A stretch of 64,000 bases of DNA, taken from assembly GCA_001653155.1 (NCBI GenBank), contig BDEJ01000007.1, positions 1 to 64,000 of the forward strand, given 5' to 3'. Shown here piece by piece: positions 1 to 64,000 of the stretch (position 1 is its first letter; the number at the start of each line of letters is the position of its first letter). The DNA comes from Porphyromonadaceae bacterium H1. Its GTDB lineage: Bacteria; Bacteroidota; Bacteroidia; Bacteroidales; Paludibacteraceae. Both the position numbers and the translations under genes were made by a program. Under the pieces are notes generated by a model. The model had not been told where the DNA came from, did not search any database, and saw only the letters and a list, made by a program, of their open reading frames with translations.

Positions 1-69
1 CAACCCCTCCCCCCCAAACACTACTAATTAATAGGTAGTTTATAGCTCAAAAATACTCACTTTTAACGA

Positions 70-100
70 TTGTAAACACTGTTCATTAATTATAACTTTG
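70..100 (+). promoter_or_regulatory. Bacteroidales-type promoter of the first gene
   Basis: A TAACTTTG element at 93-100 matches the Bacteroidota -7 consensus TAnnTTTG. A TTG at 70-72 lies 20 bp upstream, as expected for the -33 element. The start codon follows at 121, so the leader would be short. Confidence 0.6.
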
Positions 101-120
101 CAACTAAAAAATGTATAGAT

Positions 121-759
121 ATGGATAAGAGAGTCAAACTGACAGGATACATCGGAATTGCGGCGAGCCTGCTGATGTTCGCCGGCGATATGTTGCTTTA
201 CTTTACGACGGAAAATTTCACCGGCAGGCACAACGAGTTGCTGCTATCGATGGGCAATGTCTCTTTCGGGCGATTGGTGGCGGGCGGTTTGCTCGGTCCT
301 CTGTCCGCCGTGCTCTACATTGTGGGATTGTATCACCTCTATCTCCGCACCCAAGAACCCTACCGGCGTTCTGCACGGGTGATGTTTGCTATCTTTATCG
401 TAGGCTATATGGTCGATGGGGCGTATCACGCCTTTTTCCCTGCCTTCGGCATTGTAGCAGCACAGGGGCATCCCGAACTGATAGAGCCGCTTGTAAAATA
501 TGTCGGCTATCTGGGTATGCTCTTATTCGGATTCCTGGCGGTGGGTTGGACGATGTTCACCGTCATCACACTGCGTCGCCGCAACGATTATCCCTTGTGG
601 ATACTTCTCTTCAACCCGCTACTGACCGCATGGCTCAACTTCGTATGGGTGCAGCTGCCGGCGCCTTTCCAAGTGCTGATTGCCGGAGGCTGGTACAACC
701 TTATTCACACGCTATTTTTTGCCGCATCGCTATTATCATTAAAGAAATCAATTAAATAA
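121..759 (+). CDS. six-helix integral membrane protein of unknown function
   Basis: The 212-residue protein is almost wholly hydrophobic. About six membrane segments are visible, near residues 9-28, 49-75, 84-110, 127-150, 155-175 and 183-205. It resembles the DUF6796-type small membrane proteins of Bacteroidota and Firmicutes, but I assign that from overall look only. The start at 121 sits just behind a promoter, and the next gene begins 9 bp after the stop, so the two are probably co-transcribed. No catalytic motif is visible and no function can be given. Confidence 0.8.
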   Translation: MDKRVKLTGYIGIAASLLMFAGDMLLYFTTENFTGRHNELLLSMGNVSFGRLVAGGLLGPLSAVLYIVGLYHLYLRTQEPYRRSARVMFAIFIVGYMVDGAYHAFFPAFGIVAAQGHPELIEPLVKYVGYLGMLLFGFLAVGWTMFTVITLRRRNDYPLWILLFNPLLTAWLNFVWVQLPAPFQVLIAGGWYNLIHTLFFAASLLSLKKSIK

Positions 760-768
760 TATAAATAT

Positions 769-1332
769 ATGGAACTCTCTTTTTTTACAACATTCGAAAT
801 CGGTTGGCTGAATGGATGGATACCGTCATTCGCCATGTTGCTGGTGCAAATTCTTTTTATGCTGCTCTTTCCTCAAGGAGGCAAACGTGCGGTCGACACG
901 TCGTGGTACACACCTCAAGACCGTCGGTACGCACTTCTGAGTTCGGTAGCTCAGGCAGCAGTGCTGATAGTATCTGTTTTTGCGCCGTTTAAGTTCGGTA
1001 CCCCATGGTTTGCTGTCGGTACGGCTGTTTACCTGATTGCATTTGCCCTGTTCGTATGGTCTTTCTTTTCGTATAAGGCAGGTAAGGCGGGCGAAACGAT
1101 TCAGGGAGGCATTTACCGTTACTCACGCAACCCGATGTACTTCTTCTTCATGCTCGGCATGCTGGGCGTATGCATCGCCACGGCTTCGCTGTGGATGTTT
1201 ATAGCGATAATACCGTTCTTTTTCTTTACGCACAGGCTGATTATCGGCGAGGAGCGTTATTGCGAAGCTACTTACGGCGAAAGCTACCGGAAATACAAAG
1301 CCGACACACCACGATATTTTTTAATTGTATAA
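769..1332 (+). CDS. isoprenylcysteine carboxyl methyltransferase (ICMT/PEMT) family membrane protein
   Basis: The 187-residue protein has several membrane helices. Its C-terminal half carries the family signature: a G-G-x-Y-R-x-x-R-N-P-M-Y motif at residues 113-124, and an E-E-x-x-x-x-x-x-Y-G-x-x-Y motif at 161-173 ending in P-R-Y-F. These bind SAM in ICMT and phospholipid methyltransferase relatives, which methylate small or lipid substrates at the membrane. The substrate here is unknown, as bacterial members are rarely characterised. It follows the six-helix protein by 9 bp, which suggests an operon. The gene ends against a block of intergenic repeat. Confidence 0.85.
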   Translation: MELSFFTTFEIGWLNGWIPSFAMLLVQILFMLLFPQGGKRAVDTSWYTPQDRRYALLSSVAQAAVLIVSVFAPFKFGTPWFAVGTAVYLIAFALFVWSFFSYKAGKAGETIQGGIYRYSRNPMYFFFMLGMLGVCIATASLWMFIAIIPFFFFTHRLIIGEERYCEATYGESYRKYKADTPRYFLIV

Positions 1333-1339
1333 GGCATTA

Positions 1340-1414
1340 TAGGTGTTGGGTACTAGGTATTAGGTTTTGGGCGGCTAACACCTAACACCTAACACCTAAC
1401 ACCCAAAACCCCAA
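1340..1414. repeat. G-rich/C-rich intergenic hairpin repeat (AACACCTAA family)
   Basis: A G-rich stretch with GGTGTTGGG and TTAGGTTTTGGG is followed by four head-to-tail AACACC(T/C) units and then CCCAAAACCCC. The two halves are partly complementary and could fold back. The same vocabulary recurs at 5261-5317, 12501-12551, 18673-18752 and 19616-19724, so this belongs to an interspersed family. Confidence 0.8.
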
Positions 1415-1448
1415 AATAAGAAATCAATAAATAAAAATAATAAGTATT

Positions 1449-1649
1449 ATGAGCATTACGAATTTTATCAACAGCGAAACAGGCACCATCGTACAGGGTG
1501 TAAATGGCATACGCCTGTGCCGGGAGTCGTGGATGACCGAAAGAGCCATGAGGCGGGCAGCACTTTGCAAAACGGGCACGCAGCCCATAAAGGATGTGCT
1601 ACAAGAAAGTGAATGTGTTACTGATAAAGACATAGCTCTGCGTATATGA
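1449..1649 (+). CDS. small hypothetical protein translationally coupled to a TonB receptor
   Basis: A 66-residue reading frame starts at ATG 1449 and ends in TGA at 1647-1649. It shares four bases (ATGA) with the start of the TonB receptor at 1646. That overlap is typical of translational coupling and is the main reason to believe in the gene. The product has no signal peptide and no motif I recognise; it is fairly basic and has two cysteines. It could be a small regulator or leader, or the remnant of a larger gene placed next to the receptor by rearrangement. Confidence 0.5.
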   Translation: MSITNFINSETGTIVQGVNGIRLCRESWMTERAMRRAALCKTGTQPIKDVLQESECVTDKDIALRI

Positions 1650-3991
1650 AACATAAAATATTTTTTACTCTGGGTGTTTTACAGGTCTGTTTCTGTATAG
1701 TATTGCCCTCTTGGGCACAAACGGCACGCATTACCGGCGTGGTGATCGACGCCGAAAACAAAGAACCGCTTATCGGTGCCAGCATCTATATCGAGCAGTT
1801 GAAACGCGGTGAAGTTACCGGGCAGAATGGTACGTTTGTCCTCGACAAATTGGCTGCCGGCACATACACTACTGTTATTTCGTATATGGGCTACCATTCA
1901 CATACAGAGACAGTCGTCCTTCGTGAGGGAGAAAGCCGAAAGCTGGTCGTTCGCCTCAAAGAAGAAGCCCAGTCGTTGGGTGAGGTTACCGTTACCGCTA
2001 AGGGCGAAGCCCGCAAGCTACGTGAGCAGGCTATGCCGATAGCCGTTATTTCCATGAGCCAGTTGCAGGGCACGGTCAACAGCGTTTCCGATATATTGAC
2101 CAAGACGGTGGGCGTTACCCTGCGTTCGTCCGGAGGAGTAGGGGGTGCGTCGCGTATTTCGGTACGCGGACTCGAAGGTAAACGCATCGGTTTCTTTCTT
2201 GACGGAACGCCGATGAGCGACAACACCGATTTCATCGACATCAACGATATTCCGATTGATATGATAGACCGTATCGAGATATACAAAGGCGTTGTACCGG
2301 CTAAGTTTGGAGGGTCGGCTATGGGCGGTGCTGTCAATCTCATCATCAGAGAATACCCCGACCGTTATGCCGACATAAGTCATTCGTTCGAGTCGTTCAA
2401 TACGCACAAAACGCAGTTAGTTGCCAAGCGAAACCTAAAAGAGAAAGGACTGGTGTTCGGGATGGGCGGCGGACACACCTATTCCGACAACAACTACGTG
2501 ATGGAGTCACCTTACGTAAAAGGGCTGAAGATAAAACGCAACCACGACCGTTTCCAAAAGTGGGTTGTAGGTGGCTCTGTCAGAGCACGCAAATGGTGGT
2601 TCGACGAGGTCGAAATCGAACCCATTTTCATAAAGACCGACCGCCAGATACAAGGCATAGAGACCGATATACGCAGTGCTACCATTAGCTCACACGTTTT
2701 GGGACTTGCCACGAATATAGAGAAAAAAAACTTCCTTGTCGAGGGATTGGATTTCGAAATGTCCACAAGTGTTGCCTATTCGATATATAATCTGATAGAC
2801 ACTGCAAAAGTCTGGTACGATTGGCAAGGCAATAGCTATCCCACGACTTCGCCCTACGGAGGCGAGTTGGGCACCCGCTACGCTTCCAATTCGGACGACC
2901 GGAAGATGGTGCTGCTGCACAAACTGAACTTCGAGTATCTGCTACACAAGCAGCATTCGCTCAACTTCAACTCATTCTTCACCCTTGCCAACGGATATCC
3001 CAAAGACGAACTGCGTACCCAAAGCATCGGCAAGCAGATAGTTTTCGACTCACGGATGCGTAGTTGGGTAAGCGGGCTGACCTATGACCTCCGTTCGAGC
3101 GACGATAAGTTCCTCAATTCACTTACGGGACGATACTATCTCTATACGATGGATACCCGTCAAGCCGATGTGTACGGCTACAACATCCGTCCGATACATA
3201 CCGTTAAGAGCAGTTTCGGAATAAACAATGCCTTGCGGTACCGCTTCCTCCCCGATTTGATGGGCAAATTCTCAGCCGGATACGATGTGCGGCTCCCCTC
3301 CGAAACCGAATTGTTAGGCGACGGTTATTTCATTACACCCGCCGAATCGCTTTTGCCCGAACGCAATACCAGTGTAAACATCGGCTTGCTCTACGATCTT
3401 ACGGGTAAGAAACGAAGTAATCTGCAGGTAGAGGTAAATGCCTTTTATATGTATCTCAAAGATATGATACGTTTTACGAAAGGTTTTCTGGGAGCACAAT
3501 ATCAGAATTTCGGCGAGATGCGTACATTGGGGGTAGAAACCGAGATAAAACTTGACATACTGCCCTGCCTCTACGGATATGCCAATGCCACGTATCAGGA
3601 CCTGAGGGACGCACGCCGATTCGAGGAGAACAGCACCGTGCCCAATCCGACCAAAGGCAAGCGGATGCCCAACATTCCCTATCTGTTAGCCAATGCCGGA
3701 CTGGAGTTTCATAAAGAAAACCTCTTTGGCGGACGCGGGCAAAATACCCGCATCTTTGCCGATTGCTCCTTTATCGAAGAGTATCTGTACGATTTCGAGA
3801 TGACGAGCAACCAGCGGCGCATCCCTCGCAGTACGACCATCGATTTCGGTTTCGAGCACAGCTTCCTCAACAGCCGACTGTTCGTCTCCGGTAAAATCAA
3901 AAACCTGACCGACGCCCGCGTGCTGTCGGAGTTCAACCGTCCGCTGCCCGGACGCAGCTTCGGCGTGAAACTCAGGTATATTTTCAAATAA
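1646..3991 (+). CDS. TonB-dependent outer membrane receptor
   Basis: The 781-residue protein starts with a signal peptide (about residues 1-25, ending SWAQ). A carboxypeptidase-regulatory-like domain follows (about 28-110), then a plug domain (about 125-230) with the typical R-I-S-V-R-G-L and I-D-R-I-E-I-Y-K-G runs. The rest is a 22-strand-type barrel with alternating aromatic residues, ending in L-R-Y-I-F-K. Such receptors import metal chelates, haem, vitamins or glycans using TonB energy. It lacks the long SusC form and is followed at 49 bp by a DUF4374 lipoprotein, not SusD. That pairing points to an iron or metal-chelate substrate more than a glycan, but this is inference. It overlaps the upstream small gene by four bases. 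Confidence 0.93.
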   Translation: MKHKIFFTLGVLQVCFCIVLPSWAQTARITGVVIDAENKEPLIGASIYIEQLKRGEVTGQNGTFVLDKLAAGTYTTVISYMGYHSHTETVVLREGESRKLVVRLKEEAQSLGEVTVTAKGEARKLREQAMPIAVISMSQLQGTVNSVSDILTKTVGVTLRSSGGVGGASRISVRGLEGKRIGFFLDGTPMSDNTDFIDINDIPIDMIDRIEIYKGVVPAKFGGSAMGGAVNLIIREYPDRYADISHSFESFNTHKTQLVAKRNLKEKGLVFGMGGGHTYSDNNYVMESPYVKGLKIKRNHDRFQKWVVGGSVRARKWWFDEVEIEPIFIKTDRQIQGIETDIRSATISSHVLGLATNIEKKNFLVEGLDFEMSTSVAYSIYNLIDTAKVWYDWQGNSYPTTSPYGGELGTRYASNSDDRKMVLLHKLNFEYLLHKQHSLNFNSFFTLANGYPKDELRTQSIGKQIVFDSRMRSWVSGLTYDLRSSDDKFLNSLTGRYYLYTMDTRQADVYGYNIRPIHTVKSSFGINNALRYRFLPDLMGKFSAGYDVRLPSETELLGDGYFITPAESLLPERNTSVNIGLLYDLTGKKRSNLQVEVNAFYMYLKDMIRFTKGFLGAQYQNFGEMRTLGVETEIKLDILPCLYGYANATYQDLRDARRFEENSTVPNPTKGKRMPNIPYLLANAGLEFHKENLFGGRGQNTRIFADCSFIEEYLYDFEMTSNQRRIPRSTTIDFGFEHSFLNSRLFVSGKIKNLTDARVLSEFNRPLPGRSFGVKLRYIFK

Positions 3992-4040
3992 ATAACCCAC
4001 TAAACAACATATTTAATAACATTTATAAATAATAAAACGT

Positions 4041-5258
4041 ATGAATAAAAAAATGATTTTGGCAGCTTGCGTGGCTGCATGTGTGATGACCGGTTGTGAA
4101 AAAGAAAACAACAACCAGTCCGTTGCCGACGGCGGTATGGGTAATATCCTTATTGAAACAACCGTAAAAAACCCGGATGGCCAGAGCGGCTCGTCCTATA
4201 TGCAGTTGATACCGTCGCTTTCGGGTAATGTGGATAATTCCAATGCGATACAGTTGAGTTTCTCCTCGCCGATAGAAGTAGTCGGCAATGATGTCTTTGT
4301 CTTATCAACGATGGGCAGCGATGCAACCCACGAAGTGATGAAATACACCTATCGGGCGGGACAAACGCTGGGAGTGCCGCAAAGACTTGCCTTGCCGCCC
4401 GCTTCGATGGCAGGCAACATAGTCGCCGTAAACGATCAGAAAGCCTATATCCCCCTCTATTCGATAGGTAAAGTATGGGTTATCAACCCCAAAACGATGC
4501 AGAAAACAGGCGAAATCGACCTGAAGAAGTATGCACACAAAGATGCAAATGTCGATCCGGCTTGCGGGCTTATCCGCGATGGCTACTACTACCTCGCCTT
4601 GAATCAGATAGATGCAACATGGCATCCCTATCCGGATTACATGCAGGTGGACGTAGCGGTTATCGATGTAAAAGCCGATACAGTCGTGAAAATTGCTTCC
4701 GAGAAAACCTCCGGGCTGATATTCCCCACACGCCCGATGTTTAAGAATATGATTTTTACCGACGAAAAAAACGATATGTATATTGCCTGCGCCGGTTACT
4801 TCGGATATTTCCCGGGTAACAGGAAAAACGGATTTGTGTGTATCCCTGCCGGCAGAGACGAGTTCGACCCTGCCAGAACGTGGGATGTGTCGCAAACGGT
4901 AATCGAAGGAACAGCCGAAAACTACAAACCCGCTTCCGTCTATAACTGCAAATACCTCGGAGGTGGTAAAGTGGCAGCCTTTGTCTGCATACAGGAGTTG
5001 AACGGAGAGAATGCATACACCGCACGCAACTCAATGGCAGTACTGATAGACTTGAAAGCCAGAACAATCCGGAAAATAGACGGTATTCCGTTTACAGACG
5101 GACACAGCGTATTTATCGAAACCTATAAAAATCAGATTGTCTTTAGCTCTTACGGCAAAGATAAAGTCGGATTTTTCACCTGTAACTTCGATGGTAGCAA
5201 TGTGCAGTTTACACTCGGTACCGTCGGCAATCCCGCATTTATGCATTCGTTTGAATAA
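4041..5258 (+). CDS. DUF4374-family lipoprotein, partner of the TonB receptor
   Basis: The 405-residue protein has a short lipoprotein signal with Cys at residue 19 (MTGC), so it should be anchored in the outer or inner membrane facing the periplasm or surface. The body is rich in short beta strands with a propeller-like look (repeated V-x-x-N-x-x-A-Y-I and V-W-V-I-N-P). This fits DUF4374, a Bacteroidota family usually encoded next to TonB receptors thought to handle iron or haem. It lies 49 bp after the receptor on the same strand. No PepSY protein, often the third partner, is present here. The 3' end abuts a hairpin repeat. Confidence 0.85.
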   Translation: MNKKMILAACVAACVMTGCEKENNNQSVADGGMGNILIETTVKNPDGQSGSSYMQLIPSLSGNVDNSNAIQLSFSSPIEVVGNDVFVLSTMGSDATHEVMKYTYRAGQTLGVPQRLALPPASMAGNIVAVNDQKAYIPLYSIGKVWVINPKTMQKTGEIDLKKYAHKDANVDPACGLIRDGYYYLALNQIDATWHPYPDYMQVDVAVIDVKADTVVKIASEKTSGLIFPTRPMFKNMIFTDEKNDMYIACAGYFGYFPGNRKNGFVCIPAGRDEFDPARTWDVSQTVIEGTAENYKPASVYNCKYLGGGKVAAFVCIQELNGENAYTARNSMAVLIDLKARTIRKIDGIPFTDGHSVFIETYKNQIVFSSYGKDKVGFFTCNFDGSNVQFTLGTVGNPAFMHSFE

Positions 5259-5260
5259 AA

Positions 5261-5317
5261 GGTGTTGGGTGTTGGGTTGTAGGCAAAAGCAACCCGACAT
5301 CCAATACCCAACACCCA
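5261..5317. repeat. long imperfect hairpin repeat, loop AGGCAAAAGCAACCC
   Basis: The G-rich arm GGTGTTGGGTGTTGGGTTG is followed by TAGGCAAAAG and a C-rich arm that pairs with it apart from a small bulge. It lies two bases after the lipoprotein stop, where a terminator would be expected, although no T-run follows. A second copy with the same loop is at 12501-12551. Confidence 0.75.
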
Positions 5318-5361
5318 AAAAGTACAACCCGCCCTTTCGGGGGCATAAAACAATTTATATT

Positions 5362-5757
5362 ATGGCAGTATTTTATAACAAGATGCAGCGGAAGAATCCG
5401 TCGAAGCCGGCGGAACCCGCCAAATGGTATCCGGTATTGCGCCGGGTGGAAATGATGAAGGAGAAAGACGTAGCACACCACATCTCCGACGAGACGACCC
5501 TCAACCCGAAAGAGGCCGAAATGGCTATTTCGCAGTTGAAGAAAGTGCTGATTGCTGCGCTGCTCAACGGACAAAGCGTACAACTGGGCGACTGGGGTAC
5601 GTTTCATCTGACGCTCAGTAGCGAAGGAGTAGCGACTGAAGCCGAAGTATCGTCTGCTCAGGTGAAGAAAATCAACATCCGTTTCCAGGCGGGAAAAGAA
5701 TTGCAGGAAGCCATCGATAAAGCACAGTTTATAGAGGCATCTTCGCTGAGCAAGTAA
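5362..5757 (+). CDS. HU-like DNA-binding protein (Bacteroidota-specific HU/HIG type)
   Basis: The 131-residue protein begins MAVFYNKMQRKNP, the usual opening of the Bacteroidota HU-HIG family. An N-terminal arm is followed by the HU fold, with the helical pair around residues 50-75 and a G-D-W-G-T-F-H strand at about 78-85. The frame is open further upstream into the preceding gene, but ATG 5362 gives the canonical N-terminus and lies after the hairpin repeat. HU-type proteins bend and wrap DNA. Genomes of this group carry many paralogues, often beside mobile or repeat-rich DNA, as here. It appears to be a single-gene unit. Confidence 0.88.
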   Translation: MAVFYNKMQRKNPSKPAEPAKWYPVLRRVEMMKEKDVAHHISDETTLNPKEAEMAISQLKKVLIAALLNGQSVQLGDWGTFHLTLSSEGVATEAEVSSAQVKKINIRFQAGKELQEAIDKAQFIEASSLSK

Positions 5758-5784
5758 GGTTGTTTGGGCGTTGGGCGTGGGCAT

Positions 5785-5825
5785 GTAGGGGCACCTGTGT
5801 GTTCGCCCGATAAAATGATAACAAT
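5785..5825. repeat. partial copy of the GGGCGAAC...GTTCGCCC repeat
   Basis: GTAGGGGCACC-GTGTGTTCGCCCGATAAAATGATAACAATA matches the fuller elements at 13883-13972 and 18321-18408 in the right arm and the GATAAAAT tail. The left arm of the small hairpin has decayed. Confidence 0.6.
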
Positions 5826-5847
5826 AGGAAATGGAGATTGTTGCAAT

Positions 5848-5943
5848 GTAGAGACGCAATTACTTTTGCGAGTAAGCGAGAGCAGAGCCGAATTTATTCG
5901 AGCTATGCCGAGCGTGAGCAAATTGTTAAAATTGCGTCTCTAC
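5848..5943. repeat. MITE-like element with 14-bp perfect terminal inverted repeats
   Basis: GTAGAGACGCAATT at 5848-5861 is exactly inverted at 5930-5943 (AATTGCGTCTCTAC). The interior contains a second, weaker fold (GAGCAGAGCCGAATTTATTCGAGCTATGCCGAGCG). A solo copy of the right end occurs at 8407-8420. There is no coding capacity. This is one of several repeats filling the 525 bp between the HU-like gene and the methyltransferase at 6283. Confidence 0.8.
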
Positions 5944-6045
5944 GATGAGATGCCCCCCAAACCCAACCCCCAACACATCCCAATGCCCGACTTGCTTTGT
6001 TGAGACGGATGTCTCGGGAGAACAACTCCGCCGTCTCAATAAAAT

Positions 6046-6081
6046 GAGTCCGCCGTCTCGCAACATCAAGACGGCGGACTC
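6046..6081. repeat. 13-bp perfect stem-loop
   Basis: GAGTCCGCCGTCT at 6046-6058 and AGACGGCGGACTC at 6069-6081 form a 13-bp perfect stem with a 10-base loop. Further CCGCCGTCTC and GAGACGG words just upstream (from about 6002) can pair alternatively. There is no T-run on either strand, so it is not a typical intrinsic terminator. Confidence 0.8.
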
Positions 6082-6130
6082 AATAAAACGGTTCTTCGAG
6101 CCTCTTGTGTCGGGACGGTTCAGTCGTCAA

Positions 6131-6250
6131 GGTCGCAGGGAATACGCCAAGAACACAAAGAAATAGGATGATAATGAAAGATAATCTTGCGACCTTTGCG
6201 AAAACCTTAGCGTCCCTTGCGGTAAAAGAATAAACCGCTAAGTACGCAAA
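6131..6250. repeat. interspersed repeat of the CGCAAAGG / CCTTAGCG family, copy 1
   Basis: The block contains AATACGCCAAGAACACAAAG, CTTGCGACCTTTGCGAAAACC, TTAGCGTCCCTTGCGGTAAAAG and AACCGCTAAGTACGCAAA. It matches copies at 9351-9515 and 9925-10087 in order and spacing. No frame through it looks coding. Confidence 0.8.
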
Positions 6251-6282
6251 TGAATGATTAATGACATAATAGATTGAATGTT

Positions 6283-7116
6283 ATGAACGAAAAAATAGAA
6301 AACAAACTGACCGAAATACCCGAAACGATGCTTATCACGCTTTGGGCAAAGGCAACCGAAACAGGCCGTCCCGATGCTCTGCTGCACGACGAAAAGGCGG
6401 TCGAAATACTCAGCCGGATCGATTACGATTTTACCAAGTTCCGCAAAGCCAAATTCTCGCAGGTGGGATGCTGCATACGCACCGGCCTTATCGACCGCGA
6501 AGCGCAAGACTTTCTCAGCCGTCACCCCGATGCCGTAGTTGTACAACTCGGAGCCGGCATCGATGCCCGCTACGAACGTCTTAACTATCCTGCAGTAACC
6601 CACTGGTACGACCTCGATCTGCCCGAAGCCATCGACCTGCGACGAAAGTTCCTCCCCGAAACGGAACGGAATACATTCATCGCCTCCTCGCTCTTCGATG
6701 AGGAGTGGATGGAGCAGGTACAGTCTCACCGTAAGCCTGTGCTGATACTTATCGAAGGCGTGCTGATGTATTTCGAACCCGAACAGGTACGTGCCTTTTT
6801 CGACAAAGTTTGCAGTCGCTTCGACGAAGCGACCATCGTCTTCGACATGCTTGTTTTCGCAGCCGTAGGGCACTCACGTCAACACGATTCGCTCCGCAGC
6901 ATGAGCGACAAGGTGGAATTCAAATGGTCGCTGCTCCATACAAAGGAGATGGAGACGTGGAACGGCCGTATAAGTCTCGAAAGAGAACATTATCTGAGCA
7001 ATTACGCACACGGGCGTTACCCTTTCATTGCGCGAATACTCTACAAAATACCCTATTTCTTCCGGCGATTCAATCAGCGAGTGGTCGTATTGCATATCGG
7101 TAACCCTCAAAATTAA
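6283..7116 (+). CDS. class I SAM-dependent O-methyltransferase, COG3315/LCM type
   Basis: The 277-residue protein has the order typical of the leucine carboxyl methyltransferase-like family. An N-terminal helical cap is followed by V-V-Q-L-G-A-G-I-D-A-R (SAM motif I, about residues 86-96), then W-Y-D-L-D-L-P (acidic ribose-binding loop, about 109-115) and I-L-I-E-G-V-L-M-Y (about 155-163). The ATG at 6283 is preferred over an in-frame TTG nine bases upstream. Relatives methylate small molecules or act in natural-product pathways; the substrate is unknown. The next methyltransferase starts 6 bp after the stop, so they probably form one transcript. Confidence 0.9.
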   Translation: MNEKIENKLTEIPETMLITLWAKATETGRPDALLHDEKAVEILSRIDYDFTKFRKAKFSQVGCCIRTGLIDREAQDFLSRHPDAVVVQLGAGIDARYERLNYPAVTHWYDLDLPEAIDLRRKFLPETERNTFIASSLFDEEWMEQVQSHRKPVLILIEGVLMYFEPEQVRAFFDKVCSRFDEATIVFDMLVFAAVGHSRQHDSLRSMSDKVEFKWSLLHTKEMETWNGRISLEREHYLSNYAHGRYPFIARILYKIPYFFRRFNQRVVVLHIGNPQN

Positions 7117-7122
7117 TAAGTC

Positions 7123-7788
7123 ATGCAAAAGAACGCCTACAGCAAACTGATGAACCGCTACGACGACGTACTGACCGGACGCCGCTGGTGGTCGCATATT
7201 TATATGAAGTACCTCTGGCGGACGGACGACAACGCCATTGCCCGCGAGGTGCTGGCGATGATTCCGGACGATTTTCGGGGGAAAATACTGGATGTACCCA
7301 TCGGTACGGCTGTCTTCACTGCCGACAAGTTCAGCAGATTGACCGATACCGAAGTCGTCGGGCTGGACTATTCCGATGAGATGCTTGCCATTGCCGGCAA
7401 ACGTGCGGCGACGATGCAGCTCCGCAACCTTCGCCTCGAACAGGGCGACGTGGGCAAGCTGCCTTACCCCGACGAGAGCTTCGACTGTGTACTGTCGATG
7501 AGCGGTTTCCAAGCCTTCCCCGACAAACCGAAAGCATTTGCCGAAACCTTCCGCGTGCTGAAACAGGGCGGGCTTTTCTGCGGATGTTTTTATGTTACGG
7601 GGCAGCGTCCGTGTGCCGACCGCTTCGTGCGTCACGTACTCGACCGCAAAGGGTTGTTCGTACCGCCTCACCTCACCCGTACCGAAGCCGAAGACCTGCT
7701 TCACTCCCTCTATGGCGATAAGGTAACGATAAAAATTTACAACTCAACGCTTTTATTCAAGTGTATTAAACAAAAATCGAATAAATGA
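7123..7788 (+). CDS. class I SAM-dependent methyltransferase (UbiE-like)
   Basis: The 221-residue protein has motif I as I-L-D-V-P-I-G-T-A (about residues 52-60), the acidic post-I loop V-V-G-L-D-Y-S (about 77-83), and motif II/III around S-F-D-C-V-L-S-M-S-G-F and V-L-K-Q-G-G-L-F. It acts in the cytoplasm on an unknown small substrate. Codons for about residues 71-202 (7334-7727) are repeated almost exactly at 8915-9308. The last 20 residues differ between the two copies, so the 3' end of this gene was probably replaced by recombination. Its stop overlaps the next start by four bases (ATGA at 7785). Confidence 0.9.
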   Translation: MQKNAYSKLMNRYDDVLTGRRWWSHIYMKYLWRTDDNAIAREVLAMIPDDFRGKILDVPIGTAVFTADKFSRLTDTEVVGLDYSDEMLAIAGKRAATMQLRNLRLEQGDVGKLPYPDESFDCVLSMSGFQAFPDKPKAFAETFRVLKQGGLFCGCFYVTGQRPCADRFVRHVLDRKGLFVPPHLTRTEAEDLLHSLYGDKVTIKIYNSTLLFKCIKQKSNK

Positions 7789-8342
7789 AAGGTATAACAT
7801 GCATATTGCTCATATTTTTCGGAACAATCTGTATGAAAGCAAATTCACAAAACGAAAATACAATGGTGGAGCTTAGAGATACGATTGAGATAAACACCAC
7901 AATTGCTGCTGTTGCCAATTGGTTCGAGAACCTCGATACCAATTTTGTACGTTGGAACAAACGGCATACCGAGTTTAAATACCTCACCGGTGGCAAAGAG
8001 ATAGGCGACAGAGTCTATTTCGCACAATGCGTGGAGGGTGTGTGGTACAAGATAAAAGCAGCCATAGTGAAAAAAGAGATAAACGACGAACTTTTTCTGC
8101 TTACCGTAAAATCGACAACAGGATTGGGCATCATAACCTTCCGGGCTAATAAACTATCCGACAGCACAGTACGGTTTATCCATATCGAATGTTTCGGCAA
8201 ACGGAAATCGTTCTTTGGTAATATTATCAACGGACTTGTATTTAAAATCCTGTTTCCAAAGATGGCAAATTGGGACTTAATACAACAGGATATGAAGGAA
8301 GACGATGCCAATCTGAAAAATATTTTGGAAGGGAAGCAATAA
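7785..8342 (+). CDS. SRPBCC (START-like) domain protein with signal peptide
   Basis: The 185-residue protein begins with a hydrophobic signal segment (about residues 1-21). It continues with a START/polyketide-cyclase pattern: I-E-I-N-T-T-I-A-A-V-A-N-W-F near the N-terminus, a central beta sheet, and a long amphipathic C-terminal helix. Proteins of this fold bind hydrophobic ligands in a cavity. A secreted form is less usual than a cytoplasmic one. It overlaps the upstream methyltransferase by four bases, so it is translated from the same message. It lies inside the segment between the full and truncated methyltransferase copies and so may be captured cargo. Confidence 0.75.
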   Translation: MKGITCILLIFFGTICMKANSQNENTMVELRDTIEINTTIAAVANWFENLDTNFVRWNKRHTEFKYLTGGKEIGDRVYFAQCVEGVWYKIKAAIVKKEINDELFLLTVKSTTGLGIITFRANKLSDSTVRFIHIECFGKRKSFFGNIINGLVFKILFPKMANWDLIQQDMKEDDANLKNILEGKQ

Positions 8343-8406
8343 TATAAGAAGAATCAAAACAGGTGTTGGGGCGTTTCTACAGTGGGATGGCAAAATATTA
8401 GAATGA

Positions 8407-8420
8407 AATTGCGTCTCTAC
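8407..8420. repeat. solo terminal repeat AATTGCGTCTCTAC
   Basis: This 14-bp word is identical to the right end of the MITE-like element at 5848-5943. No partner inverted copy is seen nearby, so only one end remains. It follows GGTGTTGGGGCG, a word of the G-rich repeat family. Confidence 0.6.
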
Positions 8421-8445
8421 GAATGGAGAAAATAAACTTTGTTAT

Positions 8446-8889
8446 ATGGAAATAAAGGTAATCACAGAAAATAAGAAACAGTTTTTGTCGCTGTTGTTAC
8501 TGGCAGACGAACAGGAAGATATGATAGACAAATATATTACGGACGGAACAATGTATGTTTTAGAAGATAATGGAGTTAAGGGAGAATGCGTTGTCATCGA
8601 TGCAGGCAACCGAGTTCTTGAAATCAAGAATATTGCCATTCGTCCCGATTGTCAGGGTAAAGGATACGGAAAAGCCTTAATCGATTTTATTGTTAGAAAA
8701 TACAAGGGGGAATATTCCGTATTGCAAGTCGGAACGGGAGAGAGCCCGCTTACCATTCCTTTTTATGAAAAATGTGGCTTTGTTCGTTCGCACAGTATAA
8801 AGAACTTTTTCACCGACAACTATGACCAACCGATTTATGAATCAGGCATTCAATTGGTGGATATGATTTATTTGAAACGAAACTTATAA
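8446..8889 (+). CDS. GNAT-family N-acetyltransferase
   Basis: The 147-residue protein shows the acetyl-CoA-binding core: I-K-N-I-A-I-R-P-D-C-Q-G-K-G-Y-G-K-A-L (about residues 63-81), matching the R/Q-x-x-G-x-G/A pyrophosphate loop. It then has F-Y-E-K-C-G-F (about 105-111), typical of motif B. GNAT enzymes acetylate amines on small molecules or proteins; the substrate is unknown. The start at 8446 follows about 100 bp of repeat-derived DNA. The gene is more AT-rich than the methyltransferases around it and lies between the full and truncated methyltransferase copies, which suggests import. Confidence 0.88.
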   Translation: MEIKVITENKKQFLSLLLLADEQEDMIDKYITDGTMYVLEDNGVKGECVVIDAGNRVLEIKNIAIRPDCQGKGYGKALIDFIVRKYKGEYSVLQVGTGESPLTIPFYEKCGFVRSHSIKNFFTDNYDQPIYESGIQLVDMIYLKRNL

Positions 8890-8892
8890 ATT

Positions 8893-9357
8893 ATGAAGTT
8901 GGTGAAATCGAATTGCAGATTGACCGATGCCGAAGTCGTAGGGCTGGACTATTCCGATGAGATGCTTGCCATTGCCGGCAAACGTGCTGCTCGGATGCAA
9001 CTCCGCAACCTTCGCCTCGAACAGGGCGACGTGGGCAAGCTGCCTTACCCCGACGAGAGCTTCGACTGTGTACTGTCGATGAGCGGTTTCCAAGCCTTCC
9101 CCGACAAACCGAAAGCATTTGCCGAAACCTTCCGCGTGCTGAAACAGGGCGGGCTTTTCTGCGGATGTTTTTATGTTACGGGGCAGCGTCCGTGTGCCGA
9201 CCGTTTTGTACGTTACATACTCGACCGCAAAGGGTTGTTCGTTCCGCCCCACCTTACCCGCAACGAAGCCGAAGACCTGCTTCACTCCCTCTATGGCGAT
9301 AAGGTAACCTTGCGTAACGAACGCTCGATGATGATTTTTAAAGCAACAAAACCTTAG
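8893..9357 (+). pseudogene. truncated duplicate of the UbiE-like methyltransferase
   Basis: An open frame of 154 residues, 8893-9357, lacks the first 70 or so residues of the methyltransferase at 7123, including SAM motif I, so it should not bind SAM. Bases 8915-9308 align without gaps to 7334-7727 and differ at only a handful of positions. The first eight codons are unrelated DNA. The C-terminus here (L-R-N-E-R-S-M-M-I-F-K-A-T-K-P) may be the original end of the parent gene. The stop codon TAG lies inside the start of a CCTTAGCG repeat. It is open and could still be translated, but is best read as a fragment. Confidence 0.85.
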
Positions 9358-9515
9358 CGACCCTTGCGGTAAAAAACTTAAATTGCCAAGAACGCAAAGG
9401 AATACGCCAAGAACACAAATAGACATTATGATAATAAGGAAACTTTCTTGCGACCTTTGCGAAAAACTCAGCGACCTTTGCGGTAAAAAGGATTAACCGC
9501 TAAGAACGCAATAAT
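9351..9515. repeat. CGCAAAGG / CCTTAGCG family repeat, copy 2 (left flank of the GxxExxY gene)
   Basis: It contains CCTTAGCGACCCTTGCGG, GCCAAGAACGCAAAGGAATACGCC, a shared spacer ATAGACATTATGATAATAAG, CTTTCTTGCGACCTTTGCG and AACCGCTAAGAACGC. Copy 3 on the far side of the 9537 gene contains the same words, including the exact spacer, so the gene is bracketed by direct repeats. Confidence 0.85.
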
Positions 9516-9536
9516 ATAGAATAAAACAGATACGAT

Positions 9537-9914
9537 ATGACGGAAAATGAAATAGCAAAAGTGATATTCGACAGTGCTTTGGAGGTTCATAGAGCATTAG
9601 GTCCGGGACTGCTTGAAAGTTCTTATGAAGAATGTTTGTACTATGAATTGACTGGGAAAGGATTATATGCAGAGAAGCAAAAACCTTTACCTCTTGTTTA
9701 CAAAGAAGTTAAATTAGATATTGGTTACAGAGTTGATTTGCTGATTGAAAGAAAGGTGATTGTAGAAGTCAAATCAGTCGAAGCTCTGAATGACGTTCAT
9801 TTGGCGCAGATACTGACCTATCTGAAACTGTCCGATTGTAAATTAGGCTTGTTGATTAACTTTAATGTTACATTGTTGAAAAACGGTGTGAGGAGGGTAG
9901 TCAACCATTTGTAA
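9537..9914 (+). CDS. GxxExxY protein (predicted PD-(D/E)XK nuclease-like fold)
   Basis: The 125-residue protein shows the naming motif as G-P-G-L-L-E-S-S-Y near residues 22-30. It then has a D-L-L-I...V-I-V-E-V-K-S pattern (about 62-80) resembling the D-x(n)-E-x-K active site of restriction-type nucleases. The family (TIGR04256) is widespread, short and without an established role. The gene stands alone. Near-identical direct repeats flank it at 9351-9515 and 9925-10087, the stop lying about 10 bp before the right-hand copy. This suggests that the gene and its repeats form one unit. Confidence 0.88.
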   Translation: MTENEIAKVIFDSALEVHRALGPGLLESSYEECLYYELTGKGLYAEKQKPLPLVYKEVKLDIGYRVDLLIERKVIVEVKSVEALNDVHLAQILTYLKLSDCKLGLLINFNVTLLKNGVRRVVNHL

Positions 9915-9924
9915 AACCCTCTTT

Positions 9925-10087
9925 CAACCCTTGCGGGTAAAAAGGATTAACCGCCAAGAACGCAAAGGAATACGCCAAGAACGCAAATAGACATTATGAT
10001 AATAAGGAAACTTTCTTGCGACCCTTGCGAAAACCTTAGCGACCCTTGCGGTAAAAAACTTAAACCGCCAAGAACGCAAAGGAATGA
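9925..10087. repeat. CGCAAAGG / CCTTAGCG family repeat, copy 3 (right flank of the GxxExxY gene)
   Basis: It carries the same ordered words as copy 2, including the ATAGACATTATGATAATAAG spacer and CCTTAGCGACCCTTGCGGTAAAAAACTTAAA. About 130 bp of non-coding DNA between this repeat and the next gene at 10220 shows nothing else recognisable. Confidence 0.85.
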
Positions 10088-10219
10088 TAAATCCGTAGTT
10101 GATGAAAGTAAAAGAAGGTATAAATAACATCGGTTTCGAATTTGTATTCTTGAAGAAAGTAGATTCTGAAAAGAAAAATAGATGAAGCAAAATTTTTGGA
10201 CATACAAACAATAAAACTT

Positions 10220-10735
10220 ATGACAGAAAAAATTAGCATTATTTACAATAATAAAGAAGTAAAGGCATATCGGTTAACTGTTTCTTCTCACATTGCCATT
10301 GATGCGGAAAAAGCTTGGGAACTGGTACAAACCAGTGCTTTGTTGGAATTTGTTACCAAAGGGAGAGTAAAATTTAAACCTATCGAGGGAACATTTCCAA
10401 AGATTTGGACACAGGGAAGTTTCGTGCAAACCAAGATGCTGCTTTACGGATGGTTACCTTTTGGCGGAGTGCATAAGCTTTACATTGAAAACATTGATAA
10501 AAAAAACAAGATATTATCGTCCAGAGAATCTGATACTATCTGCAAGGTTTGGAACCATACGATTTTCATTGAAAAGACTGACGGCAAGAGTATTTATTAC
10601 ACAGACGAAATCGTTGTATATGCAGGGATATTCTCCCGAATAGTTGTTTGGTGGGCAAAGCAATTTTACACTTACCGACAAGGAAGGTGGAAAAAGATCT
10701 CTCCAGAAAACAGACAGAATATAAATTTAAACTAA
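10220..10735 (+). CDS. SRPBCC-like domain protein
   Basis: The 171-residue protein has no signal peptide. The pattern V-S-S-H-I-A-I-D-A-E-K-A-W-E-L-V near residues 19-34, a beta-rich centre (G-T-F-P-K-I-W, G-W-L-P-F-G-G-V-H) and a C-terminal helical end suggest a START/polyketide-cyclase fold like the protein at 7785, but the similarity is weak. ATG 10220 is preferred over an in-frame ATG at 10196 because it gives the fold without an extra tail. It precedes the ABC exporter by only 7 bp and is probably co-transcribed with it. Confidence 0.65.
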   Translation: MTEKISIIYNNKEVKAYRLTVSSHIAIDAEKAWELVQTSALLEFVTKGRVKFKPIEGTFPKIWTQGSFVQTKMLLYGWLPFGGVHKLYIENIDKKNKILSSRESDTICKVWNHTIFIEKTDGKSIYYTDEIVVYAGIFSRIVVWWAKQFYTYRQGRWKKISPENRQNINLN

Positions 10736-10742
10736 CAATATA

Positions 10743-12494
10743 ATGAACACACTCAAGAAATTCAGAACCTACATGGGCGACCGTAAAGCGTTGTTGCCTC
10801 TCTCTTTAATCTGTTCGGGGCTTAGCGGCTTGCTGTCGCTCTTGCCCTTTGTGTTTATCTGGCTGATTGTTCGCACGCTGCTCGGCAGTGGCGGGCTGGC
10901 AGCCGATACGCCTGTATTCGCCTACGCATGGTGGGCTTTCGGTACGGCTTTGGGAAGTATCCTGATTTATTTTGTCGCCATTATGATGTCGCATCTGGCA
11001 GCTTTCAGGGTCGAAACCAATATGCGTCGCATGGCGATGGGCAAGGTGGTCGATATGCCTCTCGGCGTTTTCAGTAAGGAGACAGGCGGGCGGATGCGTA
11101 AGATTATCGACGACGATGCCTCGAACACACACTCCTTCCTTGCCCATATCCTGCCCGATGTGGCGGGCAGCATCGTGGCACCGCTGTCGGTCATTGTGCT
11201 GCTCTTCGTCTTCGACTGGCGTTTGGGCATTGCCTGTATGATACCGCTTATCATCGCCTTTGTAACTATGGGCTATATGATGGATCCCCGACGGAACAGC
11301 TTCCAGAGGCAGTATCTCGACGCACAGGAGCGGATGAGTGCCGAAGCGGTCGAATATGTGCGGGGTATCCCGGTGGTAAAGGTCTTTCAGCAGACGGTAT
11401 TTTCGTTCAAACGTTTCTACGACAGCATCATCACCTATCGCGATTTGGTAACCAAATACACGCTCGGCTGGCAGAAGCCCTATTCCTTTTATACGGTTGT
11501 TGTTAATGGATTTGCCTATTTTCTTGTGCCGGCAGCCATCCTGCTGGCAGGTCGTTCGGGCAATTACGCCACCGTCATTACGGATATGTTCTTTTATATC
11601 CTCATCACACCGGTTATTTCGTCCAATATTATGAAGATTATGCACTTGAATCAGAATATGTTTTTAGCCGGCGAAGCCATCACGCGTTTGGAGAACCTCG
11701 TAGCCGAGCCACCGCTTGCGGAGGTATCCGAACCGCAGTCGCCAAAGGCATTCGATATTGAGTTCGACAAGGTCGTATTCCGTTACGACGGAGCAGACCG
11801 CAATGCTGTAGACGGTGTCAGCTTCACCGTTCCCCAAGGGCAGACTTACGCATTGGTGGGACAGTCGGGCGGCGGCAAGACCACTATTGCACGGCTCATT
11901 CCCCGCTTCTGGGACGTAGCGCAGGGCAGCGTACGGATAGGCGGTATCGATGTGCGTAACATCGGCAAGCAGGAGCTGATGCGCAACGTGTCGTTTGTCT
12001 TTCAGAATACGAAACTCTTTAAGACCACGCTTCGCGAAAACATCACCTACGGTGTACCCGGCGCCACACAGGAAGCCATCGACCGTGCCGTCGACCTTTC
12101 GCAGAGTCGTGAGATAATCGACCGCCTGCCCGACGGACTGGATACGAAAATCGGAACCGAAGGCACCTACCTCTCCGGCGGCGAACAGCAACGTATCGCA
12201 CTGGCACGTGCCATCCTCAAGGACGCTCCGATTGTGGTGCTCGACGAGGCATCCGCCTTTGCCGACCCCGAAAACGAACACCTCATACAGCAAGCCCTCC
12301 GCCGGCTGATGAAGGGAAAAACGTCGCTGATGATAGCCCACCGCCTTACCAGCGTGCAGGATGCCGACCGTATCCTCGTCGTTGCCGACGGCAGGATAGC
12401 CGAACAGGGCACGCACAACGAACTGCTCGCCCTCGGAGGCATATACAAAGAGATGTGGAACGAATATCAAAAATCGGTAACATGGACGGTGTAG
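10743..12494 (+). CDS. ABC exporter half-transporter (membrane domain fused to ATPase), first of a split pair
   Basis: The 583-residue protein has a six-helix membrane domain (about residues 15-310) and a nucleotide-binding domain. Walker A is G-Q-S-G-G-G-K-T-T (about 374-382), the signature is L-S-G-G-E-Q-Q-R (about 476-483), and Walker B is I-V-V-L-D-E-A-S-A (about 496-504), where the usual ATASLD reads ASAFAD. It should work as a heterodimer with the homologous 576-residue protein at 19749. Such pairs are normally adjacent, and relatives next to siderophore receptors (IrtAB or YbtPQ type) move metal chelates. Here the pair is separated by about 7.2 kb of cargo. The substrate is unknown. 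Confidence 0.92.
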   Translation: MNTLKKFRTYMGDRKALLPLSLICSGLSGLLSLLPFVFIWLIVRTLLGSGGLAADTPVFAYAWWAFGTALGSILIYFVAIMMSHLAAFRVETNMRRMAMGKVVDMPLGVFSKETGGRMRKIIDDDASNTHSFLAHILPDVAGSIVAPLSVIVLLFVFDWRLGIACMIPLIIAFVTMGYMMDPRRNSFQRQYLDAQERMSAEAVEYVRGIPVVKVFQQTVFSFKRFYDSIITYRDLVTKYTLGWQKPYSFYTVVVNGFAYFLVPAAILLAGRSGNYATVITDMFFYILITPVISSNIMKIMHLNQNMFLAGEAITRLENLVAEPPLAEVSEPQSPKAFDIEFDKVVFRYDGADRNAVDGVSFTVPQGQTYALVGQSGGGKTTIARLIPRFWDVAQGSVRIGGIDVRNIGKQELMRNVSFVFQNTKLFKTTLRENITYGVPGATQEAIDRAVDLSQSREIIDRLPDGLDTKIGTEGTYLSGGEQQRIALARAILKDAPIVVLDEASAFADPENEHLIQQALRRLMKGKTSLMIAHRLTSVQDADRILVVADGRIAEQGTHNELLALGGIYKEMWNEYQKSVTWTV

Positions 12495-12500
12495 AGATTA

Positions 12501-12551
12501 GGTGTTAGGTTTTGGGTATTGGGTTTTAGGCAAAAACAACCCAACACCTAA
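12501..12551. repeat. imperfect hairpin repeat, loop AGGCAAAAACAACCC
   Basis: This is the second copy of the element at 5261-5317. The G-rich arm with GGTGTTAGGTTTTGGG is followed by TTTTAGGCAAAAACAACCCAACACC. The loop and inner stem are conserved between the two copies. It lies just after the ABC exporter stop codon. Confidence 0.75.
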
Positions 12552-12576
12552 AATATAATAACGATTACACAGAAAA

Positions 12577-13332
12577 ATGGAAAATATGGATTATACGAAG
12601 ATAAATGCACAGACAATCGATTCCTGGATTGAAGACGGTTGGATGTGGGGTAAGCCTATTTCGCACGAAGAATTTGTAAGAACACAAAATGGCGATTATG
12701 CCATAAAACTGACTCCGACGAAGAATGTACCGAAAGATTGGTTGGGCAATTTGAGTGGTAAAAAAGTTTTGGGGCTTGCCTGCGGAGGCGGTCAGCAAAT
12801 GCCTGTTTTTACTGCTGCTGGGGCGGAATGTACGGTGCTCGATTATTCTGAAAAACAGTTGGAAGCGGAGCGGATGGTTGCCAAGCGTGAAGGCTATCGG
12901 ATAAATATTATACATGCGGATATGGCAAAACCTTTACCCTTCGAAGCCAACTGCTTCGACATCATTTTTCACCCTGTATCGAATTGCTATGTCGAAGAAG
13001 TGAGACCGATTTGGCACGAGTGTTACAGAGTGTTACGTAAGGGCGGAATACTAATGTCGGGCTTGGATATTGGTATCAACTACATCTTCGATTTGGGGGA
13101 AAGAGTGCTGACCAACACACTCCCTTTTAACCCATTGAAAAACGAAGAACACCTGCGTCAGATGCAGGAGAGCAACGGAGGCATACAGTTCTCGCATACC
13201 ATAGAGGAACAGATTAACGGTCAGTTGGAAGCAGGTTTCACGCTGACGAACCTCTATGACGATACGAATGGTTTTGGCAACTTGCACGAACACAATGTCG
13301 CTTCGTATGTGGCTACAAGGTGTGTAAAATAA
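12577..13332 (+). CDS. class I SAM-dependent methyltransferase
   Basis: The 251-residue protein has motif I as V-L-G-L-A-C-G-G-G-Q-Q (about residues 64-74), an acidic post-I loop C-T-V-L-D-Y-S (about 86-92), and V-L-R-K-G-G-I-L-M-S-G (about 152-162). It is more diverged from the UbiE-like gene at 7123 than a recent duplicate would be. The substrate is unknown. It stands 82 bp after the ABC exporter, behind a hairpin repeat, and 35 bp before the next gene, within the DNA that separates the two exporter halves. Confidence 0.9.
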   Translation: MENMDYTKINAQTIDSWIEDGWMWGKPISHEEFVRTQNGDYAIKLTPTKNVPKDWLGNLSGKKVLGLACGGGQQMPVFTAAGAECTVLDYSEKQLEAERMVAKREGYRINIIHADMAKPLPFEANCFDIIFHPVSNCYVEEVRPIWHECYRVLRKGGILMSGLDIGINYIFDLGERVLTNTLPFNPLKNEEHLRQMQESNGGIQFSHTIEEQINGQLEAGFTLTNLYDDTNGFGNLHEHNVASYVATRCVK

Positions 13333-13367
13333 AAGAATATCGCTGAACTAATTGAAATTATAATAAT

Positions 13368-13877
13368 ATGATGAAATCATTTGCAGAAGCTCTTTGGAGC
13401 AACAACAGAAGTGAGAAGATACCCGAAGCATACGATTACTTCGGAGGTTTAACAGGCGAATGGGATATTGAATGGAACGACCATCTGGAAGATACCTGCC
13501 CCAGACGTGTAAAAGGCGAATGGATATTTTCGCGGGTATTGGAGGGGACAGCCGTTCAGGATTTGTTTATCGTACCCTCGCGTGCGGAACGGTTGAAAAA
13601 TCCGCAGGCTGATGCCGAATACGGCACCACGTTGCGTATCTACAATCCCAAGACGATGGCATGGGATATTTTTTACGGATGTACGGGCAGTGCCTTTCGT
13701 CTGACAGCGGTAAAATCGGGCGAAGAGGTCGTACTGACCGAAAACAGCGAAGGGAAGATGCGCTATATCTTTTCGGATATAACCGCCAATACCTTCAGAT
13801 GGCGAAAGGAATATGCAGACGCCGAAGGTCGTTGGACGGTTGTAGCAATAGTAACAGCCGTAAGGAAGAAATGTTAA
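13368..13877 (+). CDS. DUF1579-like beta-barrel protein of unknown function
   Basis: The 169-residue protein has no signal peptide. The L-T-G-E-W-D-I-E-W run near residues 28-36, several short antiparallel strands and the R-I-Y-N-P-K-T-M-A-W-D near the middle recall calycin-like DUF1579 proteins, which bind small hydrophobic ligands. The assignment rests on pattern only. It follows the methyltransferase at 12577 by 35 bp, probably in the same transcript. The end abuts a GGGCGAAC repeat. Confidence 0.6.
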   Translation: MMKSFAEALWSNNRSEKIPEAYDYFGGLTGEWDIEWNDHLEDTCPRRVKGEWIFSRVLEGTAVQDLFIVPSRAERLKNPQADAEYGTTLRIYNPKTMAWDIFYGCTGSAFRLTAVKSGEEVVLTENSEGKMRYIFSDITANTFRWRKEYADAEGRWTVVAIVTAVRKKC

Positions 13878-13882
13878 TGGAG

Positions 13883-13972
13883 GTTTTGGGTACGCAGGGG
13901 CGAACCCACGTGTTCGCCCGGTAATATGAAATGCCCGCCCCGATAAAATGCAATAAATATGATAATAATGGA
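13883..13972. repeat. GGGCGAAC...GTTCGCCC interspersed element, copy A
   Basis: Arms at 13898-13905 and 13912-13919 form an 8-bp perfect stem with a six-base loop. The tail GGTAATATGAAATGCCCGCCCCGATAAAAT and AATAAATATGATAATAATGGA is almost identical in copy B at 18321-18408. The two copies lie on either side of the four-gene cassette at 14143-18266, in the same orientation. Confidence 0.85.
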
Positions 13973-14049
13973 ACGGTGGAATGGCAAAATGTTGGAATAA
14001 AAATCCCAAACCCTTTTTACCCGGATGCTTTCATTTGTTTGGAATTTTA

Positions 14050-14057
14050 TAATTTTG
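14050..14057 (+). promoter_or_regulatory. candidate -7 element TAATTTTG
   Basis: TAATTTTG matches the TAnnTTTG consensus and lies about 85 bp before the first gene of the cassette at 14143. A -33 element at the expected spacing is not clear. Confidence 0.4.
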
Positions 14058-14142
14058 TAAAACAATATACGGCATTATGGCATGGAAACTTTATGAATCG
14101 GAATAGTGTTATAAGATAAACAAACTGAAAAATGTATATACT

Positions 14143-15132
14143 ATGAGCAATGATTTTAGTTTTTTAATCGACGATGATGAGCCGAAACACGGTGACGACA
14201 GCCGGAGTGTGAAACAACAGCGTACTACTTCGCAGGATTATTCCCTGAAGGGTGATAGGCGTATCTATAAAAGTTCGTTTGTGCATTCGTACAAAATCAA
14301 AGACAAGCAATTGAGCTATTCGTCTATAGAAAATGTGTTCGAGGCGGAGGTTTTGCAGGAAAACGCACAATACATTGATTTCCGTATTCATGTTACGGAA
14401 AACAACATTCTGTTTGGCTTACAGTTTATCCCCGACAGTTTCAAAGACCTGTTCCTGAAACTTGCCGAGATTAAGAACACCGTCTGCCTGCGTGTATCGA
14501 AGCGAGAATACGAAATCATCGACCTGCTCAATTACGACGAACTGAGCCGTAAATGGAACGATATAAAAAGCGAAATAGACCGCAACGATGCACTCCGACA
14601 GATAAAAACCGAAGAACTGCAGCAGATTATCGAAGCCGGCGACACGGAGTATCTTACCGACAAGCAGATTGTTCTTGACGAAATGCGGAGGCTCTTTGTT
14701 TACCGCACGTTTTTCGGTGGCTTCAGGCAATTTGCCGATGAGGTCGCTTCGATAGAATACACCCTGCACTCGAACATTGCACCCGAAACGGAAGTACCCC
14801 TCAAACTGGCTCTTACCAAAGAGGTACGAAACGAAGACGACCACTTCCTGTGCTACACCATCGACGGCAAAAACCTTCGGTTCAACGACAGAGAGATAAA
14901 GAAAATATTCCGTACGCAGTTTAAAGTGCTCAAAGAGTCGTACGACGATTACGAACATAACTATTTCTCCGTAGTGGAGATAGACACTGCCACACATTGG
15001 CTGACGAGCATCAATTGCAGCACCAAAGAGATAGTCAATGACGGTTCGCTGACAGCCGAAATCATCTGCGACATCGAAGACATAACCGAAAAAGAACATA
15101 CAACCGAAAAAGAAGAGGAGGAACAATTATGA
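14143..15132 (+). CDS. hypothetical protein, first gene of a candidate polymorphic effector cassette
   Basis: The 329-residue protein is soluble and acidic, with no signal peptide or membrane segment. A disordered, charged N-terminus (about 1-40) leads into a mixed alpha/beta region. Residues about 145-190 (K-S-E-I-D-R-N-D...E-E-L-Q-Q-I-I-E) look helical or coiled. The C-terminus is very rich in Glu and Lys. I do not recognise the family. Its last four bases overlap the start of the membrane protein at 15129 (ATGA), so the two are translationally coupled and probably act together. A role as loading adaptor or chaperone for the next protein is a guess from position. Confidence 0.8.
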   Translation: MSNDFSFLIDDDEPKHGDDSRSVKQQRTTSQDYSLKGDRRIYKSSFVHSYKIKDKQLSYSSIENVFEAEVLQENAQYIDFRIHVTENNILFGLQFIPDSFKDLFLKLAEIKNTVCLRVSKREYEIIDLLNYDELSRKWNDIKSEIDRNDALRQIKTEELQQIIEAGDTEYLTDKQIVLDEMRRLFVYRTFFGGFRQFADEVASIEYTLHSNIAPETEVPLKLALTKEVRNEDDHFLCYTIDGKNLRFNDREIKKIFRTQFKVLKESYDDYEHNYFSVVEIDTATHWLTSINCSTKEIVNDGSLTAEIICDIEDITEKEHTTEKEEEEQL

Positions 15133-16355
15133 ACAGTTTATTATCGACGCCCTTAGTGCCCGAAAAAGAAGTCTATCCCGTATGTACCAACGGACTGCAG
15201 ACCGGTACAATGGTCGTAACATCGCAAAACAAAATGTGCAACGCCAAAAGGCACTACATCGCCACCTATCTCGACAAACCGACAGACTTCAAATGCGTCT
15301 ATGCAGGCATACTCGTAGCTATTATAGGCGGTATCATTACGGCATTGGTAGCTTCGGGAGTAGGGGCAACCATTGTGGGCTTACTTATCGCTACACTTGC
15401 AGGTATAATTGCTTCCTCTTGTGACTTGGGGAGTATCGTATGCCGCTATTGCCTCGAACGTGCCGTATGGGACAAATTTCATCCCAATATTATAATCGAC
15501 GGCAAATTTGCCATAGTCGGAAGCTCTAAGTTGATTTGTACACCACTGCCATTTTTAACACCGGGTACGATACAGATATTCTATAGTAAAGAAGTTGCTA
15601 ATAGAGTTGCAGAAATTTATGCAACAAATAATATAATACGCATATTTAATGGTAGTCTTACAGGATTAGCGATAGGTTCACCTTTTAAATTAGGATATAG
15701 TTTCCATAAAGCAGGTTTCTCAAAAGTGACATCTGTATTGATGTCTAGTGGTCTTACTGTGGGTGGTCTGGGTATAGGAATGCTTTTAGATGATGTTTTC
15801 AAGATTAATGATGGAATTGACAAAGTATCTGATTATTTATCTGACACATATTATTCTATAGAAGATATTAATATGTCCAATAATATTACACCGCCCATTT
15901 CAGATAATTTTACAAAACCTATAGTAGATGAACTTGAAGATGCTGCAAATAATTCAATTACTCCTGGACTATCTACTGGAGTGGGCTCCGTTTTTTCTCA
16001 GACGTCTACACTAGTAAATAACGCTCGTTTTCAAATAACTACAGGCGAGGCTTGGGGGCTAATAAAAACTGATCCAAGGTATCATCAGGGAATGCCAAAA
16101 GCAGAATTGAATGTATTAAAGAGTCAATATATGACACAAGTAAACCAGAAATATAATATAGCAAGAAGAAATTATGCAACAAAAGAAGGAATAAAACAAG
16201 GTTATAAAGATGCTTTAAAGTTATTGCTGTTTTCCGCTGGTACTAATATAATCCTTAGAACTTTGGTTAAAATACAAGAAAAAAAATTGGATAAGTATAT
16301 TGATGAGGAAATTCGGGCAATTATGGATATAGGTATATATGAAAAACAAATATAA
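15129..16355 (+). CDS. candidate PAAR-like (DUF4280-like) protein with a membrane hairpin and a variable C-terminal region
   Basis: The 408-residue protein starts with a short Cys-containing segment (about 15-57), then two adjacent hydrophobic helices (about 58-97). A motif follows near 119-150 reading I-I-I-D-G-K-F-A...S-S-K-L-I-C...G-T-I-Q-I, which resembles the end of DUF4280 PAAR-like domains that cap type VI secretion spikes. The remaining 250 residues (about 153-408) match nothing I know. Base composition changes inside the gene: the first 400 bases are balanced like neighbouring genes, while from about 15550 the sequence is clearly AT-rich. That fits a delivery module joined to a swapped effector domain. 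No Hcp or VgrG gene is in the window. Moderate confidence in the gene, low in the function. Confidence 0.6.
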   Translation: MNSLLSTPLVPEKEVYPVCTNGLQTGTMVVTSQNKMCNAKRHYIATYLDKPTDFKCVYAGILVAIIGGIITALVASGVGATIVGLLIATLAGIIASSCDLGSIVCRYCLERAVWDKFHPNIIIDGKFAIVGSSKLICTPLPFLTPGTIQIFYSKEVANRVAEIYATNNIIRIFNGSLTGLAIGSPFKLGYSFHKAGFSKVTSVLMSSGLTVGGLGIGMLLDDVFKINDGIDKVSDYLSDTYYSIEDINMSNNITPPISDNFTKPIVDELEDAANNSITPGLSTGVGSVFSQTSTLVNNARFQITTGEAWGLIKTDPRYHQGMPKAELNVLKSQYMTQVNQKYNIARRNYATKEGIKQGYKDALKLLLFSAGTNIILRTLVKIQEKKLDKYIDEEIRAIMDIGIYEKQI

Positions 16356-17623
16356 TGAATATTATGAATAAATTGTTTGGGACAGACAGTTTCCTGAGAT
16401 ATATCAAGGTTATGACTTTGATTGTCTCTCTGTCATTGCTGTATTTGATATATTATAGTGTTAAAATCCATATCGGCGAAAAAATCAGCGGAATTGTCGC
16501 CTCTGTAGAGAAGAGAGACAGGTATAGTGACGGAGAGCATGCCGGATATGATTATATGCTTGCAATAAAAGGCGATAAGCATACATACATTCAAAAATAT
16601 GTGAAATATGATTTGTCGGAAGGTAGCCAAGTCGAATTTTATATCATAAAAGCATACAAAAAGGATGTTTATCATATTGCCATTAGTAGAATTGACGATA
16701 AAGAGATTGGTTTCCCGAATGTCGTTTCAAGTACTGCTGTCGGAGGAATATGTTTATTAATAATAAAGATAGTAGGATTCTTTATTGTTTTGGGAATAAT
16801 AATCTTACTAATCACCAATAAATTGGATAAAAGATTACAAAAAAATCCCTGTTATAAAAATGTAAAGAGAGAGGAGGCGGTACGTAAAAAAGTCAGATAT
16901 AATAGAGACCAAGCCAAATCCGACAAACTTGTACACTCAGCAACAAACTTCTGGCTTGAAGAGAATGATTATGCCAAAGCCGAAGCCCTTTACCGACAGG
17001 CATTAGAGGAGCAGCCCGACAATCCGGAAGCCCTGACAATGTATGCCGAAATGCTGTTTATGACGGGCAGAGACAGCGAGGCGGAAGCCCTCTACGAGCA
17101 AGCCTGCGAGATAGATAGCAGCTTTGCCGAAAACCCTGCCAACCATTACGAGGCATTGGGCAATAAAGAACGTGAAGCATACTGGCGAAACAAGATGAAG
17201 ATTGAGGTTAAGAAAAGCAATAACGCTGTGTTTGCGAAAAAAAGCATAACAAAAAAAGAAAAGAAGCGATACAAGGTCATAGCAACCATATCGCTACTGG
17301 ATTTTATTTTTGTTATTTGCATCAAATTATTGATGAATAACGGATATATTAATTTTTTGACGGGCGTGTTTCTTATTCTTGCAGGTGTTATGCCCCGTGG
17401 TATATTGGCTATACCTATAGTCTCATCGATAGAAGACAAATATGACGAATATGCAAAGCGTAATCCCAATAAAATAAGAGATACTATCTTTTTTATTCTC
17501 TTTTTGATACCGGGAGGAGGAATAAGAGGTACCCCTATAGGGCTGATTCCTTTGCTCGTTATGGTAACGATAGCTCTAACCCCTACTCTGTTGGGAGTTT
17601 TGATAGCTAATGCTATCGGGTAG
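16355..17623 (+). CDS. membrane protein with TPR repeats, candidate immunity or accessory protein
   Basis: The 422-residue protein has membrane helices near residues 14-33 and 125-150. Between them is a periplasmic or cytoplasmic beta region reminiscent of DUF3592. A TPR segment follows (about 190-260, with D-Y-A-K-A-E-A-L-Y-R-Q-A-L-E-E-Q-P-D-N-P-E-A-L), and two or three more helices lie at about 303-345 and 380-420. The start codon shares one base with the previous stop (TAATG), showing coupling. The first 570 bases are AT-rich like the end of the previous gene, whereas the TPR-coding part (from about 16930) is not, so the gene looks like a mosaic. Immunity to the upstream protein is a positional inference. 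Confidence 0.7.
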   Translation: MNIMNKLFGTDSFLRYIKVMTLIVSLSLLYLIYYSVKIHIGEKISGIVASVEKRDRYSDGEHAGYDYMLAIKGDKHTYIQKYVKYDLSEGSQVEFYIIKAYKKDVYHIAISRIDDKEIGFPNVVSSTAVGGICLLIIKIVGFFIVLGIIILLITNKLDKRLQKNPCYKNVKREEAVRKKVRYNRDQAKSDKLVHSATNFWLEENDYAKAEALYRQALEEQPDNPEALTMYAEMLFMTGRDSEAEALYEQACEIDSSFAENPANHYEALGNKEREAYWRNKMKIEVKKSNNAVFAKKSITKKEKKRYKVIATISLLDFIFVICIKLLMNNGYINFLTGVFLILAGVMPRGILAIPIVSSIEDKYDEYAKRNPNKIRDTIFFILFLIPGGGIRGTPIGLIPLLVMVTIALTPTLLGVLIANAIG

Positions 17624-17690
17624 TGGGGATTTATGAAAACAGTATTTGAAAATAAATATACAAGGTGGCAATAAAATAATTATATGTGTA

Positions 17691-18266
17691 ATGATAAAAA
17701 GCATCGAATTCAGATATAACCGGTATGAATCGACTTTGAGTTTGATTCTGCTTGTGGGGTTGTTTTGGCTTGTCGGTTTTGCTTTGTGCTTAGGTCTCGC
17801 CAATGTTCTCGGACTGCAAAACGGTACGGAAGCAATTAACCCGTCCGAATTATCGCTGTTTTGGCAGAGACACGCGGGATTGGCTCTTGCCTTTACTGTT
17901 ATCCTTTATACCTCTGCGATGATATTTTCCGTATATCCTGCCATCGGACTGTGGCGGTTTTTAATGGACACCAAGGGGAAAGTGGAGATTTATGACGACC
18001 ATGCCATTATCTATTTTAAGTCGAAAGAGGTATTTATCGACCCTTCCACAGATATATCTCACGAGTTTATCTTTGGTACGGGCTCCGGCTCCCGTTCTGT
18101 GGCAATAAAGTACACAATACAAAACGGCGAAAAAGAATACCATATAATAGAGTCTTTTCGGGAATTGCGTCGGAGAGAATCGGTAAAACAGCAACAGAAG
18201 GCACAGGAGCGGGGGGCGACCTCGCTTATTGAGGCAATGAATGAGGTAATCACTGCCGTCTGGTGA
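17691..18266 (+). CDS. hypothetical two-helix membrane protein
   Basis: The 191-residue protein has two membrane helices (about 17-44 and 64-92), then a soluble region with strands (V-E-I-Y-D-D-H-A-I-I-Y-F) and a charged, glutamine-rich helical end. ATG 17691 is preferred over an upstream in-frame TTG, giving a short soluble N-terminus before helix one. It follows the TPR membrane protein by 67 bp. The topology (two helices plus a cytoplasmic beta domain) resembles several small membrane proteins found as immunity proteins, but also YcxB-like proteins, and I cannot decide. It is the last gene of the cassette. Confidence 0.7.
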   Translation: MIKSIEFRYNRYESTLSLILLVGLFWLVGFALCLGLANVLGLQNGTEAINPSELSLFWQRHAGLALAFTVILYTSAMIFSVYPAIGLWRFLMDTKGKVEIYDDHAIIYFKSKEVFIDPSTDISHEFIFGTGSGSRSVAIKYTIQNGEKEYHIIESFRELRRRESVKQQQKAQERGATSLIEAMNEVITAVW

Positions 18267-18320
18267 AAATCAATAATAATAAACAGATGTAATTAAAAGA
18301 TAAGGATTAGATTAGGTGTT

Positions 18321-18408
18321 AGGTTTTGGGTAGGGGCGAACCCACGTGTTCGCCCGGTAATATGAAATGCCCGCTCCGATAAAATAGAATAAATATGATA
18401 ATAATGGA
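18321..18408. repeat. GGGCGAAC...GTTCGCCC interspersed element, copy B
   Basis: Arms at 18334-18341 and 18348-18355. It is almost identical to copy A (13883-13972) from AGGTTTTGGGTA to ATGATAATAATGGAA. The pair bracket the 14143-18266 cassette as direct repeats. Confidence 0.85.
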
Positions 18409-18420
18409 AAACTACTTACA

Positions 18421-18672
18421 CTACGTGGGAAATGGTCTCCCCTATGTGGGAAATTGCTCCCCCCACATGGGAAATTGTTCCCCCTACGTGGGAAATTGTT
18501 TCCCCTACATGGGAAATGGTCTCCCCTACGTGGGAAATGGTCTCCCCTACGTGGGAAATTGTTCCCCCTACGTGGGAAATTGTTCCCCCCACGTGGGAAA
18601 TTGTTCCCCCCACGTGGGAAATTGTTCCCCCCACATGGGAAATTGTTCCCCCCACATGGGAAATTGTCTCCC
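18421..18672. repeat. minisatellite: 12 tandem copies of a 21-bp unit
   Basis: Twelve head-to-tail units follow the consensus C(T/C)AC(G/A)TGGGAAATTGTTCCCC, with variants such as GGTCTCCC and GCTCCCC. Each unit contains the palindromic word CCCACGTGGG across its junction. The period is a multiple of three and no unit holds a stop codon, so long open frames appear on both strands without being genes. It starts directly after copy B and runs into a C-rich AACACC array. Confidence 0.95.
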
Positions 18673-18752
18673 CCAAAACCCAACACCTAAAACCCAACAC
18701 CTAAAACCCAACACCCAACACCCAACACCCAACACCCAAAACCTAACATATA
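18673..18752. repeat. C-rich AACACC(T/C)AAAA array
   Basis: Successive CCCAACACCTAAAA and CCCAACACC words, about seven in a row, fill the gap between the minisatellite and the SDR gene. The complementary strand reads GGGTTTTAGGTGTTGGG and resembles telomere-type G-rich repeats. Confidence 0.9.
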
Positions 18753-18768
18753 CAAGACAGACAGAGAA

Positions 18769-19671
18769 ATGACAAAAGATAAGATTTTAGTTGCGGGAGC
18801 AACCGGATATTTGGGGAAATATATTACACGGCAACTTTTATCCGAAGGGTTCAAAACCAAAATCATTGTCCGAAACCCCGATAAGGTAGAAATTGACGAC
18901 TACAACCTCATCATCGAGAAGGCAGAAGTTACTCGCCCCGATACTTTGAAGGGTGTTTGTAAAGATGTTCGGGTGGTAATCAGCACGGTCGGCATTACCA
19001 GACAGAAAGACGGTCTGACCTATATGGATGTCGATTACAAGGCAAATGCAAATCTTATTGATGAAGCTAAAAAGAGCGGAGTAGAGAGGTTTATTTATGT
19101 TTCGGTTTTGAACGGAGAGAAGCTGAAGCACTTAAAAATATGCGAGGCAAAAGAGAAGTTGGGCGATTACTTAAAATCATCGGGGCTGGATTATTGCATC
19201 GTCAGACCGAGCGGATTTTTTTCGGATATGGGTGATTTCCTGAAAATGGCAAAAAGCGGAAGGGTTTACCTTTTCGGAGACGGCAAATTCAAAATAAATC
19301 CGATACACGGAGAAGATTTGGCAAAAGCCATTGTCGAAACCATTCATAACGGTAAAAAGGAGATAGACATCGGAGGTTGTCGTGTGTTTTCACACAATGA
19401 AATTGCAGAGCTGGCACTGAAAGCCTGTTCGAAACCGGTCAAAATAGTACATCTGCCCGATTGGATACGCAGGTTTACCCTTAGGTTTCTGCGAACATTT
19501 ACCAATTCGAAGTCCTACGGTCCTCTTGAATTTTTTATGACTGCAATGGCTATGGATATGCAAGCAGCTCCGTACGGCACACATAAACTGGAAGACTATT
19601 TCGAGAATCGGACAAAACCCCAAACCCAACACCTAAAACCTAAAACCCAACACCTAAAACCCAACACCTAA
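18769..19671 (+). CDS. SDR-type NAD(P)-binding protein (NmrA/atypical SDR family)
   Basis: The 300-residue protein has an N-terminal dinucleotide-binding loop G-A-T-G-Y-L-G (about residues 9-15) and V-V-I-S-T-V-G (about 69-75). Y-V-S-V-L-N-G follows near 109-115, where atypical SDRs have a modified active site without the classic Y-x-x-x-K. It probably reduces or binds a small substrate with NAD(P), or acts as a redox-sensing scaffold. The C-terminal 18 or so residues (T-K-P-Q-T-Q-H-L-K-P-K...) are encoded by the C-rich repeat array, which also supplies the stop codon at 19669-19671. The natural end was probably near residue 282. Confidence 0.88.
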   Translation: MTKDKILVAGATGYLGKYITRQLLSEGFKTKIIVRNPDKVEIDDYNLIIEKAEVTRPDTLKGVCKDVRVVISTVGITRQKDGLTYMDVDYKANANLIDEAKKSGVERFIYVSVLNGEKLKHLKICEAKEKLGDYLKSSGLDYCIVRPSGFFSDMGDFLKMAKSGRVYLFGDGKFKINPIHGEDLAKAIVETIHNGKKEIDIGGCRVFSHNEIAELALKACSKPVKIVHLPDWIRRFTLRFLRTFTNSKSYGPLEFFMTAMAMDMQAAPYGTHKLEDYFENRTKPQTQHLKPKTQHLKPNT

Positions 19672-19724
19672 AACCCAACACCTAAAACCCAACACCTAAC
19701 ACCTAAAACCCAACACCCAAATAA
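19616..19724. repeat. C-rich AACACC(T/C)AAAA array overlapping the end of the SDR gene
   Basis: At least nine CCCAACACCTAAAA-type words run from inside the SDR coding frame to 25 bp before the next gene. The array provides the SDR stop codon. Confidence 0.9.
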
Positions 19725-19748
19725 TAACTAATAAAAACATATCATACA

Positions 19749-21479
19749 ATGCTTAATTATTTTCAGAACCGTTTTGCCCTTTCGGAAAAAGGGGCGCGCT
19801 CGCTGGCAGGAGGAATTGTTTTTTCTGCCCTGTTGAATATTGCCATGATGTTTCCGGCAGTATTTGTGTTTATGTTTCTGACGGAATATCTCCGTCCTGT
19901 ATTCGACCCTCATAGCACCGTTACCAACGGTTTCTGGTACTATGCAGCGGTAGCCGTCGCCTTTCTGACGGTCGCTTTCGTCATTGCCCTTTGGCAATAT
20001 ACCAATACCTTTTCCAACATCTATACCGAGAGTGCCAACCGCCGTATCGCACTTGCCGAGAAGCTTCGCAAGTTGCCGTTGGCATTCTTCGGCGAGAAGA
20101 ACCTTTCCGACCTGACGTCGAATATCATGGACGACAATAATATTATGGAGCAGCTTTTTTCGCACACCATGCCCCAGCTCTTTGCCTCCGCCTTCACCAC
20201 CTTGCTTATCGGTGTGGGGCTCTTTTTCTACCAGTGGCAACTGGCTCTGGCATTGCTTTGGGTGGTTCCGGTGGCTCTGCTCCTGATATTGCTGTCGAAG
20301 AAGCTGCTCGACCGGCTCAACGTCGACTATCATCACACCAAACTCGATGTAGCCGAACAGGTTCAGGCAGGACTCGAATGCGTGCATGAAATCAAAGCCT
20401 ACAACGGCGAAGAGGCATACCTCGAAAGCCTCGACCGAAGTCTGAACCGTTACGAAAAAAGCCTCACCAAAGGCGAATTTGTCGGAAATCTTCTGATTAA
20501 CGGAGCCAATGCGATACTCAAGCTCGGTATGGCAACGGTCGTCATAGTCGGAGCCTACCTCTTGTCAGTCGGCACGGTCGATGTGTTTACCTACCTCATC
20601 TTCCTGATGATATCGGCAAGTATCTACAACCCCGTCAGCGAGATATTCAACAGCGTTGCAGGGCTCACTGTTCTCGACGTACGCATCAACCGCATGAAGG
20701 AGATGGAAGAAATGCCCATACAGCAGGGCAGGACGGAATATCAACCGAACAACTACGACATCACTTTCGAAAAGGTCGATTTTGCTTACGAGGAAGGCAA
20801 ACAGGTGTTGCAGGGCGTCTCGTTCACGGCACGTCAGGGAGAGGTAACGGCGCTGGTAGGTCCTTCGGGCGGAGGCAAGAGCACTTCGGCAAAACTTGCC
20901 GCCCGCTTCTGGGACATCAACGGCGGACGCATCACCCTTGGCGGTGAAGACATCTCGCAGATTGACCCCGAAGCCCTGCTCCGCAACTATGCCGTAGTCT
21001 TTCAGGATGTGCTGCTCTTCAATGCCAGCGTGGCGGATAATATACGTGTCGGCAAGCAGGACGCCACCGACGAAGAAGTCCGCCGCGTTGCCCGTCTGGC
21101 ACAGTGCGACGAGTTCGTCAGCCGTCTGCCGCAGGGATACGATACGCTTATCGGCGAAAACGGAGCGTCGCTCTCAGGCGGTGAGCGTCAACGTATCTCC
21201 ATTGCCCGCGCCCTGCTCAAAGACGCTCCCATCGTACTGCTCGACGAAGCCACCGCCAGCCTCGACGTCGAGAACGAAACGAAAATACAAGCAGGTATCT
21301 CGGAGCTGATAAAGAACAAAACCGTGCTCATCATCGCTCACCGCATGCGTACCGTAGCCAATGCCCACAAAGTGGTCGTGCTCAAAGAGGGACGCGTAGC
21401 CGAGCAGGGGCATCCCGCCGAGCTGATGAAACAGGGAGGCGAGTTCGCCCGTATGGTAGAAAGACAAAAGAAGAATTAA
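19749..21479 (+). CDS. ABC exporter half-transporter, second of the split pair; 3' end recombined
   Basis: The 576-residue protein has a six-helix membrane domain (about 15-310) and a full nucleotide-binding domain: Walker A G-P-S-G-G-G-K-S-T (about 372-380), signature L-S-G-G-E-R-Q-R (about 475-482) and Walker B I-V-L-L-D-E-A-T-A-S-L-D (about 494-505). It is the likely heterodimer partner of the protein at 10743. Its last 57 codons occur again in variant form at 22253-22423, and the last 24 once more at 24605-24676. Those copies end S-K-A-G, whereas the intact gene ends K-K-N. The intact gene therefore probably received a foreign 3' end when cargo integrated behind it. Confidence 0.92.
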   Translation: MLNYFQNRFALSEKGARSLAGGIVFSALLNIAMMFPAVFVFMFLTEYLRPVFDPHSTVTNGFWYYAAVAVAFLTVAFVIALWQYTNTFSNIYTESANRRIALAEKLRKLPLAFFGEKNLSDLTSNIMDDNNIMEQLFSHTMPQLFASAFTTLLIGVGLFFYQWQLALALLWVVPVALLLILLSKKLLDRLNVDYHHTKLDVAEQVQAGLECVHEIKAYNGEEAYLESLDRSLNRYEKSLTKGEFVGNLLINGANAILKLGMATVVIVGAYLLSVGTVDVFTYLIFLMISASIYNPVSEIFNSVAGLTVLDVRINRMKEMEEMPIQQGRTEYQPNNYDITFEKVDFAYEEGKQVLQGVSFTARQGEVTALVGPSGGGKSTSAKLAARFWDINGGRITLGGEDISQIDPEALLRNYAVVFQDVLLFNASVADNIRVGKQDATDEEVRRVARLAQCDEFVSRLPQGYDTLIGENGASLSGGERQRISIARALLKDAPIVLLDEATASLDVENETKIQAGISELIKNKTVLIIAHRMRTVANAHKVVVLKEGRVAEQGHPAELMKQGGEFARMVERQKKN

Positions 21480-21499
21480 AAAGCAAAAATTAAAATAAA

Positions 21500-22231
21500 A
21501 TGAAAAACTGTATAATATTGATTTCTTTATTATTTGTTTCCTGTTCAATAAATAAAAAAGTAATAGAAGGAGAAATTCCTATTTTAAAAAATAGGATGAG
21601 AGCAAGCCATATAATATATGGAGTGGATGATTTGCCGAAAGCCGTAAAAGAATGGCAAGAAAAAGGCTTCTATGTAGAATATGGGCAAGATACCAAAGAT
21701 GTCAATGCTTTGATATATTTTAGTGAAGGACCATTTATAGAATTAATTAATGCAAAATATATTTCAACTTTTCAGAAAAAGATATTCTCTCTCTTAGGTT
21801 GGAAACCCCTAATAGACAGAATGTCTAATGTAGAAATAGTCAATAAAAATACAGGTAGCTTTTGTATAGAAAAAGATGCGGGAAATCTTGATGAACAAAT
21901 TAAATGGTTAGAAGCAAAATATAATGAGAAAGGATTCTATTGGAAAAAAGTAAAACGAAACGACATTAAAGGGAACAAACTGAGATGGAAGCTGTTCTTT
22001 CCTAACAACTTGGGATTGCCTTTTTTAATGTCTTACTATGAAAATGTGGAACCGAAACCTAAAAATTTTGTACACCCGAATGGTGTAATAGGAATAAAAA
22101 AACTAACATTGGTTACGGATAAACATTCAATCGAAATCTTAAAAGAATTGGTAAATGATAATCGTATCATCTATCAGATTGGAAATCGTCAGGCAGAAGT
22201 AGTTGATATAGAGTTTGAATATGATGAATGA
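21500..22231 (+). CDS. lipoprotein with a VOC/glyoxalase-like domain
   Basis: The 243-residue protein has a short lipoprotein signal with Cys at residue 15 (L-F-V-S-C-S). The body begins with R-A-S-H-I-I-Y-G-V-D-D-L-P-K-A-V, the pattern of the first beta-alpha unit of vicinal oxygen chelate proteins (Glyoxalase_3-like), with a His placed as a possible metal ligand. A second unit starts near residue 190. A lipid-anchored VOC protein is uncommon. The gene is strongly AT-rich compared with the ABC gene 20 bp upstream, and a broken copy of that ABC gene's end follows it, so it is probably imported cargo. Confidence 0.7.
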   Translation: MKNCIILISLLFVSCSINKKVIEGEIPILKNRMRASHIIYGVDDLPKAVKEWQEKGFYVEYGQDTKDVNALIYFSEGPFIELINAKYISTFQKKIFSLLGWKPLIDRMSNVEIVNKNTGSFCIEKDAGNLDEQIKWLEAKYNEKGFYWKKVKRNDIKGNKLRWKLFFPNNLGLPFLMSYYENVEPKPKNFVHPNGVIGIKKLTLVTDKHSIEILKELVNDNRIIYQIGNRQAEVVDIEFEYDE

Positions 22232-22252
22232 TAGCTTTAAAAAAATAAAACT

Positions 22253-22423
22253 AAGAACAAGACCGTGCTCATCATCGCTCACCGTATGCGTACCGTAGCC
22301 AATGCCCGCAAAGTGGTCGTGCTCAAAGAGGGGTGCATAGCCGAACAGGGGCATCCCGCCGAGCTAATGAAACAGGGCGGCGAGTTCGCCCGTATGGTAG
22401 AGAGGCAAAGCAAAGCAGGGTAA
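22253..22423 (+). pseudogene. 3'-terminal fragment of the ABC exporter gene, copy 2
   Basis: 57 codons starting K-N-K-T-V-L-I-I-A-H-R-M-R-T-V align without gaps to the end of the gene at 19749 (from 21312) and stop at 22421-22423. There is no start codon of its own in a sensible place. Differences are mostly silent, so the copy was under selection until recently or came from a related allele. A terminator hairpin follows immediately, suggesting this is the original downstream junction of the exporter gene. Confidence 0.9.
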
Positions 22424-22450
22424 AAAGAGGGGGCAATAGCTCCCTCTTTT
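22423..22450 (+). terminator. intrinsic terminator after the ABC fragment
   Basis: AAAAGAGGG (22423-22431) pairs with CCCTCTTTT (22442-22450) around a ten-base loop, and the right arm supplies the T-run. Confidence 0.75.
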
Positions 22451-22467
22451 GATTATAGAAAATTTTG

Positions 22468-22475
22468 TAACTTTG
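22468..22475 (+). promoter_or_regulatory. -7 element TAACTTTG without an obvious gene
   Basis: TAACTTTG matches the promoter consensus. The only reading frame nearby is the 54-residue one at 22587, which has its own TACCTTTG at 22574-22581. This promoter may have served a gene lost by rearrangement. Confidence 0.4.
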
Positions 22476-22586
22476 CAATCTAAAGGTTTGATGTTTTTAT
22501 TGATCAATGTGTTTGTAAAAATTAAATCAGTAAAAACCACCCTCCAAGAAATGAATTAAAAACGAAGAATAGTTACCTTTGCTGTT

Positions 22587-22751
22587 ATGAATATAAGCGA
22601 AAAGAATAGATACAAGGTTGCTTTCAAAAAAGCGTTGGATAAGTTTACTGACAAACTTGAAAAATACGTTTCCACCGAAAACGGCGATTGGCGACAGTGT
22701 AACACTGTACCTTTGTTTTCAGAGGAAAATTTATCATTTAAGTCTAACTAA
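22587..22751 (+). pseudogene. short frame, probably the truncated 5' end of a lost gene
   Basis: ATG 22587 opens 54 codons reading M-N-I-S-E-K-N-R-Y-K and then a charged helix up to E-N-G-D-W. The remainder (R-Q-C-N-T-V-P-L-F) looks unrelated and stops at 22749-22751. The first 35 residues have the look of a genuine protein N-terminus cut off by a junction. A TACCTTTG element lies six bases before the ATG. I cannot name the family. Confidence 0.4.
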
Positions 22752-22797
22752 TATCGCCTGACCGTTAATAGCAATTGTAGCAAACTATTCATAGATA

Positions 22798-23715
22798 ATG
22801 GAAAAGATGGAAATCATAAAGACAAATACTTTAACGAAACACTTCGGTTCAACCGTTGCGACAGACAACATTTCCATTCACGTTAATCAGGGCGAGATTT
22901 ACGGTTTCTTGGGACTAAACGGTGCGGGTAAGACAACCCTAATCCGTATGCTGTTAGGAATGATAAAACCCGATAGCGGAACAATCACACTTTTTGGCAA
23001 CGAACTTACACCGCAATTCAGACAATGGAATGAAATCGGTTATTTGGTTGAAACGCCCTATTCATATCCCAATCTTTCGGTTTACGAAAACCTGAAAGTG
23101 ATTTACAAATTGCGACAACAGAACAACCCAAAAGCGATTGACGAGATTATTGAAAAACTAAAACTCACAAAATACAGAAACACCAAAGCCAACGCCTTAT
23201 CACTTGGCAACCAACAACGATTAGGACTTGCAAAAGCACTCATACACAAACCTAAGCTTCTGATATTGGACGAACCGATAAACGGTTTAGACCCGGAAGG
23301 AATTGTAGAAGTTCGGGAGCTTTTAACCGACCTCGCCAAAAACGGTTCGACTATTTTTCTTTCAAGTCACATACTCGGCGAAATTTCCAAAGTTGCAAAC
23401 CGTATTGCCATTATTCACGAAGGAAGACTGATTAAGGAGCTGACGACAAAAGAATTATCAAGTCAAATCATCAAGAAGATTCTGGTGCAAACAACCGACA
23501 ATCAAAAGGCAATTCAACATCTACAAAATGCCAATTATTCAGTTGAACCAATAGAGACAGACGAAATAGAAATTACAGATAGCGAAGCATTGGAAAAACC
23601 GGAACTCATATCAAAACTATTGACAGAAAACGGACTTCCACCGAAACAAATTTTCCTGTTTACGGAAGATTTAGAAATGTATTTTCTGCGAACCATAAAA
23701 GGAAACAAACGATGA
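22798..23715 (+). CDS. ABC transporter ATPase subunit (BcrA-like, drug/peptide export type)
   Basis: The 305-residue protein has Walker A G-L-N-G-A-G-K-T-T (about residues 41-49), a signature variant S-L-G-N-Q-Q-R-L (about 138-145, where LSGGQ reads LSLGNQ) and Walker B L-L-I-L-D-E-P-I-N-G-L-D-P (about 157-169). The C-terminal 90 residues form the extension typical of BcrA-type ATPases. It powers the permease at 23712, whose start overlaps by four bases. Such pairs export bacitracin-like peptides or other antimicrobials. The pair lies between the second and third copies of the ABC exporter 3' end and is probably imported. Confidence 0.9.
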   Translation: MEKMEIIKTNTLTKHFGSTVATDNISIHVNQGEIYGFLGLNGAGKTTLIRMLLGMIKPDSGTITLFGNELTPQFRQWNEIGYLVETPYSYPNLSVYENLKVIYKLRQQNNPKAIDEIIEKLKLTKYRNTKANALSLGNQQRLGLAKALIHKPKLLILDEPINGLDPEGIVEVRELLTDLAKNGSTIFLSSHILGEISKVANRIAIIHEGRLIKELTTKELSSQIIKKILVQTTDNQKAIQHLQNANYSVEPIETDEIEITDSEALEKPELISKLLTENGLPPKQIFLFTEDLEMYFLRTIKGNKR

Positions 23716-24500
23716 AACAGCAAATACGTGCATTACAAGCAGAACTGATAAAAATAAAACACTCGAAAATTATTTGGGCAACTTTTATCGCATTTGCATT
23801 AGCACCAATTATGGGTGCTGTTTGCATTTTTATCATTCAAGGTGGCGAAGCATTGGGAAAAACAGGCGCACTTGTTGCCAAAGCAAAAGCAATGAACTTT
23901 GAGGCAAATTGGGAATCGTATTTTGATATACTGACACAAGCCGTTAGCGTTGGCGGTATTTTGGTTTTCGGGTTCGTGGCAAGTTGGATTTTTGGTCGTG
24001 AATATTCTGACGGAACAGCTAAAGATTTGCTTTCACTCCCTACATCACGAACACAAATTCTGAACGCAAAATTTAGTCTGTTCGTACTTTGGTGTTTCCT
24101 GCTTGTGCTGTCAAATTTGTTGCTGGCAGTTGTTTTCGGAACACTTTTGCAACTCCCACCACCAGGCAGTGGTTGGCTGCTCCAATCGTTAGGCGACTAT
24201 TTCTTTACGACCGTTTTGACAATTATTATTGGTTTTCCGATTGCATTTTTCGCTCTTTGGAGCAAAGGCTATCTTGCACCTTTGGGCTTTGTTGCATTGA
24301 CATTGGTATTTGCACAAGTAATTGCAGCGACAGGTTACGGCTCATATTTTCCTTGGTCAGTCCCCGCACTTTATAGTGGTGTAGGCGGCGAATACAAAAT
24401 CTTACTTGACAATTACAGCTACGGAATTTTAGTCCTGACGAGCATTGCAGGGTATATAGCGACAGTGATGTATTGGAACTATGCAGACCAAACGAAATAG
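23712..24500 (+). CDS. ABC-2 type permease subunit (BcrB-like)
   Basis: The 262-residue membrane protein opens with a cytoplasmic amphipathic stretch (R-A-L-Q-A-E-L-I-K-I-K-H-S-K) and a first helix near 20-42. It has about six helices in all, with a conserved-looking F-G-R-E-Y-S-D-G-T-A loop near 95-104, as in bacitracin-type ABC-2 permeases. Four-base overlap with the ATPase gene shows coupling. After its stop, about 100 bp of non-coding DNA (24500-24604) leads to another ABC exporter fragment. Confidence 0.9.
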   Translation: MKQQIRALQAELIKIKHSKIIWATFIAFALAPIMGAVCIFIIQGGEALGKTGALVAKAKAMNFEANWESYFDILTQAVSVGGILVFGFVASWIFGREYSDGTAKDLLSLPTSRTQILNAKFSLFVLWCFLLVLSNLLLAVVFGTLLQLPPPGSGWLLQSLGDYFFTTVLTIIIGFPIAFFALWSKGYLAPLGFVALTLVFAQVIAATGYGSYFPWSVPALYSGVGGEYKILLDNYSYGILVLTSIAGYIATVMYWNYADQTK

Positions 24501-24604
24501 AGAGAAACAACTACCGCTAACATGGGCTTTGCGTCAGGCGGGATTACACACAAATTTGAAGTTTGGTCTCCCGCACCAGCGTTCGTCTCGTGTTGACAGG
24601 CCTT

Positions 24605-24676
24605 CATCCCGCCGAGCTGATGAAACAGAGCGGCGAGTTCGCCCGTATGGTAGAGAGGCAAAGCAAAGCAGGGTAA
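24605..24676 (+). pseudogene. 3'-terminal fragment of the ABC exporter gene, copy 3
   Basis: 24 codons including the stop read H-P-A-E-L-M-K-Q-S-G-E-F-A-R-M-V-E-R-Q and end S-K-A-G, as in copy 2. It is closer to copy 2 than to the intact gene in its last eight codons. It stops at 24674-24676, just before the hydrolase gene. Confidence 0.88.
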
Positions 24677-24735
24677 AAAACCATGAATGAAGGACGGTTG
24701 AAAGATTGTATCGAAAACCAGCAAATTTATACTAT

Positions 24736-25518
24736 ATGAACATCTACGAATTCGGTATCGAAAATCAGAGGAAACTGCTCTTTTTTCAAGGGTCGTGTAC
24801 CTGCTGGAAAGATTATATGCCCTCCATAGAGCTGCTGTCGAAGGAGTTTCATGTGATTGTTCCCGCTCTGGAAGGACACGACCCTGCCGAGAAAACGGAT
24901 TTTATCTCTGTAGAAAAAACCGTCGGCGACACCACCGACTATTTATTGAAACGTGGGTATAAGGAACTTTATGCCGCTTACGGACTGAGTATCGGCGGGG
25001 CAATGGTTTTACGCCTGTTGGCGGAACAGCGAATAGAGGTGCGTAAAGCCATCGTCGACGGAGGCACAACGCCCTACGAATTTCCATACTGGTTCACGCG
25101 TCTGATTCTGCTTCGCGATTACCTGATGATTCAACTCCTCAGGAGCAGCATGTTCGTCCTAAAGCTCTTTTTCGATCCCAAACGCTGGACACCCGAAGGC
25201 TGCGATCCGGAGACCGAATACAAAGCCATGCTTCTGTTTCTGAAAGGCCTTTCGGGAAAAACCATTTGGAATATCTTCGACTCTGCCAACAACTACGACA
25301 TGCCGAACCCCATGCCCAAGTTGTCGACGGAAACGCTGTTTTGCTACGGCTCTCGCGAAAAAAACGCCCGGAAGAGCAACATCCGTTGGGTATTGAGCCA
25401 TGTAAACGGCGTACAGCTGCGGGAAATACCCGATATGGAACATGGCGAACTGGTCATGATGCATCCCAGGCAATTCTACGAAACAGTGACCGACTTTCTG
25501 AATACTGCTAAAGGATAG
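24736..25518 (+). CDS. alpha/beta hydrolase
   Basis: The 260-residue protein has the oxyanion-side loop F-F-Q-G-S near residues 13-17. The nucleophile elbow is G-L-S-I-G-G with Ser85, and the likely catalytic His is in D-M-E-H-G-E-L near the C-terminus. A helical lid lies in between (about 118-175). ATG 24736 is chosen over an upstream in-frame start because the fold begins at once. Substrate unknown; an esterase or thioesterase of a small molecule is likely. It follows copy 3 of the ABC exporter fragment by 59 bp and is the last intact gene of the accessory region. Confidence 0.87.
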   Translation: MNIYEFGIENQRKLLFFQGSCTCWKDYMPSIELLSKEFHVIVPALEGHDPAEKTDFISVEKTVGDTTDYLLKRGYKELYAAYGLSIGGAMVLRLLAEQRIEVRKAIVDGGTTPYEFPYWFTRLILLRDYLMIQLLRSSMFVLKLFFDPKRWTPEGCDPETEYKAMLLFLKGLSGKTIWNIFDSANNYDMPNPMPKLSTETLFCYGSREKNARKSNIRWVLSHVNGVQLREIPDMEHGELVMMHPRQFYETVTDFLNTAKG

Positions 25519-26097
25519 AGGGGGGGATGAAAATGACAAGCTGCCAAGTATGGACCGAAGAGAAGGGTTAAAAATAGGACGGATTGAACGCAATGAGCGA
25601 AAAATCACCGCCTCCTCGAAATGACAAATCCTGCAAAAGAGCACCAGTGAAAAAGGGAATGAAGCGTTACGGCGACGTACTGACCGGTGAAGCCTTTGCC
25701 GGGCTCGATGCCGGGAGCAAAACGACTTCGGGCACATGGTAGAGCGGCAAGGGAAGGGCTGCTCTGTGTTCGCGAATACCTAAAAGCCATATACGTCGGC
25801 GCTCTTTTTCCCGCAGGAGCTTTCCCTTCATCCGTAGGAAACTTTTCTCCACTTGTAGAGAGTCGTCCGGCGGTAGAAGCGGAAGAGATTTCTTGGAGCT
25901 AAAACTCATATCGTTCAAGAGTATTGCACTCATATAGAGCCAATATCAATGTATTAAGAGTCTTTTCGGGCCTTAAAAAGAGAGTAAGACATCTCTCGGA
26001 ATATGCAGGATAATTTTTTGAATTTTTTCTTTCGAGAGCATTTTCGGCCTGGTTTTTGAGGATATGTGACGAAGAATTTTTAAAAATAATGTGTATT
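25519..26097. other. gene-free patchwork with decayed gene fragments
   Basis: This stretch of almost 580 bp has no convincing gene. Bases 25659-25687 match the start region of the methyltransferase gene (7150-7178) at 26 of 29 positions. Bases 25717-25749 resemble the end of the ABC exporter gene, with M-V-E-R-Q readable. At 25815-25860 a CCGTAGGAAACTTTTCTCCACTTGTAG segment resembles a worn unit of the 21-bp minisatellite. From about 25900 the sequence becomes AT-rich, and nothing recognisable is present up to the lipoprotein gene. Confidence 0.6.
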
Positions 26098-26481
26098 ATG
26101 AAACATGTGATGAAGTATTTGGGTGCTTTGTGTCTGTCGCTTTTGATTTTTACAGCTTGTTCGCGAAATGACGATCCTACGGATAACAATCTGTTTGTGG
26201 GCGTTTACAAAGGAAGCATTTCTTATGTGGATAAGACTCAAAGCATATCTACCAAAGATGGTTCCGTTACGGTTGTGAAAACCGGAAATAGCTATTACTT
26301 CCGTTTTTCGAATGACATCCCCGATCTGAAGGGCATTCAGTTTAAAAAAGAAGGAGATGACAAGTTGGTGAACGCCGATTTTAAAGACGGCATACAATAC
26401 GTTCGTATTTCTGCCCAATCTCTGAGTATTCTATATACCCAGGATGTTAGCAAAATCTGGACAGTCAATGCTTCGCGCTAA
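26098..26481 (+). CDS. small hypothetical lipoprotein
   Basis: The 127-residue protein has a lipoprotein signal (M-K-H-V-M-K-Y-L-G-A-L, then L-L-I-F-T-A-C with the lipid-bearing Cys near residue 20). About 100 residues of predicted beta structure follow, with an evenly spaced pattern like a small lipocalin or BACON-type barrel. ATG 26098 gives a normal signal peptide; alternatives are ATG 26089 and 26110. I recognise no family. It stands alone between the accessory patchwork and the permease gene. Confidence 0.75.
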   Translation: MKHVMKYLGALCLSLLIFTACSRNDDPTDNNLFVGVYKGSISYVDKTQSISTKDGSVTVVKTGNSYYFRFSNDIPDLKGIQFKKEGDDKLVNADFKDGIQYVRISAQSLSILYTQDVSKIWTVNASR

Positions 26482-26574
26482 AAGCTTCTACTTCGCTTGG
26501 AAGGGCTGTATGACATGTGTATATCTCTTCCGGATTTTTATACCTTCTTTAATCCCGGTAAATCCCAATAATCT

Positions 26575-27720
26575 ATGTCATTACAAGAAACAAAGAGAAA
26601 AGAGTATCGTTTTATCCTGATCGCTTTACTGCTGATAACCGGATTTTTCGTTTTCAAGGAAATGCGCCCGTACTTAGGAGGCTTTCTCGGAGCTTTCACT
26701 TTGTATATCATTTTGCGGCCGCAGATGAAATTTCTGGTAGAGCGCAAGTCTTGGGGTAGGGGGCTTAGCGCCGGTCTCATTCTCGTCGAGGCGCTCTTGT
26801 GTTTCTTGTTGCCTTTGGCAGGGACTGGCTTGCTGGTTGCCGATAAACTCTCGGGTATACAGATTGATCTTGATGCTATAAGAATAGCCGTTACGGACTT
26901 TCTGGCCGGTATAGAAAACAAGTATGGGGTCGATGTAGTGAATCTCGACTTTCTTTCTTTCCTGCCCAGTCTTGGGGGCGATGCTGTTCAGCTCTTGGCA
27001 AGTGGTTCTTACTCCTTCCTGATAAATTTCTTTGTGGTTATATTTGTTCTATACTTCATGCTTTACAGCTATAAGAACTTCGAGCAAATGCTGCGCGAAA
27101 TATTACCATTTTCCGAACAGAACAAGCAAACTTTCATTAGTGAGACAAAGGCCATTATCAAGGCCAATGCGATTGGTATTCCGCTTTTGGCTATTATCCA
27201 AGGGCTTTTTGCTTATCTCGGATACTTACTCTTCTCGGTGCCCGGAGCCGGCTTGTATGCTGTCCTTACAGCCTTTGCCTCGGTGCTTCCTGTGGTGGGA
27301 ACGGCCATCGTTTATGCTCCTTTAGCTATTGTTTTTCTGCTGGATGCGAAATACGGATCAGCCATCGGGTTGCTGCTTTATGGAATTATTATAATTGGAG
27401 GTGTCGATAACGTTGTACGCTTTCTGCTCCAAAAGAAAATTGCCGATATACATCCGCTCATAACTGTTTTTGGAGTGCTTGTCGGTTTGCCGATGTTTGG
27501 CTTCTGGGGTGTTATTTTCGGGCCTCTTGTCCTGTCTTTGTTTGTTCTTTTCTTCAATATGTATCGCCACGATTACATTCCGGGATCTACGGCTCAACCT
27601 CACATTACAAGCGATATTCAGAAAATCGATTACAGTCGGATAAAGAACATAAACTTTCCCCTCCCGAAAAAAAAGAAGAGCAATCCCCCTTCCGGGCAAT
27701 CTCAGGATATATCGCTATAG
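26575..27720 (+). CDS. AI-2E family transporter (PerM/YdiK-like permease)
   Basis: The 381-residue protein has about eight membrane helices arranged as in the AI-2E family: two N-terminal pairs, a hydrophilic stretch around 100-140, then a C-terminal bundle. The family motif region G-L-P-M-F-G-F-W-G-V-I-F-G-P is at about 303-316. Members export small molecules or act as cation/proton exchangers; the name comes from one autoinducer-2 exporter and should not be taken as the substrate. The tail is basic and soluble. It converges on recQ with 19 bp between the stops. Confidence 0.92.
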   Translation: MSLQETKRKEYRFILIALLLITGFFVFKEMRPYLGGFLGAFTLYIILRPQMKFLVERKSWGRGLSAGLILVEALLCFLLPLAGTGLLVADKLSGIQIDLDAIRIAVTDFLAGIENKYGVDVVNLDFLSFLPSLGGDAVQLLASGSYSFLINFFVVIFVLYFMLYSYKNFEQMLREILPFSEQNKQTFISETKAIIKANAIGIPLLAIIQGLFAYLGYLLFSVPGAGLYAVLTAFASVLPVVGTAIVYAPLAIVFLLDAKYGSAIGLLLYGIIIIGGVDNVVRFLLQKKIADIHPLITVFGVLVGLPMFGFWGVIFGPLVLSLFVLFFNMYRHDYIPGSTAQPHITSDIQKIDYSRIKNINFPLPKKKKSNPPSGQSQDISL

Positions 27721-27739
27721 ACCCTTGTCTTTTCTGCCG

Positions 27740-29638
27740 TTACTTGATTTTCAGGAGCATGCTTTCGGATTTGGATAGCTCGTTGTGGTCGAGCATGAAG
27801 CGTATTACCTGCAATGTCTTTTTTTCCTTGAAAGGCAGCTCCTCCGTCAGTTGTTTTATGGAAAGTGATTGGGAGTTTAGCGTTTCTCTTATCGCTTGTC
27901 GGATATTCGAAAATTCCGCCTCACTCAATTCCTCTCTCTTCCTCAGACAAATGTCGCACTGTCCGCAGCTTTTTGCTTCTGTTTCGCCGAAGTAGGCAAG
28001 TAGCATTTTGCTACGACAATTGTGCGTTTCCTGAGCATACTCAAGCATGCTTTGGATGCGCCCCGTATAACTTTCGCGCCGCTTTTCGTAGGTGTCCTTG
28101 CTTAAGACCAGGCGATCTTTGTCTTCTCGCTCCTGAGTGAAAATGAGCAAAGGACTTTGCTTGCGGGGAATGTATTGGATGATTTTTACTTTTGACAGAG
28201 CGAGGAGCTCGTTGTATACTTTTTCGCGCGTCCATTGCAAACGCTGAGCCAACACCTCCTCGCTGATGTACGAAGCTTCGGTGAAAAGACCCGTATAAGA
28301 GCGTAGCAATAAATGAATGAGTTTGTCCTGATCTTGACTGTACTTGGTCGTATATAAATCCTCCTTATTGACTCTGAAGAGAAGGCTCGAGGTATTCTCC
28401 TGTACTCCTGTTAATTCAATGTAACCGGCTTGCTGGAGTATCTTTAAAGCACTTAGAGTCATGATTGCCGGAAGTTTGAAGCGGGAGCAAAAATGTCCGA
28501 TGTCGAAAGGGAAAGTCGAATCGAGACCCGAGCCCAATCCGATTTGAAAATAATTTCCCAATGCATCGTAGACACTTCGTATAAAGTCTTTCTGCGGAAA
28601 ACTGTCTGAAATTCTTTTTTTTATCTTGCTGGCGTCGCTCGCATTGTATAAAAGAATCGCATAGGCTTTTTTCTCATCTCGTCCGGCACGTCCCGCCTCC
28701 TGAAAATATGCCTCGATGGAGTCGGGGAGGTCCATGTGGATAACCGTTCGCACGTTAGGCTTGTCAATACCCATGCCGAATGCGTTGGTTGAGACAATCA
28801 CTCGGGTTTCTCCTATCGTCCAGCGTTTCTGTCTTTCTGATTTTTTCGCCTCAGGTAACCCTGCGTGAAAATACTCGGAGCTTACTCCGTGCTTACATAA
28901 GAAATCCGATAAATCTTTTGTTTTTTTTCGGTTTCGTACATAAACAATCGAACTGCCCTCTACGCGCTGAAGTATTTTAAGAAGATACTCCTCTTTATTC
29001 TCGGCATTACGCACAACATAGGCCAAATTTGACCGATAGAAGCTTTTCCGGAAAACATTTGTCTTTCGAAATGCTAGCTTGTCCTGTATGTCTTTGACTA
29101 CTTCGAGGGTTGCCGTAGCTGTAAGAGCCAGGATGGGAACCTCCGGAAATAATTCCCGTATGTTTGCAATTTGCAGGTATGAGGGGCGGAAATCGTAACC
29201 CCATTGTGAAATGCAATGCGATTCGTCTACCGCAATCATGCATATTTTCATTTGTTTTACTTTCTCGAGGAAAATGGAGGTTATCAGACGCTCGGGCGAT
29301 ACGTAGAGAAATTTGTAAGCCTCCAACACACAGTTCTCCAGCGTGCGTAACACTTCCTCTCGGGATAAACCCGAATGAACGGCCGATGCAGCTACGTTTC
29401 TCTTTCTCAGATTTTCTATCTGATCTTTCATCAGAGCTATTAGCGGTGTTATGACCAGACAGACACCTTCCATAGCCATTGTCGGAACTTGAAATGTCAG
29501 GGATTTTCCTCCTCCCGTAGGCATCAATCCCAGCGTATCTTTTCCGCTCGAAATGCTGCGAATAATTTCTAACTGCAACGGACGAAAGTCATCGTAACCC
29601 CAGTACTGCCTCAATATGTCTCGATAATCGGAACTCAT
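27740..29638 (-). CDS. recQ: ATP-dependent DNA helicase RecQ
   Basis: The 632-residue protein has Walker A L-M-P-T-G-G-G-K-S (residues 38-46), the DEAH-type box D-E-S-H (138-141), the Q-x-x-G-R-A-G-R motif VI of superfamily 2, and the RecQ zinc cluster near the C-terminal third (C-R-S...S-C-G-Q-C-D-I-C). A winged-helix region separates these and the end is short, without a clear HRDC domain. It unwinds DNA 3' to 5' in recombination and replication-fork repair. This length fits one of the RecQ paralogues of Bacteroidota. Confidence 0.95.
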   Translation of the reverse strand: MSSDYRDILRQYWGYDDFRPLQLEIIRSISSGKDTLGLMPTGGGKSLTFQVPTMAMEGVCLVITPLIALMKDQIENLRKRNVAASAVHSGLSREEVLRTLENCVLEAYKFLYVSPERLITSIFLEKVKQMKICMIAVDESHCISQWGYDFRPSYLQIANIRELFPEVPILALTATATLEVVKDIQDKLAFRKTNVFRKSFYRSNLAYVVRNAENKEEYLLKILQRVEGSSIVYVRNRKKTKDLSDFLCKHGVSSEYFHAGLPEAKKSERQKRWTIGETRVIVSTNAFGMGIDKPNVRTVIHMDLPDSIEAYFQEAGRAGRDEKKAYAILLYNASDASKIKKRISDSFPQKDFIRSVYDALGNYFQIGLGSGLDSTFPFDIGHFCSRFKLPAIMTLSALKILQQAGYIELTGVQENTSSLLFRVNKEDLYTTKYSQDQDKLIHLLLRSYTGLFTEASYISEEVLAQRLQWTREKVYNELLALSKVKIIQYIPRKQSPLLIFTQEREDKDRLVLSKDTYEKRRESYTGRIQSMLEYAQETHNCRSKMLLAYFGETEAKSCGQCDICLRKREELSEAEFSNIRQAIRETLNSQSLSIKQLTEELPFKEKKTLQVIRFMLDHNELSKSESMLLKIK

Positions 29639-29800
29639 GAAAAAATTTGAGTTCGTAAATATACAACAATGTGATAAAATCGGAATACAAAACCCGAACT
29701 TTTTGTCTGTCCTCTTTGTTTATAAACGAAATTAATCCCATCCTGTATAGTCTCCTGTTTGTCTCCTGTATTACTGTAAGATATGTTTTTGGCAAAAAAA

Positions 29801-29830
29801 TTGTTGTATCATTTTTTTTTATTACTTTTG
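29801..29830 (+). promoter_or_regulatory. promoter upstream of the secreted surface protein
   Basis: TACTTTTG at 29823-29830 matches TAnnTTTG, with TTG at 29801-29803 19 bp upstream. The leader is about 110 bp long. The rest of the 307-bp gap between recQ and this gene shows no further feature. Confidence 0.6.
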
Positions 29831-29945
29831 CAGATGCTCTATGTTGAGTTTAATTATGTACTCTCTTGAAAGAGAGCTCCTTTAAAGTGTTTTGTTGTTT
29901 TTGTTTAAGTTGCTGAATATTTGATATAAAATCTACAACTGAATT

Positions 29946-32786
29946 ATGAAAGAAACTATTTTTCGTTTAAGACGCTGCTTCGGGCTGTTATTCCTTATTA
30001 GCGGAATTGTTTCTGTTAGTGCTCAAGCTCCTATGCGTGTTGATGCTATCTATACGAACTACAATTCTGAAACTTATAACAACACCGGATTCTGGCAAAC
30101 TAACGCCCAAATGGCCAATGGACAGGATTATGAAACTCCTTTAGGCTATCATGATCTCTTGGCTTTCCGTTTTGGAAATGTCGTTTATTCTACGGGTATC
30201 TCCGATCAAACCTTGACAGGGAATGGCATTGCTTTCCAACCGGCCTTGTTTCGATCCTTTCCCGCTGCTGTGCTGAATAACATCAAACTCGAAAATCAAA
30301 GTACGACTTATTTCTTATTTGGAGCCTTAAGTGATGATTCGGAGGAAGATGCTATTTGTCCATTTTCTCCTCCTGCAGCTCTGCCCGTTGTTATGGATGG
30401 ACTGAATCTTGGATCTGCTGTTAAAAATCTTCCTGCAGGAACTTTTACCTTGAAAATTCGTCAGGTAAATGAAGAAATTATCGGTACAGATATTCCTATA
30501 ATTCTTGTTTCTGAAATGATGAATGCAACGGGCAATCTGGCTCAGGCTTATTTTGTTGATGCCCAAGGTTCTCTTGTTGGAAATCGTTTGGAAGTAGGTT
30601 TTGCAACTTCTCAGGGAACACCGCTGTTGGGGGCTTGGGCTTTTGATGCTTTTAAACCCAACGATGGCTCTTCCATTGATTTGAGCCTTACCGAAGGTGA
30701 GATGCGTTTCTGGGCTAAGACAGCGAATGACTTTGGTTTGACTCAGGATAATTATGCTCAGGTAAAAGGATTGGTATATAAGTCAATAGGAGGGCCCTCT
30801 CCTGCCTTTATCGCTTATAATACGAATTTGAGAGCTGTAAAGGCTGTGCCCGATAATGTTACTACTTATAAAAATAAGGAAGTGAATATTCCGGTACTTG
30901 AAAATGACTCTTATATTGATTTTGAGACCGTAACAGTCGAAATTCTTTCAGGTCCTTCTCATGGAACTTTAAATATAAATTCGGATAAAACTATCACCTA
31001 TACTCCTGAACCTGAATATTCCGGTCCGGACTCTTTCCGTTATATTATTCGGGACTCCGGCTTCAGCTCTTCTACAACGGTTACCATAACCGTAAAAGAA
31101 ATAAACTTTTGGACCGGAAATGTCTCTACAAAGTGGGAGGATGTAGGAAATTGGTCGGGAGGTTATATCCCCGGTGATCAGGACGATGTTATCTATTCCG
31201 ATGCAGCTCAGCGAAACCTAACTTTAGGTACAAATTTGGCGCTTCGGCCTGTTAATAAAAAGATCCGGAATTTGCTTATCCCCCAAGGCAAATCTTTGAT
31301 TATTAATCCTAATGCAAGCCTTACGGTAACAGGTACTGTAGATGTTGGAGATGATCCTAATAGGATTCAGATAAGATCGCATCAGAATGTGAAGATTGTA
31401 AATGCAAGCTTGATAATCCCCACTGCTGAGAATGTTTATGCCACCGTAGAAATGAACTCACGTGGAACCGCCGGAGGGCAAGTTAAAGCAAATAAAATCA
31501 AATGGCAATATTTCGGTATTCCGATGGCTACTTTGTCTGCTATGCCGACTTTCGACAAAACATTTCTTCGTAGCTTCAAAGAAACGAATACCCAGCCGGG
31601 TAAACATTGGTATATGTTGAAGAATCAAGACATCTTACAAAAGTTTATCGGATACGAAATTGCTCCTGTTCAAGACGCCAGAAAATATGTTTTCAAAGGT
31701 AAGCTTATTAATGAAGACTTTGAAGTAACTTTAGGTTATACTCCGAACGGAGTTTATCCCGGACATCATTTGCTTGCAAACTCTTATGCAGCTGCTATCG
31801 ATATAAGCAAAATCTCTTTCGGAGCTAATATGGAGAATACTATTTATGTCTATTTCCCGGGAACTAAAGAACAATGGATCGCCCAACCTTCTTTGGGAAA
31901 TTCCAATACGAACATTGTCCCCGGCCAATACTTGGCTATCCCGAAAAACCAGGCAGCGGCTATGGGAATACCTGCCTTATCTTCGATGCAGGGCTTCTTT
32001 GTGAAGGCTCTTGGTGGAGGTCCCGGTGCTACGGTTGCAGTTAACTATAGAGAGGCTGTTGTTCGTAACTCAACTCCTCAGAGGGCTCCCGGTAATACGG
32101 GAAAAAAAGAGAAAGTATTTACTGTGGTAACGGCTGAAAGTAAGCATCATGTCGATCGCGTTTGGCTGTTCACCGATCCTGACTGTTCCAATTCTTTTGA
32201 TAATGGATCGGATGGCTTTAAAATGGCTGTTCCTACGAATGCAAATTCTTTATCCGTATTACAGAATGATGCTCAATATCAAGTACATGCCACGAATGAT
32301 TTGCATGAAACCAAACTTGGCTTTAAAGCGGGAGGAACTGATACTCAATATAAATTACATTTTCATCATATGAATTTGGGTGATGCTTATGAGTACTTTT
32401 ATCTCCTTGACTACGAAACTGGTGATGTTGTTGATGTGAAAGCAGATGGCTCTGTTTACGAATTTGTGGCGAACAACAGTAAGAGTGTAAAAGAACGGTT
32501 TGCTCTTTTAACACGTCCTTCGCAGACTCCGTCACCCCAACCCTCCGAAGACGATAACATATTGGTGAGTGTTAAGAATCGGGTTCTTCTTGTACACAAC
32601 AAGAGTCAGTCGAGCGGAATTATCTCTTTCTGTGACCTCTCAGGACGTGTTTTGTATCAACAGACTCTTTTAGGAACAGAAAAACTTGTTATTCCTTTAC
32701 CGGAGTATCAGAAAGGAGCCTATTTCCTGCGTGTACTTTACGATAACCAAACAGTGAAAACTAAAAAGATTGTGTTGAGCGAATAA
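29946..32786 (+). CDS. secreted surface protein with cadherin-like Ig domain and type IX secretion C-terminal domain
   Basis: The 946-residue protein starts with a signal peptide (to about residue 27, V-S-A-Q-A). The centre (about 298-388) has an Ig/cadherin-like repeat with the L-E-N-D-S and G-P-S-H-G-T-L words of Big_9/Cadherin_5 domains. The last 80 residues form a type IX secretion (Por) sorting domain: D-L-S-G-R-V-L-Y-Q-Q, then G-A-Y-F-L-R-V and a final V-K-T-K-K-I-V-L-S-E. It should be exported through the outer membrane and anchored or released. No catalytic motif is seen, so an adhesin or matrix role is likely. The next gene follows after 90 bp. Confidence 0.9.
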   Translation: MKETIFRLRRCFGLLFLISGIVSVSAQAPMRVDAIYTNYNSETYNNTGFWQTNAQMANGQDYETPLGYHDLLAFRFGNVVYSTGISDQTLTGNGIAFQPALFRSFPAAVLNNIKLENQSTTYFLFGALSDDSEEDAICPFSPPAALPVVMDGLNLGSAVKNLPAGTFTLKIRQVNEEIIGTDIPIILVSEMMNATGNLAQAYFVDAQGSLVGNRLEVGFATSQGTPLLGAWAFDAFKPNDGSSIDLSLTEGEMRFWAKTANDFGLTQDNYAQVKGLVYKSIGGPSPAFIAYNTNLRAVKAVPDNVTTYKNKEVNIPVLENDSYIDFETVTVEILSGPSHGTLNINSDKTITYTPEPEYSGPDSFRYIIRDSGFSSSTTVTITVKEINFWTGNVSTKWEDVGNWSGGYIPGDQDDVIYSDAAQRNLTLGTNLALRPVNKKIRNLLIPQGKSLIINPNASLTVTGTVDVGDDPNRIQIRSHQNVKIVNASLIIPTAENVYATVEMNSRGTAGGQVKANKIKWQYFGIPMATLSAMPTFDKTFLRSFKETNTQPGKHWYMLKNQDILQKFIGYEIAPVQDARKYVFKGKLINEDFEVTLGYTPNGVYPGHHLLANSYAAAIDISKISFGANMENTIYVYFPGTKEQWIAQPSLGNSNTNIVPGQYLAIPKNQAAAMGIPALSSMQGFFVKALGGGPGATVAVNYREAVVRNSTPQRAPGNTGKKEKVFTVVTAESKHHVDRVWLFTDPDCSNSFDNGSDGFKMAVPTNANSLSVLQNDAQYQVHATNDLHETKLGFKAGGTDTQYKLHFHHMNLGDAYEYFYLLDYETGDVVDVKADGSVYEFVANNSKSVKERFALLTRPSQTPSPQPSEDDNILVSVKNRVLLVHNKSQSSGIISFCDLSGRVLYQQTLLGTEKLVIPLPEYQKGAYFLRVLYDNQTVKTKKIVLSE

Positions 32787-32876
32787 TGTTATCTCAGGAA
32801 AAACATTATCCGTGATAAAATGTTAATAATGTATTATGGGATGTGTCTAAGCATGTTCCGCTTATAGCTCAGATTC

Positions 32877-33545
32877 ATGAATTCAACGATTGTAAAACTT
32901 GTTTTTTCTATAGGAGTATCTTTAGCTACTCTTTTTGCAGTGGCTTGGTTGTATTCCTCCTCCTCTTCATCTTCGATTAAAATGTCGGGAGGATATATTC
33001 TTACTCAATCTCCTGCTTTAGGGCAATTGAAAGCCCCTAAGTTCTCTACACCGCAGGTAGACAGATCAGAAATCTCCTATAAGCCATCGCTTAATCGGAC
33101 GATACAAGATGAGATAGAGGATGCCGTAGTGTTTAAACCTCGTTCGGTCGCAAAACCCTCTCGAAGGAATAATAGTGAAGGAGCTTTGACCATGGATGTG
33201 AATCCTAACTTTGATATTCGTCCCGCTAATGTTGATAGAGTGCCGAAAGCTCAAAGTTTAGCTGTCGAAGGTAATCCTGCAATAGCTTTATTGAGCCCTC
33301 AGCCTGTTGTTACCTCAAAATCGAGAGAAGTTGCTGCACAGACTTCCTATGGATTTCAATCGATTAAGCCTGCGAACTACAGACCTAATCTTCTTTCTGA
33401 GGGTGGCGGTGGATCTGTGGTCGATCCCGGAGGCGATGACGATGATTTGACCCCTATACCTGTTGGAAATGGACTCGGATTCTTGATTACGATGGGGCTG
33501 CTTTATGCCTTGTTCGTTTCGAGAAGGCGGATTTTTACAGCTTGA
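32877..33545 (+). CDS. small membrane protein with a C-terminal anchor-like tail
   Basis: The 222-residue protein has an N-terminal hydrophobic segment (about 8-26, followed by a run of serines). The middle is low-complexity, rich in proline, serine and arginine. It ends with G-G-G-D-D-D-D-like acidic residues, P-I-P-V-G-N-G-L-G-F-L and a hydrophobic helix followed by S-R-R-R. The last part resembles the P-V/L-G-D-G-hydrophobic-RRR tails found at the ends of many Bacteroidota surface proteins, which may be membrane anchors or processing signals. It probably shares the transcript of the upstream surface protein. Function unknown. Confidence 0.75.
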   Translation: MNSTIVKLVFSIGVSLATLFAVAWLYSSSSSSSIKMSGGYILTQSPALGQLKAPKFSTPQVDRSEISYKPSLNRTIQDEIEDAVVFKPRSVAKPSRRNNSEGALTMDVNPNFDIRPANVDRVPKAQSLAVEGNPAIALLSPQPVVTSKSREVAAQTSYGFQSIKPANYRPNLLSEGGGGSVVDPGGDDDDLTPIPVGNGLGFLITMGLLYALFVSRRRIFTA

Positions 33546-33567
33546 AGCAGTTACACTGCTTTTTATT
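33545..33567 (+). terminator. intrinsic terminator
   Basis: AAGCAGT (33545-33551) pairs with ACTGCTT (33555-33561) around a three-base loop, followed by TTTATTATA. It lies directly at the stop of the small membrane protein. Confidence 0.7.
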
Positions 33568-33678
33568 ATAAGGGCTTTTTGTACATGTTTATCTTGTGCA
33601 GGAAGCCTTTCTTGTTTTGTACCTTTCTCTTTTCGTAAAATACCCATAAATCGGGAACACTATTCCGGTGAATTTTCG

Positions 33679-33686
33679 TACCTTTG
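33679..33686 (+). promoter_or_regulatory. -7 element TACCTTTG for the nagB-type gene
   Basis: TACCTTTG matches TAnnTTTG and lies 33 bp before ATG 33719. No strong -33 element is apparent at the expected spacing. Confidence 0.55.
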
Positions 33687-33718
33687 CATTTCACCTATAA
33701 AACATATTATTTACATAA

Positions 33719-35653
33719 ATGGGACGATTAAATTTACTAGAAGAAACCCGGTTTGAGAAACTACCGGTAAGCGTGTTTCCCGATGCTTCTACCGCTTCGA
33801 TAGCTGTTGCAAAGCGGATTGCAGATCTCATCAGAGAGAAACAAAAGAAAGGTGAGCAGGCTGTATTAGGGCTTGCTACGGGATCTACTCCCGTAAAAGT
33901 TTATTCGGAACTCGTACGGCTCCACAAGGAGGAAGGTTTGAGTTTCCAGAATGTGGTAACATTTAACCTCGATGAGTACTACCCTATGCAGCCTGATTCT
34001 GCACAGAGCTACGTTACCTTCATGAGGAAAAAACTCTTCGATCACGTTGATATTAAAGAAGAGAACATTAATATTCCGGATGGAAATCTTAAGTTGGAAG
34101 ATATTCCGGAGTTTTGTATCAATTATGAACAAAAAATCAGTGATTTTGGAGGAATCGATCTCCAGATATTAGGGATTGGGCGTACGGGACACATCGGTTT
34201 TAACGAACCGGGTTCGGCCCCTAATTCGGGTACTCGTCTTGTTACTCTCAACGACTTGACTCGTAGAGATGCTTCGCATGATTTTGGCTCGAAAGAAAAT
34301 GTGCCCACCAAAGCTATCACAATGGGTGTCGGTACGATATTTAAGGCCCGTGAAATTATTTTGATGGCTTCGGGTGAAAAGAAGGCCGAAATTATCAAAA
34401 AAACAGTTGAAGGAAATATTTCAGCCGATGTGCCGGCTACCTACTTGCAGCTTTCGGATAATGTGGAGGTCATACTGGATACTAATGCAGCTTCGCTGCT
34501 TACGCGTTTTGATACTCCGTGGTTAGTAAAAGATTGTGATTGGGACGACCGTAAATTCGTGAAAAAAGCTGTAGTTTGGCTTGCTCAAAAAGTTGAGAAA
34601 CCTATACTCAAGCTTACCGAAGACGATTACAACAACAACGGTATGGCAGAATTGGCTACTATTAAAGGGCCGGTTTACAACATCAATATTGATATTTTCA
34701 ACCAGTTGCAACATACCATAACCGGTTGGCCGGGCGGTAAGCCGAATGCGGACGACAGTCAACGTCCGGAGCGTGCTATTCCCGCACGGAAGCGCTCTAT
34801 TATTTTCTCGCCTCACCCGGATGATGATGTAATTTCCATGGGAGGAACTTTCATCCGTCTTGCCGACCAGGGACACGAAGTGCATGTAGCTTATCAGACT
34901 TCAGGGAATACGGCTGTTTGGGACGATGATGCATTACGTTTTATCGAATTTACGACCGACTTCTTGAAGGTGGAAGGTATGGATACTTCTAAAATGGAGG
35001 CTCTGTACAGCAAAGCTCGTAACTTTATTGCCAATAAGAAACCCAATCAACTCGATATTGAAGAGATCCTAACTGTAAAGGGTTTGATTCGTAAGGGAGA
35101 AGCTATTGCGGGAGCTCGTTTTGCAGGTTTACCCGATGAGCGCATCCACTTCCAAAACCTGCCTTTTTATTTGAAATCGAAAGGTAGCGGACAGGTGGAT
35201 TACGAAGAAGATATCCGTCAAACCATGGATCTGTTGCAATCGGTAAAGCCTCATCAGATTTTTGCTGCCGGAGACTTTGCGGATCCTCATGGAACGCATA
35301 AGGTTTGTTTTGATATTATATACGAAGCTTTGTGCCGTCTCCGCAAAACGGAAGCGTGGACCAAGGATTGCTGGCTGTGGCTCTATCGTGGAGCTTGGCA
35401 TGAATTCGAAATTCACGAAATAGAAATGGCTGTGCCTCTTTCGCCTCAGGAAGTGTTGCGGAAGCGCTATGCAATTTTCAAACACCAGTCGCAAAAAGAT
35501 ATTCCCGTTTACCCGGGCGACGACGAACGCGAGTTTTGGGTGCGTGCCGAAGATCGTACGCGCGAAACGGCTCAGCTCTATGATAAACTCGGAATGGCTG
35601 AGTATGAGTCTATCGAAGCTTTTGTTCGCTGGAAATTTGACGAAGAAGCTTAA
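33719..35653 (+). CDS. nagB: glucosamine-6-phosphate deaminase fused to an LmbE-like deacetylase domain
   Basis: The 644-residue protein joins two enzymes. Residues about 15-270 are NagB: G-L-A-T-G-S-T-P-V near the start, F-N-L-D-E-Y, and G-I-G-R-T-G-H-I-G-F-N-E-P-G-S with the catalytic His. NagB converts glucosamine-6-phosphate to fructose-6-phosphate and ammonia. Residues about 360-640 are an LmbE/PIG-L-type domain with the metal-binding H-P-D-D-D near 365 and D-P-H-G-T-H near 523. The domain could remove acetyl groups from an amino sugar before deamination. This fusion is a known Bacteroidota arrangement. ATG 33719 follows a promoter, and a strong terminator follows the gene. Confidence 0.93.
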   Translation: MGRLNLLEETRFEKLPVSVFPDASTASIAVAKRIADLIREKQKKGEQAVLGLATGSTPVKVYSELVRLHKEEGLSFQNVVTFNLDEYYPMQPDSAQSYVTFMRKKLFDHVDIKEENINIPDGNLKLEDIPEFCINYEQKISDFGGIDLQILGIGRTGHIGFNEPGSAPNSGTRLVTLNDLTRRDASHDFGSKENVPTKAITMGVGTIFKAREIILMASGEKKAEIIKKTVEGNISADVPATYLQLSDNVEVILDTNAASLLTRFDTPWLVKDCDWDDRKFVKKAVVWLAQKVEKPILKLTEDDYNNNGMAELATIKGPVYNINIDIFNQLQHTITGWPGGKPNADDSQRPERAIPARKRSIIFSPHPDDDVISMGGTFIRLADQGHEVHVAYQTSGNTAVWDDDALRFIEFTTDFLKVEGMDTSKMEALYSKARNFIANKKPNQLDIEEILTVKGLIRKGEAIAGARFAGLPDERIHFQNLPFYLKSKGSGQVDYEEDIRQTMDLLQSVKPHQIFAAGDFADPHGTHKVCFDIIYEALCRLRKTEAWTKDCWLWLYRGAWHEFEIHEIEMAVPLSPQEVLRKRYAIFKHQSQKDIPVYPGDDEREFWVRAEDRTRETAQLYDKLGMAEYESIEAFVRWKFDEEA

Positions 35654-35676
35654 ATTAGAACCTGCTACTGGAAGAA

Positions 35677-35716
35677 ATAGGGATTGCTCTCAAAGTGAGC
35701 AATCCCTATCTTTTTA
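35677..35716 (+). terminator. intrinsic terminator after the nagB-type gene
   Basis: ATAGGGATTGCTC (35677-35689) pairs with GAGCAATCCCTAT (35697-35709), a 13-bp perfect stem, followed by CTTTTTA. Confidence 0.9.
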
Positions 35717-35741
35717 TAGGATATTCAAAACGCAGGATCGT

Positions 35742-35773
35742 TTTGCAAACTTATACTCTTTATCGTATATTTG
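35742..35773 (+). promoter_or_regulatory. promoter of the hybrid two-component regulator
   Basis: TATATTTG at 35766-35773 is a match to TAnnTTTG, with TTTG at 35742-35745 and a 20-bp spacer. ATG 35807 follows. No copy of the palindrome found upstream of the receptor and GH2 genes is seen here. Confidence 0.6.
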
Positions 35774-35806
35774 CTTTTTAAACTGTTTATCTGTCGTCAG
35801 AAAGTT

Positions 35807-38800
35807 ATGATATATTGGAAGCAGTTGTTTAAGTCCTTTCGCCCGGAAGCTCTTCGCCTATCGTCCCGAAGTGTCTTCCGGAATTATGTGCTCGTTACGA
35901 TTTTGTTCTTATGTGTATGCTCTGAAATTGCTGTGGGACAAGAACTGATTGATGTCCGGGTGATTGGGCCTGTGCAGGGTTTGAGTCAATCTTCGGTACT
36001 GAGTGTACATCAGGATAGTCTGGGGTTTATCTGGATTGCTACACGCGACGGATTGAATATGTACGACGGAAACAAGATAACAATATACAGAAATGAACCG
36101 GAAAACCCTCAAAGCATTTCAGGAAGCAGCATAAATGATATTTGCGATGCTCCGGGAGGTAATGTTTGGCTTGCTCATAATAAAGGGCTGAGTTTGTTTG
36201 ACCGACGGAAGGAAGTTTTCCGTAACTATTGGGTCGGCGGTTTGCCCGATAATGAGATACGCTCGATTGTTGTGATTGATGATAACATATGGGCTTGCGG
36301 ATGGACGGGGGTCTATGTTTATGACAAGCGAAAGGATTGCTTTGTTCGGGCGGAATCAACATCCGAACTAAGCGCCAGGGTTTTATCTTCCTCCGTCTCT
36401 CTGATACGAAAAGCTCCGAAAACAAACGAACTATGGATCGGAACAACTACCCGGGGACTTTTTCGTTATAATACGGCAACCGATCGTATGGAACATTGTC
36501 CCGGTGTTTTTGCTAAAAACTCCACAATTTCCCAGAAGGAGCGAATTGAGGATATTCTTTTTCACCCGAATGGCAAAGCTTACATTGCTACTTATGGAAA
36601 CGGTATCTATGAGTGCGATCAAGCTGCCAGAATCCTGAGAAAATGGACCTCGGAAACTCTGTCTCAAACAAGTATTAACAACATTCGTTCCTTGGGCCTC
36701 GATAAAGACGGACGAATTTGGATTGGAGGGTTTGACGGGCTCTCTTTGCTGGATCCTGAGCAGGGACTTATCTCTCCTGTAAGTATTCGGAACGAATCGT
36801 ACATCCTTCAGAATCCATCCATTAGGTCTTTGTTTGTGGATCGGAATGCTTCCGTTTGGATTGGTACTTACCACGATGGCTTACTGTTGTATGATCAGTA
36901 TTTTGCCCGCTTCAGGATGAACTATATCAGTGGAGGAGCTTTGCGAAACTCGCATAGTATCGTCAGTGCTTTTGCTCATTGCGCGGGAAAGCTTTTTGTG
37001 GCAACAGAGAACGGCCTTTTACTTCAATATGACGAAAGAACTGGGCTTAGCGATAAAATTGAAATTCGAGATAAGAAAGGCAGCCCTGTTGTCATCAAAT
37101 CGCTTTATTACGATGAAGAAAATGCTGCTTTGTGGATTGGTTCTTTGCGTAATGGCTTGTTTTGCTTACGAAACAAAAAAGTGCTATCCGAAGGCTTAGA
37201 GGAGCTTGGAGTAATTAATCATATCAATTTGGCGTCTGAGGGCTCTCTCTGGTTGCTCTCCGACCGAGGGGGCGCATTAAATTTATATGATGTTCGTCGG
37301 CGAGAGTTAATGGCTTTTCCTGCACAAAAAGCATTACATGCTTTACTTGCTAGCAACAAAGGGAAATTTCTTACCCAACTTGAAGGTAAGCGCTTTTTGC
37401 TGTCGAGCGAAGGTGGTGGGCTCATTTTGATGGAAAATCAGGAGCAGGGAACAGCGAAACAAATCGATATCGGGACAAGTAAGGTGAACCATGCCTTTCA
37501 GCACCAGGGTAATATTTATGTCTCCACTAATGGAGAGGGGCTTTTGGTATTAAATTCTAACTTGGAAGTTGTAAGGCGTTATACAACCCGTGATGGATTA
37601 CTTAATAATATTGTGCATGGTATCGTGTCTGCCGACGAGGCCTTGTGGATTGCCTGTATCAATGGAATTTCACGCTTCTCGAAGCAGAACGGTTTTGAAA
37701 ATTATTACATAAAAAACGGTTTCCCGCTTTCGCAGCTCAACGGAAATTTATACTATAATCCGGCAGATGGAAAGATTCTTGCAGGAGGAAAGGACGCCTG
37801 GCTCTCCTTCGATCCGCGCCGTGTCTATAAAAATCCGTTCAAGCCTTCTATTTATATCTCTGGCATAAAAGTCAATAACCGTCCTTTGTCCTTGCATGAT
37901 GAGGACCTTACGGAACTTGACCTCAAGTATCATGAGACCTCGCTAACGCTCGAACTTGTCGGTTTGAATTATCTGATGCCCGAAAATAACAGTTATCGCT
38001 ATAAACTCGAAGGGATTGATAATACTTGGAAGTACATCGGGGCAAATGGCCTCGTGGAATACAGTCGCATACCGAGTGGAAAGTACGTATTCAAAGCCCA
38101 AGCCAGTAACAACGACGGTGTTTGGAGTGATGCCGTTTTGGAGCTGCCTGTTCATGTACATCCCCCCTTCTGGCTTTCGGCACAGGCTTTTGTCCTGTAT
38201 GTTCTTGTCCTGATTCTTACCTTGTGGTTGCTTTGGCGCAATGCCCTTAAAAGGGCCCGCCTGCATCACGATCTTCGGATTAAAGAGTTGGAGAAGCAAC
38301 GTATAGACGAGCAGCATCGTATGAAGGTAAAATATTTTACCGATATCAGTCATGAGATCAGAACGCCCTTGATGCTTATTCTCAGTCCTGTGGAAGAGAT
38401 ACTCGAAGATGAAAAACTAAAACCCTCACAGAGAAAAAAGATACAGAATATCCAATATCACGGAAACAATTTACTGCAATTAGTCAACCAATTGCTTGAA
38501 ATTAACCGGATAGAGATGAAGAAGGAGAAGTTGGAAGAAGTACCGGTGCTATTGAAGAACTTTCTGGAGAAGGTAAACAGTTCTTTTGCTTCGTTAGCCG
38601 CCAGAAATGGAATTGATTGGAAAGCAGATATGTCGGAGCTTTGTGAAGAGGCACTTTTTCTGGACAAAAAGAAAATCGAGAAGATTGTACTCAATCTGTT
38701 GTCTAACGCAATGAAGTATACTCCTAAAGGAGGACAAGTTTCCTTCGCCGTGAGGACCATACCCGATGATTTGTCTTCCTATACGGTTTACATCGATGTG

Positions 38801-39913
38801 GAGGATACGGGAATCGGGATTCCGGCCGAATCCCTTCCCTATATTTTCGAACGCTTTTACAAGGCCGATACCAAGGAGGGGAGCGGAAGCGGTATCGGGC
38901 TTTCTTTGGTGAAAACCATTGTGGAAGAATTGCTGGGGGGGCAGATAAAAGTTATCAGTACCCCCGAGAAAGGAAGTAAATTTTCGGTCGTGATACCTGC
39001 AGTGAAAAGTGCAGCCGGAGAAAGTCCTGTTGCACTTGACTGCTTTGAGCTTCCTCCTCAACTTTCGATGGACGTGGAAGCCGAAGCAGACTCGTATGTG
39101 GAGATGGATACTGCCGATAAAACCTACACTGTTTTGCTTGTTGAGGATAATGCATTGTTGCGTAATTCCTTGTTTGACAAATTGCAAAAAAACTTTCGTG
39201 TACTTTGTGCTTCTTCGGCCGAAGAGGCTGCGGATAGTTTGCAGGAGGAGGATATCGATTTAGTTGTATCGGATATTATGTTACCGGGTAAAAGCGGGAA
39301 GGAGCTTTGTGCGGAGATGAAATCGAATATCCTCACCAGCCACATCGCAGTGATTCTGCTAACAGCTATTCAGCAGGAAGAAAGTAAGCTCGAGAGTCTC
39401 GAATTGGGCGCCGACGATTATTTAATCAAACCCGTTTCCAATAAAGAGCTTTATTTGCGTATAATGAACATCCTGCAACGCAGGGAGCAGTTGCGGGAGC
39501 TTTATCTTAAAAGGCCGAATGCTTCAGCGGGTTATGAGCCTCGTTTTAATAAGTACGACAATCGTTTGCTGGAACAGATTGATGAGGAAATCGGAAAAAA
39601 TCTCGATAATGATGCTTACAGTATAGAGGACTTAAGTCGTGCGGTAGCTCTCAGTCGGGTGCATCTTTTTCGGAAAATGAAGAAGCTTCTTGGTATTTCG
39701 CCTTCGCGCTATTTGCGGAACTTTCGTTTACGAAAGGCTGTGGAGATTCTTTTGGTGGAGGATCTGCGCATTACGGAGTTGGCTTATCGTGTGGGCTTTC
39801 AGGATCCGAATTATTTTCTTAAATGTTTTAAGGAACTCTACGGCGTTTCGCCCGGACAGTATTCCAAGAAACTGAACGAAGAAGCCGCTAACGCTCGAAA
39901 TACCCCCAAATAA
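35807..39913 (+). CDS. hybrid two-component system regulator (HTCS)
   Basis: The 1368-residue protein has an N-terminal membrane/signal segment, then a periplasmic sensor of about a dozen propeller repeats with the W-I-G-T/S-x-x-x-G-L word, then a Y_Y_Y domain (to about 785). A membrane helix (about 792-810) leads to a histidine kinase with S-H-E-I-R-T-P-L (about 848) and an ATPase with N-L-L-S-N-A-M-K-Y and D-T-G-I-G-I-P. A receiver has its Asp in V-V-S-D-I-M-L-P (about 1153), and an AraC-type DNA-binding domain (about 1255-1360) ends the protein. HTCS proteins sense oligosaccharides and switch on neighbouring glycan-use genes. It likely controls the operon at 39888-49374 and the GH2 gene. 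ATG 35807 is preferred over an upstream TTG. Its end overlaps the converging gene by 26 bp. Confidence 0.95.
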   Translation: MIYWKQLFKSFRPEALRLSSRSVFRNYVLVTILFLCVCSEIAVGQELIDVRVIGPVQGLSQSSVLSVHQDSLGFIWIATRDGLNMYDGNKITIYRNEPENPQSISGSSINDICDAPGGNVWLAHNKGLSLFDRRKEVFRNYWVGGLPDNEIRSIVVIDDNIWACGWTGVYVYDKRKDCFVRAESTSELSARVLSSSVSLIRKAPKTNELWIGTTTRGLFRYNTATDRMEHCPGVFAKNSTISQKERIEDILFHPNGKAYIATYGNGIYECDQAARILRKWTSETLSQTSINNIRSLGLDKDGRIWIGGFDGLSLLDPEQGLISPVSIRNESYILQNPSIRSLFVDRNASVWIGTYHDGLLLYDQYFARFRMNYISGGALRNSHSIVSAFAHCAGKLFVATENGLLLQYDERTGLSDKIEIRDKKGSPVVIKSLYYDEENAALWIGSLRNGLFCLRNKKVLSEGLEELGVINHINLASEGSLWLLSDRGGALNLYDVRRRELMAFPAQKALHALLASNKGKFLTQLEGKRFLLSSEGGGLILMENQEQGTAKQIDIGTSKVNHAFQHQGNIYVSTNGEGLLVLNSNLEVVRRYTTRDGLLNNIVHGIVSADEALWIACINGISRFSKQNGFENYYIKNGFPLSQLNGNLYYNPADGKILAGGKDAWLSFDPRRVYKNPFKPSIYISGIKVNNRPLSLHDEDLTELDLKYHETSLTLELVGLNYLMPENNSYRYKLEGIDNTWKYIGANGLVEYSRIPSGKYVFKAQASNNDGVWSDAVLELPVHVHPPFWLSAQAFVLYVLVLILTLWLLWRNALKRARLHHDLRIKELEKQRIDEQHRMKVKYFTDISHEIRTPLMLILSPVEEILEDEKLKPSQRKKIQNIQYHGNNLLQLVNQLLEINRIEMKKEKLEEVPVLLKNFLEKVNSSFASLAARNGIDWKADMSELCEEALFLDKKKIEKIVLNLLSNAMKYTPKGGQVSFAVRTIPDDLSSYTVYIDVEDTGIGIPAESLPYIFERFYKADTKEGSGSGIGLSLVKTIVEELLGGQIKVISTPEKGSKFSVVIPAVKSAAGESPVALDCFELPPQLSMDVEAEADSYVEMDTADKTYTVLLVEDNALLRNSLFDKLQKNFRVLCASSAEEAADSLQEEDIDLVVSDIMLPGKSGKELCAEMKSNILTSHIAVILLTAIQQEESKLESLELGADDYLIKPVSNKELYLRIMNILQRREQLRELYLKRPNASAGYEPRFNKYDNRLLEQIDEEIGKNLDNDAYSIEDLSRAVALSRVHLFRKMKKLLGISPSRYLRNFRLRKAVEILLVEDLRITELAYRVGFQDPNYFLKCFKELYGVSPGQYSKKLNEEAANARNTPK

Positions 39914-41927
39914 AACAGAATTTTTTGTCGAAACAAGCCTCGATTTTCTGTTCGGAAAGAACTTTTATACGACCCTCACCAGCCAGTTTTATAAATTTTG
40001 CATTCTTCTCAAGTGCAACAGGGAGAGCATAGTTGGCACTCGAATCCTCGGTATTCTCTCTGAATAGAAGGAAATAGATGCGTTTCTGTGTACGGCTTAT
40101 GAAGCCACTGAAACTATAGCCGTCAGGCATTGCACCGATAGGGTGGATGATGCCTTGTTGCATCAGGCTTCGCTCTTGCTTCCACGTGTTTATGAGTGCT
40201 GCGACGGAGAAAGCTTCTTCCGGTAGGCCGGTAGCTTCGAACCAAGCCAGTGGCTGTGCCATCATGGCAGTGGCAAACTGGTAGTCGAATGGGACGTTGA
40301 TCGGTTGTAAAGGATCGTCTGCCGGATATTTGTCTGTGTTGCGCCACTTGTTCAACCATTCTATTTGCAGGCGTTGTGCAGGCAGGTATCTCGATAGTAG
40401 CCAGAGATTTCGCAAGCTCAGATGTGGGTAGTAGTTGCCCCAATCGGTATATCGATTTTCGAGAAAGATGCTTCCCAATCGATTGAAAAAGAAGTATCCT
40501 CCTCGTTTACCGGCTGTTACATCCATGTTGAAACGGAGCATTCCTTGAGTGCTGTCTGTTGCTTCGTTCAGCAGTTTACCGACACGTGTTTCGGCAGTTT
40601 TGTTTCCTATCTCGAGGCCGTCTATTTTAATCCAGGAGATATTTTGCGTTCGATGGAGTTTCACGAGGATGTTGCGGTCGCGTTCCCAATTGGCATAATT
40701 ATTTGCTTTGGATGGGTTGAACCATAAGCCCAGTTCTATTTGCAAAGAGCGAGCCTTGTCGGTAATGGGTTGGAGTCCTCTTGGAAAGCGTACTTTATTT
40801 ACCTGCCAGTCCTCCTCACTCCAGTCGTTCCAGAGTAATCCTTCTTTTTTCGAGGAGTTTTGCGAGAGACCTTGTTGCCAGCCGTCGTCAATCTGATAGT
40901 GCGTTACCCCAAGCCGGGCAGCAGCGTCGAGTTCTTTCAGAATAAATGCTTCGTTCACGCGGCTATCGCGGTTCCGATCGCCCCAAGTATTTACGGTGAA
41001 GCTGTTGTCTCTTTCCGGCAGATAGTGATGTACGGCCAGCTCGTATTGTTTGTAGAGAATCAGAGCTTCGTTTTCACTTGCGGCATGCAGGAGACTGAAT
41101 ATAGGATAGGCTTCTTGCCATTGATCCGAAGGGTTTGAATGGGTGTTTTCGAATCCCGGAGCATGGATTCGGATGCCGCTGAATTCAGTACTGAAATCGA
41201 ATCCGCAATAGGCGGCTTGAGCTTGTTGTATGGGCGATAATTTCACAAGTAGCTGTGCCCCTATATCGGAGTTCTTGCTGAGCGCCAGAAGAAGATTCCC
41301 TCGGTAATATTGCGCTTTCCGATAGGGCAATTCGTTTTGAAGGCTTACCGGGTTGCAGTGATGGTCGGTAGCCTCTCTGAAAGATACGATTTTTGTTGTG
41401 AGGTGCGGGGTTGCAAGCGGCAGGGCAAAGTAATGTGGAGCATGACCTTTGAGCAAAGCTGCATCTTCTATCAGATCGCCGTTAAGTCCTGTTTGAGTTG
41501 TGAAATATTCCGTTTTTCCTCTGACCGACAAGCGCCATTCGATGCCGGGTGTATTGTCGTATATGATTAAGCTGCGGCGTATTTCACAACTATCGTAGCG
41601 GACATATAAGTCAAGCCGGGTGGCAGCTACACTACGCTCCGTGGCCGGAAGGCGGCTTATTTGCTGCGACGTAAAACGGACTGTTCCCGCTTGTACCCGG
41701 TCGGGCAGAGCTTGCTTGTAGCTATGGAAGTATTTGCTACCGGATCGTTTGGACTGTATTAAGTTGAGTAATCCGTTTTCCCAGCGATAGTGCTGTTCGC
41801 TTAGCCCATCGTGTACTTTCAGCGTTTGTGCATCGAGCCAAATGAAAGCTTTGCTCTTCGCTGATGTCCCGAAGGTAAAAAGCGACAAGAGCAAAGCACT
41901 TAGGAGAATCCGACGATGGGCTAGCAT
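39888..41927 (-). CDS. alpha-galactosidase-like glycoside hydrolase (GH36-like, clan GH-D)
   Basis: The 679-residue protein has a signal peptide (about 1-23), an N-terminal beta-sandwich and a TIM barrel. In the barrel, D-D-G-W-Q (about 347-351) and W-I-K-I-D (Asp436, candidate nucleophile) follow the clan GH-D pattern. Asp495 in N-R-Y-T-D-W is a candidate acid/base. The usual GH36 motif around the acid/base is not intact, so the exact family and the sugar are uncertain. It is the last gene of the receptor operon, 3 bp after the phosphatase, and overlaps the end of the converging regulator gene. Confidence 0.82.
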   Translation of the reverse strand: MLAHRRILLSALLLSLFTFGTSAKSKAFIWLDAQTLKVHDGLSEQHYRWENGLLNLIQSKRSGSKYFHSYKQALPDRVQAGTVRFTSQQISRLPATERSVAATRLDLYVRYDSCEIRRSLIIYDNTPGIEWRLSVRGKTEYFTTQTGLNGDLIEDAALLKGHAPHYFALPLATPHLTTKIVSFREATDHHCNPVSLQNELPYRKAQYYRGNLLLALSKNSDIGAQLLVKLSPIQQAQAAYCGFDFSTEFSGIRIHAPGFENTHSNPSDQWQEAYPIFSLLHAASENEALILYKQYELAVHHYLPERDNSFTVNTWGDRNRDSRVNEAFILKELDAAARLGVTHYQIDDGWQQGLSQNSSKKEGLLWNDWSEEDWQVNKVRFPRGLQPITDKARSLQIELGLWFNPSKANNYANWERDRNILVKLHRTQNISWIKIDGLEIGNKTAETRVGKLLNEATDSTQGMLRFNMDVTAGKRGGYFFFNRLGSIFLENRYTDWGNYYPHLSLRNLWLLSRYLPAQRLQIEWLNKWRNTDKYPADDPLQPINVPFDYQFATAMMAQPLAWFEATGLPEEAFSVAALINTWKQERSLMQQGIIHPIGAMPDGYSFSGFISRTQKRIYFLLFRENTEDSSANYALPVALEKNAKFIKLAGEGRIKVLSEQKIEACFDKKFCFIWGYFER

Positions 41928-41930
41928 GAG

Positions 41931-43187
41931 TTATTTTGTGATTTCGAAATGGTCTATCAAGACATCCGTTTCGCTGAAGGCCCGATAGGATATTTTTTCG
42001 CGTGTAAATTCAATGTATTGATAGGCGCTGGTATTGGGGTAAGCTACATCCATCCAGCTTTGTTTGTTTAGTTCGTAATATTTGTCACCTATCACACTTA
42101 CGGTGAATACGGGTTTCGAGGGGCGATCGAGACTACCTGTTCTATCGTCCAAACCGCCGCGGGCATAGGTGTGGTCGTGTCCTTGCAGTACGAGAGCCAC
42201 CTTATCGCGGTGTTTGCGTATCACGGGAAGCCAATTCTCAAGCAGACCTTTGTTTGTTCGTTTGAGAGAGCCCGAAAACACGGGATGATGCCACACCAGG
42301 ACCACCCATCTCTGCTTTGTTTCGGATAGAACTTGATCAAGCCATTTGCCTTGTTGATCCAGTTTTTCGTTGGAATTGAGCAACACAAATCGAACAAAGC
42401 CGTAATCCAGATAGAAAGGGCCTACATCCCACGTATAAGGATAGGGGAATTGAGTTGTCCAGTATTTAGAAAGTTCGACTTTCTTGCCTTGCAGATTTTT
42501 GAGATATTCGTGATTACCCGGAGTGGCCATCACCGATATTGAGGTGTTGATGTCACCTGTAGCACGATGCCATTCGGACCATTCGTAGTCATTATTGGCG
42601 TGGTTAATGAGGTCTCCTATATGGAGAGCAAGGTTGGCCCGACCGAACTTGCGCAGAGCGTCTTTATAAATTCGTGTGGCGTGGTTGAATATCCCGTTTT
42701 GCGTATCACCGAAATAGAGCAGCCGGATCGTATCGCGGTAGTCGGGATGGCGGTAACTGTACCAAGGGCTCCATTGAGGTGAGCGTCCCACGCGATATTT
42801 GTAAAGACTTCCGGGCTTCAAATCGCGGATAAGAGCTTGGTGAAAATGCATGGGATAGTCTTTGTATTGTACGGTTTTGTAGGAGGCTTCGATGTGCTTC
42901 CGTTGCGTTTTCGGAAAATTCAGAGAGTCGGCTTCAATTATTTCCACAAGTCCGTTAGTCACGGTGGTATCGCTACGCCATACTACGGCCAACTCCTGAC
43001 TGTTCGATGATTGGGGTATCAGGATTACACGGTCGGGAAGTGCGCTTGGGCGATGATCAAAGAGCGGATTTTTCGCCGGAGCCGACTCCTTGTCCCAGCG
43101 GGCTTGCAGCTCGGGCGGCACTTGTGCAGAAACAGATACCGATAAGGCCAATAGGCTTGAAAACAGGCCAATAATTTTTTTTTGCAT
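41931..43187 (-). CDS. purple acid phosphatase-like metallophosphoesterase
   Basis: The 418-residue protein has a signal peptide (to about V-S-A-Q), an N-terminal Fn3-like purple acid phosphatase domain (about 40-145) and a calcineurin-type catalytic domain. The metal motifs are all visible: G-D-T-Q (about 165), G-D-L-x-N-H, G-N-H-E (about 224), V-W-H-H-P and G-H-D-H-T-Y. It should hydrolyse phosphate mono- or diesters in the periplasm. A phosphatase inside a glycan-use operon suggests a phosphorylated or phosphodiester-linked substrate, or scavenging of phosphate. It follows the second lipoprotein after about 90 bp containing a hairpin. Confidence 0.92.
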   Translation of the reverse strand: MQKKIIGLFSSLLALSVSVSAQVPPELQARWDKESAPAKNPLFDHRPSALPDRVILIPQSSNSQELAVVWRSDTTVTNGLVEIIEADSLNFPKTQRKHIEASYKTVQYKDYPMHFHQALIRDLKPGSLYKYRVGRSPQWSPWYSYRHPDYRDTIRLLYFGDTQNGIFNHATRIYKDALRKFGRANLALHIGDLINHANNDYEWSEWHRATGDINTSISVMATPGNHEYLKNLQGKKVELSKYWTTQFPYPYTWDVGPFYLDYGFVRFVLLNSNEKLDQQGKWLDQVLSETKQRWVVLVWHHPVFSGSLKRTNKGLLENWLPVIRKHRDKVALVLQGHDHTYARGGLDDRTGSLDRPSKPVFTVSVIGDKYYELNKQSWMDVAYPNTSAYQYIEFTREKISYRAFSETDVLIDHFEITK

Positions 43188-43222
43188 TATTTTAATTCGT
43201 TTTTATGGGGGTTATTTTAATT

Positions 43223-43258
43223 AAAAGAGGGGGAAGGAAGGCCTCTTTCCCTCCTCTT
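43223..43258 (-). terminator. hairpin inside the receptor operon (attenuator or RNA-stabilising)
   Basis: An imperfect stem pairs AAAGAGGGGGAAGG with CTTTCCCTCCTCTTT around AAGGCC. On the minus strand it is followed by TTTTAATTAAAATAA. Lying between the second lipoprotein and the phosphatase, it could lower expression of the two downstream enzyme genes relative to the binding proteins. Confidence 0.5.
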
Positions 43259-43277
43259 TATCGTTTATGTTCTAATT

Positions 43278-44855
43278 CTAACGGATTGTTCCGTCGGGAT
43301 TTTTTACCCAACCCTTTGTCCAGTCGTCGGTTTCGTTTTTGATAGCACCCACAAACGGCGCGTCACTGAAAAAGGTATCAATGGATTTGGGATTGAATGT
43401 ACTGGTCTTTTCCGCATTCGGGATGAAGTCGTTTACTCCGATTCCGTCAATACTTTCGCAGTCAAACTGATCTTTTGTTTTCTTCTGTACGTTGTTGAAG
43501 AAGGGGTTGGCTGTTTGCTGTCCGGAGGCATCAAAGTCGCCCGCAAATGGGGTAGCGAGGTCTTTAAAGGCATCCTCTTTTATATCGAATACATAGGAAT
43601 GAGCGAATACCGCTTCGCCGTTCAGGTCGGTAACTTTTACTTTATCTTTCGCCCTTACTGCCCTTCGGGGAAATCCGGCCACGATGCTGTTGTAAATTTT
43701 CGGTGCAGCAGCGTCCTTCATGTAGATGCCCTGCGTGTCTTTTTCAGCCTTTGAACCGGGTCCTAATATCGTTACGTTAGCTACCACAGGTGAAACCGAT
43801 TGTTCAAGGCGGAAAGCATCGTTTTCTTTGTAGAAGACGCTGCTTACAGAAATAAGAAACTGCATCTTACCGGAGTAGTTATTTTTTAATTGGAAGGATC
43901 CGCCTTCGCAATCGGTGGCTACCAGATATTTCACGTTGACATCGCTTTTTTCCGCTATCATGATGCCTACACCATCATTAGATCCATTTTTCCCGCTTTT
44001 ATATACTTGTATGTGATCGACCTGTGTACCTGATCCGACATCTGAAAGGGTCAGGGCGCGATGTCCCGGATATTCGATACGCAAGTAACTGATACGTCCA
44101 CTTGAGGTATTTTTACCCTTTCCCTTTACTTTGAACTTTTCCCAGTCGTTGACTTGTACTTGTTGAGGATTACTGAGAAGCTTGCTGCTGGTCATTATTA
44201 CCGGTGCGTTTGCACTACCTGTGATATTTACTTTACCGTCCACTTCCAATTCGATCTTTTCGGTAGCATCGGCATTCATGTAGAGCTCTACACCTTCTTC
44301 GATAATCAATTCGGCGGCTTCGCCTATTTCGAGAGAGGCCGGCAGGTAGTATCTCCGGTTCTTGGATAGTTTGAGAACTCCGGCTTCGAGTTTTCCGTCT
44401 TTGCCTACGCCGCCGAGGTCAAAAACAGCTGTTGTACCAAGCTGCATACTGGGGTAGAGGGCGGCTCGGAGCACGAAAGTAACTTCTTGACTTTCGACCT
44501 TTCCGGTATTGGTCAAAATGAATGAGTAGGTAATTTCTTCTCCTTCGAGGGCGGTTTTGGCAAATGTTTCGGTTTGGAAATCGAATTTGTCGCTTGTTGC
44601 AAGGACGGGAACCTCTTTGAGGAAACCTCCGTTCTTTTTCACAATTACCGATTTGGCTGCTCCGTCAGCTTTCAGCTTCAGGCTTATGGTAGTTGTTTGT
44701 CCGGGGGCTAAATCGGCGGACCCGTTACCTTCCAGCGATATTTCTGGTGTTCCGAACTGTGGAGTGTTATTGCTTGTACAAGCAAAATTTAGCATGGATA
44801 CTGCGGCAAAAAGACTCGCAATAAAAAAGACCTGTTGTTGTTTGATCTGTTTCAT
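43278..44855 (-). CDS. surface lipoprotein, right-handed beta-helix type, receptor partner 2
   Basis: The 525-residue protein has a lipoprotein signal with Cys near residue 26 (L-N-F-A-C-T). An N-terminal Ig-like region (about 30-130) is followed by a long stretch of short strands with V-x-x-T-x-L-x-G spacing typical of a parallel beta-helix (about 200-420). The C-terminus carries the words F-V-G-A-I-K-N-E-T-D-D-W-T-K-G-W, which are shared with the neighbouring lipoprotein. Proteins of this kind replace SusD beside some TonB receptors in Bacteroidota; the ligand is unknown. It is 57 bp downstream of the sister gene in the same operon. Confidence 0.82.
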   Translation of the reverse strand: MKQIKQQQVFFIASLFAAVSMLNFACTSNNTPQFGTPEISLEGNGSADLAPGQTTTISLKLKADGAAKSVIVKKNGGFLKEVPVLATSDKFDFQTETFAKTALEGEEITYSFILTNTGKVESQEVTFVLRAALYPSMQLGTTAVFDLGGVGKDGKLEAGVLKLSKNRRYYLPASLEIGEAAELIIEEGVELYMNADATEKIELEVDGKVNITGSANAPVIMTSSKLLSNPQQVQVNDWEKFKVKGKGKNTSSGRISYLRIEYPGHRALTLSDVGSGTQVDHIQVYKSGKNGSNDGVGIMIAEKSDVNVKYLVATDCEGGSFQLKNNYSGKMQFLISVSSVFYKENDAFRLEQSVSPVVANVTILGPGSKAEKDTQGIYMKDAAAPKIYNSIVAGFPRRAVRAKDKVKVTDLNGEAVFAHSYVFDIKEDAFKDLATPFAGDFDASGQQTANPFFNNVQKKTKDQFDCESIDGIGVNDFIPNAEKTSTFNPKSIDTFFSDAPFVGAIKNETDDWTKGWVKNPDGTIR

Positions 44856-44912
44856 GATTTTTTCGGTTTTTAAAGTGTTTTTGTAAGATATTATGTATGA
44901 GCGATTAAGTGC

Positions 44913-46523
44913 TTATTTTCGTAAACTCCCGTCGGCATTTTTAAACCAGCTTCCTCCTGTAGTCCAGTCGTCACTCGGATTTACAGCTCCGATATAAGAA
45001 GCGCTTACAAACCAAGTGTCCATGGTCTTGGGGTCATAGCTGCTGTTGACACTACCTACAAAATTTGTAGTGGATATGCCGGCAACAGCTTCTTCTTTGA
45101 GGTTGTATTTCCCACTTTTGAAGAAAAATTTCTCGGCTTCCTGTCCCCAGTTTATTGCATTGTTGTAGGAGTGTATGTTATCAATAATCATGCTACTTCC
45201 GAGTGTTTCTTCGGGGAGGTCTTCTACCCGTACACCGTCGTTAGGGAATTCGGTTACTATGGCATTATACAGGAGTCCCCGGGCGCCTCTTCGTACGCGT
45301 AGTCCGCGCCGTGTTCCCTTGTTTTGGTTGGACTCATAGCCGTTTCCAATGAGAGTGAGGTTGCTTAACATAAATGTGGTTATGGGCTCTTTGTTATACA
45401 TCGTGTCGTCGTTTCGGAACTCAACCGAGCGTGCCTGGTTCCAGTAATTCACAGGAAGCAGTGTTGCTTCTATGTTGGTCTGGAAAAGCCAAAATTGCCC
45501 TTTTCCCTGCCATCCTTCGTCGGCCCAGATGCCGTAACCTCCGTGCTGTATTCCGGCTATGTAGCGAAGTGAAACTCTTCCTCCTTTCAAACGAAAGGCA
45601 TTGTTGTTCGATTCGAAAGACTCTATGTATTCCATCTCGCTTGTACTACCTACTCCGTAGAGTTGCAATGCATGCTGCTTGGCTTTACCGGAATATTCAA
45701 TCCGTATGAAGCGGAGCTTGCCCGAATTATCGTCGGGGTTATTACCGCCGTATTTCAAGCCGTTATCTGCCAGTACGTTATTGCCCGCATTCGAAGGGGC
45801 CTTCCCGAGGATGAGGATACCTCCCCAGTCGCCTCGTTTGGCTTTTCCGCTCAGACTTTTGTCGCTGGTGAAGACGATGGGTGCTTCGCGCTTACCCACT
45901 GCTTGTATTTTTCCATCGCGCAACACAGCCAATGCGCTGTATTTGTCGTTGTCGTCGTAGCTCATAAAATAAACGCTCGTGCCCGCTTCAATGGTCAAAG
46001 TCGTATTCTTATCTATTTTTACGATGCCGTCTATCAACCATTTCCGGTCTTTGGTCAGGCTTAGATCTTTGTTTACCTTGCCCCAAATTTTCGTGAAGTT
46101 TTGTCCTTCGTGTACGACTTCCTCCAAACGGAAAGCTTGGGCAATTTTTACTGTTATGGGCTGTGAGCTAACAGCTCTGCCTTTATGATCTTCCATCCGG
46201 AAAGATATTTGCAGTTCCTGACCTATGGAAATGTCTCCCGGTATTTGATGTACATAGTTGTGTTCGAAAGTAAAAACTTCGCCTTCCATTGTGATCGTTT
46301 TCACTTTTGTTCCGTTCACAAATACCTCCACTTGTTTGATACCGGCCAGCGACTGTGTCACGAAGTCTATCTCGATTTCGCTTGCAGGTTCTTCTACCAG
46401 GGGATTGCCGTCATAATTGAGTATCGAAATGCTGGCTTCGGGTAGGGCTAATTCTCTTTCACGTTCGCAGGCAGCGAGCAAAGGGAGCAGGCCGATAAGC
46501 AGATACAGTAGTTTGGGTTTCAT
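44913..46523 (-). CDS. surface lipoprotein, right-handed beta-helix type, receptor partner 1
   Basis: The 536-residue protein has a lipoprotein signal with Cys at residue 19 (L-L-A-A-C-E). An Ig-like N-terminal part (about 30-130) is followed by a beta-helix-like core with G-D-W-G-G-I-L-I-L-G-K-A (about 232-243). The end has Y-I-G-A-V-N-P-S-D-D-W-T-T-G, matching the other lipoprotein. The two are therefore ancient duplicates with diverged binding faces. It starts 28 bp after the TonB receptor, the place SusD normally occupies, so it is probably the surface ligand-binding partner of that receptor. Confidence 0.82.
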   Translation of the reverse strand: MKPKLLYLLIGLLPLLAACERERELALPEASISILNYDGNPLVEEPASEIEIDFVTQSLAGIKQVEVFVNGTKVKTITMEGEVFTFEHNYVHQIPGDISIGQELQISFRMEDHKGRAVSSQPITVKIAQAFRLEEVVHEGQNFTKIWGKVNKDLSLTKDRKWLIDGIVKIDKNTTLTIEAGTSVYFMSYDDNDKYSALAVLRDGKIQAVGKREAPIVFTSDKSLSGKAKRGDWGGILILGKAPSNAGNNVLADNGLKYGGNNPDDNSGKLRFIRIEYSGKAKQHALQLYGVGSTSEMEYIESFESNNNAFRLKGGRVSLRYIAGIQHGGYGIWADEGWQGKGQFWLFQTNIEATLLPVNYWNQARSVEFRNDDTMYNKEPITTFMLSNLTLIGNGYESNQNKGTRRGLRVRRGARGLLYNAIVTEFPNDGVRVEDLPEETLGSSMIIDNIHSYNNAINWGQEAEKFFFKSGKYNLKEEAVAGISTTNFVGSVNSSYDPKTMDTWFVSASYIGAVNPSDDWTTGGSWFKNADGSLRK

Positions 46524-46551
46524 GTCTTGCGTGTATTAATCTTGTTGTCAA

Positions 46552-49374
46552 TTAGAATCTGAGGGATGCTCCGAAGCGAGCCGACCAGCCGAAATAAGCA
46601 ATTCGCGATATGTGTTCTTCCTGTCCTTGATAGCGGATGGAGGGAGCATTTGTCAGATTCATGAATTCGGCATAGAGCCTGATCTTTTTGTTGATTTCCT
46701 GCGACAGGTTTAAGTCGAGTTGCATGCGCTCGGCCTGAATGATATCGTCGTCTTGGTTGTTGGCAACCGATTCAATGAAAGATCCGTTATAGTTCAGGCT
46801 GGGCTTTATCGTAAAGCCTTTGTAATCCCATGAGAAGGCTATGTTGCCTGTGTGCATGGCCTGTCCCGGCAGCCGCATGTTTTCTCTATCCTGTGTACTG
46901 GCATCGCTTCCGGTAAAGGTGTAGTTGAGATAGGCACTTAAGCCTTTCAAAGCTCCGCTCAGGAAAGAAAACTGTTGCATATAATTGAGCTCAAATCCAT
47001 AAACGATGGCTCGTTTCCCGTTTTGCTCTTGCTTGAACTGAAAGCCGGTGGTGTTCGGATATCCGGGAAAATCTTCCAAAAGCACGGGGGTGATTCTCGT
47101 AAACTGGAACTTGTCCATATGTTTGAAAAATAAACCTCCGGAAAGGACGCCTCCTCGACGGTCGTATCTTTCGAACATGAAGTCTATGTTTTTGGCTAAA
47201 GACGGAACAAGTTTCGGGTTGCCCAAGTAAAGTCTCAATGCGTCTGCATCGTAATTTACAAAAGGAACGATGTCCACAAAGTTTGGCTTGGCGTAGGAGT
47301 GGGTGTAGGCAAAGCGGAAGTTCGTGAGTTGATTGAGGCTGTATTTTACATGCAAACTGGGTAAGACGAAAGCATAACTATTCTTTTCCGCTATGGGAGT
47401 AGCAATAACGCTTGTTCCGTAGCGTTTCACGTCAAAAGCTTTATAACCTACTTCGTTTTGCTCGTATCGCAGACCGGCTATTATCAGAAAATTGCTGATC
47501 TGAATCTTGTTCATCAAATACGAAGCATAGACGTTCTCGGAAGCTTCGTAGGTGTCGTTTTTCGAAAGGCGTTCGGCATCCCAGGCATCGTCTCCGGTAA
47601 TAAGAAGTCTGCGGTAACTGTCTATGAAGTTCGTGAATTTAATTTTGTTTACCCTGGGGCCGTAGTCGTAGCGCCCGTTGAGGAAGTTAATGGGTTCCGT
47701 ATTTCCGACCACACGCGCAAAAGCTTCTTGGAGGTTGAGTATGCCATTCGGATCGTAAAAAGAGAACACCTTATTGTTCCTGTATTTATCGTTTCTGGCA
47801 ATGCGCACTTTCCCTCCGAATTGGAGCAATCCGTTGTAGTCCTTCAGCCGGTAGTCTTTTTTTACGTTTATCTTTCCTACGGCATTCGAAGCCACGGTGT
47901 ATTCGCTGTCTTCTTCGTAGCGTCTGAAGTTGTTCAGCAAAAGAGGGTTCTTGATGTCAAAAGGACGACTGGGGCGAAATTGAGGAACAGGAGCCAGTAT
48001 GCCTCCTTCGTTGTCTGCTATAATGTGTATCTCGTCTCTTGCAAAATCGCCCCGGGTGCTTGTGTAGTCGCGTCGTGAGGTGGTGTAAAAGGCTCCCCAG
48101 TTTATTGTCCAGTTACCTAGGTTGCTGCTACCTTCCAGATTGAAGTTGTGATTGTTCTTTATTTCATCCCAGATGTTTATGTCGCGTCTGATACGTCCGT
48201 TTTTTATGCTGTCGAGCGCTATCCACTCCGATGTCGTACGGTCGAGGTCGAAACGCAGGCGGTTGCGTGCATCGTCGTCTTCGCGGTAGTTGTACATGTA
48301 GTTGAATATCACTTCGTGGTTTTTTACCTTGTAGTCGATGGTGGCAGTGGTCCCGATGCGGGTACGTTTGTTCTCGGTTTTTCGAAACTGGAAGTCTTGA
48401 GGCAAGGTGAGACTTTGTCCCAAGCTTTGAACCGGTTTCTTAATGTTCTTCCACCTGGCATCCATGCGGTCCTCTGAGTTATTACTGGAGTAGTAGCTTC
48501 CGCTCAGCAATATGCCCAATCGTCCGTGATTGTTGTTGCGGCTGGGAAAAAAGCGTCGGCTGACTTGCATTTTCCCGATATAGTTGAGTTTTCCGGCCAA
48601 ATCGTTAAAACCCATACCCAAATCTCCGCGCAGCCTTAATTTATTCGAACGGGCGGTAGGGGTTCTCAGGTTCACGTTACCTCCGATGGCATCGCCATCC
48701 ATATCGGCTGTGAGGGCTTTGGTCACTTCGATGGATCCGAGCTGATCGGCGGGGATTAAATCAAGAGCTTCGGTTCGTGTTCCGCTTTGTTGAACGGAAG
48801 CCAATTGTTCGCCGTTGATGCTGATGTTCGTGAAGTGTTGAGGTGTTCCGCGTATGCTTACCGTCGAGCCTTCGCCCTTGTCGCGCAGGATGTTGATTCC
48901 GGGAAGACGTTGCAGGGATTCGGCCACGTTTTTATCGGGAAATTTTCCGATGAGATCGGCCGAGACAACATTTTTGATATTGTCGGCTGCACGTTGTTGA
49001 TTCAGGGCTCGTTGCTGTCCTTCGAAACTTCCTGTTACAATAACTTCTCCTAAAGCCGTATTGGCGGGAGACAGACGGATGATTGCCACTTCGCCGATTC
49101 CTTCGGGTATTTTCACTTTGCGCTCTAAAGTCTGATAACCCAGATAGGATATGACCAGGCTGAGTTCTCCGCGTTGGAGCTTGGGGAGGCGAAAGTAGCC
49201 TTCCAAGTCGGCAGCAGCCCCGTTAGAAGTCGACTTTATCTGTACGGTGGCTCCCGCTAAGGGCTCTTCCGTATTTTGGTCGATTATTTTTCCCTTGATT
49301 TCATAGTTCTGTGCTAACAGAGATGTAGATAGCAGCAGAGATACTGACATTACGAACAGAATCTTTGTTTTCAT
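46552..49374 (-). CDS. TonB-dependent outer membrane receptor of the glycan/phosphate locus
   Basis: The 940-residue protein has a signal peptide (ending L-L-A-Q, about residue 21) and a carboxypeptidase-regulatory-like domain (about 23-110). A plug follows with G-S-F-E-G-Q-Q-R-A-L-N, L-P-G-I-N-I and V-S-I-R-G-T, then a large barrel ending G-A-S-L-R-F. It is shorter than a typical SusC (about 1000-1100 residues) and belongs to the FecA-like or CirA-like branch. It heads an operon with two lipoproteins, a phosphatase and an alpha-galactosidase-like enzyme. A palindrome 76 bp upstream is shared with the GH2 gene. Confidence 0.93.
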   Translation of the reverse strand: MKTKILFVMSVSLLLSTSLLAQNYEIKGKIIDQNTEEPLAGATVQIKSTSNGAAADLEGYFRLPKLQRGELSLVISYLGYQTLERKVKIPEGIGEVAIIRLSPANTALGEVIVTGSFEGQQRALNQQRAADNIKNVVSADLIGKFPDKNVAESLQRLPGINILRDKGEGSTVSIRGTPQHFTNISINGEQLASVQQSGTRTEALDLIPADQLGSIEVTKALTADMDGDAIGGNVNLRTPTARSNKLRLRGDLGMGFNDLAGKLNYIGKMQVSRRFFPSRNNNHGRLGILLSGSYYSSNNSEDRMDARWKNIKKPVQSLGQSLTLPQDFQFRKTENKRTRIGTTATIDYKVKNHEVIFNYMYNYREDDDARNRLRFDLDRTTSEWIALDSIKNGRIRRDINIWDEIKNNHNFNLEGSSNLGNWTINWGAFYTTSRRDYTSTRGDFARDEIHIIADNEGGILAPVPQFRPSRPFDIKNPLLLNNFRRYEEDSEYTVASNAVGKINVKKDYRLKDYNGLLQFGGKVRIARNDKYRNNKVFSFYDPNGILNLQEAFARVVGNTEPINFLNGRYDYGPRVNKIKFTNFIDSYRRLLITGDDAWDAERLSKNDTYEASENVYASYLMNKIQISNFLIIAGLRYEQNEVGYKAFDVKRYGTSVIATPIAEKNSYAFVLPSLHVKYSLNQLTNFRFAYTHSYAKPNFVDIVPFVNYDADALRLYLGNPKLVPSLAKNIDFMFERYDRRGGVLSGGLFFKHMDKFQFTRITPVLLEDFPGYPNTTGFQFKQEQNGKRAIVYGFELNYMQQFSFLSGALKGLSAYLNYTFTGSDASTQDRENMRLPGQAMHTGNIAFSWDYKGFTIKPSLNYNGSFIESVANNQDDDIIQAERMQLDLNLSQEINKKIRLYAEFMNLTNAPSIRYQGQEEHISRIAYFGWSARFGASLRF

Positions 49375-49449
49375 GCGTATTTGTGTGTTTGAGGCGGCCG
49401 TTAATTTTGACGGCTAAGTTCTGAAATTTATTTGAATTTTCCCGCTTTG

Positions 49450-49480
49450 CATGTAACGAAAAACTGCAATTATGTTACAT
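49450..49480 (-). promoter_or_regulatory. candidate operator 1, upstream of the TonB receptor operon
   Basis: ATGTAAC (49451-49457) and GTTACAT (49474-49480) form a perfect 7-bp inverted repeat with a 16-bp centre containing GCAATTAT. The 31-bp block matches 24 of 31 bases of the block at 52253-52283. It lies 76 bp before the receptor start, the distance expected for an activator site. A weak -7 element (TAAATTTC on the minus strand at 49430-49423) lies between. Confidence 0.6.
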
Positions 49481-49521
49481 TTGAGGCAAGCGACTTTTCT
49501 TTTTCTCTTCAAACGGCTGTT

Positions 49522-52179
49522 TCAATAGTCTGTAGAGCGGATTCTTATGGCACTTACTACGGCTTCTTTTTCTATGGGATGAAATTTTATCGAGATGCCT
49601 TCGTCGTTGTAAACGCGGCATTTGAAGCGCAATCTGTTAGGAACGTTCAGTCCGAAGTACTGTCCCAGATCAAGTTCGCCATTGATGTCTCGGTTGTTAA
49701 CCGATATGCTGAAACTTCGTTTTCCCGGAGTATAAACCACTTCGCGATCTTCATCGGCAAAGCGACGAAAACTCTTTACGTAATCCACCATGAGGATTTC
49801 TACCTCGTAATTCCCGCTGGGGACATCGGCCCGGAACTCCTCCGGGTTAATCCGTATGCTTTGATAAAGAGGGTCTTCCTCATCCACTGCACGAATATCT
49901 TCTTTCGTACCTACTTTGCCGGATATGTAGAGTTGTTGCCCTCCGATGTATCCCCAACTCCCATTTTTGTATTCCTGCTCGGGTAGCCAATAAAGTCCGC
50001 TTCGACTGTCGATGAAGGCATAGTTGCAGCCGAGATTGACACAGAGATCGAGATTGTGCGACGGGAGTTTAAAGGGAAGCAGTTGCGTACGAATGGTTTT
50101 CGTCGCTGTTTTTCCACTGCTGTCGAAGCTGAGACGGAAGCTGCCCTCGGGGAGCTGTATGCTCCACTTGGCGATTCCATTTTCGACCTTAGCGGTCGCA
50201 AAGAATTTTCCATCGATGTAAAGTGGTAACTCTTTCCGGTTTGAGAGTGCGTACATATCGACGCGTACAAGGCTGTCTTCGAGACTCTCGGCGGCTTGCA
50301 GCCAATGCTCACGGAAAGGATAGCCAAAACGAGCTACTTGTTGTTTGCTCAAGAGGGCTTCCATGAGGTAGTAGGCATCTTTGGGTTTTCGATCTGCTGT
50401 GAGAAGGCCTTTGTTGTTCATGTGTGATGTGGCATCCACCCGCCTTTCGGAGCTGAAATCCACCAGATTCCAAAGCGCCCCGCCTGCAATGTAAGGGCGC
50501 TCCATGATTTGACGGCTGATGGATTGCGTAAACGCTACTTGCTCTTCGATGCTGAAATCGAACTTTTCCGGCTTGTTGCTGTACAGTCTTATGTCCGACC
50601 CGGCTCCGTATTCGCTGATCAGGTGTATCCGTTCGGGGTAGTTGGCGTGTTGTTCGTCCATGAATTTGCCGAAGTCGTCGTAGTTGCCATAGTACCATCC
50701 GTGGTAGAGATTCCAGCCGGCTATCATGGGTATGCTTGCTATCTCGGATTCGTTGTAAAGCGGATAGTTGTGCATGGCCATAGCGGTGTAGCGCAGCGGA
50801 TCGAGGCGTCGCGCTTCGTCTTCGAGACGTCGTGCCAGCTCGAGGGTGTAGCGATTTCGCCCGGGTAGTTCCTGTTCGGGTTTGAAGCGGTGAGCCCAGT
50901 ATATTTCGTTCATGTATGCCCAAATGATTATCGAAGGATGGTTGTGATGCTGTTTGATCATCTCGCGAAGCATGTTTAGAGAATTCTCGGTATGCTCCAC
51001 GGAAGCCGTTACTTCATTTACGAGTGGGATTTCTTCCCATACAAGAAGCCCCTTGCGGTCGGCTGTGCGCAGCACCTCGTCTGCTTGCGGGTAGTGAGCG
51101 TTACGCAGAAAATTTCCTCCCATATCTTTAAGCAGTTGAAGATCCTGCCGGTGCATGTCGTCGTTGAGGGCATTTCCGTATGGAATCCGATCCTGATGGC
51201 GGTTAGCTCCCATTAGTTTGAGTCGTTTTCCGTTCAGGAAGAAACCCTCGCGGGCATCGAAGCGAAACCAGCGGAAGCCGAGAGGCTGACTGAGGCGGTC
51301 GCATTCTTTTTGCCCTTCGCTCAAGGTACTTTCCACGTAGTAGAGTGTTGCTTTGTCCGGGCTCCAGAGTTCGAAGCCCCGCAATTTGTCGAAACGTACT
51401 TTCAACGTCGATTCTCCTGTGGCCGGAATCTTGACACACGTTGTTTTTTGAGCCAAAATTGTTTGGGCATCTTTTCTTATTTGCGTTTCCAGTTGGAGGG
51501 TAACGCTGCGTGGCTCATCGTTGCGGAGCAAGTATTCCACAACCACATTTGCGCTTTCGGCAGACACTTGAGGTGTCGTTATGTAGATGCCGGGGCCTCC
51601 GTAATCGGACATAGAAAAATGTTTGTCGCCTGTGGTGATGAGGCTCACCGGGCGGTAAATCCCTCCGAAGAAACTAAAATCGGCCGATAGGGGAGGGATG
51701 TTTTCGTTGTGACTGTTGTCTGCACGAACGGAAATATATTGCTCGCCCGAAAGTTTTAAAAATGGGGTAATGGGTATGTTGAAAGCCGTATATCCTCCTT
51801 CGTGTTTGCCAGCAAAATATCCGTTGATATAAATCTCAGCACTTTGATTGATGGCCTCGAAGCGAAGAAAATAGCGTTTCTTTTCTTCGGGCTTCAGGTA
51901 GAAGTGTTTTTTATACCAGGCAGCTCCCCGGTAGTAGCCACGAAAGCCATCGGCTAAAACATCTTTGTCGTTCCATGTATGAGGTGTTTCCACACTTTGC
52001 CAGCCTAAGCTGTTCTTGTTCGGAAGACGCGCCGAAGTGCTATCGCCTTTTGCAAAGAGCCAGCCCGAGTTAAAAGAAATTGTGCGGCGCCCGGCATGAG
52101 CTTGTTGAGTGCTAAGAGCCGTAAAGCTCTGTATGCCGATTAAACATAAGAAAACAAAACGAAGTGACTGTGTGTGCAT
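49522..52179 (-). CDS. GH2-family beta-galactosidase with malectin-like C-terminal region
   Basis: The 885-residue protein has a signal peptide (about 1-29), then the GH2 sugar-binding jelly roll (about 55-185), an Ig-like domain (about 190-300) and a TIM barrel. In the barrel Glu425 (Y-M-N-E) fits the acid/base and Glu523 (L-I-S-E-Y-G) the nucleophile. After about residue 640 come an Ig-like region and a malectin-like carbohydrate-binding region (about 710-885). It should cleave terminal beta-galactose (or a related sugar) outside the cytoplasm. It is its own transcription unit upstream of the receptor operon but carries the same operator, so the two units should respond together. Confidence 0.93.
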   Translation of the reverse strand: MHTQSLRFVFLCLIGIQSFTALSTQQAHAGRRTISFNSGWLFAKGDSTSARLPNKNSLGWQSVETPHTWNDKDVLADGFRGYYRGAAWYKKHFYLKPEEKKRYFLRFEAINQSAEIYINGYFAGKHEGGYTAFNIPITPFLKLSGEQYISVRADNSHNENIPPLSADFSFFGGIYRPVSLITTGDKHFSMSDYGGPGIYITTPQVSAESANVVVEYLLRNDEPRSVTLQLETQIRKDAQTILAQKTTCVKIPATGESTLKVRFDKLRGFELWSPDKATLYYVESTLSEGQKECDRLSQPLGFRWFRFDAREGFFLNGKRLKLMGANRHQDRIPYGNALNDDMHRQDLQLLKDMGGNFLRNAHYPQADEVLRTADRKGLLVWEEIPLVNEVTASVEHTENSLNMLREMIKQHHNHPSIIIWAYMNEIYWAHRFKPEQELPGRNRYTLELARRLEDEARRLDPLRYTAMAMHNYPLYNESEIASIPMIAGWNLYHGWYYGNYDDFGKFMDEQHANYPERIHLISEYGAGSDIRLYSNKPEKFDFSIEEQVAFTQSISRQIMERPYIAGGALWNLVDFSSERRVDATSHMNNKGLLTADRKPKDAYYLMEALLSKQQVARFGYPFREHWLQAAESLEDSLVRVDMYALSNRKELPLYIDGKFFATAKVENGIAKWSIQLPEGSFRLSFDSSGKTATKTIRTQLLPFKLPSHNLDLCVNLGCNYAFIDSRSGLYWLPEQEYKNGSWGYIGGQQLYISGKVGTKEDIRAVDEEDPLYQSIRINPEEFRADVPSGNYEVEILMVDYVKSFRRFADEDREVVYTPGKRSFSISVNNRDINGELDLGQYFGLNVPNRLRFKCRVYNDEGISIKFHPIEKEAVVSAIRIRSTDY

Positions 52180-52216
52180 GATACTTTGAAGATTTATATG
52201 CTTGATGTTTCGTGGG

Positions 52217-52224
52217 CAAAGTTA
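52217..52224 (-). promoter_or_regulatory. -7 element TAACTTTG of the GH2 gene
   Basis: On the minus strand TAACTTTG reads from 52224 to 52217, 38 bp before the start codon. No -33 element is present at the normal spacing, which suits an activator-dependent promoter. Confidence 0.6.
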
Positions 52225-52252
52225 TATACCGAAGCTCCTTTCTGCTTCTTAT

Positions 52253-52283
52253 CGTGTTACCAAAATAAGCAATTATGTAACAT
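52253..52283 (-). promoter_or_regulatory. candidate operator 2, upstream of the GH2 gene
   Basis: GTGTTAC and GTAACAT arms (one mismatch as an inverted repeat) surround a centre with GCAATTAT. It lines up without gaps with 49450-49480. The A/T change in the left arm is matched by a T/A change in the right arm, which keeps the palindrome. It lies 74 bp before the GH2 start, almost the same distance as operator 1. The rest of the 370 bp between the GH2 gene and the acyl-CoA dehydrogenase gene holds only a terminator. Confidence 0.6.
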
Positions 52284-52484
52284 GCTGCATTTCTGATGCC
52301 GAAGACTGCCTTTAATTATCGCTATCCGATGGTGTATTGAAAGGCTTGTTTCTCCTTTATCGGATTTCGTCTTTTTTGCTTTTTTTTCAGTATAAAGGCT
52401 TCTTCGAGCCTCTCTCTCGGAGTTCTTGTTCTGTTGGAAGCGGGAGGCGGCGTTTCTGAGCGCTATCGGCAAGCAAAAGAAAAT

Positions 52485-52528
52485 AACAAAGGCTACCCGT
52501 TTTGAGATTTTTCCGGGTAGCCTTTGTT
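52485..52528 (-). terminator. intrinsic terminator of the acyl-CoA dehydrogenase transcript
   Basis: AACAAAGGCTACCCG (52485-52499) pairs with CGGGTAGCCTTTGTT (52514-52528), a 15-bp stem. On the minus strand it is followed by ATTTTCTTTTGC. It begins about 20 bp after the stop of the dehydrogenase gene. Confidence 0.85.
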
Positions 52529-52548
52529 AAAACTTTTCTTTTTGTGGT

Positions 52549-54255
52549 TTAAGCCTTGTAGTTTTCGAGTTGTGCAGGGTCGAAGCGCTTAATAAAACTT
52601 GCGTGCTTGACTACTTCCGCTTCACCGTAATTGATGTAGACCTCGGCGGACTTGCGGAACATGTCGTCGCGATTCGCATCGAGCAGCAGCAGATGCCCCA
52701 TTACGATATGTCCTGCCATCTCGACCAGACGGCGTGCGGCAAAATCGAAGTATTCGTTGTCTTTGCTTTCGCTTACCTGAGCTACCGCTTTTTCGTAAGT
52801 CTGGGTCATGGCTGCCAGACGTTGCCGCAGAGCTTCAAATTCCGGCTCCAGCTGTTGAGCCTCGTATTCACGTATTTTCTTCAAGTAGGTACCTGTGCTT
52901 ACGTGACGTATGGCAGCTACCACTTGCAGCTGTGAGGTGCCTTCGTATATGGTCAGGATGCGTGCGTCGCGGTACAGACGCTCGCAGGCATAATCCTTCA
53001 TGAATCCGGAGCCTCCGTGTACTTGCACGCAATCGTAGGCGTTTTGGTTGGCGTATTCGCTGGCAAACATTTTAAGTAAAGGAGTGAATGCATCGGCATT
53101 TTTTTGGAACTCCTTGTAGTCTGCTTTTTCGTCGGCTTCGAGTTTTCGCTCGGTTTCAATGCCTTCGTACGCCTTGTAAACGTCTACAAAACGGGTTGTT
53201 TCATAAAGAAGTGCGCGCGAGGCATCAAGTTTGGCTTTGATTAGAGCCAGCATTTCATATACGGCCGGGAAATCGATGATGGCCTTACCGAACTGTTTGC
53301 GGTCTTTAGCATAGGCAAGTGCTTCGCTATAGGCTGCCGCCGAAAGTCCTACGGATTGTGCTCCTACTCCCAGACGGGCGCCATTCATAAGCGACATCAC
53401 GTACTTGATAAGTCCCATGCGCCGTGTTCCTACCAGCTTGGCAGGTGTGTTACTGAACACCAGTTCGCAAGTGGGTGATCCTTTGATACCGAGTTTATTT
53501 TCGATGCGGCGTACTTTTATAGTGTGGTCGTGGCGGTTGTCGGCTACAAAATAAGAAAGTCCGCGTCCGTCGTTTGTTCCGTCTTCGGAACGTGCCAATA
53601 CCAGTTTGATGTGAGCGTCTCCGTTGGTAATGAAGCGTTTTACGCCGTTGAGATACCAAATGCCTTCCGCTTCGTTGTAAGTGGCTTTCAGCTGTACGGC
53701 TTGCAAGTCGGAGCCTGCATCGGGCTCTGTGAGGTCCATTGAGCAGGTTTGCCCTTGTGAAACACGCGGAAGGAATTCCTCTTTGATGTCATCCGATGCA
53801 AATTCGGCGATGGTTTCTGCACAATCCTGTAAGCCCCAGATATTGGCGAATCCGGCATCGGCCCGCGACACCAATTCGGCTGCCATCACGTAGGGTACCA
53901 TCGAGAAGTTCAAACCTCCGTATTGCCGCGGCAAAGCCATCCCGTACAGACCGGCTTGTTTCAATGCGTCGTGATTTTCTTGTGTGCCACGGGCGTATAT
54001 CACTCGGTTGTCTACTACCTGAGGCCCTTCTTTGTCGACACTTTCGGCATTCGGAGCTATGATTTCGGCACAGATTTCTCCGATGATTTCGAGCACGCGT
54101 TCGTAATTGTCTATGGCATCGTCAAAGTCCTGCGATGCATGTTCGTATTTATCTTTATCAGCAAAATTGCGCTCCTTGAGTGCAACTATCTTCGGCATCA
54201 GCGGATGCGATAGCTGGAATTTTAAAGCGGGGTTATCTAAATAAAAATTACTCAT
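52549..54255 (-). CDS. acyl-CoA dehydrogenase family protein
   Basis: The 568-residue protein follows the ACAD order: an N-terminal helical domain, a central beta domain with C-S-M-D-L-T-E-P-D-A-G-S-D (about 171-183), and a C-terminal helical domain. The run Y-R-D-A-R-I-L-T-I-Y-E-G-T-S (about 432-445) contains the likely catalytic base Glu. An extra C-terminal stretch of about 120 residues is typical of longer bacterial forms. It oxidises an acyl-CoA to enoyl-CoA and passes electrons to the electron transfer flavoprotein encoded just upstream. In anaerobic Bacteroidales such sets may also work in the reducing direction. The acyl chain used is unknown. Confidence 0.93.
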   Translation of the reverse strand: MSNFYLDNPALKFQLSHPLMPKIVALKERNFADKDKYEHASQDFDDAIDNYERVLEIIGEICAEIIAPNAESVDKEGPQVVDNRVIYARGTQENHDALKQAGLYGMALPRQYGGLNFSMVPYVMAAELVSRADAGFANIWGLQDCAETIAEFASDDIKEEFLPRVSQGQTCSMDLTEPDAGSDLQAVQLKATYNEAEGIWYLNGVKRFITNGDAHIKLVLARSEDGTNDGRGLSYFVADNRHDHTIKVRRIENKLGIKGSPTCELVFSNTPAKLVGTRRMGLIKYVMSLMNGARLGVGAQSVGLSAAAYSEALAYAKDRKQFGKAIIDFPAVYEMLALIKAKLDASRALLYETTRFVDVYKAYEGIETERKLEADEKADYKEFQKNADAFTPLLKMFASEYANQNAYDCVQVHGGSGFMKDYACERLYRDARILTIYEGTSQLQVVAAIRHVSTGTYLKKIREYEAQQLEPEFEALRQRLAAMTQTYEKAVAQVSESKDNEYFDFAARRLVEMAGHIVMGHLLLLDANRDDMFRKSAEVYINYGEAEVVKHASFIKRFDPAQLENYKA

Positions 54256-54314
54256 AGTATTTTTGTTGTTTTAGCAGGGTTGAGAGTTTTTTTTCGTGTC
54301 TCACCCTGAGCTTT

Positions 54315-55334
54315 TTACTTGCTGTTTTTTTTGTAGTATTTAATCATTTTGGGAATAACTTCTTCGATATTCCCGATGATGTTATAGTCCGCAATGGCAT
54401 TGATGGGAGCCCTCGGGTCGTTGTTTATGGAAATAACCATGGCGCTCTCCTGCATGCCGGCAATGTGTTGGATTTGCCCCGAAATACCACAAGCGATGTA
54501 TAACTTAGGACGTACGGTTACTCCCGTTTGTCCTATTTGTCGCTCGTGTTCGGCCAGTCCTGCATCCACCGCGGCTCGCGAAGCTCCTACTTCGCCTCCC
54601 AATACGGCTGCCAACTCATGCAGCAGTTTGAAGTTTTCCACACTTCCGACACCATATCCTCCCGCAACAATGATGGGAGCGGACTTAATATTCAGCTTTG
54701 ATTTTTCGATATGGCGTTCAATAACTTCTACTACAAAATCAGCATCCGACACGTAATCGGAAACCTTCAGTTTCCGTGTCTCGCCTTTATAAGCAGGATC
54801 AACAATTTCTTTCTTCATCACGCCTTCTCGTACGGTGGCCATTTGCGGCCGACAATCGGGGTTTACGATGGTTGCAACGATGTTGCCTCCGAAGGCGGGA
54901 CGTATTTGAAACAGAAGGTTCTCGTAGGTTTTACCCGCTTTTCGGTCTTCGTAGCCTCCGATTTCGAGCGAAGTACAATCGGCTGTCAGACCGCTAAAAA
55001 GCGCTGAGGATACGCGCGGCCCCAGATCGCGACCGATTGTTGTAGCGCCCATAAAGGCTATTTGCGGTTTCTCTTCTTGGAAGAGCTTTACCAATAAAGA
55101 TGTGTGAGGCAGAGAGGTATAGGGCTCCAGACGCTTGTCGTCGGCCAAATGCAACACATCTACTCCGTAAGGAAAAACTTGTTGCCCGACTTGATCCAAG
55201 CCGTATCCTGCAGCCAGGGCTTCCAGCTTACAATTCAGCTCGTTGGCTAAGGAACGGCCTTTGGTTAGCAACTCCAGACTTACATCGCTTACGATGCCGT
55301 CTTCTATTTCGAGATATACGAATATATTGTTCAT
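54315..55334 (-). CDS. etfA: electron transfer flavoprotein alpha subunit
   Basis: The 339-residue protein shows the FAD-binding C-terminal domain. It has G-G-E-V-G-A-S-R-A-A-V-D (about 250-261), G-Q-T-G-V (about 270), A-C-G-I-S-G-Q-I-Q-H (about 284-293) and I-N-N-D-P-R-A-P-I (about 304-312), all family signatures. With EtfB it carries electrons between the acyl-CoA dehydrogenase and another partner. The order etfB, etfA, dehydrogenase on one strand, with gaps of 111 and 59 bp, suggests an operon. Confidence 0.95.
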   Translation of the reverse strand: MNNIFVYLEIEDGIVSDVSLELLTKGRSLANELNCKLEALAAGYGLDQVGQQVFPYGVDVLHLADDKRLEPYTSLPHTSLLVKLFQEEKPQIAFMGATTIGRDLGPRVSSALFSGLTADCTSLEIGGYEDRKAGKTYENLLFQIRPAFGGNIVATIVNPDCRPQMATVREGVMKKEIVDPAYKGETRKLKVSDYVSDADFVVEVIERHIEKSKLNIKSAPIIVAGGYGVGSVENFKLLHELAAVLGGEVGASRAAVDAGLAEHERQIGQTGVTVRPKLYIACGISGQIQHIAGMQESAMVISINNDPRAPINAIADYNIIGNIEEVIPKMIKYYKKNSK

Positions 55335-55445
55335 GTCTTTTCTGTTTTTAGCATGTGAGTGATATCAGAGTCGAAACTTGTTTGAAATCGACTGCCGTGA
55401 AGCACTGTCGGTCTTGCTCGAGTTTCTTCTCCTTTATTCTGTAGC

Positions 55446-56318
55446 TTATCCGATGGTATGATTGGCAATAAGTTCCTTCATCAGTTCTTCTATGGTATTG
55501 TCGGAAGCATCGAGCGTTTTACTCTCTTTAGCTGTGAACACGACATTTTGAATGGATTTTACCTTGGTTGGCGAGCCGCTGAGCCCCAGCCATTCCGGTT
55601 CGTGATCAATATCTGCCGTTCCCCACTCGGTGATATTTAAGTGAGGATGAGTTTTATAAAAATCACCACAGTCCTCTTCGAGAGAGTTTCGTTCTGTGGC
55701 GGTATTTGCCCGTTTGTACTTGAGCGTGAGCTTTGCGTTCCGAGGACGGCAGTTGGCTGCTGATGCATTCACAGTCAGAAGCATTGGGAAAGGGCATCTT
55801 ACCGTTTCAACTCCACGCTCCAGGCGCCGCTTGACGGTTATTTTGCCATCCTCGATTTTGAGTATCTCTTCGGCATAGGTTACCTGAGGCAAACCCAGTT
55901 TTTCAGCCACTTGAGGGCCTACCTGCGCTGTGTCGCCATCAATAGCCTGACGACCGCAGATAATCATATCTATTTTTCCCATTTTACGTATGGCGCAGGC
56001 CAAGGCATAGGAAGTGGCCAGAGTGTCGGAGCCTGCAAACTCACGTCCGCTTAGCAGAAATCCACCGTCGGCACCTCTGTACAGGCTTTCGCGGATAATT
56101 TCGGCAGCCCGGGCAGGGCCCATGGTTAATACTTGCACTTTCGTGCCCGGAAATTTGTCTTTGATGCGCAAGGCTTGCTCCAAGGCATTTAAGTCTTCCG
56201 GATTGTAAATGGCCGGAAGTGCTCCGCGGTTGACCGTTCCATCGGCTTTCATCGCGTCTTTTCCCACGTTCCGTGTGTCGGGAACTTGTTTGGCGAGGAC
56301 TACAATGTTAAAACTCAT
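55446..56318 (-). CDS. etfB: electron transfer flavoprotein beta subunit
   Basis: The 290-residue protein has the ETF-beta motifs: L-A-K-Q-V-P-D-T near the start, Y-N-P-E-D-L-N-A-L-E-Q-A-L-R, D-M-I-I-C-G-R-Q-A-I-D-G-D-T-A-Q-V-G-P (about 120-138), and the R-P-R-N-A-K region. It is the first gene of the operon, 76 bp behind a clear promoter element. An inverted repeat lies in the leader. The length is slightly above the usual 250-260, with the extra residues near the C-terminus. Confidence 0.95.
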   Translation of the reverse strand: MSFNIVVLAKQVPDTRNVGKDAMKADGTVNRGALPAIYNPEDLNALEQALRIKDKFPGTKVQVLTMGPARAAEIIRESLYRGADGGFLLSGREFAGSDTLATSYALACAIRKMGKIDMIICGRQAIDGDTAQVGPQVAEKLGLPQVTYAEEILKIEDGKITVKRRLERGVETVRCPFPMLLTVNASAANCRPRNAKLTLKYKRANTATERNSLEEDCGDFYKTHPHLNITEWGTADIDHEPEWLGLSGSPTKVKSIQNVVFTAKESKTLDASDNTIEELMKELIANHTIG

Positions 56319-56352
56319 TTTTTCGTGGTTTAATTTAAATTAAATATTCAAA

Positions 56353-56401
56353 TGACAAACTGTCAAATGGATTTGATAGGTTTTTTGAATCCACAAAAGT
56401 A
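56353..56401 (-). promoter_or_regulatory. promoter and candidate operator of the etf operon
   Basis: On the minus strand TACTTTTG reads from 56401 to 56394, a good -7 element. Between it and the start codon lies TGACAAACTGTCA (56353-56365), a 5-bp perfect inverted repeat inside a longer imperfect one (AAATGACA..TGTCAAAT). Its position downstream of the promoter would suit a repressor. Confidence 0.5.
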
Positions 56402-56545
56402 ATTTTTTTTATGGAAGTGGCAAACAAAACACCTGTGAAAAGTGTTCCCCGAAACCGTGATGTGGCGCTAAGTAGACAACTTGCTGCAAGTTAGGAGGAA
56501 ATCATTTTAGAAGGCGGGAGCGGTTTTGTTCCGATGCGGTTTGGG

Positions 56546-57328
56546 TTAGGTTTTTCGCTGTTTTCGTACCAGAATTCTTTTTACGAGATTCTTCGTGTTT
56601 TGCAGCATCAACTCCAGCAACCATTCGAATTGAGAGTTGGTCCAACGTTGGGGATGTGTCGTTATCATGATGGGAGCTTCGTTCGGACTGCCCTCGATCC
56701 ACGAAACAAGATCTGCTGTTGTATGGCAGCGTGGCTGGTTTGCATTGTTATTTTCCGGTTTTTTATCTCGTACACTGTACTTATCGCCATCCCAACAACG
56801 GCCGGTGTCGGTGAAATACAATACATCCTTGCGATTAAGAAAATCGAAGTAGGGCTCTCCTATGATATCGTAATTGCGGTAGTTATATTTTTTCCAGATA
56901 TCGCGGTTGTCGTATTGCGAAGCCGGACTGCCGTGCATGCAAATTGTTTGTACGGGGTAGAATTGTCGGAAATGGAGGAGTTGATTTTCGAAATGCCGAA
57001 TGGCTTTCTCGCTGTCTCCTTGGGTCAGTGATAAATCTTCGTAGTGATAGCCGATTTCGTGTCCTAAGGCTGCTATCCGAAGGATGATATCCGGTTGGTT
57101 GCTCTGTGGAATCACTCGAAAGTAATAAGAGGCTTTGATGCCAAGTTCCTGCTCTATTTGTGCCGTGGCCAATGAATTAGCGGCTTTTAAATCGACATCA
57201 TGACGCAGAATAACATATTTTCCTTGTGCCGCTCCGCTGCAATATTCTTCGAAGGTATAGAAAGAGTAAGCGGCTTTTTGAAGGGCCAATAATAATTCTT
57301 TATAACTTAGCAAGGTGAAATCTCTCAT
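56546..57328 (-). CDS. polysaccharide deacetylase-like protein
   Basis: The 260-residue protein has I-L-R-H-D-V-D near residues 39-45, matching the metal-binding H-D-x-D entry of the NodB fold. It also has E-I-G-Y-H-Y-E-D (about 91-98), the usual H-x-x-E/H site. I-M-I-T-T-H-P-Q-R-W near 223-232 gives a late histidine. It probably deacetylates or hydrolyses a sugar of a surface glycan in the cytoplasm, as there is no signal peptide. It overlaps the upstream epimerase gene by four bases and is the last gene of the cluster. Confidence 0.82.
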   Translation of the reverse strand: MRDFTLLSYKELLLALQKAAYSFYTFEEYCSGAAQGKYVILRHDVDLKAANSLATAQIEQELGIKASYYFRVIPQSNQPDIILRIAALGHEIGYHYEDLSLTQGDSEKAIRHFENQLLHFRQFYPVQTICMHGSPASQYDNRDIWKKYNYRNYDIIGEPYFDFLNRKDVLYFTDTGRCWDGDKYSVRDKKPENNNANQPRCHTTADLVSWIEGSPNEAPIMITTHPQRWTNSQFEWLLELMLQNTKNLVKRILVRKQRKT

Positions 57329-58464
57329 TGTAAAGTCTCTAATGTTTTGTTTAGAATGAAATTTGCAGCACGTCCATCTCCAAAAACGGGGGCAAAGTCA
57401 ATGGATGCATCTTGTAGTAGGTGGTATGATTCGATAATTTTTTTCGTGTCGGCATCGGCAATAATTCCTGCTCCCTGTTCGACAATTTCCAGCCATTCTG
57501 TTTCCGGACGTAAGATGATACATGGTTTTTTGAAAAAATAGGCCTCTTTTTGTACTCCTCCGGAATCGGTTATGATGAGATCCGCATGCTTTTCGAGTAC
57601 GATGATTTCAAAAAAAGAAGCCGGAGGGATAATCTTGATATTGCCGTGATTCGTCAACTTCTCGTAGCCTTCCCGTGAAAGATTATCGGGGAGTATCTTC
57701 TTAGTTCGGGGATGCAGAGGAAGCACGATCGGAGCATAGGTGGCAAGTTCGAGGAAAGCTTCTATAATCCGATTCAATCTTTCGGGATTGTCCGTATTGT
57801 TATCGCGATGGATGGTTGCCAGAATAAATTTCTTATCTTTCAGCTTTAAGTCGTGTAATATGTTGCTTCTTGCTTCCGCTACTTCAGCAAAATAAAGGGA
57901 GTTGTCTTGCATGATATCCCCCGAATGATAGACTTTTCGCAGATTTCCGTCGGGAAATTTTGCTTTAGAACTGAAAAACCCTTCTTGTTGCAGATTTAAA
58001 ACCGCTGTTTGAGTTGGAGCAAATAACAAGGATGAGAGTTGGTCGCACACAATCCGGTTCAACTCCTCCGGCATGGCCATGTTGAACGAACGCAAACCGG
58101 CTTCGATATGCACAACCGGCACATGAAGCTTCGAGGCTGCCACGGCTCCGGCCAAGGTAGAATTCGTATCTCCGTAAACAACAAGGGCATCAAATTTCTC
58201 AGAAAGAAGAACTTCTTCAATACCGGAGATCATTTGCGCCGTTTGTCGGCCGTGCGAGCCGGAACCGACGTTCAGATTGAAATGTGGCTGGGGGATGCTT
58301 AACTCGCTGAAAAAAACATCCGACATGTTGCTGTCGTAGTGTTGCCCCGTATGTAAAATCTTCTCCTCGATTGTTTTCGAGAATTCACTTTCTATGGCTC
58401 GGGATAGTGCAGCCGCCTTTATAATCTGAGGCCGGGCGCCTACGATCGTCAATAATTTAATCAT
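57325..58464 (-). CDS. wecB: UDP-N-acetylglucosamine 2-epimerase (non-hydrolysing)
   Basis: The 379-residue protein begins M-I-K-L-L-T-I-V-G-A-R-P-Q-I-I-K, the family start. It has T-G-Q-H-Y-D near 46-51, Y-G-D-T-N-S-T-L-A-G (about 93-102), H-I-E-A-G-L-R-S (about 115-122), P-E-E-L-N-R and D-S-G-G-V-Q-K-E (about 288-295). It interconverts UDP-GlcNAc and UDP-ManNAc, supplying ManNAc-type sugars for surface polymers. The frame is open 44 codons further upstream, but ATG 58464 gives the canonical N-terminus and overlaps the preceding stop by four bases. Confidence 0.93.
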   Translation of the reverse strand: MIKLLTIVGARPQIIKAAALSRAIESEFSKTIEEKILHTGQHYDSNMSDVFFSELSIPQPHFNLNVGSGSHGRQTAQMISGIEEVLLSEKFDALVVYGDTNSTLAGAVAASKLHVPVVHIEAGLRSFNMAMPEELNRIVCDQLSSLLFAPTQTAVLNLQQEGFFSSKAKFPDGNLRKVYHSGDIMQDNSLYFAEVAEARSNILHDLKLKDKKFILATIHRDNNTDNPERLNRIIEAFLELATYAPIVLPLHPRTKKILPDNLSREGYEKLTNHGNIKIIPPASFFEIIVLEKHADLIITDSGGVQKEAYFFKKPCIILRPETEWLEIVEQGAGIIADADTKKIIESYHLLQDASIDFAPVFGDGRAANFILNKTLETLQ

Positions 58465-59552
58465 TTGAAGCGAAGTTGATAATCGGGGTTTTCTTTCATG
58501 ATGTTGGCGCTCTCCGGGTAATTTTCGATAAACCATACCAAGAAAGCGGTTACATCTATTTTGTCTGCAAGAAATTGTTCTTTTTTTAAAAGCCACTCTT
58601 TTTTTAAATCTGGTTTTTGGAGTAACATCTTGATATGATTATATAATTTATCAAAATCTTCTGGCCGATAGGCATAGCATAAATGATACTTATCTTCCAA
58701 TTCATTAGGTACAGATAATATTCGAGCAAAAGTATTACATTTAAATGCAGGAACACCCATAATAGCAGCTTCAGATGTCATTGTTTGGCTATCACCTACG
58801 AATAAAGTAGAATAATACATTAAAGAATGTATCTTTTCAGGGGGAATGGGTATTCTGTATTTTTCGAATTCGGTTTCGATTGGATACTCGGAAGTTATGA
58901 TTACTCTTCCATATTCATCTAATAAATCTATAAGTTTTTTTTTCTGATCGAAAGATAAACCCTTCTGACCCGTATCATGGTATGCGTTGAATGCAACGAA
59001 ACGCATTATAAAAAAGCGATCATTCTTATCCAGACCAATTTCTTGAATTACATCTTCGTTTGGAGTGAATTTATTGGGATGAAGATAAGCCAATTCATGA
59101 GTTCCCTCATAAAAAAGAGCTCGTTTTGATTTTCTGTGTCCTATTATAGCAGATGGAGTTAACCTTACATCAGTAAATGGATGTGAAAAATTCACCATCA
59201 CAGGTTGTACTTCATCGTCGTCGTCATCTAAATTTATTGATGACATTTTACATAAGCGAGAAACTCTTGTTATAGACGCAGAGACTCCAGTGCCAATATT
59301 AATTCTATATTTGACGCATATCCATAGTATTTTCAAGTCAAATTTTATTTGGTGAAATACTTTTGATATTATTGATTTTCCTTTTTTCCCTAGTAAAATA
59401 TAATCTAATGATTCAACTTTTAATAATCGTTCTATAATAGGAACAGATTTAGTAGTGATAATAACACGGTGTTTTTTTTTAGTAAGCTCCTTGATCAGGT
59501 TTTTCATCAAATGTACATGTGCAGGATGCCCTATGTCAACTAATATATTCAT
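58461..59552 (-). CDS. DUF354 family protein (GT-B-like fold)
   Basis: The 363-residue protein starts N-I-L-V-D-I-G-H-P-A-H-V-H (about 2-14), the DUF354 hallmark. It has an acidic D-D-D-D-D-E loop near 113-119 and G-D-S-Q-T-M-T-S-E-A-A-I-M-G-V-P (about 252-267), like the nucleotide-sugar end of GT-B enzymes. DUF354 proteins occur in surface polysaccharide clusters of bacteria and archaea and have no proven reaction. It is strongly AT-rich, like the ATP-grasp gene 4 bp upstream, which suggests that both were acquired together. Confidence 0.88.
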   Translation of the reverse strand: MNILVDIGHPAHVHLMKNLIKELTKKKHRVIITTKSVPIIERLLKVESLDYILLGKKGKSIISKVFHQIKFDLKILWICVKYRINIGTGVSASITRVSRLCKMSSINLDDDDDEVQPVMVNFSHPFTDVRLTPSAIIGHRKSKRALFYEGTHELAYLHPNKFTPNEDVIQEIGLDKNDRFFIMRFVAFNAYHDTGQKGLSFDQKKKLIDLLDEYGRVIITSEYPIETEFEKYRIPIPPEKIHSLMYYSTLFVGDSQTMTSEAAIMGVPAFKCNTFARILSVPNELEDKYHLCYAYRPEDFDKLYNHIKMLLQKPDLKKEWLLKKEQFLADKIDVTAFLVWFIENYPESANIMKENPDYQLRFK

Positions 59553-59556
59553 ATAT

Positions 59557-60705
59557 CTATCTTCTTTTTTTTACTATATAAAATAACATAAAAGGAAAAA
59601 TAACTCCAGGCAACAGATCGTTCCATGACCATATTGCATTTATTCTTTTTCCTCTTAAAGATGAAAAATACTCTTTTATAGAAATGTGTTTTTTCATTAT
59701 AGCCTTAGAGCCATAAATAATGTCTGCTAACCAATTAATCCATTTTACCCCTAATTTATATTCTTGTGGATATTCTTGTGGTATCTGCATAAGGTACTTA
59801 TACATTATTTTCGCATAATCAACGCCACATTCCTTTGCAAGACCAACCCACAACCAAGTTCTAGGGTTAATTTCAATTAATTTATAAACACTATCTCGAC
59901 AATCATACATAAATTCAATCTCACAAACGCCAGTATAGTTTAAAAAAACAATCAGAGGTTCCGCGGATTTTAAAATTTCAGGTATTATAATACTCTGACT
60001 ACTCGTTGCTGTTCCATATTTGATAGGATGTTCGCGTATCTTTTGCCCCATCCAAAATGCCCTGATTTCTCCCATCTCTGCAAAACAAGTAAAAGATACT
60101 ACTTTATTGTTTTTATCATACGGAATTAATTCTTGTATCATAAAATCATCTGTAATAGCAGATACTTTATCTACTACTTCTTTTAGTTCTTCAATGTTGT
60201 TGACTTGAATAGCTTTATGATGCATAGCTTTGTAGAAAGATAATCCAAGATTACCTTTTATAAGCAATGGAAATCTAAACCTTTTTGCAGTTTCTATATC
60301 GTTAAGATAACATGTGGATGGAATATTAGTTCCACACTTTTCAGCTAATTCCAAAAGGCGCTTTTTATTAATGATATCATATATACTGTCTTTGTGTGGG
60401 ACAAGCATTTTAAAATAGGGAGATAATCTATCATAATTAATAGATAAATTTTCTACTATATGATCATTACTAGCAATAAGCATCCATCCCTTAAGTTGAT
60501 GTTTTTCTGCAATTGAGATTAAAAATGATATGAATTCTTCGGATTGGAAGTCTGGTGAACGAAAATATTTTTTACAATATTTTGAAAATTGCGCTAAACA
60601 GCAATTTTTATCAATTACATAAACAGGAATGCCTAATTCTCCTAAAGAACGTGTATTGGACAAACCTTGTATGTGTCCTTCTAAAACAATTGCTCCTCTC
60701 TTCAT
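59557..60705 (-). CDS. ATP-grasp enzyme (carbamoyl-phosphate synthase large chain-like)
   Basis: The 382-residue protein has an N-terminal pre-ATP-grasp domain. The ATP-grasp fold follows: F-P-L-L-I-K-G-N-L-G-L-S (about 149-160), I-Q-E-L-I-P (about 191-196) and I-E-I-N-P-R-T-W (about 273-280), where Glu and Asn bind Mg-ATP. It should join a carboxylate to an amine or another nucleophile. In polysaccharide clusters such enzymes amidate sugar acids or attach amino acids to sugars, which is the most likely role here. It is the first gene of the cluster and AT-rich. The end is basic and hydrophobic (F-M-L-F-Y-I-V-K-K). Confidence 0.87.
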   Translation of the reverse strand: MKRGAIVLEGHIQGLSNTRSLGELGIPVYVIDKNCCLAQFSKYCKKYFRSPDFQSEEFISFLISIAEKHQLKGWMLIASNDHIVENLSINYDRLSPYFKMLVPHKDSIYDIINKKRLLELAEKCGTNIPSTCYLNDIETAKRFRFPLLIKGNLGLSFYKAMHHKAIQVNNIEELKEVVDKVSAITDDFMIQELIPYDKNNKVVSFTCFAEMGEIRAFWMGQKIREHPIKYGTATSSQSIIIPEILKSAEPLIVFLNYTGVCEIEFMYDCRDSVYKLIEINPRTWLWVGLAKECGVDYAKIMYKYLMQIPQEYPQEYKLGVKWINWLADIIYGSKAIMKKHISIKEYFSSLRGKRINAIWSWNDLLPGVIFPFMLFYIVKKRR

Positions 60706-60751
60706 GATTCAATATCTAATGTTTTTAAGATTTAGACATTTGCAAAGGTCG

Positions 60752-60759
60752 CAAAAATA
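60752..60759 (-). promoter_or_regulatory. -7 element TATTTTTG for the glycan cluster
   Basis: On the minus strand TATTTTTG reads from 60759 to 60752, about 47 bp before the ATP-grasp start. The nearby TTTGCAAAGGTCGCAAAAAT also carries words of the CGCAAAGG repeat family. Confidence 0.4.
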
Positions 60760-60835
60760 ACCGAAACTTTCAATTTTTGCTTGGATTTTTCCTGTTGCGA
60801 AAATAGGAGCTTTTGAGGAAACTGAGGACAGTCCG

Positions 60836-60864
60836 TTTGTTTTTTTGTTTTTTTACTAACTTTG
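60836..60864 (+). promoter_or_regulatory. promoter of the membrane pyrophosphatase gene
   Basis: TAACTTTG at 60857-60864 is preceded by TTTG at 60836-60839 with a 17-bp spacer. ATG 60911 follows about 46 bp later. Confidence 0.6.
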
Positions 60865-60910
60865 GGACGTTTTTATTCAAATTATCAAACCTGTTAATAA
60901 TTCAAATTCC

Positions 60911-63124
60911 ATGGAAAATTATCTTCCTTTTTTGGTTCTTTTGGCGTCTTTGGTGGCGCTGGGTTTTGCCTTTTTCTTTTTCAAGCAGATGATGAAAGAG
61001 AGTGAAGGCAGTCAAACGATGAAAAAGATAGCGCTTTACGTTCGTCAGGGAGCAATGGCCTATCTGAAGCAGCAGTATAAGGTCGTTTGTGTGGTATTTG
61101 CTGTCTTGGCAGTAGTGTTTGCCGTGATGGCCTTTCTGGGTTTGCAGAACGGCTGGGTACCTTTTGCTTTTCTTACGGGAGGCTTTTTCTCCGGTCTGGC
61201 CGGCTTTCTGGGTATGAAAACAGCCACCTATGCTTCGGCACGTACAGCCAATGCGGCGCAACGTTCGCTGAACAGTGGCTTGCGGATTGCTTTCCGCTCC
61301 GGTGCCGTCATGGGGCTTGTGGTTGTCGGGCTGGCTCTGCTGGATATCTCGCTGTGGTACTTGGTGCTCAATTATTTTGTGCCCGAAGATACAATGGATA
61401 GTTCCCATAAGCTGATTTATATTACTACAACGATGCTGACTTTTGGTATGGGAGCGTCTACTCAAGCCTTATTTGCTCGGGTAGGTGGCGGTATTTATAC
61501 CAAAGCTGCCGATGTGGGCGCCGATTTGGTGGGTAAGGTCGAAGCAGGAATACCGGAAGACGATCCGCGTAATCCCGCAACCATAGCCGATAATGTAGGA
61601 GATAATGTGGGTGATGTGGCCGGTATGGGAGCTGACCTCTACGAATCTTATGCCGGTTCTATTCTCGCAACGGCTGCATTGGGAGCTTCGGCATTCGCCG
61701 CCAATGGAGCCATGCAATTGAAAGCTGTCTTTGCTCCGATGCTGATCGCTGCGGTAGGAGTAGCTTTATCCATATTGGGTATTTTCTTGGTAAGAACTAA
61801 AGAGGGGGCTCGCATGAAGGACTTGTTGTCTTCTTTGGGTAAAGGAGTGAATATTAGTTCTTTGTTGATAGCCTTTTCAACTTTCGCTATTCTCTATTGG
61901 CTGGGTATAAGCAACTGGGTGGGTATTTCCTGTTCGGTTGTTGTAGGACTTTTGGCCGGTATTATCATCGGTCGGGGAACGGAATATTACACTTCACACA
62001 GTTACCGTCCTACACAACGGATTGCAGAGAGCGCTAAGACCGGACCGGCTACGGTAATTATCTCCGGCCTGGGTGTTGGTATGGTTTCTACGGCGATTCC
62101 GGTACTGACCATTGCGTTGGCCATCGTTTTGGCTTATTTGAGTGCCATACAGTTTGATGTTTCGAATTTTTCGACACCGGCTAATCTGAGCCTTGGTTTA
62201 TACGGAATAGGAGTCGCTGCAGTGGGAATGCTCTCCACCCTGGGTATTACCTTGGCTACGGATGCGTATGGGCCCATAGCGGATAATGCGGGTGGAAATG
62301 CGGAAATGAGCGGATTGGACAAAGAAGTACGTCGTCGTACGGATGCCTTGGATGCCTTGGGGAATACAACGGCTGCTACCGGCAAAGGCTTTGCCATAGG
62401 CTCTGCGGCTTTGACGGCCTTGGCTTTATTGGCATCCTATATCGAAGAGATTAAGATTGCCTTGCTGCGTGTGGGACAGCATGTGCTGACCTTTTCCGAC
62501 GGTGATACGGTCGAAACGGCTCGAGCCGGTTTTATGGACTTCATGAATTACTATAACGTTTCGCTGATGAATCCTTTGGTTTTAGTGGGAGTGTTTATTG
62601 GTTCCATGATGGCTTTCCTGTTCTGCGGTCTGACGATGAATGCCGTAGGACGTGCTGCCGAGAGTATGGTGCAAGAGGTGCGTCGTCAGTTTCGTGAGAT
62701 TGCAGGCATTATGGAAGGCCAAGCCGAGCCGGACTATGCCCGTTGTGTCGAGATATCGACTAAGGGAGCGCAACGCGAGATGCTCCTGCCGTCCCTTTTA
62801 GCTATTGTGGTGCCAATTGTTACGGGTTTGCTTTTGGGAGTAGCCGGAGTATTGGGTTTGCTCATTGGAGGTTTGGGAGCAGGCTTTGTGTTGGCAATCT
62901 TTATGGCCAATTCAGGTGGTGCTTGGGACAATGCCAAGAAGTATATCGAGGAAGGACATCACGGAGGTAAGGGCAGCGACAGCCATAAAGCCACTGTGGT
63001 TGGCGATACCGTCGGAGATCCCTTTAAAGACACTTCGGGACCTTCGCTGAATATCCTGATTAAACTGATGAGCATGGTGGCCATCGTCATGGCCGGGCTC
63101 ACTGTAAGCATGAGCCTCTTTTAG
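60911..63124 (+). CDS. hppA: membrane-bound ion-pumping pyrophosphatase, K+-dependent type
   Basis: The 737-residue protein has about 16 membrane helices. Its substrate site is [18 protein letters not shown] with P-E-D-D-P-R-N-P and D-N-V-G-D-N-V-G-D (about 193-235), plus D-N-A-G-G-N-A-E near 457. G-N-T-T-A-A (about 483-488) has Ala where K+-independent enzymes have Lys, so K+ dependence is expected. It hydrolyses pyrophosphate and pumps H+, Na+ or both; Bacteroides relatives are known to move both ions. It has its own promoter and a terminator shared with the converging gene. Confidence 0.95.
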
Positions 63125-63147
63125 CTAAAAGACATTTTCAATCATAG

Positions 63148-63195
63148 GAACGGAGCTGCTTTGGAATATATTGCAAAGCGGCTCCGTTCTTTATA
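63148..63195. terminator. bidirectional terminator between hppA and the YjbR-like gene
   Basis: GAACGGAGCTGCTTTG pairs with CAAAGCGGCTCCGTTC (one mismatch) around a short AT-rich loop, followed by TTTATAAG. It overlaps the last bases of the converging gene. Confidence 0.8.
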
Positions 63196-63544
63196 AGCCT
63201 AATTCTTGTCGTATTTTTTTCGGCAGGCCGGCAACAACCAAATCGTAGGACTTCCTTATCCATTCTCGAAAGAGTTTGTCGGATATGGATCCATCGGTTC
63301 GGATGCTGTTCCAATGCTTTTTATTCATGTGATAACCGGGAGAAACCTCCGGATGCCGCTCTCGGAGCTCGATGGCTTCTTCCGGATCGCATTTGAGAAT
63401 AATAAACTCATAATTATTGGAAATGCCGGTCAGGCAAAACATTTTTCCTTTGATGCTGAAAACAAGTACTTCATCGTCGAAAGGCATAGATTCTTCGGCT
63501 CCTTTCAGCGACAGGCAAAATTCGCGTAGTTCTTCGATGTTCAT
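63191..63544 (-). CDS. MmcQ/YjbR family protein
   Basis: The 117-residue protein starts M-N-I-E-E-L-R-E-F-C and has F-S-I-K-G-K-M-F-C-L (about 33-42), G-Y-H-M-N-K-K-H-W-N (about 72-81) and a helical end, matching the CyaY-like YjbR family of about 115 residues. The fold is often described as DNA-binding, but the role is not settled. The frame is open further upstream, but ATG 63544 gives the standard length. It lies 41 bp downstream of the cardiolipin synthase-like gene, probably in one transcript. Confidence 0.9.
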   Translation of the reverse strand: MNIEELREFCLSLKGAEESMPFDDEVLVFSIKGKMFCLTGISNNYEFIILKCDPEEAIELRERHPEVSPGYHMNKKHWNSIRTDGSISDKLFREWIRKSYDLVVAGLPKKIRQELGL

Positions 63545-63585
63545 GGTTTGTGGGGATATATTGAGTAGATTGCCGAATCTTTCTC

Positions 63586-64000
63586 TTACATCAGCGGTGC
63601 GAAAAGCCGCATGAAGGATTCGATCACTTTTTTCCACCAAGGGCGTTTTTCCCAAGTATCTAATTCGATTTCTTTGCAGGCCTTCAAGTCCTTGAGAAAG
63701 ATGTTTTTATTCTGAATAGCTAATTCGGAATCATACAGATAGCAATTAATTTCGAAATTCAGCTCAAAGCTGCGAAAATCCATATTAGCAGAACCGATTA
63801 CCGATAGATAATCATCTGCAACCATCGTTTTGGCATGGATAAATGCTGTTTGATGCTCGTAAATGCGTAAGCCGGCTCTCAGCAAATCGCCATAGTAGGA
63901 GCGGGCAGCAGGGTCGATGTAGGGAGAATCCGATTTGCGTGAAACCATTAGTCGAACATCTACCCCTGAGAGTGCTGCCGTTTGCAAAGCTTCCAGAATG
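63586..64000 (-). CDS. cls: cardiolipin synthase-like phospholipase D family protein (5' end outside the window)
   Basis: The visible 138 residues are the C-terminal end. The second HKD motif is present as H-A-K-T-M-V-A-D-D, followed by S-V-I-G-S-A-N-M-D-F-R-S-F-E-L-N-F-E, the strong signature of cardiolipin synthases. The final residues (W-W-K-K-V-I-E-S-F-M-R-L-F-A-P-L) form a basic amphipathic end. The enzyme joins two phosphatidylglycerols into cardiolipin at the inner membrane. The frame continues past base 64000, so the start and first HKD motif are not visible. Confidence 0.9.
   Translation of the reverse strand, partial: ILEALQTAALSGVDVRLMVSRKSDSPYIDPAARSYYGDLLRAGLRIYEHQTAFIHAKTMVADDYLSVIGSANMDFRSFELNFEINCYLYDSELAIQNKNIFLKDLKACKEIELDTWEKRPWWKKVIESFMRLFAPLM

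Follow-up and report, generated by a model that had tools for sequence, protein, structure and literature searches.

A 21-bp direct repeat upstream of a beta-glucuronidase gene and a TonB-dependent receptor operon, and its probable reading by a hybrid two-component system in Porphyromonadaceae bacterium H1

A stretch of 64,000 nucleotides from contig BDEJ01000007.1 of Porphyromonadaceae bacterium H1 (hereafter the window) contains two similar 31-bp blocks, one in front of a receptor operon and one in front of a glycoside hydrolase family 2 (GH2) gene, which raises the question of what kind of regulatory site they form and which protein reads them. The genes concerned are transcribed from the minus strand, in the order GH2, TonB-dependent receptor, two putative lipoproteins, phosphatase-like protein and a GH36-like gene ending at 39888:

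49522..52179, minus strand: GH2 beta-glucuronidase, ortholog of Tannerella forsythia TfGUS L2 (PDB 8DHL), with NNK at residues 588-590
46552..49374, minus strand: TonB-dependent receptor with CarboxypepD_reg and Plug domains, above cutoff for TIGR01782 and below it for SusC/RagA
44913..46523, minus strand: putative lipoprotein A, partner gene of the receptor, its signal peptide followed by a conserved Cys19, without a SusD domain
43278..44855, minus strand: putative lipoprotein B, without a SusD domain, conserved in gene order
41931..43187, minus strand: purple-acid-phosphatase-like metallophosphoesterase, a conserved neighbour
39888..41927, minus strand: GH36/melibiase-like protein, a weak match

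NNK is the carboxylate-recognition motif of beta-glucuronidases, and in the GH2 protein it sits at the place aligned with TfGUS L2. The match to PDB 8DHL reached 1337 bits in phmmer over residues 20-884. In the sections of the publication used here, 8DHL is described as the T. forsythia beta-glucuronidase TfGUS L2, by which chondroitin-type 9-mers were not processed (<1%) (PMC10162664). The receptor scored 470 bits for TIGR01782 (cutoff 310) and 77 bits for SusC/RagA (cutoff 368), and neither lipoprotein matched the SusD family, so that the locus lacks both defining members of a SusC/SusD polysaccharide utilisation locus. Lipoproteins A and B (43278-46523) matched no Pfam or NCBIfam family above cutoff and were 45-61% identical across orders. 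The predicted structure of lipoprotein A was all-beta at low confidence (mean pLDDT 55), which was not enough for searching by fold; both lipoproteins possibly take a SusD-like role for the TIGR01782 receptor. Elsewhere in the window, positions 29946-32786 encode a large protein in which cadherin-like/Big_9 domains are combined with a C-terminal sorting domain for type IX secretion.

The blocks at 49450-49480 and 52253-52283, read directly and without gaps, were identical at 24 of 31 positions, and the agreement described in an earlier, sequence-only reading of the window was thus borne out. Among 500 dinucleotide-shuffled intergenic pairs the best 31-mer match averaged 19.3 with a maximum of 23, and 24 was reached in none. 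The blocks lie 75 and 73 bases 5' of the ATG codons at 49374 and 52179 on the minus strand, and the following sites were defined within them:

49451..49479, minus strand: operator of the TonB-dependent receptor (TBDR) operon, direct repeat TGTAACATAATTGCAGTTTTTCGTTACAT
49472-49478 (GTAACAT) and 49451-49457 (GTTACAT), minus strand: half-sites of the TBDR operator, period 21 bp
52254..52282, minus strand: operator of the GH2 gene, direct repeat TGTTACATAATTGCTTATTTTGGTAACAC
52275-52281 (GTTACAT) and 52254-52260 (GTAACAC), minus strand: half-sites of the GH2 operator, period 21 bp

The pattern search covered all 2.84 Mb (117 contigs) of the genome. TGTNAC-N16-GTNACA, the scan proposed by the sequence-only reading, was found only at the two window sites, and a fuller motif allowing up to three mismatches gave the same two sites and none elsewhere. 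Since no shuffled pair equalled the match and the genome held no further sites, the resemblance between the blocks is real and specific; a motif common in unrelated intergenic regions, which had been named as grounds for abandoning the idea, was looked for and not found. As a search pattern across genomes, the palindromic form TGTNAC-N16-GTNACA was too weak: it occurred in 93 of 101 genomes (H1 and relatives), with one to several copies in most related genomes and no more often than a reversed control.

Orthologs of the receptor (60-71% identity) were present in eight other genomes: G408, G529 and G532, Proteiniphilum sp. X52, a Bacteroidales MAG, two Capnocytophaga and a Cytophagaceae MAG. 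G408, G529 and G532 belong to one genus, which a GH2 start near-identical to 8DHL marks as Tannerella-like. The order GH2, receptor, lipoprotein A, lipoprotein B, phosphatase, GH36-like protein was kept in most ortholog loci; the Cytophagaceae contig has no GH2, phosphatase or GH36-like gene beside the receptor. Using an operator motif trained on four sites, we found the operator in every one of these eight genomes, which span Bacteroidales, Flavobacteriales and Cytophagales, 5' of at least one of the two orthologous transcription units; as expected of the operator of a hybrid two-component system, it precedes glycan-use operons and is kept in the orthologous loci. GH2 and the receptor gene each have one site upstream in G408, G529, G532, Proteiniphilum and C. 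cynodegmi; the Bacteroidales and Cytophagaceae MAGs have a single site, before the receptor. Within the GH2/receptor cluster of Capnocytophaga sp. S28M the site preceded GH2 only; no operator was found in the region upstream of its receptor, which may be read from the GH2 promoter. In G532 an additional operator lies some 6 kb away from the main site (L099, contig G532:C12, site 51420). A truncated copy of GH2 comes after it, so that promoter and gene start have apparently been duplicated in part.

Among 393 Bacteroidales genomes, the receptor, the ortholog of the hybrid two-component system discussed below and paired motif sites were all confined to H1 and G408. A single stray match with at most two mismatches occurred in 15 of the other 391 genomes and two matches in none, and stray matches to a reversed control motif were similar in number. 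GH2 homologs in the nearest 100 genomes were considered as orthologs and rejected as unconvincing, being only 33-39% identical; those scanned had no motif.

For the repeat analysis, 16 distinct sites from nine genomes were aligned (H1, Tannerella-like, Proteiniphilum, Capnocytophaga, Cytophagaceae and others); they come from related sequences and are not independent samples. In the alignment both halves read GTAACAT in one orientation (GTAACAT-N14-GTAACAT), with a period of exactly 21 bp in every site, and the general form GTWACAT-N14-GTWACAT has the two half-sites about 21 bp apart that characterise operators of hybrid two-component systems. At the base that discriminates between the two kinds of symmetry, 12 of the 14 non-redundant sites agreed with a direct repeat and two, both of them the window sites, with an inverted repeat. 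The likeness of the halves was limited to GTWACAT; beyond it the direct repeat was weak, and the conserved centre, AATTnC..TTTTT, was unrepeated. In B. thetaiotaomicron all 16 predicted motifs of hybrid two-component systems are direct repeats with an average spacing of 21 bp (Ravcheev et al. 2013, PMC3878776), and the direct repeat is favoured for the window sites also because AraC-type proteins of this class are predicted to use one (PMC3878776).

A gene for such a protein lies on the opposite strand and runs convergently into the end of the receptor operon:

35807..39913, plus strand: hybrid two-component system (HTCS), proposed regulator, with Reg_prop sensor, Y_Y_Y, HisKA, HATPase, REC and AraC-type HTH

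The AraC-type HTH was recognised by PF12833/PF00165 matches. HTCS orthologs were detected in all nine cluster genomes (44-56% identity, against at most 35% for paralogs), sharing a contig with the receptor in six (H1, G408, Proteiniphilum, both Capnocytophaga and Cytophagaceae) and separated from it by contig in the Bacteroidales MAG, G529 and G532. The HTH was 69-71% identical in six of the orthologs, compared with 44-51% for the sensor and 28-39% for the HTHs of paralogs. The Cytophagaceae HTCS has the most divergent HTH (54%, sensor 42%), and the same genome has the weakest-scoring operator site. No operator was found upstream of the HTCS gene that would point to autoregulation. In the REC domain the motif S/CHIP-DK is known, deviations from which have been linked to altered inhibition of DNA binding (PMC11253607); at about 39200-39260 of the window it reads SHIA in H1, as in the Tannerella-like orthologs, and SHIP in Proteiniphilum and Cytophagaceae.

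Conserved linkage and co-occurrence support both a regulatory site shared by the receptor operon and the GH2 gene and the choice of this HTCS, named as candidate by the sequence-only reading, as its likely regulator. They fall short of proving that the HTCS binds, and the sites might instead serve another, unlinked regulator, such as a LacI-type uronate regulator or a CRP-like protein, with the HTCS controlling something else. In Bacteroides, LacI-type UxuR/UxaR/KdgR regulators act on uronates, and a Crp-type palindrome for sugars, wwwTATGTTnTAnAACATAwww, shares some letters with the motif (PMC3878776). However, the Crp-type motif is palindromic and that of the window operators is not; many sites would be expected in each genome for a global regulator, whereas two or three were found here, nearly all inside the regulon; and the conserved cluster contains no other regulator gene. 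We regard an unlinked regulator as unlikely, and the HTCS is very probably the reader of both sites.

The sequence-only reading had described the blocks as inverted repeats with a paired compensatory change. Its description of the letters was accurate, both window sites being perfect TGTWAC-N16-GTWACA inverted repeats (TGTAAC/GTTACA and TGTTAC/GTAACA), and the pairs G-C, T-A and C-G at positions 2, 3 and 6 are kept everywhere, because GTWAC is nearly self-complementary. The orthologous sites do not share the symmetry expected of a palindromic dimer operator: the central pair 4/25 was unpaired in 14 of the 16 sites and the outermost pair 1/28 in seven, covariation between the supposed halves was no higher than in shuffles across the 16 sites, and the relatives have GTAAC in both halves in the same orientation. 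Only the window sites pair at 4/25, because each has one A-to-T change, in opposite halves, and in a nearly self-complementary GTWAC such a change in one half gives the look of a palindrome; the compensatory change was therefore given up in favour of the direct repeat. It is highly unlikely, and already largely refuted by the repeat match and pairing counts of these sequences, that a symmetric dimer binds the blocks as genuine inverted repeats. The case shows that a self-complementary half-site can mimic a covarying palindrome when only two sites of the same genome are compared.

The direct repeat also has a fixed place in the promoter:

49413..49421, minus strand: predicted -7 box of the receptor operon, GAACTTAGC, matching TAnnTTnGC at 5 of its 6 fixed bases, 29 nt past the operator
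52216..52224, minus strand: predicted -7 box of GH2, TAACTTTGC, with 6 of 6 fixed bases, 29 nt past the operator

A TAnnTTnGC box with at least five of six fixed bases was found 28-30 nt downstream of the operator in 16 of 17 aligned promoters (exactly 29 nt in 12), and boxes at other offsets were single occurrences only. The box agrees with the sigma-ABfr -7 consensus, TAnnTTTG (quoted in PMC7366714); the GH2 promoter matched it exactly (TAACTTTG) and the receptor promoter in degenerate form (GAACTTAG). For the -33 TTTG element, no strongly conserved stretch was found between operator and -7 box in the aligned sites, which is consistent with dependence on an activator. The half-sites would lie near -44 and -65, a layout suiting an activator that contacts RNA polymerase.

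We consider it highly probable that the two blocks are activator sites of the HTCS at 35807-39913 within a small, conserved regulon for beta-glucuronide utilisation, consisting of two transcripts in H1. The periplasmic sensor would detect a glucuronide breakdown product, upon which the HTCS would phosphorylate its own receiver domain. Paired AraC-type DNA-binding domains would then fill both half-sites on one face of the DNA beside RNA polymerase, the 21-bp period of the GTWACAT repeat corresponding to two helical turns, 29 nt upstream of the sigma-ABfr-type -7 box. The beta-glucuronidase gene and the receptor/lipoprotein/phosphatase/GH36-like operon would thereby be switched on. Activation rather than repression, binding by the HTCS and the identity of the inducer are predictions of this model.

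In both Capnocytophaga a third operator, located past the HTCS gene (L085:15626-15654 and L086:17942-17970), precedes uxuB-uxuA, encoding D-mannonate oxidoreductase and UxuA of glucuronate catabolism; in C. cynodegmi, where the operon was read further, uxaC (UxaC) and then a DctP-like protein follow. Judged by these gene contents, the Capnocytophaga regulon appears to reach cytoplasmic glucuronate catabolism, and the third site fits a glucuronidase regulon.

The same layout is known from the AraC I1-I2 operator of Escherichia coli araBAD, with two same-orientation half-sites 21 bp apart adjoining the promoter. The window operators share the orientation, the 21 bp and the place beside the promoter, and differ in having a membrane-bound phosphorelay protein as proposed regulator and a promoter of Bacteroidota type. 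With the B. thetaiotaomicron HTCS operators (PMC3878776) they have in common the direct repeat, the 21-bp centre distance and glycan-use operons adjoining an AraC-type HTCS. Compared by general layout rather than motif by motif, they are set apart by the regulon, the half-site sequence and the conserved T-rich centre; the systems differ further in a receptor that is not SusC/SusD, in conservation across three orders and in the cytoplasmic uronate genes added in Capnocytophaga. In the sections of PMC10162664 used here TfGUS L2 (PDB 8DHL) was studied as an enzyme, and no operator or HTCS control of it is described there. In the literature collection searched, no publications on this HTCS/receptor/glucuronidase locus were found.

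The window sites are best seen as a further case of an already known type of operator, the HTCS direct repeat, with a well-defined motif and a regulon shared by three orders. The motif is precise and transferable, and it defines the regulon of a locus with an ortholog of a structurally solved T. forsythia beta-glucuronidase. It also makes the question of the inducer testable, namely which glucuronide activates the HTCS. We lean towards the broader reading that an HTCS, a regulator usually tied to SusC/SusD, here runs a non-SusCD glucuronide uptake system (TIGR01782 receptor, two beta-rich lipoproteins, phosphatase and TfGUS-L2-type glucuronidase) through one highly specific 21-bp direct repeat, that oral, animal-associated and other Bacteroidota have kept this arrangement, and that in Capnocytophaga it would extend to the cytoplasmic glucuronate pathway.
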